Source: a virus
DNA: 28,884 nucleotides
Direction: 5' to 3' (one strand)
Virus record (IMG/VR): IMGVR_UViG_3300022074_000274
Coordinates: 1-28,884 of that record
Shown here: positions 1-28,884 of the stretch, one piece after another
How positions within the stretch are numbered: position 1 is the stretch's first letter
Layout of the letters: every line of letters begins with the position of its first letter
Made by a program: the position numbers and the translations under genes
The notes under the pieces: model-generated
The model's database searches: none
What the model was told of the DNA's origin: nothing
What the model saw: the letters and a program-made list of their open reading frames with translations, nothing else

Positions 1-149
1 ATCCCACACTAAGTATTCGTTTCTGTTTTCAAAACGCAAACAACAAACTTAGTAAAGCTAAAAGAAGTCTGACGTATTGGCAATGGGCTGAACGTCATGG
101 CTTCCTTTGGTGTAACAAGACTATCCCAAAAGAATGGTATGACAAGTAA
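1..149 (+). CDS. Endonuclease I (T7 gp3-like Holliday-junction resolvase), C-terminal fragment
   Basis: The gene is cut by the left edge of the window. Its frame (codons starting at position 3) is open from the edge and ends at TAA 147-149, giving about 48 residues. The tail contains SIRFCFQNANNKLSK, then TYWQWAERHGFLWCNK and TIPKEWYDK. This lines up with the end of T7 endonuclease I as I remember it (DIRIVFSS...TKL...SYGEFCEKHGIKFADKLIPAEWI), with the F-x-x-x-x-x-KL, W/F-C/A-E-K/R-HG and IPxEW positions shared. In T7 this enzyme cuts branched DNA, resolves recombination and packaging intermediates, and helps degrade host DNA. The catalytic residues lie in the missing part. The last 11 bases overlap the preferred start of the primase-helicase, which suggests translational coupling. 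The identification rests on a short stretch but fits the T7 gene order 3-4. Confidence 0.72.
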   Translation, partial: PTLSIRFCFQNANNKLSKAKRSLTYWQWAERHGFLWCNKTIPKEWYDK

Positions 150-1731
150 GTACAAGAGCAAAGAGCCTTGCCCTGAGTGCGGAAGCAAAGATAACGTAGC
201 TGTTTATGATGATGGTCATAAGCATTGCTTTGGATGCGGATGGCAATATCAACCAGGTAAAGATAAGCCAACTAAAACATTTACACCAATGAAGAAACAA
301 TGGAAGCCTTTAGTTGCATCCCCTTGCGAACTACCTAAACGTGGAATCACTAAAGAAACTTGCGAACTATTTGGTTATGGTATTGCAAATTTTAATGGAG
401 CTGATTGCCAAGTAGCTAGCTATAAAAGTCAAAGCGGAACACTAGCTGCACAACATATAAGATTTAGAGACAAGAGATTTATATGGCAGGGAGAGTTAAA
501 AGATATAAAGCTATGGGGTCAGGATTTATGGAGACAACATAATACTGGACAAACATTTGTTGTCATTACTGAAGGAGAGATAGATGCAATGTCTGTATCC
601 CAGGTGCAGGGTAACAAGTTTCCTGTAGTAAGTTTGCCTTCGGGAGCGCAATCTGCTACGAAGTATGTAGCTGCAAATTTATCATGGTTATCTCAGTTTG
701 TCCGTATAGTTATTTGTTTTGACTCGGACGCACCTGGTTTGGATGCTGCCGAAAAGGTTGCAAAAGTCCTACCTACTGGCAAGGCAGCTATCGCTAACCT
801 ACCAAGAAAGGATGCTAATGAAATGCTCCTCGCAGGGGAGGGCGAGCTACTCAAGGACTTACTCTGGAAGGCAAGCCCTGTCAGACCCGACAACATACAC
901 TCTGCCTATAATTTATGGGAAGATTTAATTAAGGAAGATACCTCTAAGGTATGTAGTTATCCCTTCCCAGAATTAAATAGGATATGTTGTGGCTTTCGTA
1001 AGCAAAGTTTAACTACTATCTGCGCTGGAACTGGAGTCGGCAAGAGCCTACTCTGTCGAGAATTGGCTCATCATTTTTTAGTTAACGGACTTCGAGTAGG
1101 GTGGATTGGATTAGAAGAAAGTAGCAAGAGAAGTTTACAGGGCATACTATCTATTGCAGTAAACAAACCATTACACCTGGACGAGAAAGCAATAGACCAG
1201 GAAGAACTAAGACAAGCGTTTGATTATTTATTTAGCGACAATAATTTTATACTGTTACAACACTTTGGTTCTCTTGACCCTGACCGATTGATAGATCAGA
1301 TAACATACATGGCAACTGGCGAGGAGTGTGACGTTATATTCCTGGATCATATTTCCCTGGTAGTGAGTGGACTAAGTGATGGGGATGAGAGAAAACAAAT
1401 AGATGTATGCTGCACCAAGTTAAGACAAGTGGTAGAAAAAACTGGAGTAGGTTTAGTTATGGTTAGTCACTTAAGAAGGACGGATGGTAAGCCAGCCGAG
1501 GAGGGAGGAGACGTTAACCTACAAAGTTTGAGAGGTAGCAGTTCCATAGCCCAGCTAAGTGACCTCGTAATTTGTGGCATTAGGTCGCAACAAGATACAG
1601 CAACATCAAACGAACTACAGTTAAAAGTATTAAAGAATAGACATAGCGGCACATTAGGTCGAGCAGACAAGCTCGAATACAACGAAACAACTGGCAGATT
1701 ATCTGCTTCCCTTACTGATTTTTTATTATGA
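139..1731 (+). CDS. DNA primase-helicase (T7 gp4-like)
   Basis: Bifunctional replicative enzyme that makes RNA primers and unwinds DNA at the phage fork. Numbering is from ATG 139 (530 aa). An N-terminal zinc-binding domain has Cys11/Cys14 and Cys30/Cys33 (CPEC...CFGC). A TOPRIM primase core follows with TEGEID at 144-149 and FDSD at 194-197. The RecA-like helicase has Walker A GTGVGKS at 297-303, Walker B FLDH with Asp403, the sensor-like VSHL with His444, and an arginine-finger candidate Arg501 in LKNRHSG. DHISLVVSG and LRGSSSIAQLSD closely match T7 gp4. An in-frame ATG at 97 would add 14 residues, but the 139 start puts the zinc finger at the family's usual distance from the N-terminus and shortens the overlap with the upstream gene. 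The stop overlaps the exonuclease start (ATGA). No DNA polymerase gene follows it, unlike T7. Confidence 0.96.
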   Translation: MTSKYKSKEPCPECGSKDNVAVYDDGHKHCFGCGWQYQPGKDKPTKTFTPMKKQWKPLVASPCELPKRGITKETCELFGYGIANFNGADCQVASYKSQSGTLAAQHIRFRDKRFIWQGELKDIKLWGQDLWRQHNTGQTFVVITEGEIDAMSVSQVQGNKFPVVSLPSGAQSATKYVAANLSWLSQFVRIVICFDSDAPGLDAAEKVAKVLPTGKAAIANLPRKDANEMLLAGEGELLKDLLWKASPVRPDNIHSAYNLWEDLIKEDTSKVCSYPFPELNRICCGFRKQSLTTICAGTGVGKSLLCRELAHHFLVNGLRVGWIGLEESSKRSLQGILSIAVNKPLHLDEKAIDQEELRQAFDYLFSDNNFILLQHFGSLDPDRLIDQITYMATGEECDVIFLDHISLVVSGLSDGDERKQIDVCCTKLRQVVEKTGVGLVMVSHLRRTDGKPAEEGGDVNLQSLRGSSSIAQLSDLVICGIRSQQDTATSNELQLKVLKNRHSGTLGRADKLEYNETTGRLSASLTDFLL

Positions 1732-2468
1732 CTTTATTAATTGACGGAGATCACTTGGCTTTTACTGCTGCTTGTGCAGTAGAACAAGTAGTTGAATGGG
1801 AGACTAATGTATGGACTACTCATTCTTTCTTAAGTGATGCAACAAAAGTAGTTAACGCAAAGCTAAATGGCTTCATTGATATAGCTGAAGATAAAGATGT
1901 TGTAATGACATTTAGTTCTTACCCTACATTTAGGCATGAAATATACCAGGACTATAAAGCAAACAGAGTAACTAAGCGGAAGCCTACAGTATTTAAACCA
2001 TTAATAGAATGGATGGAACAGGAATGGGAGTCAATAAGATATACAAACTGCGAAGGGGATGACGTACTTGGAGTACTAGCTACATCAAAAGCATACCCTG
2101 ATCCAGTTATTGTAAGTGTTGATAAAGATATGAGAACTATACCTTGCAAGCTATTAGCTGGAGACGATCTCGAACTAATAACTAAGAGACAAGCTGATAG
2201 AAATTGGATGAAGCAAGCGTGTAGTGGAGATCCGACTGATAACTATAAAGGTATTCCAGGAGTAGGCATGGTTGGGGCTGAAAAAATTTTAGGGGATAGC
2301 ATTAAGTTGGAAGATATGTGGCAGAAAGTAGTTGAAGCGTATAAGAAACAGAACTTAACTTATGCTGACGCACTATTAAATGCCAGGCTGTCGAGGATAC
2401 TACGTCAAGAAGATATTAATTTAAATACAGGTAAGATTAAATTGTGGTCGCCAAAGAAAAAATCATAG
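1728..2468 (+). CDS. 5'-3' exonuclease (T7 gp6-like, flap/PIN-fold nuclease)
   Basis: A 246-aa nuclease of the T7 gp6 / 5'-nuclease family. It removes RNA primers, degrades host DNA to supply nucleotides and supports recombination. The metal-binding acidic residues are in the usual order: Asp6 and Asp8 (LLIDGDHLAF), EGDD at 109-112, SVDKD with Asp132 and Asp134, and GDPTDN with Asp168 and Asp171. The helical-arch motif YKANR lies at 76-80. The helix-hairpin-helix GIPGVGMVGAEKIL, which binds the DNA backbone, follows the last acidic pair. The start is fixed by the ATGA overlap with the helicase stop. No Shine-Dalgarno sequence is visible, so coupled translation is likely. The last 6 bases overlap the 3' end of an opposing small gene. 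Confidence 0.95.
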   Translation: MTLLIDGDHLAFTAACAVEQVVEWETNVWTTHSFLSDATKVVNAKLNGFIDIAEDKDVVMTFSSYPTFRHEIYQDYKANRVTKRKPTVFKPLIEWMEQEWESIRYTNCEGDDVLGVLATSKAYPDPVIVSVDKDMRTIPCKLLAGDDLELITKRQADRNWMKQACSGDPTDNYKGIPGVGMVGAEKILGDSIKLEDMWQKVVEAYKKQNLTYADALLNARLSRILRQEDINLNTGKIKLWSPKKKS

Positions 2469-2615
2469 ATCAAGTGGGTTTTTCTTTTTCTTTTTAGGAA
2501 AGCCAGCTTGCATATTGGAATAAGCCTTTGATGATATAGTGCTATCCTTCTTACTTCTACTTGTACCAGCTTTCTTTCTTTTGTTTATATTGTAATACAA
2601 CCCTTTCTTAGCCAT
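2463..2615 (-). CDS. Small basic conserved phage protein (MAKKGLY family)
   Basis: A 50-aa, very lysine-rich protein beginning MAKKGLYYNINKRKKAG and containing KKDSTISSKAYS and a KKKKK run near the end. It resembles small basic proteins I recall from many marine T7-like phages (MAKKGLYANIHAKRKRIA...), whose function is unknown. That resemblance, especially at the N-terminus, is why I chose ATG 2615 rather than the in-frame ATG 2648. It is the only - strand gene in the left arm, and its tail overlaps the exonuclease stop by 6 bp, so it would be transcribed against its neighbours. No Shine-Dalgarno sequence is visible. A nucleic-acid-binding or packaging role is possible from its charge but is only inference. 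Confidence 0.6.
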   Translation of the reverse strand: MAKKGLYYNINKRKKAGTSRSKKDSTISSKAYSNMQAGFPKKKKKNPLDL

Positions 2616-2653
2616 AGTAATTAAAGTAGTATGTCTATAACTTAGCATTGTTT

Positions 2654-2842
2654 ATGGAAGCTGACGACTTATTTCCTCCTATTGATGAAGCATTAATTAG
2701 AAAGTTAAATGAAATATATCCAGAAAAATGTCCTGATCTTGATATTAAAGATCGTCAGATATGGTATGACTCTGGACAAAGAAGTGTGGTAAAGATGCTA
2801 ATTTCCGTTTATGATGAGCAAAGTAACATATCAGGGAGCTAG
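2654..2842 (+). CDS. Conserved phage protein of unknown function
   Basis: A 62-aa protein starting MEADDLFPPIDEALI. The core PEKCPDLDIKDRQIWYDSGQ followed by RSVVKML matches a short family I recall from marine T7-like phages (PDRCPDL...DREIW...AGQRSVV), often found just before the portal. Its function is not known. An upstream TTG at 2648 is in frame, but ATG 2654 is the natural start. There is no signal peptide or membrane segment. It is part of a run of small genes leading to the portal and ends 2 bp before the next start, so the genes are probably co-transcribed. Gene reality is well supported by composition and context. Confidence 0.8.
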   Translation: MEADDLFPPIDEALIRKLNEIYPEKCPDLDIKDRQIWYDSGQRSVVKMLISVYDEQSNISGS

Positions 2843-2844
2843 TT

Positions 2845-3156
2845 ATGTGCGGAGGAGGAGGTCGTCCACCCGATAGATCGGAAGAAACTCTTAGGTTGCA
2901 GCGTGAACAAATGGCTGAACAGAAGAGACAGTATGAACAAACTAGAACAGACCAGGCTGACAGACAAGCCGAGCAAGAAAAGATTGCTACTGCTCCATCT
3001 GCTCCCCCACCATCTGCAACAGCTCAACGTCCAGCAGCAGCACTTGAGATACCAGGAGGAAGTGCAGGCTTAGGTGCAGCTCAACAACGTAGAGGTTATG
3101 GAAGAAGGAGATTAAGAACTGATTTACTTTCTGGATCAGGTTTACAAATACCTTAA
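2845..3156 (+). CDS. Small portal-proximal phage protein, MCGGGG type
   Basis: A 103-aa protein with the N-terminus MCGGGGRPPDRSEE. It has a charged, Gln/Glu/Arg-rich helical stretch at about 18-46 (RLQREQMAEQKRQYEQ), probably a coiled coil, then a Pro/Ala-rich linker and a basic C-terminal motif RRGYGRRRLRTDLLSG. Proteins with an MCGG start, a QREQ-type coiled coil and an RxGRRSLxTG-like end are common next to portal genes in marine podoviruses. Their role is not established, and a minor virion component is a guess. A good ribosome binding site, GGGAG, sits about 6 bases before the ATG, one of the few clear ones in this window. The gene lies 4 bp before the portal. Confidence 0.8.
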   Translation: MCGGGGRPPDRSEETLRLQREQMAEQKRQYEQTRTDQADRQAEQEKIATAPSAPPPSATAQRPAAALEIPGGSAGLGAAQQRRGYGRRRLRTDLLSGSGLQIP

Positions 3157-3160
3157 ATAA

Positions 3161-4879
3161 ATGGAAGTCACACTAACAAGTGACTTGGATGCTACTGGTA
3201 AGTCTTATTCGTCAGACGAAAAGAAAGGAGTTACAGTTGCGTCTAAGTACGAACAACAAAAATCTAAACGTAATCCTTATGCGGATATAGCAAGGAAGTG
3301 TGCAGAGGTTACTATACCTTTTGAATTTCCAGATACACAATATTCTGGATCAGCCAGGGCAAGGATAACTACACCTCATCAAAGTGTAGGAGCAAGAGGT
3401 GTTTCTAATATTGCTAACAAGCTAGGTCTTAGTCTCTTCCCTCCCAACACAAGTATGTTTAAGTTGGAGATAGATGACTTAGCATTAAGACTTCAGGATG
3501 TTGATCCTCAACAAAAGACAGAGTTAGATAGTGCTTGCGTGAAGGTAGAGTTAGCAGTTAATACTATGCTCGAAACATTATCTGCAAGAGCAGCATTGTA
3601 TGAAGCATTTAAACAATTAGTTATTGCAGGGAATGTATTGCTATATGTAAATCCAACTGGTATTCGAGTATTACATCTTGAAAGATTTACAATCACTCGT
3701 GACCCAATGGGTAATGTAGAAGAAATAATAATAGAAGAAGAAGTAAATCCTAAGTTACTTCCAAAAGGATTTCTTTCTACTCCTGACGCAAAACAATACG
3801 ATAAAGATTATGGGAAGAAAGATGTAAAAATTTATACTTGCGTTAAATACAAAGATGATAAGTGTCATTGGTATCAAGAGGTAAAAGGTAAACCAGTTCC
3901 AGGGACTAATGGTATGAGTCCGAGGGAATGTAGTCCATTTATACCCCTTCGGTTTCAGCAGATGGACGGAGAAGACTACGGACGTTCATACATTGAGCAA
4001 TGGTATGGCGACCTTTCTGCTCTTGAGAATTTATATCAGGCAGTATTGGAAGCTAGTGCAGCTATGAGTAAAATTTTATTTATGGTTAATCCTAATGGCA
4101 CTACAAGACCAAGAGCATTAAGTAACGCAGAGAATGGAGCTATCATCCAGGGCAATGCTGCTGACGTTACAGTTCTCCAAAGCCAGGGCAAGTTAAATGA
4201 TATGAGCCTGGCAAACAATACTATAGATAGGATCGAAGCCAGGCTTGAGTTTGCTTTCTTGTTTAATAGCGCAGTACAAAGACAAGCTGAAAGAGTTACA
4301 GCCGAAGAGATCCGCTATGTTGCTGAGTCATTAGATGAAAGTCTAGCTGGTTTGTATTCTGTATTAACCCAGGAACTACAACTACCTCTAGTTCGTAGGT
4401 TGATATACATAATGCAAAGAACTAACAAGATACCAGAGTTTCCTAAAGGACAAGATGGAAAAGATTTAATGATGCCTAAACCAGTTACAGGTTTAGAAGC
4501 TGTAGGTAGAGGGGATGACAGGAATAAGTTAATCGAATTTATGGGAGCTGCGACAGATACATTAGGCAAAGAAACAATAGAAAAGTATATCAATATGGAA
4601 GAAGCCTTAAGAAGATTAGCTGCAAGTAGTTCTATTGATGTAACTAACCTGGTTAAGACTTCGCAACAGTTACAAGAAGAACAACAGGCAGCAGCACAAG
4701 CACAACAAGAAATGCAGCAACAAGAAATGATGGGTAATATGATGACAAGCCCTGCTGCTGGTAAAATAGCAGACAATCTAACACAACCTGGAAGTCCTTA
4801 TGGCAATCAAATCCAACAAAACCTCGGAGGTGGAGAACAAGGAGACGCTGTCTCTGGAATCATCCCAACCGCCAATTAG
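3161..4879 (+). CDS. Portal protein (T7 gp8-like head-tail connector)
   Basis: A 572-aa portal subunit, which would form the 12-fold ring that nucleates capsid assembly, carries the DNA-packaging motor and joins the tail. Similarity to T7 gp8 runs along the protein: HQSVGARGVSNIANKLGLSL, FKQLVIAGNVLLY, the nearly identical MDGEDYGRSYIEQWYGDL, FLFNSAVQRQAERVTAEEIR, and SVLTQELQLPLVRRLIY. The last 70 residues are rich in Gln, Met and Ala (coiled-coil-like) and more variable, which accounts for the length above the roughly 536 aa of T7. The start ATG 3161 is 4 bp after the previous stop and lacks a clear Shine-Dalgarno sequence. A 7-bp inverted repeat lies just inside the gene. The 3' end overlaps a probable 52-aa gene in another frame. 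Confidence 0.97.
   Translation: MEVTLTSDLDATGKSYSSDEKKGVTVASKYEQQKSKRNPYADIARKCAEVTIPFEFPDTQYSGSARARITTPHQSVGARGVSNIANKLGLSLFPPNTSMFKLEIDDLALRLQDVDPQQKTELDSACVKVELAVNTMLETLSARAALYEAFKQLVIAGNVLLYVNPTGIRVLHLERFTITRDPMGNVEEIIIEEEVNPKLLPKGFLSTPDAKQYDKDYGKKDVKIYTCVKYKDDKCHWYQEVKGKPVPGTNGMSPRECSPFIPLRFQQMDGEDYGRSYIEQWYGDLSALENLYQAVLEASAAMSKILFMVNPNGTTRPRALSNAENGAIIQGNAADVTVLQSQGKLNDMSLANNTIDRIEARLEFAFLFNSAVQRQAERVTAEEIRYVAESLDESLAGLYSVLTQELQLPLVRRLIYIMQRTNKIPEFPKGQDGKDLMMPKPVTGLEAVGRGDDRNKLIEFMGAATDTLGKETIEKYINMEEALRRLAASSSIDVTNLVKTSQQLQEEQQAAAQAQQEMQQQEMMGNMMTSPAAGKIADNLTQPGSPYGNQIQQNLGGGEQGDAVSGIIPTAN
3165..3186 (+). other. Inverted repeat (hairpin) at the portal start codon
   Basis: AAGTCAC (3165-3171) and GTGACTT (3180-3186) are perfect inverted repeats with an 8-base loop, beginning two bases after the portal ATG. 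In mRNA this could form a 7-bp hairpin covering codons 2-9. It could affect portal translation or act as an RNase processing site, as RNase III sites do in T7. It lacks a U-tract, so it is not a terminator. Chance is possible. Confidence 0.35.
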
Positions 4880-4958
4880 TAAAACTGAAGTAGTTTCTGA
4901 CCAACCGAGAGAAATTATTATTACACCAGAAATGGTTGAAGAATTTAAAAACAATTAA
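4800..4958 (+). CDS. Probable 52-aa gene overlapping the portal 3' end
   Basis: An uninterrupted frame of 52 codons starts at ATG 4800, runs 80 bp inside the portal gene in a different frame, and ends at TAA 4956-4958, six bases before the scaffold ATG. The translation begins MAIKSNKTSEVENKETLSLE and ends with PREIIITPEMVEEFKNN. It is acidic and hydrophilic. A Shine-Dalgarno-like GGAAG lies about 5 bases upstream of the ATG. It fills what would otherwise be an 85-bp gap between portal and scaffold in a tightly packed region, which is the main argument that it is real. I do not recognise a function. The overlap could also be fortuitous. Confidence 0.5.
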   Translation: MAIKSNKTSEVENKETLSLESSQPPISKTEVVSDQPREIIITPEMVEEFKNN

Positions 4959-4964
4959 TTAATT

Positions 4965-5747
4965 ATGCCAGAACCAATTACTATTACCGACCAGGGTACT
5001 CCTTCTTTATCAGAAGATAACCAAGCTGCATTAGAAGAACTAAAGCAAGCCGAAGCGGATCTTGAAAAAGAGAACGCTGTAACCCAGGAAGAACAGTTAA
5101 TCGGAGGAGAGTTTCAATCACAAGAAGATTTACTTGCTGCTTACCAGGAACTAAAAGGAAAGCAAGAGCAAGCTAGTTCTTCAGATGAACCGCAAACTGC
5201 TCAAGAGATTTACGGAGAGACAGTTGGCAACAAGCTCGAAGAAGCTGGAGTTAACTACACCAAGATCAATGAGTACTGGCAAGAGAACGGAGAGATTACA
5301 GACAAGCATTACAAGGAGCTGGAGAAAGCTGGCTTCCCTAAAGGTATAGTTGATGCACACTTGGGAGGTTTAAAGAACCAAGCTAGTGTATATGAATCTG
5401 ACCTGGTAGAAATTAAGAATACCTATGGAGGAGAGGAAGCCTTTACTTCCATGCAACTTTGGGCAAGAGACAATTTAACTGACGCAGAAAAATCTGCTTA
5501 TACTGCTGGTATAAATAGTGGTGTATTGGAAACAGTTAAGCTAACTGTTGCTGGACTTCATGCCAGGTACAGTAATTCTGTTGGTAGTGAACCTGATCTT
5601 ATTTCTGGTAAGGCTGCTACATACTCAAGTGATAAGTTCGAGAGTACTGCTCAGTTAGAGGAAGCAATGAATGATCCTCGATACAGAAAAGATCCAGCCT
5701 TTAGAGCAAAGGTAGAAGATAAGTTAGGTAGGTCTAGTATTTTTTAA
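4965..5747 (+). CDS. Scaffolding protein (T7 gp9-like capsid assembly protein)
   Basis: A 260-aa acidic, helical protein directly downstream of the portal, the position of gp9 in T7. The N-terminal third is rich in Glu, Gln and Asp with predicted long helices (NQAALEELKQAEADLEKENA, FQSQEDLLAAYQELKGKQEQ). The middle has GFPKGIVDAHLGGLKNQA and the FTSMQLWARDNLTDAEKSAY segment typical of phage scaffolds (a W-A-x-x-N/F-L-xxxE motif). The C-terminus, YRKDPAFRAKVEDKLGRSSIF, with its D-P-A-Y/F-R repeat style, resembles the capsid-binding ends of podovirus scaffolds. It would fill the procapsid and leave during DNA packaging. It has no Shine-Dalgarno sequence and is the last gene of the + strand arm. 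Its usual partner, the capsid gene, is 22 kb away on the other strand. Confidence 0.92.
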   Translation: MPEPITITDQGTPSLSEDNQAALEELKQAEADLEKENAVTQEEQLIGGEFQSQEDLLAAYQELKGKQEQASSSDEPQTAQEIYGETVGNKLEEAGVNYTKINEYWQENGEITDKHYKELEKAGFPKGIVDAHLGGLKNQASVYESDLVEIKNTYGGEEAFTSMQLWARDNLTDAEKSAYTAGINSGVLETVKLTVAGLHARYSNSVGSEPDLISGKAATYSSDKFESTAQLEEAMNDPRYRKDPAFRAKVEDKLGRSSIF

Positions 5748-5759
5748 TCGGCAGATTAA
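5744..5759. other. Small palindrome at the convergent junction of the two arms
   Basis: TTAATC-GGCA-GATTAA is a perfect 6-bp inverted repeat spanning the scaffold stop codon and the 27-bp gap between the convergent scaffold gene and the - strand gene at 5775. This is where a bidirectional terminator would be expected. The stem is short and mostly A-T, and there is no U-tract on the + strand side, so terminator function is doubtful. Confidence 0.3.
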
Positions 5760-5774
5760 TCCTTAGTATCTCCA

Positions 5775-6056
5775 CTATGGTTTAGGATATTTGTCTTTAG
5801 TTGCTTTGATAGTAGCCTTCCAAGCATCTATGCCTTCATGGTATATTTGATCGAATTGTTGTGCTGTTGATGGATATTCTTTTTGTCTTTTGTTTTGATA
5901 ATCTTGTTTTGTAAATTCAGCTTCTACAACAGTCATATCAATAGTAATTTCTTTGTTGTCTTTATCAAATGCTTTATAAGCATCTGTATCTAAATCTTTA
6001 GTTACACTTACAGCATCACTATACAAATTATAAATACAAGTAGTTTTATCAATCAT
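5775..6056 (-). CDS. Small tail-fibre-associated protein (probable assembly chaperone), copy 2
   Basis: A 93-aa protein starting MIDKTTCIYNLYSDA. The start at 6056 is fixed by an ATGA overlap with the upstream fibre gene; a longer TTG start at 6071 is less likely. Its C-terminus has the pattern EYPS-x-x-QQFDQIYHEGIDAWKATI followed by KDKYPKP. Small proteins with this YP-x(3)-Q-x-D-x-x-Y-x-x-G-x-x-x-W motif commonly follow fibre genes in marine cyanophages and related phages. A fibre assembly or chaperone role is inferred from position only. The 121-aa protein at 7297-7662 ends with a related motif, so the two are probably distant paralogues. This is the last gene of the - strand arm. Confidence 0.7.
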   Translation of the reverse strand: MIDKTTCIYNLYSDAVSVTKDLDTDAYKAFDKDNKEITIDMTVVEAEFTKQDYQNKRQKEYPSTAQQFDQIYHEGIDAWKATIKATKDKYPKP

Positions 6057-7294
6057 GGTGTTACCTCCCAAGCTACCATATAACTACCACTATACCCATA
6101 ATAAGCTGTCCCAGAACCATCAGTAGCGTGTCTAGTTTGATATGTTATTTCATTAGTTCCGGGACTTGAGTGAAACCAAAATAAAACATGGCTAAATGCA
6201 AAACTTGAGTTATCTCCATCATCACCAAGTTGCATATATCTTCCGTTAGCTACACTGCCACCGATAGAATAAGTCAGCATATGTTTCCATGATCTACCAC
6301 TTTGATTATTACCACCGCTAGTTTGATTCATAATAATTATTTTATTACTATTACTGGTTGGTGTTATTACTAAAGTATGACCAGTATCCGTTAAATTTGA
6401 ACTTGATGTTGAATGTTGCGAACTATAGTATGAAGTTACACATTGTATTACCTTACTTGTAATTCCTGTTAGTGAAGATCCATCAATAGCTGGTAAAGCT
6501 CCTGTTAATTTAGAAGCAGCCATGCCATTTATCTTTGCATCTGTAACTGCATTAGAAGCAATATTACCAGCAGCTATTGTGCCGCTACCAATCTTAGCTC
6601 CTGTAATAATAGAGTCTTGTATTTTATTTGCATTGTTAATTGCACCAGCAGCTATCTTTGCTCCTGTTACTGAATCAGTTGCAAGCTCTGTAGCTGTTAT
6701 ATTGCCAGCAGCAATTTTAGCTGTTGTAACTGCGTCATCCCCTAGCTTGGCAGTACTGACCGCAAGATCTCCTAGTTTAGCCGTTGTAACTTGACCTGTG
6801 TTTATTTTGTCACTAACAATAGCGTTTGTTGCTATTTCTGTACTACCTACAGCACTAGCTCCTATCTTAGCATTAGTAACTGCATCATCAGCCAATTTAG
6901 CTTCTGTTATACTTCCATCTGCTACAGAACCAGATATACTTAACTGCCCTGCCATACTGCTATGACTACTGCATTGGTAGTACAAAGTATCAGGTGCATC
7001 ATGCGGTACTGTAAATACTATCTCTGTACCATTACCTCCACCATTATTAGTTACTCCTGTATTGTAGGCATCATTCGTACCACCATTAGCAATACTGGTT
7101 TTTATATAGAAAGGGTGTCCACCTGATCTATTCTCAAAGATATAAGTATGACCTCTGCTAAGAGTTAACGTAGGGTCATTTACTGCACCTGTAAGACCTT
7201 TACCTGTAAACGTATAGTGATCTGTACCACTAGCACCTAAGACATATCTAAGGGTGTCTTCAATAGCCCTTGATGATACTTGTGTTAAAGGCAT
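6053..7294 (-). CDS. Tail fibre-like protein with N-terminal cupredoxin-type domain
   Basis: A 413-aa protein in three parts. Residues 26-120 resemble a cupredoxin (plastocyanin-like) fold: LSRGHTYIFENRSGGHPFYI, then FTVPHDAPDTLYYQCSSHSS and M114. His60, Cys108, His111 and Met114 match the four type 1 copper ligands (H, C-x2-H-x2-M). Residues 124-262 are short repeats of the form D-x-A-V-T-x-A-K-I, which usually build an elongated trimeric shaft. Residues 265-413 are Ser/Gly/Tyr-rich (MLTYSIGGSVANGRYMQL, YGYSGSYMVAWEVTP) and look like a receptor-binding tip. It lies between two small chaperone-like genes in the fibre cluster and is probably a virion fibre. Whether it binds copper is unknown; the domain could be purely structural. 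Confidence 0.75.
   Translation of the reverse strand: MPLTQVSSRAIEDTLRYVLGASGTDHYTFTGKGLTGAVNDPTLTLSRGHTYIFENRSGGHPFYIKTSIANGGTNDAYNTGVTNNGGGNGTEIVFTVPHDAPDTLYYQCSSHSSMAGQLSISGSVADGSITEAKLADDAVTNAKIGASAVGSTEIATNAIVSDKINTGQVTTAKLGDLAVSTAKLGDDAVTTAKIAAGNITATELATDSVTGAKIAAGAINNANKIQDSIITGAKIGSGTIAAGNIASNAVTDAKINGMAASKLTGALPAIDGSSLTGITSKVIQCVTSYYSSQHSTSSSNLTDTGHTLVITPTSNSNKIIIMNQTSGGNNQSGRSWKHMLTYSIGGSVANGRYMQLGDDGDNSSFAFSHVLFWFHSSPGTNEITYQTRHATDGSGTAYYGYSGSYMVAWEVTP
6509..6925 (-). repeat. Degenerate repeat tract encoding the fibre shaft
   Basis: This tract encodes residues 124-262 of the 413-aa fibre. It contains about a dozen degenerate units such as EAKLADDAVTNAKIG, TAKLGDLAVSTAKLGDDAVT and TAKIAAGNITATELATDSVT, recurring about every 10-14 residues. 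The DNA shows matching imperfect repeats built on the codons for A-V-T-x-A-K-I/L. Such tracts can expand or contract by recombination and change fibre length. Confidence 0.75.
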
Positions 7295-7296
7295 GA

Positions 7297-7662
7297 TTAG
7301 CTAGGTTTTGGATTGTCTGTTTTTATTTTTGTAATTGCATCTTTCCAAGTAGTTGTACCATTGAGAGCATCTTTATACTGCATATCTAGCTGCTCTTCTA
7401 TTGGTAAATAAGCTACTTTTCGATTTTCACGAACTGTTTCTTCAGCTATTTTAGCCGTTACTTCTGCCCAAGTTGGTGCTGTTACACCATCTGGAAACAT
7501 ACCTTCTACAGTATCTTTAATTTTAGCAAGACTACATAATTTGTTGTCTGCCTTAAGAGCATTATATTCTGCTTCGGATGTTGGAGGATCTCCTGCATAG
7601 CCGTTATATTTTGAGAAATCATTGTTTAATAATTCTCGAATTGCTGTATCAAAATAAGCCAT
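7297..7662 (-). CDS. Small tail-fibre-associated protein (probable assembly chaperone), copy 1
   Basis: A 121-aa protein starting MAYFDTAIRELLNNDFSKYN. The middle is acidic and helical (SEAEYNALKADNKLCSLAKI, TWAEVTAKIAEETVRENRK). The C-terminus, YLPIEEQLDMQYKDALNG then WKDAITKIKTDNPKPS, resembles the end of the 93-aa protein at 5775-6056: the shared features are YxP/YPxxxQxDxxY, then WKxxI, then PKP. It follows the minor fibre gene by 6 bp and precedes the cupredoxin fibre by 2 bp. A fibre assembly role is inferred from position and from the paired arrangement. I do not recognise a characterised domain. Confidence 0.72.
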   Translation of the reverse strand: MAYFDTAIRELLNNDFSKYNGYAGDPPTSEAEYNALKADNKLCSLAKIKDTVEGMFPDGVTAPTWAEVTAKIAEETVRENRKVAYLPIEEQLDMQYKDALNGTTTWKDAITKIKTDNPKPS

Positions 7663-7668
7663 AATTAA

Positions 7669-8397
7669 TTACCTAATGTATTCAATAACACGAAGAGCAG
7701 AACCAGTACCTTGACTATATCTACTTGCTGTTCCGCTGTCGCTATTAGTTGGGTTTATTACTGATTGCCACCTATGGTCATCATTTGGAAGATACCAAGT
7801 TATATTTGATGTTCCAGCAGCTTTACTAGAAAATACCATTTGAAAATTAAAACCCATTTGATAAGTTACACCACCGTAATCTCTTGACCAAGATTTATAT
7901 TCATAATGACTACCCCATACTATTGCACCTTGTCCTACGTTATTGCCGTAACTTTCATGCGCCCAGATAGTACCATCCATATATAAATCAGTTTCCGTAC
8001 CACCTAATTTTGTAAAACTACCCCAGTTCAGATATGTACCTGTGCCACTAGGCGTAGAACGAGTAGTATTCATAAAAGTTTTTATTTGTTTAATTTTACC
8101 GCCTTGACCCCAAGACAAAGAAGATCCATCTGTCTTAAGAACTTTATCGGCATTACCTGATTGACTAGGTATTCTATCTGGTACACCTTGAGCTACTAAA
8201 TTCCAAGATGCGTGTATAGAACCACCATTAGCTGGTGCATTACCTGTAGTGTTAGCTACAGCTATATATGTAGAAGTATTTTGTAAACCTCCTACTGTGT
8301 CTGTGTAGGCTACAAGATCGTCAACTGTGTAAGCGGTTGCGTTGTTGTAAGTACCTTTCCAGACTTGTTTAATTTTGCCTAGGTCAATAGTTGCCAT
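7669..8397 (-). CDS. Minor tail fibre / adhesin protein (MATIDLGKIK type)
   Basis: A 242-aa protein. The N-terminus, MATIDLGKIKQVWKGTYNNA followed by TAYTVDDLVAYTD and ASWNLVAQG, has the W-x-G-x-Y-x3-x-x-Y-x-V-D-D-x-V layout of small carbohydrate-binding-like modules and matches fibre-associated proteins I know from marine cyanophages and related phages. A linker with KVLKTDGSSLSWGQGG joins it to a Gly/Ser/Tyr/Trp-rich C-terminal domain (YLNWGSFTKLGGTETDLYMD, SHYEYKSWSRDYGGVTYQMG) likely to be a receptor-binding tip. It starts 2 bp after the main tail fibre and is co-directional with the rest of the fibre cluster. Function is inferred from these features; the ligand is unknown. Confidence 0.78.
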   Translation of the reverse strand: MATIDLGKIKQVWKGTYNNATAYTVDDLVAYTDTVGGLQNTSTYIAVANTTGNAPANGGSIHASWNLVAQGVPDRIPSQSGNADKVLKTDGSSLSWGQGGKIKQIKTFMNTTRSTPSGTGTYLNWGSFTKLGGTETDLYMDGTIWAHESYGNNVGQGAIVWGSHYEYKSWSRDYGGVTYQMGFNFQMVFSSKAAGTSNITWYLPNDDHRWQSVINPTNSDSGTASRYSQGTGSALRVIEYIR

Positions 8398-8399
8398 AG

Positions 8400-10775
8400 T
8401 TAAATCGTTGCGATTAATTTACCATTTGCATTTACGCTAAAGGTAAAACCTGTAGCAGCATAAATCACATCTTCAAATGCATCATAAGCTGTACCAGATA
8501 TATTGTCCACACCGCCATTAGTGCTTGTCACGATTAAGTTACCATTGCTGTCTGTATTAAATCCATAGACTTCTGGGGAAGATGCTTGTGCAAAACTTAA
8601 CCCACCGCTTCCATCTGTTTTTAAAAACTCCCCTGCACTTCCATCTTCGGGAAGAATAAAGTCACTTACTTTAGTTAAATTAAGAGGCCCTTTAAAACTT
8701 ATGTGGTTAGTATCTGAGTCGTCTGAATCGAACTCTACTACGTCATTTGAACCTAATTGAATACCACCAAAAGCATTAATTGTACCCGAAAAACTACCAC
8801 CAGTTGCAGGGACAAATCCACTTAAATCAACAACAGCCCAACGTAAACCACCTGAGTCGCCAGATTGTGCTTGCAAGAAATATCCATTAACAGGACTATT
8901 AGATACTTTTAATTTTTCTTCACTAACGACATTCGATTGAAGTATTGCTTCTGTTACTGTGTTGTTGCTTGGAGTTCCAATGTTTACAGTAGTACCCATT
9001 ACTACCGCAAAGTAACTTGCACCAATAGGAGGAGCAGCAGCCAGCTTGACTGTTCCACTAACTAAAGCAAAGCCTTCTGAAGGAGTAGATGTACCAGCAT
9101 TAGGCTTCTGTAATACACCTTCTATTATTAATAATACTTGTTGTGCTGAAGTAGGTGCATTGCTTAAGGTAAAGTCTGTTGTAGTTCCGTCAAATGCAGG
9201 GCTAAGTGTAGATATAAAGAAGTTACCAATACTTTGTGTTTCTTCAAATGCACTTGTAGTTCCGTTATAAACATATAACTTACCTAAAGTCGTATGCCAG
9301 AATAAATCTCCAGAATCATTATTACTTGTAGGAAAACTAGAACCTATCCTGTATCTTTCTCCAAAATCGTTTATATCTCCACTTAAACCTACAAGGTCAT
9401 CTTCTTTTAAAGTTGCTTTATGGTATGTATAATTTTGTCCTGATCCTGTAGAAACAACAAGAAATCTAACACCAGCAGCAACACTAGCTCCACGAAAGTT
9501 TGTAGCAATGCCAGATATATTTACTGTCGTACCACCTACTGTTTGACCAGATGCAGTTCCAGTACTGCTGACAGCCATTCCACCAGCGTCCGCAATACTT
9601 ATAACTACACCTGATTGCGGTTGCGTATTAGGAAAAGAACTCTCATTGGCTATCGCTTCTAAACCACCAATAGGTGCTAGTTGTGCAGCAATATAACTTA
9701 CGACAGCAGCAGAAGTAGGAAAGCTATTATCTGTATCTGACAGGTTATTACCTGTTTGTTTTGTAAGACCATCTAACTGGTTAAGGTCTGCTATATCAGA
9801 TGTCAAAGCTGTACTGTCAGCTAATTTAGAAGCTGTACCAGATTGCATACCAGCTAAAGTAACTAGCTCTGAATCTGCTAATTTATTATTAGTAACTGAG
9901 CTATTTGTTATTTCATTTGTGCCAACTGAGTTGTTTGCAAGATGACTAGCATCCAAAGGGCTGCCAGCTATAAGACTTTTTATTTCTGATATTGTCTGAT
10001 CTGTAGTCGCATTTGCTTCAATGGCGTTTAATTTTGCAAGCAAGGCATCAGTAAAGTTATTAGTATTAGAGTTTGCTTCGTATGCTGTTTTAATCTCTGC
10101 ATTTGTTTGGTCAGCAGTAGCTCCAGTTTCTACGGTATCTAATTTTGTACCATCAGCAGATACATCTCGACCATCAACTGTTCCAGATGTAGCAATATTT
10201 TGAGATCCAAAATCAGGAGAAATCTTTGTTCCCTGTATAGCAGCACTAGCATTTACATCCGCATTAACAATAGTTCCATCAAGAATTTGTGTTGAAGAAA
10301 TACTACCGACTCTTTCTAAAAATGCTTTAGTTACTGCATCTTGAGCATTAGTAGGATCTGAAACATTGATTATAGGTTTGCTCTTTGCGTCTTGTCCTTG
10401 CGGTGTATTTTGAATACCAAGAGCAGCTTCATCTTTTGCTTCTTGTATTCCATAAAGCAACTGCAATACAGCAGTATCCAGGTCAGCAGCAGTTAAAGTA
10501 GAGCCATCTACAAAATCAACAAGAGCATTTGTTACTGGAGTATCTCTACTAATTTCAATTCCAACTCCAGACTTAGGCGCACCAGTAGTTTCTTGAGTAG
10601 TAGTAGCTGAACTAATAGAACTAAATTCAATAGTCGTATCGTTTACAAAAGTAAAATTAGTGTTAGCTACATTGTTAAGTGCAACAACTATATGGTCTTT
10701 TATTACATAAGGGAAAGGTATAGAGAATTGTTTTGTTGAACCATCCCCAGTACCAGTAAATTGTGCAAAAGGCAT
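8400..10775 (-). CDS. Tail fibre protein with T7 gp17-type N-terminal anchor
   Basis: A 791-aa fibre. Residues 1-150 form the T7 tail-fibre anchor domain that binds the tail: TKQFSIPFPYVIKDHIVVAL, VDFVDGSTLTAADLDTAVLQ and YGIQEAKDEA are all diagnostic. The shaft has two copies of an E-x-x-A-T-x-DQT-x-x-EIK unit near residues 216-229 and 251-264, then Ser/Thr/Gly/Asn-rich fibre sequence. Near residues 460-530 is a segment (YRIGSSFPTSNNDSGDLFWH, TLGKLYVYNG) of a kind common in marine phage fibres. The C-terminus has EVYGFNTDSNGNLIVTS and FTFSVNANGKLIATI, also typical of such fibres. The start overlaps the upstream giant gene by one base (TAATG). It binds the host surface, but the receptor cannot be predicted. 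Confidence 0.93.
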   Translation of the reverse strand: MPFAQFTGTGDGSTKQFSIPFPYVIKDHIVVALNNVANTNFTFVNDTTIEFSSISSATTTQETTGAPKSGVGIEISRDTPVTNALVDFVDGSTLTAADLDTAVLQLLYGIQEAKDEAALGIQNTPQGQDAKSKPIINVSDPTNAQDAVTKAFLERVGSISSTQILDGTIVNADVNASAAIQGTKISPDFGSQNIATSGTVDGRDVSADGTKLDTVETGATADQTNAEIKTAYEANSNTNNFTDALLAKLNAIEANATTDQTISEIKSLIAGSPLDASHLANNSVGTNEITNSSVTNNKLADSELVTLAGMQSGTASKLADSTALTSDIADLNQLDGLTKQTGNNLSDTDNSFPTSAAVVSYIAAQLAPIGGLEAIANESSFPNTQPQSGVVISIADAGGMAVSSTGTASGQTVGGTTVNISGIATNFRGASVAAGVRFLVVSTGSGQNYTYHKATLKEDDLVGLSGDINDFGERYRIGSSFPTSNNDSGDLFWHTTLGKLYVYNGTTSAFEETQSIGNFFISTLSPAFDGTTTDFTLSNAPTSAQQVLLIIEGVLQKPNAGTSTPSEGFALVSGTVKLAAAPPIGASYFAVVMGTTVNIGTPSNNTVTEAILQSNVVSEEKLKVSNSPVNGYFLQAQSGDSGGLRWAVVDLSGFVPATGGSFSGTINAFGGIQLGSNDVVEFDSDDSDTNHISFKGPLNLTKVSDFILPEDGSAGEFLKTDGSGGLSFAQASSPEVYGFNTDSNGNLIVTSTNGGVDNISGTAYDAFEDVIYAATGFTFSVNANGKLIATI

Positions 10776-13700
10776 TACATTGTCCTAACGTCTGTGTTTA
10801 CTATAGATCGCCATGCTTCAACTTGATTAGGAAAATCATTGGCAGTTGAACTGACCTTTCTATTTAATATCTTATTCTGATTTCTTAAGTGTTTCAAGTA
10901 TGGTTTTGTTCCGTCAAAATGTCTTACTGTGGCATTTCTGTATATTTTAGCTAATTCGTCAATTTCAGCTAACTTTGTAAGTTTGGCTGACCTAGATACT
11001 ATGTTCCTGGGTTGACCAGTTACATCAAATTCTGGATCATAGTCAGGTAAGTCTCTATACATTGGACTATTAATTAAATTTTCTAATGCTTGAGCAAAAG
11101 TTAATCCAGTAGAAGGATTTTTATATGTAGTCATAAATTCTCTAAATTCCATAAATTCTTGATTACTCATTGAATAACCTTTTATTCCTAAACTTGATCT
11201 AGTGCTAAATCTTGGATATGACCCAAAGCCATGCAATCTAGAAAGCTCTTTATATACATTTCCGTTACGTTCTCTTGTAGGTCTAAACATAGCTAAGGGA
11301 TGGATATTCATAACTAACATTCTTAGAAATGGATTGTTCATTCTTTCAGCACCATAAGCATAGTCGTACTCTACTGGCTGACCATATATAGGATCTAACT
11401 CAGGAGTACCAAACGCATTTTGTAGTCCAGGTATCTCGCTGAATATTTCAGAAGCGAGGTCGGCTGCTGTTGCGTACCAAGTTCTTTCTCCAGTTTTAGA
11501 ATTAACAGACTCGTTTATTAAATATCTTTTATTGTCAAATCCAATTCTTGTTTGTCTTAATAATGCTAAAGGCATCTTCATATAACGTGCAATAGTTTTT
11601 TCAAGCAAATTGCGTTTTCCTGTATAAATATTTTGATTACCACTTTCTTCTGATGACATCAATTCTTGAAGTAAATCGTAGAAATTACCAATATTAGCCA
11701 TAACACTTTTTCTAAAGTAGCCTACAGTATTTTCTTTAATTGTATCTCCTATAGCTTTTGCTGCTGTATAACCATCAAACCTTCTTAGAGTATGAGCATT
11801 AGCAATAATATATCCTTCTTGAGCTGAATTACTATAATCAATTTCAGCGTTTTCATCAAAAGGTATTTCAAATTGGCTATCTCTAGGCATACGTTTTATT
11901 GCATCTACATAACCACCTATAGATCCAAAAACAAAACTAGCAGTATCAAACATATCCATAGCGTACCAATGTGACCATTCTTCACTTCCAGGAGTTCTAA
12001 ATCTTACTGCGTTTGGAGGTCTGTGTTTGTATCTGTTTAAATCACTTCTATTAGGATTTGTTGTTTGTGGTCCACTAAATTCCACTAAGCCAGTAGCAAC
12101 CGCACCGATACCTAATGAGAACAAGTGCATACTTGTTGAGATTTCTCCTAAAGCTCTTTCTCTTTGGAATAGATCTTCAGATGTTATATCTCTCCAGTAA
12201 CTATCTACTAGCCTGTTTGTTGGCAACGGAAGGTGTCGCAAAGCTCCTTTTACTAGGTTTAACGGAGTTCTGTTTGTAGGGAATACAACTCCCATAAGAG
12301 GTACAGCTCTTGTTGCTTTTTGAATTAAACTTGAAGGAGCATTTAAACCTTTCATTGCAATATTATCTACCCCTGTTGCGTTAGTAGGTAATCCCATTCC
12401 AAAGGCTCTAAATTGATCGTTGGTAGGTTCTGAAGCCTTTGTAAAATAATCCAAGTTGTTTGGATCTGCGTCTTGTTTATATTGTTCAGCAAAATCTAAA
12501 ATATCTTCTGGTTCAGTTAAGCCTGTTTCTTGCGCTCTTCTTATTCCATATTCAGTTGTTCTTTGATTTCTTTCGACTTCTATACTATCTGTAAAGTTTA
12601 CATAATCAGCAGCTTGTCGGGCATGAGAACTATCCATAAATCCACCTTTTATCAAACTTCCATCTGGCATTTCTACATCTGCTAAAGACCTGGTTAAAGC
12701 TGCTTCAGCTTTTTTATGTGCTTCGTTAAAGATTCTAGGATCGTGCATATCAAACCCTGCCATCATTTTTTGAAATAGCTCTTGCTCCATTAGCCTGGAA
12801 TATTCATAAGCTGGTGCAACTGTCATACCAACCAATGTGTCTAACCCACTCATTACCCTTGAAGCTCCAGAACCAAATACAGTTTTTACTCCTTTAGTTA
12901 GGTAGTTAGCGGACAAGATGATTGGATTAGTTTCTGGATTAGTTAAATGCTTCGATACTCCTTTACCTCCAGCTAACATTCTTCTTGCTTCTCCATCTAT
13001 ATCCTCTTGAACATAGTCGTCAAACCTTCTAATTTTAGGTTGTTTCCCTGGGTTCTTACTTCTTCTATATCCGTCCGCTTCAAAGTAACCTCTGTGAATA
13101 TTACCGAATACTTCATCATGTTTTACTGCTGATAAAGCCAATCTCATAGCGTGTGCAGAATGAATAAAGTATCTAAGATACATAGTTAGATTTAATTGCT
13201 GACGCATTTTTGCCATCCTTGCTCCGTCTATATCTCCAGCAGCTAAAGCCTTACGCTTAGTCTTTCCAGCTCCATGAAACTGTGAGTATGGCAATGTCAT
13301 AGCTCTAAATAAACTACCGCCTAAAACTTTTCCAAGCGTTGCAGAGTTTAAGAAAATACCATTTCTTGCTATATTTGCAATTTTTTCCTGGGTTAACCTA
13401 CCATCCCCTACAGTATCTAAGCCTTTGGCAAAGTTAGTCATAAAGTTATTCATTGCCTTAGTCTTGTCTTTATATAGATAAAGCGATTCAGCTATTACTT
13501 CCATTATTGCTTTTGCTTCTTTTGTTGGTTTGTTATTCATTACGCTGTCATAATCTTTCTTCTTCATTAATTTTTCAAATATATTTTCTTGCTCTAGTAT
13601 TGCTTGCTTAAAGACACCTGGGATAGATTGCTGCTCTGGCATATCAGTTAAGTTATCTCCTTCCTGGACTTGTGCTTTTGAGTTAATTATTTTATTTGCT

Positions 13701-16700
13701 TGGTTACTGTCAGGAACATAAATAATATCTCCATCCTGTCCAAATTCTGCACCATCAAGCCTGATTCCTTGATACTTTTTAGATGCTAAATATTCCCCTA
13801 AAACTTTCTTTTGTGCGTCTGTTAGCTTGTTGTCAGCTACAACTCCTAAGCCTTCTATATTTAATTCCTTTAATAGTTGAGATAACGATTTATTTTGTGA
13901 TGTTAAATCAAGAACTAGCATATCTGCATTAACGACTCCATCTACAAAACTAGATTTTTCCCTTACTCCTCCATCAACAGATTTAAAATATGTACCTTTT
14001 CCTAGTCCTTCGTCTTTAACTAATCCAGCTTTTTCTACTCCTTCGTTTAGTGCAGACTTACCAGCCTTAGAACTTCCGACATTCATTTCAATTCGTTGGT
14101 ATGGAGGTATAAACATTTCTTGCCTACCTAAGAAATCCATTTGCTGCATCCTTAAGTTTTGAGCTGAAGGTCTATTTACTTCTGCTATTGCAACACTTAC
14201 TTTCATTGCATCTTCCCATAAGGAAATCAATAAAGTTTTTGATGTATTGTCGTTAGGTTTTAATTTTATATCCAAGGCAACTTCTTTCATTTGCTGTATC
14301 TGTACGTCTCTAAGTAAAATTATTGATGCCTGGGCGACTTGTTTTTGCAATGCGTTGCTATCTCCTTGCATTGCTTTTTTATGCGTGGCTAATATTTCTT
14401 CTGTTCTAAAATTGCTTTCAGTTACTAATTGCAACGCTAACCTTTTCATGTTGTCCATAGTAAAGGAAGGTATTTTTGTAGCATCTTCTCTTGTTCCTAG
14501 CACTTCAAACAAGCTAGTTTCAAATGTTTTATTAGCAGCAATTATGTCTGTTTGATCTGTTGGTATATATTTCTTTCCTTCGGGTTTCATTTTTCTATTA
14601 ATCAATCTTCTATACATTCCATCCATTGCTTCTTCGATAGTCATATCTCCGTCTCTTATCGCAACTTTTAATGTCTCTAAATTGCCTACAAATTCGTCTG
14701 GATCTATAGAATAGCTAGGCGATTCTGGAGCTGTATTCATTGGAAGTTTATCTGCTCTAGGATTTCTTTGAGCTAATCTTCCTTCTTGTGCGTCTCTAAA
14801 GATTTCTTTATATGATTTATAGCCATAGCCACTAAGTTTATTATTTATTTTTTCTGCAATTTCTTTTAATTTTTTAAATGGCTGTAGCCAGGTAGGTTCT
14901 TTTGCAAAGTCAAGTTGGTCAAATACTGAAAAAGCAAATGCCTGGACTTCTCTTTCACTCATTCTTTTAAGTCCAAATAAATATTTTTGATGTTTAGGGT
15001 AAAACGCTGCAACTATTTCTCTTAACTTTCTATCTACTGCTGGACTATCTAATAAGTTTTGTTCTTTAAGAGTAAGGTATCTATCTTGAATCCTATGGAA
15101 TGATTCATGTCTCAATGTTTGCATCATTGATCCAAACTGCTGAAAATGACCTTTATAAGTCATTGCAAGAACTATTAAATCTTTTGAAGGAGTCGAACCA
15201 AATCTAAATAAACCTTTAGCTCTGCCAGTTTGACCTATTGCAGAAGGAGGTAAACCATAAGCTGCTGCTGATTTAGCATTTATTTTAGGCTCTATAGCAT
15301 CAACAAGCCGTAAGTTTTGGACGTTCGCACCAGCTATTTTTCTAGCTATATCAACTAATTCTTGTGCTTGTTGCTCTGTAAGTGTTGTATCAGCATAAAC
15401 GTGTTCGTTACCCATATTTGTATATACATCATCCGACAAAGCAAACTCTAATTGCTCATTGTTTTTAGGGTCAAGTGGGTCAAAATTCTCAGGATTAGTC
15501 GAATCTTTATATTCTTTGTTGTATTTATCCTGGAGTTTTTTGTTTGCTTTCTTTACATTTTCGTTTTCTAAATCTCCTAAATCTAATTCAAAGTCTGCAT
15601 CATCAACATTTTTTACTTGTATCGGATCTTTTAATAATTCTACATAAGCCATGCTATTTCTTAAGGTAAGTTCTCCATCAGCAAATTGAGCTGCATTACT
15701 TAAACCTTTTAATTCATTTTTCATTTCCATATATGCCTTATGTCTTGCACCAGAACTAATGCCAATTTCGTCTAAGAAAGCAGTAAATTCAGCATCTTTT
15801 TTAGACTTTTTAGTCCACCTATTACCTGTAATATAAATAGCTCTATCAATGTCGTTAGCAAATTCAATTGTATATTGACCATATCTAGGCTTTGCTGACC
15901 CAGCCCACCTAGTAGAACTGAAATCTAATTTGGGATATTTACCCATTAAAGTAGGATATAGCAATCCAAAACTTGCGTCATTTAATTCCGAAGCGTCATT
16001 AAACTTATAACCTCCTTCAGTTATATATGGGAAAGTTTTTCTTTTTGTAGATGTAACTGAAGAATCTAAAACTTCTCCAATCTTTGAATGGTTTTTATTT
16101 AACGAGCCATTGTTTGCAACCAGCTCGTCCTCCAGGTCAAATATTTCTTTTTCAGAAAATCCCTGTAATAATTCTTCTTTTTCTTTATTTATGACTTTTT
16201 GTACTTCTTCCTTTTTAATTGGCTCAGGTTTTTCGTTTCTTAATATATCGTTAGCTTTTTCATTTAATCTTGTATCAACTTCTTGTTGCACTCTTGCTGG
16301 CTCTGATAACACCTTAGTTAAAGGTGCATCATCTGTAGCCATAGTTTCTCTTATAAGATCAAAGTTATCATTTACTATTGCTTTTGCTGATATTGGACCA
16401 GTTTTCATTTGAGCAGCTAATTCATTAATTAACCTATTTGTTCCTGATACGGAATAAGCCAAGCCTTCAAATCTTTCAGCCTGTCTTTCAGCTTCAAGCC
16501 TTTTATCAACTGAGTCGTCATAATCAATCTTATTGCCTTCTACTTTTTCAATAGCAGCTTTTTTATTCTTTTGAGTTACAGCTCTAAGTCCACTTATTTC
16601 TGTCCTAAGTTTTCTTAAAAATGTTTCTGCTATAGCTGTTATTTCTGGTAGATTATTTTCTTTCGACCATTGCTCTAGTCCTGGCAACGTACCTTCCTTA

Positions 16701-19339
16701 ACTGTTTCTACTGACCTAGTAGATGCAAGCATCAACTGTCTTATTCTGTCTGCGCTAAATTTAGTGTTTTTAGCATACTTGCTGTAAACAAAATTTATTG
16801 ACTCAAGACTAGCTCCTTCAACAGAGCCTAATGCTAACGCTTTGTTATAAGCTAATTCTTTAGTTGCAACTTTATCTAGAATATTTCTTGGTAGTCGAGA
16901 TAATTGAGTACCTTCGATCATTAAAGTATTTGTAAGAGTTATACCTTTTTCCGCTAATGACTCTAATGTTTCTCCGCTATTTTGCATAAACAAAGCAACA
17001 TCCATTGCTGTCATAGAACCTCGAACAGATGTTCCTTGAGCAATATTCTTTAGAGCTGATATTGTTTGCGCTTCTTTAACTGTTGCTACATCTACAAACC
17101 TTACATCTATTTCTCCTACTCCTGATCTTTGAGCAAGATCAAGCCTGTTGTGACCATCAACAACATATACTTTGCCAACTTCTCCTATCTCCCCTGTGGA
17201 ATCTCTCCATACTGTTAATAAGTCAGCCAGATTAGGGTCGAAGGAACTAGCTTCTTTTAGTGAACCACTTACTCCTTTATTGTTAAATTTACCTTCAGCT
17301 TTAACTTGAAAAACAGTTGGGTTTACTGTTAAATCGCTTGTTTTAATTTTTGCTATTTCGCCAGCAGTAGGAGAAGCTAATCCAACACTTGTACCAAGTT
17401 GATTATTAAGTCCTCTGTCTGAGTCTGGTCTTACTTGTGCTTGAATTTTTGTTTCCGCTTCAATTTCTTTTGTAGCTTCGCCTAATGCTGTTGCTGCTTT
17501 TTTAACTATATTTTGTGATTTTTTAACTTCAGTTTCAAGATCAATTTGCTCTTGCTGTGTATATTTTTTCTCCCATTGAGGAGATTTTACGTCTCCTTCT
17601 TTCTTGTAATAAGCTAATAAATCTTTACCTGGTGCATCTTCATCTGTTTCTCCTACTCTAATAGGTTGTCTTTGCTTGCCATCTAATGCTCTTTCAGGAG
17701 GTGGGGTTTGTGTTTCTTCTACTGTGTCAGACTTTACTGTATTTTCTAGCTGTCCTTTAGTTGCTTCATCTGCATCTAGCTTTGCTCTAATTTTTTTATA
17801 GTATTCTATTGCGTCATATTCTTTCTTTAAAGTATCTGCGTTATCTACTGCTGCTTCAAATATCTTCCATTTACTTAAATAATTAACTAATGGTGCAATT
17901 ATCCTTGACTCTGCGGAATCGACCATTGATTTTAAATGGTTAGAAGCTACTGAAAAACCATAATCCTCTGCTGTTTTTGTACCAATAGACTTATCCAATA
18001 CATCCATCTGTGTATATTTTGTTGGAAATTGTCCTGGAAATGCTCCCTTAAATCCACCTTGAGCAAACTTTCTTGAGACGTTTAGTGCTTTACCTCCAGC
18101 TCCAAACGCTACTCCCATAGGAATACCATTAATTATTTCATTTACAAAGATGGATTTTATTTTTGCTTCAACAAATGGATCATTTAACCTTGCGTTATTG
18201 TTGATTCCTTCGGGTAAAAGGTTATCCATCAAAGAAGGTTGGTATGGATCTCCTAAAATAGTTTCTGCTATAAGCGAATTTCTTGCTCCTTCAACTGCGT
18301 TTTTAGCTATAAACTTACTTACTTTGCTAACTCTTGGCATATTGACAGACATCCAACTTATAGCTTTAGAAAGTTGAGGAGACGCAGCTTTAGCCTTTTT
18401 AAAGACGTTAGCAGCATAAACATATTCGTCTGGTAGTCCAGGAGTTAAAACTTTAGCGGCAGCAAATGTTGCAAAGAAAGGCGCAGCTTCCCCGACAAAA
18501 GTTGTTGTCATGTCAGCTAATGGTCTGCCAGTATCTATAACTGGATAACCTCCAACCAATTCATCAAAAGAAGCTCCTTTACCTCCAAGTAATCCCCAGT
18601 TTTCGCCAGCCAATCTATCTTGACCACTCATAGGTTCAAAGTCAGGATCGTCTTTTACTTGAAATGGGTCAGTTCCTTTTTCAATATTTTTAAAAATTTC
18701 ACTATTAAGTAAACCTGTTTTGCTTGCATCAAGCATACTCATTCGGTTATTAACGTCTCCTAGTTTTTTAAAAAATTCTGGCAAACTTTTTTTATCAATT
18801 CCAGCCTTTACCGCTTTCATTGCTAATGCCTGTGAACCGACAACATCCCCTGTTAACATTTCTGCCATAAATCCAGGCATATCCATTCTTATCATGTCGT
18901 TAACAGTATTATTTATTCCTGTTACACCGCTAATTGCTGTCCTCTCAACTATGCGAGACAAATCCCCTAAAGAATTTCTTAGCCTAAACTGCCCTCGAAG
19001 TTCATCTGGTGCGTATTTACCTTTGTAGTCTTTACTAAAAATATTTAATTTATCGTATAAGCCTAATACTGGAGAAGATGTTTTTGAATCTTTGCCTATT
19101 CCAAAACCTATATCATTTTTAAACTTTTCTGTATAATAATTATCTGAATGAATTTCTCCAGGAGGAGTCGTATTTACTGGAGGAGCTGTATCTATATCAT
19201 CAGTAATAAATTCTTCTTCATTTCCATAGCGTAAATTATACAGATCAATATTTGTTTCTGGAGCTTGAGCTAATGTTGCGTCTAGACTTCGACCCCCTTC
19301 GGTATTATTTTCATCAACTATTAATTCCTTTTCTGCCAT
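10775..19339 (-). CDS. Giant internal virion / DNA-ejection protein (gp16 position) with ParB-like and zinc-peptidase-like domains
   Basis: At 2854 aa this is about twice T7 gp16 (about 1318 aa), but it holds the gp16 position between gp15-like and fibre genes, so it is probably ejected into the host. Residues about 270-420 are hydrophobic and helical. Residues about 500-650 are a charged linker or coiled coil. Residues about 660-800 look ParB-like, with VYVVDGHNRLDLAQ (Asp728, His730, Arg732). Residues about 1080-1230 resemble segments of large phage polyvalent proteins (FANDIDRAIYI...). Residues about 1310-1500 carry HExxH (LRHESFHRIQ, His1411, Glu1412, His1415) with candidate third ligand Glu1464 in EREVQAFAF. 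Residues about 1752-1890 could be ADP-ribosyltransferase-like. The last 900 residues are helical with a hydrophobic stretch near 2405-2425. No lytic transglycosylase domain was recognised. Domain calls are by eye. Confidence 0.88.
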   Translation of the reverse strand: MAEKELIVDENNTEGGRSLDATLAQAPETNIDLYNLRYGNEEEFITDDIDTAPPVNTTPPGEIHSDNYYTEKFKNDIGFGIGKDSKTSSPVLGLYDKLNIFSKDYKGKYAPDELRGQFRLRNSLGDLSRIVERTAISGVTGINNTVNDMIRMDMPGFMAEMLTGDVVGSQALAMKAVKAGIDKKSLPEFFKKLGDVNNRMSMLDASKTGLLNSEIFKNIEKGTDPFQVKDDPDFEPMSGQDRLAGENWGLLGGKGASFDELVGGYPVIDTGRPLADMTTTFVGEAAPFFATFAAAKVLTPGLPDEYVYAANVFKKAKAASPQLSKAISWMSVNMPRVSKVSKFIAKNAVEGARNSLIAETILGDPYQPSLMDNLLPEGINNNARLNDPFVEAKIKSIFVNEIINGIPMGVAFGAGGKALNVSRKFAQGGFKGAFPGQFPTKYTQMDVLDKSIGTKTAEDYGFSVASNHLKSMVDSAESRIIAPLVNYLSKWKIFEAAVDNADTLKKEYDAIEYYKKIRAKLDADEATKGQLENTVKSDTVEETQTPPPERALDGKQRQPIRVGETDEDAPGKDLLAYYKKEGDVKSPQWEKKYTQQEQIDLETEVKKSQNIVKKAATALGEATKEIEAETKIQAQVRPDSDRGLNNQLGTSVGLASPTAGEIAKIKTSDLTVNPTVFQVKAEGKFNNKGVSGSLKEASSFDPNLADLLTVWRDSTGEIGEVGKVYVVDGHNRLDLAQRSGVGEIDVRFVDVATVKEAQTISALKNIAQGTSVRGSMTAMDVALFMQNSGETLESLAEKGITLTNTLMIEGTQLSRLPRNILDKVATKELAYNKALALGSVEGASLESINFVYSKYAKNTKFSADRIRQLMLASTRSVETVKEGTLPGLEQWSKENNLPEITAIAETFLRKLRTEISGLRAVTQKNKKAAIEKVEGNKIDYDDSVDKRLEAERQAERFEGLAYSVSGTNRLINELAAQMKTGPISAKAIVNDNFDLIRETMATDDAPLTKVLSEPARVQQEVDTRLNEKANDILRNEKPEPIKKEEVQKVINKEKEELLQGFSEKEIFDLEDELVANNGSLNKNHSKIGEVLDSSVTSTKRKTFPYITEGGYKFNDASELNDASFGLLYPTLMGKYPKLDFSSTRWAGSAKPRYGQYTIEFANDIDRAIYITGNRWTKKSKKDAEFTAFLDEIGISSGARHKAYMEMKNELKGLSNAAQFADGELTLRNSMAYVELLKDPIQVKNVDDADFELDLGDLENENVKKANKKLQDKYNKEYKDSTNPENFDPLDPKNNEQLEFALSDDVYTNMGNEHVYADTTLTEQQAQELVDIARKIAGANVQNLRLVDAIEPKINAKSAAAYGLPPSAIGQTGRAKGLFRFGSTPSKDLIVLAMTYKGHFQQFGSMMQTLRHESFHRIQDRYLTLKEQNLLDSPAVDRKLREIVAAFYPKHQKYLFGLKRMSEREVQAFAFSVFDQLDFAKEPTWLQPFKKLKEIAEKINNKLSGYGYKSYKEIFRDAQEGRLAQRNPRADKLPMNTAPESPSYSIDPDEFVGNLETLKVAIRDGDMTIEEAMDGMYRRLINRKMKPEGKKYIPTDQTDIIAANKTFETSLFEVLGTREDATKIPSFTMDNMKRLALQLVTESNFRTEEILATHKKAMQGDSNALQKQVAQASIILLRDVQIQQMKEVALDIKLKPNDNTSKTLLISLWEDAMKVSVAIAEVNRPSAQNLRMQQMDFLGRQEMFIPPYQRIEMNVGSSKAGKSALNEGVEKAGLVKDEGLGKGTYFKSVDGGVREKSSFVDGVVNADMLVLDLTSQNKSLSQLLKELNIEGLGVVADNKLTDAQKKVLGEYLASKKYQGIRLDGAEFGQDGDIIYVPDSNQANKIINSKAQVQEGDNLTDMPEQQSIPGVFKQAILEQENIFEKLMKKKDYDSVMNNKPTKEAKAIMEVIAESLYLYKDKTKAMNNFMTNFAKGLDTVGDGRLTQEKIANIARNGIFLNSATLGKVLGGSLFRAMTLPYSQFHGAGKTKRKALAAGDIDGARMAKMRQQLNLTMYLRYFIHSAHAMRLALSAVKHDEVFGNIHRGYFEADGYRRSKNPGKQPKIRRFDDYVQEDIDGEARRMLAGGKGVSKHLTNPETNPIILSANYLTKGVKTVFGSGASRVMSGLDTLVGMTVAPAYEYSRLMEQELFQKMMAGFDMHDPRIFNEAHKKAEAALTRSLADVEMPDGSLIKGGFMDSSHARQAADYVNFTDSIEVERNQRTTEYGIRRAQETGLTEPEDILDFAEQYKQDADPNNLDYFTKASEPTNDQFRAFGMGLPTNATGVDNIAMKGLNAPSSLIQKATRAVPLMGVVFPTNRTPLNLVKGALRHLPLPTNRLVDSYWRDITSEDLFQRERALGEISTSMHLFSLGIGAVATGLVEFSGPQTTNPNRSDLNRYKHRPPNAVRFRTPGSEEWSHWYAMDMFDTASFVFGSIGGYVDAIKRMPRDSQFEIPFDENAEIDYSNSAQEGYIIANAHTLRRFDGYTAAKAIGDTIKENTVGYFRKSVMANIGNFYDLLQELMSSEESGNQNIYTGKRNLLEKTIARYMKMPLALLRQTRIGFDNKRYLINESVNSKTGERTWYATAADLASEIFSEIPGLQNAFGTPELDPIYGQPVEYDYAYGAERMNNPFLRMLVMNIHPLAMFRPTRERNGNVYKELSRLHGFGSYPRFSTRSSLGIKGYSMSNQEFMEFREFMTTYKNPSTGLTFAQALENLINSPMYRDLPDYDPEFDVTGQPRNIVSRSAKLTKLAEIDELAKIYRNATVRHFDGTKPYLKHLRNQNKILNRKVSSTANDFPNQVEAWRSIVNTDVRTM

Positions 19340-19341
19340 GC

Positions 19342-22224
19342 TTAGAATGTTTTAGTTGTTTGATATAAATTAATCTTATCCTGTACTTCGTTAAATGTCT
19401 CTACTCCGTTTAAAGTCATTAAAAATTCTTTTTGTTGAGGAAAGTCTCTAAGGTTTTCTGGAATACTTTTATGACTCCAATCAATAGTATTATTTTCTGT
19501 TACCGCTTCTGGGTATAAATTTTTAACAGAATTTTCTGTTTCAAAAATAATAAACGATCCAAAATTAACTCCGTCTCCTCCGTCTCCTCCATATTTATCT
19601 GTAACTTTAACTATTTCAAAAGCGTTTTCTAGGTTTTTGTATGCTGAACTAATTTTATTTTGCATACCTCTCTGTCTTAATTTGAACTCTTTTCCTTTAA
19701 GTGCTTCGGCAGTTTTTATATTGTTGTTTATTTCTTCTAAAGGACTGATAAACACACCTCCTTGAGTCGTGCCATTTCTTCCTGTAAACAAAACATTAAA
19801 ATAAAATTTTACCCCTGCATCTGGATTAAACATAACTCCATTAGGAGAATCTAAATGCAAAGCAAAACTATACTCCGAAGTTCCAGCAACATTTAAATTA
19901 TCTGCATCAAAATTTACAGGATCAAGCCTGTTTATAATATCCCCATAACCTCCTTTTGATTGTTCAACATAGCTAGTACCAGGATCATTTTCTCCGTACC
20001 ATTCTAAAGTTGCCGATTGACCTGTAGATAGCGGATCGACTCCTTGACCTTCAATATATTTTTTAAAATTACCATTCTCTTTGTCGTTCCTGTATTGGTC
20101 AAGAAGCTTATTTTGAGTTACTTTACTTCCATCAGAACTTAAATCAAAGTAATTATCAATCAAATAATTTTCTGTTGCACCTCTTATTTGTTCCCATGCT
20201 GCGTTTATTGTTGCAGCATCAGCAGAAGGAGTATGTGCTTTGTAAGCATCTTTAAATTCTTTTTCTAATTGGGATAAAGAAGAATTAACTTGTGCTGCTA
20301 TTAAAGAACCTTCCATCTGGTCTATCTTTTCCGATAACTTTGAAGTATCTTTATTTAAAGCCATAGGAGTTTTTCCGTAAATTGTTTCCATAACTCTAAA
20401 ATTTCTATAATATTGATTACATTGAGAACTACTTTTATCTGACGATAAAATACATTTATTAGCGTCTCCTTTTAAAAGTTTTAAATCTTGACCAAATTCT
20501 AAAGGAGTTAGATCGTAAACAAGATTTTTTAGAACTGTGTCTCTATCACTTTGTAATTCTTCAATTCTTTGATTAAATTCAAATTGAGTTATCTTGCCAG
20601 CATCTAACTTGTTATTTAACTCTTTTTCTTTGTTTTGATAATTTTCTTCTATTTTTGATAATATTACTTTCTTAGCTGAAATAACATTACTATCTGCTCT
20701 AATTGTATTTTCTGTTCCGTTGTTGTTGTAATTTAAAAGTATTGCTTTAGCGTTTTGATCTTCGTCCCCATCAATAAATACTTCATCTGTACCAGCCATT
20801 AAGTCGCCTTGATTATTTATCGACCTAACTGTTTTATCTGCTTTATTAAAATCGTCTCTTTCTCTAATAATATCAACAACCATATCTCTTATAAATCTTT
20901 TTCCTCCCAAAGTATCAATAAAAAATGTATTTAATTTATAGCCAGTAACGTCTCCTTTGTTGTTTTTTATTTCAGAATATCTGCTATTACTTGGACCAAA
21001 GCCAATTCCTTGAAATTCTCCATCTACCCCATAAAAAATTTCTTCCATTTTGTCTATCAGGCTTAAGCCATCAAGGTCATAACCTTTACCAACAGACATA
21101 AATAAGTCTTTATATAGCTGTTTTTTCTGCTCAAGACTTAAATTGGAATCGTTTATTCTTTCTACAATTAATCCAACTTGTTCGCTAGTTTTAGCATCTG
21201 TAAATGTTTCATCATTTTTTATGCTAGTTCCTAAAGAGTCAATACTTTTAATTACTTGTGCAGAAGTTTGCGTATTTAATATGGTGTCATAGGCTTTATT
21301 TTGTGATGTTCTATCGTTTAATTTGTGCTGAGTAACATATCCTTCGACATTATTATGTTCAAAAATTCCTAAATTTGTTCCTCCGTAAACGTGTTTATTG
21401 TAAGCAGCTTTATATCTTGGATCGCTTGGGTCTAATTCACTAAGAAGGACTTGTTCAACTACTGGCTTTGTTACTCCATCTACGACTTCGGTTTCTACTT
21501 GCCCTTTATTATTAATTTTAAATACTTGGTTTCCGTTTTTATCTAACTTATCTACTGAATATGCCTTATCAAATTTAACTGAATCCCAACTAGATAAGTT
21601 GTCATATACTTTTCTTTCTTCTTCTATTGAATACAAAGTATTTTGTAATCTTTTATTTTTTCGTATTTCTAATAGCGTTCTTTCTGCATTTATTACTTCT
21701 AGTTCATCTGCGTCCGACCAAGTACCTGACTTGTTATCTTTTTTCTCAACAATTTTTTCTAATTGATTTTCTATAGATTTAAGTCTTTTAGCTGGATTTA
21801 ATTCTTTACCATCATTAGTTAACTGAAACGTATCTAATATTTGTGTAGCTTGACCTGTTAATGCTTTTTGTTCTTTTACTCTAAAATTTGTGTATTGATC
21901 TGGTAATTCTTCGATCTCTCTCTTAAGAGATCCCATATTATCTATAAATGCTTGAAATTCATTTTGCTTTGCAACTCTTGTCTCATCATAAAAATTATCT
22001 ACTGAAGGAAGATCTAATGTAGGTACTAAGTTAGGCTCAGTAGGCTTTGAATAACTTTCTCCATACCATTTAAATTGTTGTATTTTTGGTGCTTGAAATT
22101 GTAAATCAACTTGGCTTACGTCTCCAGTAGATCCCCCAGCAGCAGATTGACCTCTCTTTTGATTGGCTTTTTTCTTTGGATTTGCGTCTCCAGGAGTTAA
22201 TCCAGTTGTTTGTAATTTAGCCAT
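19342..22224 (-). CDS. Internal virion protein (T7 gp15 position)
   Basis: A 960-aa soluble, highly charged protein between the gp14-like and giant gp16-position genes. T7 gp15 is about 747 aa. It is rich in Lys, Asp, Asn and Glu with many predicted helices and coiled-coil stretches, such as the region with RLKSIENQLEKIVEKKDNKS and ENYQNKEKELNNKLDAGKIT. The N-terminal 40 residues are Lys/Gly/Ser-rich and probably disordered. No membrane segment, signal peptide or known catalytic motif is apparent. By position it is a component of the internal core that is ejected to form the DNA-translocation channel. Its start shares one base with the previous stop (TAATG), and it ends 2 bp before the giant gene. 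Direct similarity to T7 gp15 cannot be seen by eye, so the call rests mainly on synteny. Confidence 0.8.
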   Translation of the reverse strand: MAKLQTTGLTPGDANPKKKANQKRGQSAAGGSTGDVSQVDLQFQAPKIQQFKWYGESYSKPTEPNLVPTLDLPSVDNFYDETRVAKQNEFQAFIDNMGSLKREIEELPDQYTNFRVKEQKALTGQATQILDTFQLTNDGKELNPAKRLKSIENQLEKIVEKKDNKSGTWSDADELEVINAERTLLEIRKNKRLQNTLYSIEEERKVYDNLSSWDSVKFDKAYSVDKLDKNGNQVFKINNKGQVETEVVDGVTKPVVEQVLLSELDPSDPRYKAAYNKHVYGGTNLGIFEHNNVEGYVTQHKLNDRTSQNKAYDTILNTQTSAQVIKSIDSLGTSIKNDETFTDAKTSEQVGLIVERINDSNLSLEQKKQLYKDLFMSVGKGYDLDGLSLIDKMEEIFYGVDGEFQGIGFGPSNSRYSEIKNNKGDVTGYKLNTFFIDTLGGKRFIRDMVVDIIRERDDFNKADKTVRSINNQGDLMAGTDEVFIDGDEDQNAKAILLNYNNNGTENTIRADSNVISAKKVILSKIEENYQNKEKELNNKLDAGKITQFEFNQRIEELQSDRDTVLKNLVYDLTPLEFGQDLKLLKGDANKCILSSDKSSSQCNQYYRNFRVMETIYGKTPMALNKDTSKLSEKIDQMEGSLIAAQVNSSLSQLEKEFKDAYKAHTPSADAATINAAWEQIRGATENYLIDNYFDLSSDGSKVTQNKLLDQYRNDKENGNFKKYIEGQGVDPLSTGQSATLEWYGENDPGTSYVEQSKGGYGDIINRLDPVNFDADNLNVAGTSEYSFALHLDSPNGVMFNPDAGVKFYFNVLFTGRNGTTQGGVFISPLEEINNNIKTAEALKGKEFKLRQRGMQNKISSAYKNLENAFEIVKVTDKYGGDGGDGVNFGSFIIFETENSVKNLYPEAVTENNTIDWSHKSIPENLRDFPQQKEFLMTLNGVETFNEVQDKINLYQTTKTF

Positions 22225-22919
22225 TATGTAAGATTAGAGTAATGGTTATACATAGCGGTTTGAGCTTTTATAGTTGCTTGATTAGCTTGAACATTCATGT
22301 TATTACCAAACGCACCAACAACCGAGCCAGCCATACCAAGTGCATATGGACCAAAACTAGGCTTGGGTATTTCCAAAGGTTTAACTGGATCAAGATACGT
22401 TTTCTTAAGATATTTTCTTGCACCTCCTCTTCGAGCTGCTCGGTCAGATTGTGCGTCAAGTCGCTGAGTTTGTGATCCTTTAAGTGCAAACGCAGCATTT
22501 CTATTAGTTACAAAATCTGCTGCCGCCCTAGATCTTTCTATCTCTGCTAAAAGAGTCCAGGCATTTTGTCCAATACGTTGTGATGCAACTTCTCCTTTTT
22601 TCTGTAATGCTACTTTTCCTCGTTCTGTTTGTTCTTGCGCCCTTGCTTCCTGTATTTGTTGTTGCTCCATAGTGATCCTGGTCGAATCATTTTGATAAGC
22701 CAGGTCAGCCATAAATTCTGTATGTTGTATAAAGTCATCATTCATCTTATCTCTAGTATCTTCAGTCATTCTGTTTGACTGAGTTTGCAACATCTGACTT
22801 TGATATTGCAAATTATTCTGTGCGTTTTGAAACGCAACATTAGACTTCTGTTGCTGATAAGACATGAATTGCTGTCCTATCCCTATAACTGCACCGACTA
22901 TCGAGATTGCGTCACACAT
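22224..22919 (-). CDS. Internal virion protein (T7 gp14-like)
   Basis: A 231-aa protein that starts MCDAISIVGAVIGIGQQFMS, a hydrophobic N-terminus after Met-Cys, as in T7 gp14 (MCWAAAIPIAISGAQ...). It continues as a long Gln/Asn/Arg-rich helix (QQQKSNVAFQNAQNNLQYQS, RITMEQQQIQEARAQEQTER) and a second hydrophobic segment near the C-terminus (FGPYALGMAGSVVGAFGNN), again as in gp14. In T7 this protein is ejected first and inserts into the outer membrane to begin the DNA channel. AGGA lies about 7 bases before the ATG. The gene is 2 bp after the gp13-like gene and overlaps the next gene by one base, so the ejection-protein genes are probably translated together. Confidence 0.88.
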   Translation of the reverse strand: MCDAISIVGAVIGIGQQFMSYQQQKSNVAFQNAQNNLQYQSQMLQTQSNRMTEDTRDKMNDDFIQHTEFMADLAYQNDSTRITMEQQQIQEARAQEQTERGKVALQKKGEVASQRIGQNAWTLLAEIERSRAAADFVTNRNAAFALKGSQTQRLDAQSDRAARRGGARKYLKKTYLDPVKPLEIPKPSFGPYALGMAGSVVGAFGNNMNVQANQATIKAQTAMYNHYSNLT

Positions 22920-22921
22920 TT

Positions 22922-23425
22922 TTAAATCCTGGCAAATTCATAAAAAAGACGACCTTCTACTCCAAATGTAGCGTGTTCTTTGATGATTGAGAAACCCATG
23001 TACTTAATCCATTTTACATGAGTTGTATTTCTTGCATCTACATAATTAAATAAAACTGGATAATTCATGTGAAATTTATCTAATTCTATTTTTGAATAAC
23101 GTAAAAATGCTCTCATGTCTTTATAGTCTGAAGTCATAGTTCTGTGTCCTAGCATCCAGATCTTTCCTGTATTTTTTCTTTGTGGAATTACTCCATACAT
23201 ACCCATAATATTACCTTTTCGACCTACCATAGTCATACAAGGACTACTTCCAAAATAACAATATATAAGACTACTTTTTGGAGTTGATCCAGAATATGCC
23301 TGGACTTCTTCTATATCTTCTTGTCTCATATTCTCAGCAACTTCCACTACATCATTAGGAGTTGACTTTCTCCAATGAAATCTTTTTATAGTCGTCTTGC
23401 TCTGCTGTGTAACCATCCTTCCCAT
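22922..23425 (-). CDS. gp13-like virion protein with a GNAT-type fold
   Basis: About 167 aa from ATG 23425. It follows tail tubular protein B, where T7 places gp13. The sequence reads like a degenerate acetyltransferase (GNAT) fold: HWRKSTPNDVVEVAENMRQE (first strand and helix), CYFGSSPCMTMVGRKGNIMG, KIWMLGHRTMTSDYKDMRAF and the C-terminal FNYVDARNTTHVKWIKYMGF, matching T7 gp13 (LWNYVWVGNTSHIRFLKTIG). The acetyl-CoA-binding loop is not clear, so enzyme activity is doubtful; in T7 gp13 is needed for virion morphogenesis. The open frame extends upstream to a TTG at 23446, and an ATG at 23416 is also possible. Its 5' end overlaps the tail tubular B stop by about 40 bp. Confidence 0.85.
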   Translation of the reverse strand: MGRMVTQQSKTTIKRFHWRKSTPNDVVEVAENMRQEDIEEVQAYSGSTPKSSLIYCYFGSSPCMTMVGRKGNIMGMYGVIPQRKNTGKIWMLGHRTMTSDYKDMRAFLRYSKIELDKFHMNYPVLFNYVDARNTTHVKWIKYMGFSIIKEHATFGVEGRLFYEFARI

Positions 23426-26049
23426 TCTGCTGATTGAATACGACAAGGTAGAGGGCTATCACTCAAAATCTCAACTTTTGTGTCGTTATTTTGAGCCATA
23501 ACTGGCACTCTAAATTTACCTGTTAAGAAAGGTGCTTGACCTAACGCTGGTGGGTTTTGACCAACAATAAACCCATTATAAGGGTAAACGAAAGATGTTC
23601 TACCTCTTGGACTAACTTGTATTTTAAATGCACTTGTATCGTCAAAAACAAATGTCCAGGTTCTAATTTGCAATCGTGGACCAGCTATAACAGAAACACC
23701 ACCTCCTGTTGGTTGTTCTTTAAGATAAGGAGTACTAAATTCGTAAGTCATATCGTATAACTCTCCTATAAAAAACTTTGCGTTAGATAAATCTCCAAGT
23801 ACTGTCATAGTTCCGTTACCACTAAATCCAGATTGAGTTGCGCCAGTTTGTGATTCTGCGCTAGGTGTAATAACTTGACCATGTTGAATAGTATTACCAG
23901 CAACGTCTCGACCTACAACAGCTTGTATTCCTGTAGTAGCTGTTGGATATGGTAAAGAAATTATTGATTGAACACCAGCTCCACCTTGATTGATTACATT
24001 AATATGGCATTTAGTCTCATCTATTTTTCTATCTACTAAGATTTCTAAGTTACTACCAGGGTCAACTGTTTCTGGACGCAAGGAGCATTTTTCAAGATAA
24101 ACTCCATCTGCATATTGAATTACAATAAATACATCACTATCTATTATTGATGAGCCAAGAACAGTCTTAGCTCCTTTGACTTCCCAGAATGACCAAGATG
24201 ATTGTAGCTTTTCGTCTCCTTCATAAAAGAATTTATAAAAATAAATACGTTTTGGCTGGTCTTTACTAATAGCTAATACCGCTTCTTCTGAAGCACTACT
24301 TTCCAAACTAACTATATTTTTAGGTAAATACTTTGGTATTGAAGAAGATACTTCCTCTGATATTGGAACTGCACTTGAGACATCTTCTAAATAAAAATCA
24401 CGCAAACCACTAAATTCTCCTTTAGGTACGGAGAAATAAACAGTTCGACCTACAGCAATAGGGTCAACATTTGGCTGAGTTTCGTATGTAGTTATAGCTG
24501 TAATAGTTGCTGATCGAGGAGTTAACGCACCTCCAATACTGACTGCACCAGAATCCAATCTAAACTGACCATGACGACTAAAGAGTAATAGTGTATTTGC
24601 AAATGCCAGGCTAGACGTTAAGAAATGAATTTCAGTACCGCCTGTGACTAGATCAATCGGGTCGCTATCTACAACTGTTTGTACTGTCTCAGGAAAAAAT
24701 CTATCGTAACTATCTGCTGCGCTTAGTATTACGTTTTCATCTGCTAGGAATACAAGCCTGTTTCTAAAAGTATTAATGTTATTTAAGACAGTACCTACAA
24801 AAGTAGGAGTAGGAGCTGTAAGTAAATCGCCAGCAATTCGTGGGCTATAGTCAAACTCTTTAAATTCAAATGCACCTGTAGCAGCGTTACGCACTAAAAC
24901 GTGTGGCATAGTTGATTTATTAAATTTAAATGGTTCTAATGGACCAACTGTTTCTCTCCATATTCCAAAACCAAAAGCTGTACCATTAGAGGTTTCAAAC
25001 TTAACGTAATAGTCATCTAGCCTTGTAGTTTTAGTACCCTGGACTTTAACAATAAAATTGTTTTCACACAAAGTAGGTAAGTCATTGATTGTATCTATTG
25101 CTCCTCGAATAGCTTTTGTGTAAGTACCAGCTTTTGTATCGGTGCTTTCTAAAATAAAATCAGTATCGTCACTTCTTTCAATTCTAATAATGTATTGATC
25201 CTGGGTAAATGTCCAACCGCTAGATAGTGCAGAAGCTAAATCATTTCTTAAATCTGCTGCAATTGTACCTGAGTCTGGAACTGCTCCCCCTGCGGATGCT
25301 GTTGTGTAACTTGCTGTTGCTAAAGTGCTAGTTCCGTCAGCACTTTTTATTTTTACTTCGTAAGTAGTTGCGTAGTCAGCAGCTTTTATGAATACAATAC
25401 CTTTTCGTGAAACGTCAGGAGACAATTCATTAAACCTACAATTACCGCTAGTGCTTGCGGATGCTCCAACTAATGTAAAAGTATTAGCATCTACAACAGT
25501 TGCAGTATATGTACCATCAACACTAGATCCTGTTTCAAAATCTATTTGTATTTTTACTCCAGTAGTTAATCCATGAGCATTGGATGTAACAGTTATTGCT
25601 GTACCTGACTGTGCATAAGTTCCAGGATGATCCATAGTGACCACCTTTTCTCTGTTTAATATAAAAGTGTAATCTGCAACTGACGCTATCCTAAAATTTT
25701 CTGCTGGATCAGCAGTATTACTAATATCTAAATAGTCAGTACCATTGGGAGTTGTAAGGGTTTGCGAAGTGCCATCTAAATTAAATACGTTTATAGCTCC
25801 GTCTCTGATAACAATTAGATATTGTATAGTTCCGTCTCTATCAACAACCTTTACAAATGGTCTACCTGTTCCAGCAGAGCCAGTAATTAATTTAGATATA
25901 TGTTGAAAAGGAGGACGTTTAGTTAATCCTTCAACTGGAGAAGATAAACAATTTATAACTGATTCCGCTTGTGAAGCTAGTCGTAAAGCCGAGGGCTGTT
26001 GACTAACCCCATTAATCATATTCGGGATAGAACTACTAATTAATCCCAT
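23386..26049 (-). CDS. Tail tubular protein B (T7 gp12-like tail nozzle)
   Basis: An 887-aa nozzle protein of the short tail. The N-terminus, MGLISSSIPNMINGVSQQPS, is the typical podovirus tube B signature, followed by AESVINCLSSPVEGLTKRPP. Other supporting stretches are FRNRLVFLADENVILSAADS, VQTVVDSDPIDLVTGGTEIH, FRLDSGAVSIGGALTPRSAT and the C-terminal WEGWLHSRARRL. It is about 90 aa longer than T7 gp12 (about 794 aa). Part of the excess is a small beta-rich insertion at residues 143-204 (ITVTSNAHGLTTGVKIQIDF, GTYTATVVDANTFTL). The gene starts 2 bp after tail tubular A, with AGG about 5 bases before the ATG, and overlaps the gp13-like gene at its end. It acts at the tail tip, where it helps open the channel for DNA. 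Confidence 0.95.
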   Translation of the reverse strand: MGLISSSIPNMINGVSQQPSALRLASQAESVINCLSSPVEGLTKRPPFQHISKLITGSAGTGRPFVKVVDRDGTIQYLIVIRDGAINVFNLDGTSQTLTTPNGTDYLDISNTADPAENFRIASVADYTFILNREKVVTMDHPGTYAQSGTAITVTSNAHGLTTGVKIQIDFETGSSVDGTYTATVVDANTFTLVGASASTSGNCRFNELSPDVSRKGIVFIKAADYATTYEVKIKSADGTSTLATASYTTASAGGAVPDSGTIAADLRNDLASALSSGWTFTQDQYIIRIERSDDTDFILESTDTKAGTYTKAIRGAIDTINDLPTLCENNFIVKVQGTKTTRLDDYYVKFETSNGTAFGFGIWRETVGPLEPFKFNKSTMPHVLVRNAATGAFEFKEFDYSPRIAGDLLTAPTPTFVGTVLNNINTFRNRLVFLADENVILSAADSYDRFFPETVQTVVDSDPIDLVTGGTEIHFLTSSLAFANTLLLFSRHGQFRLDSGAVSIGGALTPRSATITAITTYETQPNVDPIAVGRTVYFSVPKGEFSGLRDFYLEDVSSAVPISEEVSSSIPKYLPKNIVSLESSASEEAVLAISKDQPKRIYFYKFFYEGDEKLQSSWSFWEVKGAKTVLGSSIIDSDVFIVIQYADGVYLEKCSLRPETVDPGSNLEILVDRKIDETKCHINVINQGGAGVQSIISLPYPTATTGIQAVVGRDVAGNTIQHGQVITPSAESQTGATQSGFSGNGTMTVLGDLSNAKFFIGELYDMTYEFSTPYLKEQPTGGGVSVIAGPRLQIRTWTFVFDDTSAFKIQVSPRGRTSFVYPYNGFIVGQNPPALGQAPFLTGKFRVPVMAQNNDTKVEILSDSPLPCRIQSAEWEGWLHSRARRL

Positions 26050-26051
26050 AA

Positions 26052-26660
26052 CTACCTAAATAAAGCGTCAGAAGGTCTATAAGTTTTTATTGGATTAGCT
26101 CTTCGATTATGACCTCTAAGCATATTGTGATCGCTTAACGTAGTTTCTTCTTCTAAAAATTGCGCCCTAACTTCTTGCTCAACTAATAAATTTATTTCTG
26201 TTAAATCTTTACTGCCAATCATAGACTCCTGGAGTTCTCTACCAGTTTTAGTCATTATGAAAACCCTAGCGTGTTCTGGTAAATCATCCCAATCAAGAAG
26301 AATTGTTCTATCTACTTTTATATCTTCTGTAAATTCGTATGTATTATTTTTGCGATCATATAATCTTGAACCTCTTTGAATTACCTCTATACTTGGATAA
26401 TCATAAGGATCAACATAAATTCTGCTGACGTTAGTTCCAACCGATATGTGGTTAGTTGTAGAATCTCTTACTAACGTAACTTCGTAGTCAGTATTAAATG
26501 ACCATCCTTCGGTCTGTAATTTACGACTAACACTATCAATAGTTGTTTCTGCTAAGTTACCTAAGCCAAGTAAACCTTGCAGAGAGTTAATAGGAGCTTC
26601 TCCCATCATCTGTAAGGCTTTGTTGACCGCTTCTAATTTTGAAGTTCTAGCAAGTACCAT
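26052..26660 (-). CDS. Tail tubular protein A (T7 gp11-like gatekeeper/adaptor)
   Basis: A 202-aa adaptor between portal and nozzle. The sequence is typical of the family: KLEAVNKALQMMGEAPINSL at the N-terminus, TTIDSVSRKLQTEGWSFNTD, the central RIYVDPYDYPSIEVIQRGSR, LYDRKNNTYEF and TILLDWDDLPEHARVFIMTK, and a helical C-terminal region. Its length is close to T7 gp11 (about 196 aa). Its ATG abuts the stop of the 24-aa microprotein gene (TAA ATG), so translation is probably coupled. It is downstream of the hairpin that follows the capsid gene, so its transcript level is probably lower than that of the capsid. Confidence 0.95.
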   Translation of the reverse strand: MVLARTSKLEAVNKALQMMGEAPINSLQGLLGLGNLAETTIDSVSRKLQTEGWSFNTDYEVTLVRDSTTNHISVGTNVSRIYVDPYDYPSIEVIQRGSRLYDRKNNTYEFTEDIKVDRTILLDWDDLPEHARVFIMTKTGRELQESMIGSKDLTEINLLVEQEVRAQFLEEETTLSDHNMLRGHNRRANPIKTYRPSDALFR

Positions 26661-26735
26661 TTACTTTTTCTTAGTTCCTTTTTTTGGGGGACGACCTTTT
26701 TTAGTTCCATATGTGCCAGTACCTTTAGGAGACAT
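26661..26735 (-). CDS. 24-aa lysine-rich microprotein between capsid and tail adaptor
   Basis: A 25-codon gene starts at ATG 26735 and ends TAA 26661-26663, directly abutting the tail tubular A start. It encodes MSPKGTGTYGTKKGRPPKKG followed by TKKK. The K-G-T-Y-G-x-K-x-GRPPKK pattern is one I recall from very short proteins in marine T7-like phages, often next to capsid or portal genes, so I think it is real despite its size. KKGRPPKKG resembles an AT-hook, so minor-groove DNA binding is possible but inferred. It lies directly after the hairpin that follows the capsid gene, and no clear Shine-Dalgarno sequence precedes it. Genes this small are usually missed by annotation tools. Confidence 0.68.
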   Translation of the reverse strand: MSPKGTGTYGTKKGRPPKKGTKKK

Positions 26736-26763
26736 AATAATAAGGGAGTAAGTTTACTCCCCT
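26736..26763 (-). terminator. Hairpin terminator after the major capsid gene (T7 T-phi position)
   Basis: GGGAGTAA-GT-TTACTCCC is a perfect 8-bp inverted repeat at 26744-26761; physically a 6-7-bp stem with a 4-6-base loop. On the - strand it is followed by TTATTATT, a weak U-rich tract. It begins about 13 bp beyond the capsid stop. In T7 the main terminator, T-phi, lies at the same place, just after gene 10, and lets capsid mRNA exceed tail mRNA. With an imperfect U-tract, partial read-through into the tail genes would be expected. Confidence 0.65.
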
Positions 26764-26774
26764 ATATTACCTAC

Positions 26775-27761
26775 TTATGAGTTAGACGCATATATTTCAA
26801 TAGCGCAATCTGGACGTAGTACGCCTGTACCATGAGCCATAGATCCGACCATAAATACACCCTGGTATAACGCATGAACGTCATTACCTGTTTGTTCCAT
26901 TTTAAGATCCATTAACTTAACAGTACCAACCGCATCTGGTGTAAATGCAAGACCGATATTATCTGTATAGTCAGCATGATAAGTGTTGTTTTCTCCAGTA
27001 ACAGCACTTCTGTTTGCTTTAGGTAGATTATTAGATTTAATAATTGAAATACCAGCAACCTTAAGAACTGTACCTTCTGAATATGCTCCAGATCCACCCC
27101 AATCTCTGTTTAAGACATCAGTAGTCTTAGCAAGTTTGTAATAATTTGCTGGATCAAGTGCAAAGTATCTTTGATTTTCTGGAACATTGTTCTCATCAAA
27201 GGTTTGTGCAACTGTCCATAGAGCAGTAACAAGGTCAGCACCAGTAACAGCAGCAACCGCAGCAGCAGTATTGGCAGTACCAGACTTAAGAATCTTAACT
27301 CTTGTACCTCCAGGTAAATCTGTGTTGAAGTTTGTACCAGTTCTAGCAGCTTGAGCTATTGTGGCAGCTACGTTTTCATCAAAGCGATAGGCTAAAGCGT
27401 TGCCCATTTCCTCTGTATATTTTGACCTTACATCATAGTGATTCTTAGCTTCTTCAATGTCTGCTAAAAATACTTGTGACACAAGTTTGTCATCAATATT
27501 TATGGTAGCTTCAGCGTGCTTGATGCTATCCCCTGTCAATTGTGTGCCAGGTGTATGATAAGAAGTTGAGCTGAGTCCAATAATTGGAAATTGTGCGGAT
27601 TTTCCTGATTGAATCGTCCGAACTGTATGCAATGACTCGAATATTGTGGCTTTACGGAACGCAGAAAGTACCTCTCCACTCCACACTTTAAGAAAAAGTG
27701 CATCATAAGATGTACCAGTAGCATTGACCAAGCCAAGTCTCGAAGGACTAAAATTAGCCAT
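26775..27761 (-). CDS. Major capsid protein (T7 gp10A-like)
   Basis: A 328-aa HK97-fold capsid subunit of the T7 type; T7 gp10A is about 345 aa. Characteristic stretches include the N-terminal FLKVWSGEVLSAFRKATIFE, TVRTIQSGKSAQFPIIGLSS, FLADIEEAKNHYDVRSKYTE, MGNALAYRFDENVAATIAQA, RYFALDPANYYKLAKTTDVL and NRDWGGSGAYSEGTVLKVAG, and the C-terminal MAHGTGVLRPDCAIEI. The gene is first in the - strand arm, preceded by a 112-bp gap and followed by a hairpin terminator, as expected for the most abundant virion protein. No Shine-Dalgarno sequence is seen before the ATG; the leader is A/T-rich. In T7 this gene directly follows the scaffold; here the scaffold is at the far end of the block on the other strand. 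I see no slippery site or readthrough product like T7 gp10B. Confidence 0.97.
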   Translation of the reverse strand: MANFSPSRLGLVNATGTSYDALFLKVWSGEVLSAFRKATIFESLHTVRTIQSGKSAQFPIIGLSSTSYHTPGTQLTGDSIKHAEATINIDDKLVSQVFLADIEEAKNHYDVRSKYTEEMGNALAYRFDENVAATIAQAARTGTNFNTDLPGGTRVKILKSGTANTAAAVAAVTGADLVTALWTVAQTFDENNVPENQRYFALDPANYYKLAKTTDVLNRDWGGSGAYSEGTVLKVAGISIIKSNNLPKANRSAVTGENNTYHADYTDNIGLAFTPDAVGTVKLMDLKMEQTGNDVHALYQGVFMVGSMAHGTGVLRPDCAIEIYASNS

Positions 27762-27873
27762 GATTATTTGAAATAAATTTGGAATTAACCAGCCTTATTT
27801 CACTTAGTCTGATACCCCTCAAGGATGCTATGTGGAATAAATAAGTGTAAGGTTACATTAATAGTATCAAAAA
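27762..27873. promoter_or_regulatory. Divergent intergenic region between capsid (-) and proline-rich protein gene (+)
   Basis: This 112-bp A/T-rich gap is one of the few real intergenic regions in the window. It lies between divergent genes, so it should carry promoters for the - strand structural arm and for the + strand gene. I see no match to the T7 promoter consensus and no convincing -35/-10 pair on either strand. The regulatory call is from position only. Confidence 0.4.
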
Positions 27874-28359
27874 ATGGACGAATATCTACCGCAGATCCCA
27901 GAAATAGATGTATTGACACCGCCTAGAACAATTTTTTATCCACCTGTGGCAGAGATTCCATATTTAGATCCAATTCTTTTACCGAGTCTGGAACAAGTTG
28001 AGTCGGGTCTGGGAGATCAGGGATCTTCTGCTGAAGAAGAAAAAGCATCTTCAACGGAGGGAGGGTTAGAGCTAAAACCAGAGACAATACCGACAAACCT
28101 GCCAATCCCCAAAGAAACTTTATCAACTGAAGAACCTATAGCTACGTTTAATATACCATTTTTTAATTACGAATTTCCAGTACCAGCCCCAGAAGTCATT
28201 GCGTCCTCTGTAATCGCTGCTGGAACTGCGTCAGTAGTAAGCGTGGCAGGGGGTGTTGCCATGCAGTCTGTATTAGCTTTTATCAAGAAAACATTTAAGA
28301 AAATGTTTACTAAGGTTTTGAAGAAGGAGGTAAAGGATCTACAAACAAAGAAGGATTAG
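27874..28359 (+). CDS. Proline-rich protein with C-terminal membrane segment (cyanophage type)
   Basis: A 161-aa protein starting MDEYLPQIPEIDVLTPPRTI. Residues 1-105 are rich in Pro, Glu, Ile and Leu with many P-x-x-P-like spacings and are probably extended (FYPPVAEIPYLDPILLPSLE, ETIPTNLPIPKETLS, FPVPAPE). Residues 108-137 form one hydrophobic segment (VIASSVIAAGTASVVSVAGG). Residues 138-160 are strongly basic (KKTFKKMFTKVLKKEVKD). Proteins with this P-rich, A-A-G-T-A-S-V-V-S-V-A membrane and poly-Lys layout occur, as I recall, in marine cyanophages and picocyanobacterial mobile elements, often near a secreted protein like the one that follows here. The function is unknown; a virion or cell-envelope role is possible. 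Its 3' end overlaps the opposing gene by 50 bp. Confidence 0.75.
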   Translation: MDEYLPQIPEIDVLTPPRTIFYPPVAEIPYLDPILLPSLEQVESGLGDQGSSAEEEKASSTEGGLELKPETIPTNLPIPKETLSTEEPIATFNIPFFNYEFPVPAPEVIASSVIAAGTASVVSVAGGVAMQSVLAFIKKTFKKMFTKVLKKEVKDLQTKKD

Positions 28360-28870
28360 CTTTTACATAACTTCGTATATTGATTACATCATTGCAAATG
28401 TATGCGAACTTAGACTTAGGATTTATCATGTAGCCTGATGCGTGAAGCTGACTACATTTCAAAACACGAACTAGCTGTTTATCATGCACTTGTTTGTCTA
28501 ATTCTTCTATGGCTAACTCTAGCTTTACTTTTGCTAAATCAGAACACGTTTCATTATTAGTTCCCAAGGGAATCATAAACGACATTTGAAATCCCCATCC
28601 TTCATTAATACTATAAGTCTCGCTACTAGGATTCTCTGCATCATTACCTGTATAAAATGGTGTAAAAGCCATAGTAGGCTGGCTACAAACTAGATTTCCA
28701 AACTGCAACTTACCTGTCATTCCATTATTAACATTCATATTCTGATTGATAATACTAGAGTTACCAATCGCATTTGGTTGAGCCTGTACGTTTGTATCGC
28801 CTTCGGCTTTTGCTTTACTGACTAAAGACAGACAAAGAAGTGATAACGCTAGTAGTCGTAATCGCATCAT
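28310..28870 (-). CDS. Secreted cyanophage-type protein with signal peptide and four cysteines
   Basis: A 186-aa protein with a clear Sec signal peptide: basic MMRLRLL, a hydrophobic core LALSLLCLSLV, and a likely cleavage after KAKA at residue 22. The mature part has a polar N-terminus (NVQAQPNAIGNSSIINQN), a beta-rich middle with PFYTGNDA and GWGFQMSFMIPLG, then a charged helix (DLAKVKLELAIEELDKQVHD) leading to LVRVLKCSQLHASGYMINP and FAYICNDV. Cys62, 109, 139 and 159 could form two disulfides in the periplasm. The L-K-C-x-x-L-x-x-S-G-x-x-x-x-P-x-S-x-x-x-x-I-C-x-D-V pattern matches a family I recall from marine cyanophages and marine picocyanobacterial islands. The function is unknown. It converges on the proline-rich gene and may start a - strand unit entering from the right. 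Confidence 0.8.
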   Translation of the reverse strand: MMRLRLLALSLLCLSLVSKAKAEGDTNVQAQPNAIGNSSIINQNMNVNNGMTGKLQFGNLVCSQPTMAFTPFYTGNDAENPSSETYSINEGWGFQMSFMIPLGTNNETCSDLAKVKLELAIEELDKQVHDKQLVRVLKCSQLHASGYMINPKSKFAYICNDVINIRSYVKANPSLFVDPLPPSSKP

Positions 28871-28884
28871 TCTGAGTTATTGTT

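Follow-up and report, generated by a model that had tools for sequence, protein, structure and literature searches.

The DNA analysed here (the window) is a linear IMG/VR contig of 28,884 bases, the minus strand of which carries a series of virion genes identified by Pfam and PHROG searches. Read 5' to 3' on that strand, they comprise MCP, a gp11-type tube protein (PF17212), a nozzle protein (PF25675), a gp13-type internal virion protein (22922..23446; PHROG_308 at E=7e-37, with Pfam Phage_T7_Gp13 just under its cut-off), a gp14-type internal virion protein (22224..22919; PF24072, T7_gp14 at E=3.6e-8, above cut-off), a 960-aa protein in the gp15 slot (19342..22224), a 2854-aa protein designated P0001, and, as the next gene downstream, a tail fibre with the T7-fibre N-terminal domain (8400..10775; Phage_T7_tail, E=1.2e-30). 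The gp15-slot protein was assigned as an internal virion protein by position and by the weak similarity of its profile to that of pelagiphage gp15-slot proteins (P=41%, with 471 columns aligned colinearly). P0001 is encoded at 10775..19339 on the minus strand by one unbroken ORF of 2854 codons with an ATG start, corresponding to 318 kDa. It occupies 29.7% of the window, in line with the original prediction of a single gene taking almost 30%, and the coding length is 8.565 kb rather than the 9 kb given there. Its slot is that of the last internal virion gene, after the gp14/gp15-type genes and before the fibre, which is where T7 places gp16 according to gene order, Pfam and PHROG. At positions 97-2468 a primase/helicase gene is followed directly by an exonuclease gene, and the order is identical in P-SCSP1u and P-SCSP2, two MPP-C cyanopodoviruses from a group without a DNA polymerase gene (PMC9860041). 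The window virus probably represents a T7-like marine cyanophage lineage related to MPP-C, and, because of this relationship to P-SCSP1u and P-SCSP2, its hosts are probably picocyanobacteria of the Prochlorococcus type. Unlike in the window, the portal-to-fibre genes of P-SCSP1u are not inverted.

The distribution of the long gene was examined in phage records and in IMG/VR. Among 50,697 phage records, tblastn matches to P0001 were found only in 17 P-SCSP1 isolates (27% identity over 73% of the window protein) and, over a short stretch, in Nohivirus S31C1, and scans of IMG/VR revealed 35 distinct loci falling into three identity tiers (about 80%, 65% and 26%) together with a few remote loci. 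Full-length relatives share 23-84% identity with P0001, and every full-length member of the main family, including the cultured MED4 phage P-SCSP1u, has a single ORF of 2404-2904 aa in the identical slot; since these relatives keep one ORF, the P0001 gene is neither an assembly nor a chance artefact. The 2563-aa protein of P-SCSP1u (ULF50148.1), which shows the tblastn identity given above, has the same domain order, including the ADP-ribosyltransferase (ART)-like segment discussed below, but differs in retaining the GT and DE motifs of that segment, and it is annotated only as a hypothetical protein.

Searches with the whole P0001 sequence against Pfam, NCBIfam and PDB sequences did not give a confident family. 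The single sequence had no direct match to PHROG_6651 and matched PHROG_21 only, whereas the HTVC025P and P-SSP7 proteins do match PHROG_6651. A PDB sequence match to 'PQQ synthesis C/D' (E=0.14) was judged to be due to chance. Family-based HMMs were more informative: one built from residues 2262-2840 matched HTVC025P gp39, annotated as 'internal virion protein D' (1246 aa), with E=3.4e-23, and recognised 75 of 79 pelagiphage-type loci as well as 22 of 80 loci of the P-SSP7-gp16 type. A second HMM, covering residues 268-416, matched the N-terminal part of the protein in 18 pelagiphage-type loci (best E=2.5e-8) and none in the P-SSP7-type set, and reversed or shuffled copies of the 1109 ORFs gave zero matches with any HMM. 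Whole-profile comparison by hhalign against the pelagiphage family supported both homologies, with P=99.8% for the C-terminal core and 91.5% for the N-terminal segment, compared with 0.2% for the reversed profile. When the protein was compared piece by piece, P was 95% for residues 260-420, 62% (weak) for 1896-2260, 99.5% for 2262-2480 and 98.7% for 2480-2854, and the matched pieces were colinear with HTVC025P residues ~132-272 and ~556-1239. For these comparisons hhalign was run without realignment (the default, realigned output showed one-column matches) and the ragged C-terminal columns of the pelagiphage profile were trimmed (the untrimmed profile gave 98-99% for almost everything), with reversed profiles as the control.

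The two ends of P0001 thus defined are an N-terminal segment (residues 268-416; 18092..18538, minus strand), homologous to ~132-272 of pelagiphage internal virion protein D, and a C-terminal core (residues ~1960-2854; 10778..13462, minus strand), homologous to ~556-1239 of the same protein. Three hydrophobic stretches are conserved in the family, two in the N-terminal segment (277-295 and 397-415) and one in the core (2396-2414), all of them only moderate; the hydrophobic N-terminal region originally proposed accordingly exists as two segments, although not at the very N-terminus. The long helical C-terminal part that had also been noted can now be identified as the conserved core of internal virion proteins. 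The structure model of this part was of too low quality for further use (mean pLDDT 46), and a PDB match at E<=0.001 was not found for it. HTVC025P gp39 and P-SSP7 gp16 (1245 aa; PHROG_6651) occupy the same slot, between the gp15-slot gene and the fibre, and share with P0001 the C-terminal core and, in the pelagiphage type, the N-terminal segment, with the order kept. Comparison with pelagiphage and cyanopodovirus internal proteins, suggested from the outset, has therefore linked both ends to the HTVC025P type and the C-terminal core to the P-SSP7 type as well. The ordinary internal virion protein D has no ~1,480-aa cassette and carries about 290 residues in that place. The simplest reading of these comparisons is that P0001 belongs to the internal virion proteins and carries about 1,480 residues at a site that in its relatives holds about 290.

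The cassette, residues 417-1895 (13655..18091, minus strand), was delimited by segment-wise profile comparison, and nothing in ordinary internal virion protein D corresponds to it. Every piece within it gave P<=6% against the pelagiphage family profile, and the ParB and zincin HMMs matched no ordinary gp16-type protein among the 1109 ORFs. The domain-by-domain profile search envisaged in the original prediction assigned the two ends and, through PHROG_21, the ParB part, while leaving the pieces of 417-1895 unmatched to the pelagiphage profile. The cassette begins right after the hydrophobic stretch 397-415 and ends before 2396-2414, i.e., it lies between the putatively membrane-associated N-terminal segment of the scaffold and the C-terminal core. 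It is mostly helical in the AlphaFold2 prediction. Among viral models (BFVD), the best structural neighbours of the 640-1560 model were the Nohivirus protein (E=5.5e-21) and further large polyvalent or ParB proteins, and several of the closest modelled structures bear the name 'large polyvalent protein associated domain'. The proposed polyvalent-associated segment is thus borne out by the names of its nearest viral models and not by Pfam, in which none of the MPTase, ART, LPD and ddrB-ParB models matched P0001 or its pieces at E<=1.

Within the cassette, residues 650-1000 (16340..17392, minus strand) are confirmed, at the level of profile and predicted structure, as a ParB-like domain with helix-turn-helix (HTH)-like helices, as originally predicted. 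These residues match PHROG_21 with E=2.3e-25; the match falls in the C-terminal part of that family, whose annotation is portal. The top 26 PDB matches found by Foldseek, with E=2.3e-5 for the best, were without exception ParB, Noc, KorB or Spo0J. The Foldseek alignment extends over ~218 columns of the N-domain and HTH with a target-normalised TM of 0.34-0.44 on a moderate-confidence model, in which pLDDT is about 60-88 across much of the ParB-like part. TIGR00180 ParB matched the P-SCSP1u homologue below cut-off (E=0.0042), and HMMER comparison with Caulobacter ParB was not significant (E=0.12) with an alignment colinear through the box, the ENxx motif (ENI-like in P0001) and the HTH. The box itself is GHNR, compared with GERR in ParB/Spo0J. 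Downstream, a short LPD-like domain defined by family conservation, 'KPRYG...F.NDIDRA.YI' (PRYG; residues 1140-1205; 15725..15922, minus strand), is also present in Nohivirus (E=1.7e-22) and in the 1596-aa protein of P-SCSP2 (E=5.8e-11).

A zincin-like region follows at residues 1311-1545 (14705..15409, minus strand), recognised by motif conservation, with HESFH at 1411-1415 and a putative third ligand at E1464 (EVQAFAF). The HExxH motif that had been pointed out is kept in all 40 ORFs listed, and ExxAxAF occurs 41-58 residues downstream in 39 of them, which establishes the region at the motif level; the glutamate of ExxAxAF is a plausible third metal ligand. Model confidence is low before HExxH, and Foldseek gave no zincin match for the region. 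The last part of the cassette, residues 1740-1895 (13655..14122, minus strand), is tentatively ART-like by inspection of motifs in the alignment. The likeness to ADP-ribosyltransferases lies in motif spacing only, and no profile or structure match was found for the segment. P-SCSP1u keeps '(K)GTS...YF...DE', whereas in the window clade, compared with the H(or R)-Y-D/E pattern of Tox-ART-HYD2, the first motif has been lost, Y1784 is kept and GD replaces DE; in two loci (L037 and L038) the segment is absent. The possible ART domain of the original prediction may therefore survive as a motif resemblance, degenerate in the window clade, and ART activity is not relied on here. Since this segment is the only candidate modifying enzyme, the view that early host-takeover enzymes have been merged into the protein is not supported; roles in self-processing and in DNA binding would explain the zincin-like and ParB-like parts no less well than host takeover.

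In combining several unrelated domains (ParB-like, a zincin-like motif and an internal-virion core), P0001 resembles the polyvalent proteins described by Iyer et al. (2017), such as phage P1 DdrB and the N4 virion RNA polymerase, which also contain unrelated domains including those of ParB and MPTase type. It differs from them in that its domains are housed inside a podoviral internal-virion-protein scaffold. Polyvalent proteins are expected to enter with the phage DNA, and for P0001 such delivery would follow from slot and homology.

Split forms of the gene were found in Nohivirus S31C1 and in three further relatives (L039, L040 and L065), in which the parts are encoded by two adjacent genes that meet immediately downstream of the zincin. 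The products are 1484 and 1145 aa in Nohivirus (BAQ94395.1 and BAQ94394.1) and 1415 and 1129 aa in L039. The first gene carries ParB, PRYG and zincin, the complete set being seen in L065 and in Nohivirus, and ends a short way past the zincin; the second matches the internal virion protein D core (P=97.2%, reversed control 2.5%). The Nohivirus pair has therefore ParB, PRYG, zincin and the internal-virion core as in P0001, but in two genes instead of one. The junction is an ordinary AGGAGG-coupled restart 2 bases past the stop; a programmed frameshift or a conserved Cys-Cys junction was considered and rejected, the shared 'EGC/GGC' C-termini being the AGGAGG ribosome-binding site read in frame. 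A different set of parts occurs in P-SCSP2, whose 1596-aa protein (ULF50193.1) shares with P0001 the internal-virion core (hhalign P=99.8%) and the PRYG domain, and proteins of this type (1586-1618 aa) had no ParB or zincin HMM match. Because split relatives and P-SCSP2-type phages carry different part sets, the gp16 slot is modular.

Similarity to T7 gp16 itself (1318 aa) was undetectable, with hhalign P<=1% for the window, the P-SSP7 and the trimmed pelagiphage families, and the gp16 of P-SSP7 was assigned 'by synteny and size' in its record; hence 'gp16' refers here to the slot and the marine family rather than to proven T7 homology. T7 gp16 has an N-terminal lytic transglycosylase, which is phage-specific and not universal, whereas no transglycosylase or peptidoglycan hydrolase was recognised by Pfam in P0001, its pieces or the other window proteins scanned, in agreement with the original prediction. 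The genomic slot of the two proteins is identical, and the same role is proposed. The N-terminus of T7 gp16 lies in the periplasm, residues 243-410 form a membrane region, residues 411-1118 make up a DNA-binding hub in the cytoplasm, and there is a second membrane region as well (PMC8954989). If this topology applies, the cassette of P0001 would lie in the host cytoplasm, as it is flanked by conserved hydrophobic segments. The merger of a gp16 role with additional domains thus holds for the architecture (position, T7-type flanking genes, both ends homologous to pelagiphage internal virion protein D and a polyvalent-type cassette between them) and not as homology to T7 gp16.

In view of what was observed here (the ORF and its conservation, the homologies of the domains, the geometry of the insertion and the existence of split genes), P0001 is best explained, with a probability of roughly 0.7 for the reading as a whole including its proposed working, as a gp16-slot ejection protein in which a cassette (ParB-like with HTH, PRYG/LPD-like, zincin-like and ART-like) is placed inside an internal-virion-protein-D scaffold. 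Judging from slot, neighbours and homology, P0001 would be located above the portal in the filled head, together with the gp14- and gp15-type proteins. By analogy with T7, it would leave the capsid unfolded ahead of the DNA, and the scaffold would rebuild the inner-membrane/cytoplasmic part of the ejectosome, with the cassette, by T7 gp16 topology, reaching the host cytoplasm. There the ParB-like domain might hold or coat the first entering DNA, and the zincin-like domain may release the cassette from the channel core by cleavage; that cassette and core can exist as two polypeptides is seen in the split relatives. In the literature, MPTase domains have been proposed by Iyer et al. to cut polyvalent proteins into working parts, and both fates are known: P1 DdrB (ParB and MPTase) is cut before packaging and the N4 virion RNA polymerase, with an MPTase domain, is packaged uncut (PMC5512222). 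By analogy, both routes may be open for P0001. The capsid size of 600 A was taken from the P-SCSP1u study (PMC10575957) and the copy number of four from T7 (PMC8954989). By arithmetic, four 318-kDa copies amount to about 2% of the estimated inner volume of such a capsid, which removes the difficulty originally seen in fitting the protein into the core. The N4 virion RNA polymerase, with ~3,500 aa, is larger than P0001 and is ejected. Given this volume fraction and the existence of a larger ejected protein, size is no obstacle. Several results speak against the preferred reading: similarity to T7 gp16 was undetectable, neither a zincin fold nor a Pfam MPTase match was obtained, the hydrophobic segments are moderate, the gp15-slot protein matched its proposed family weakly, and the P-SCSP1u cryo-EM paper mentions no internal core in the sections consulted.

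Other explanations differ mainly in the fate of the cassette. It is possible, albeit on balance unlikely, that the long ORF is cut by the zincin before packaging, in the manner of P1 DdrB, and that the head receives only the C-terminal core, perhaps together with the N-terminal part, while the cassette acts in assembly or late infection. The two-gene arrangement of Nohivirus-type relatives, with its boundary just after the zincin, the DdrB precedent of ParB with MPTase, and the size of the freed core, which would equal that of ordinary family proteins, all favour such a cut; however, nesting of the cassette in the scaffold means that a single cut would leave the N-terminal segment on the cassette, and the uncut packaging of the N4 polymerase is a counterexample. 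A further idea, that the cassette is structural filler made of inactive, laterally acquired domains that stabilise a larger core and retain no enzyme activity, would suit its mostly helical prediction and an ART-like segment that two loci do not have and that, in the window clade, no longer shows the motifs by which it is defined. It appears improbable, as HExxH, the downstream ExxAxAF and the ParB GHNR box persist even in relatives with an overall identity of about 23%, and filler would not be expected to retain them.

Least probable is a large late protein of unrelated role that lies in the gp16 slot by chance: it would be compatible with the undetectable similarity to T7 gp16 and with the report of Cai et al. 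(2022) that found no matches to published phages (PMC9860041), but homology links both ends, in the right order, to the pelagiphage protein annotated as internal virion protein D, and the C-terminal core also to the P-SSP7 gp16 family, and the slot holds no other gene able to play the ejection role. Beyond the preferred reading of a gp16-slot ejection protein with an inserted cassette, a more specific and speculative model, to which only a small likelihood is given, is that of a self-processing ejection protein delivering a ParB-type DNA clamp, in which the cassette would cross the inner membrane with the ejectosome, be freed by the zincin and, through its ParB-like part, load onto the end of the entering genome and ratchet, shield or organise it. 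If true, this would be a T7-like entry machine that brings along a DNA-management module, in cyanophages whose relatives include a group without a DNA polymerase gene.

In a survey of 14 phages, gp16-type ejection proteins ranged from 609 to 1337 aa (PMC8954989). The window lineage doubles this size by means of a polyvalent cassette inserted at a single site of a scaffold that can still be recognised, and the same parts occur as two genes in a sister lineage. The insertion looks as if additional tools were carried into the host along with the DNA. In the open-access literature, with subscription papers outside the search, no paper was found that contains both 'internal virion protein' and 'large polyvalent protein', and 'gp16' and 'internal virion' are absent from the main text of the polyvalent survey (Iyer et al. 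2017). Delivery of polyvalent domains becomes testable in the cultured pair P-SCSP1u and Prochlorococcus MED4; the P-SCSP1u cryo-EM paper states that the phage can be purified to ~10^13 particles/mL and reports capsid, portal, adaptor, nozzle and fibre, with no internal core described in the sections consulted (PMC10575957). The paper on the MPP-C phages described large hypothetical proteins without homologues, saw no similarity between those of P-SCSP1a and P-SCSP2, and speculated on their role from size and position (PMC9860041); these large 'hypothetical proteins' of MPP-C cyanophages are now given an identity. As candidate internal virion proteins of P-SCSP2 the paper names g29/g31, whereas the gene in the gp16 slot of the record is, by size and homology, PSCSP2_00030.

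The MCP-to-fibre module of the window (6053-27761, minus strand) runs inverted relative to the portal and scaffold genes (3161-5747, plus strand), whereas in the MPP-C cyanophages P-SCSP1u and P-SCSP2 the portal, scaffold and MCP-to-fibre genes all point in the same direction. Because the inverted layout recurs in independent IMG/VR contigs from both the window's clade and the clade at 65% identity (L008, L017, L009 and L010), and the two cyanophages are unidirectional, the arrangement looks like an inversion of the lineage and not a misassembly. In L008 and L017, the portal gene lies directly past the fibre genes on the opposite strand. Both genes of the pair adjoining MCP in the window are also found upstream of MCP in L010; L009 has a single member of the pair there.

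The fibre genes that lie downstream of the ejection gene differ between L005-L008 (323-334 aa plus a protein of up to ~1076 aa) and L010 (794 aa plus 249 aa), although the ejection proteins of these contigs are close relatives of the window's; thus, the giant ejection protein is retained while host-recognition genes swap. The fibre region of the window (6480-9911) contains stretches of ~85% DNA identity to P-SCSP2 (OM416780.1, 26263-29285), yet the adjoining ejection proteins are hardly similar, which suggests that fibre genes were recently exchanged between the two lineages.

A 413-aa fibre-region protein (6053-7294, minus strand) has a cupredoxin-like segment at residues ~40-120, recognized by its type-1 copper ligand spacing (H...Cys-x2-His-x2-Met; HPF...YYQCSSHSSM) and a weak match to Pfam Copper-bind (E=0.041). 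The same motif is present in P-SCSP2, L010 and fibre-region ORFs of three P-SSP7-type contigs (L201, L210 and L211).

The ParB-like part of the 2854-aa ejection protein (residues 655-979; 16403-17377, minus strand) matches PHROG_21, which is annotated as 'portal protein'. As the region matched by such ejection proteins is a C-terminal extension of this PHROG, portals of other phages may carry the same cassette domain.
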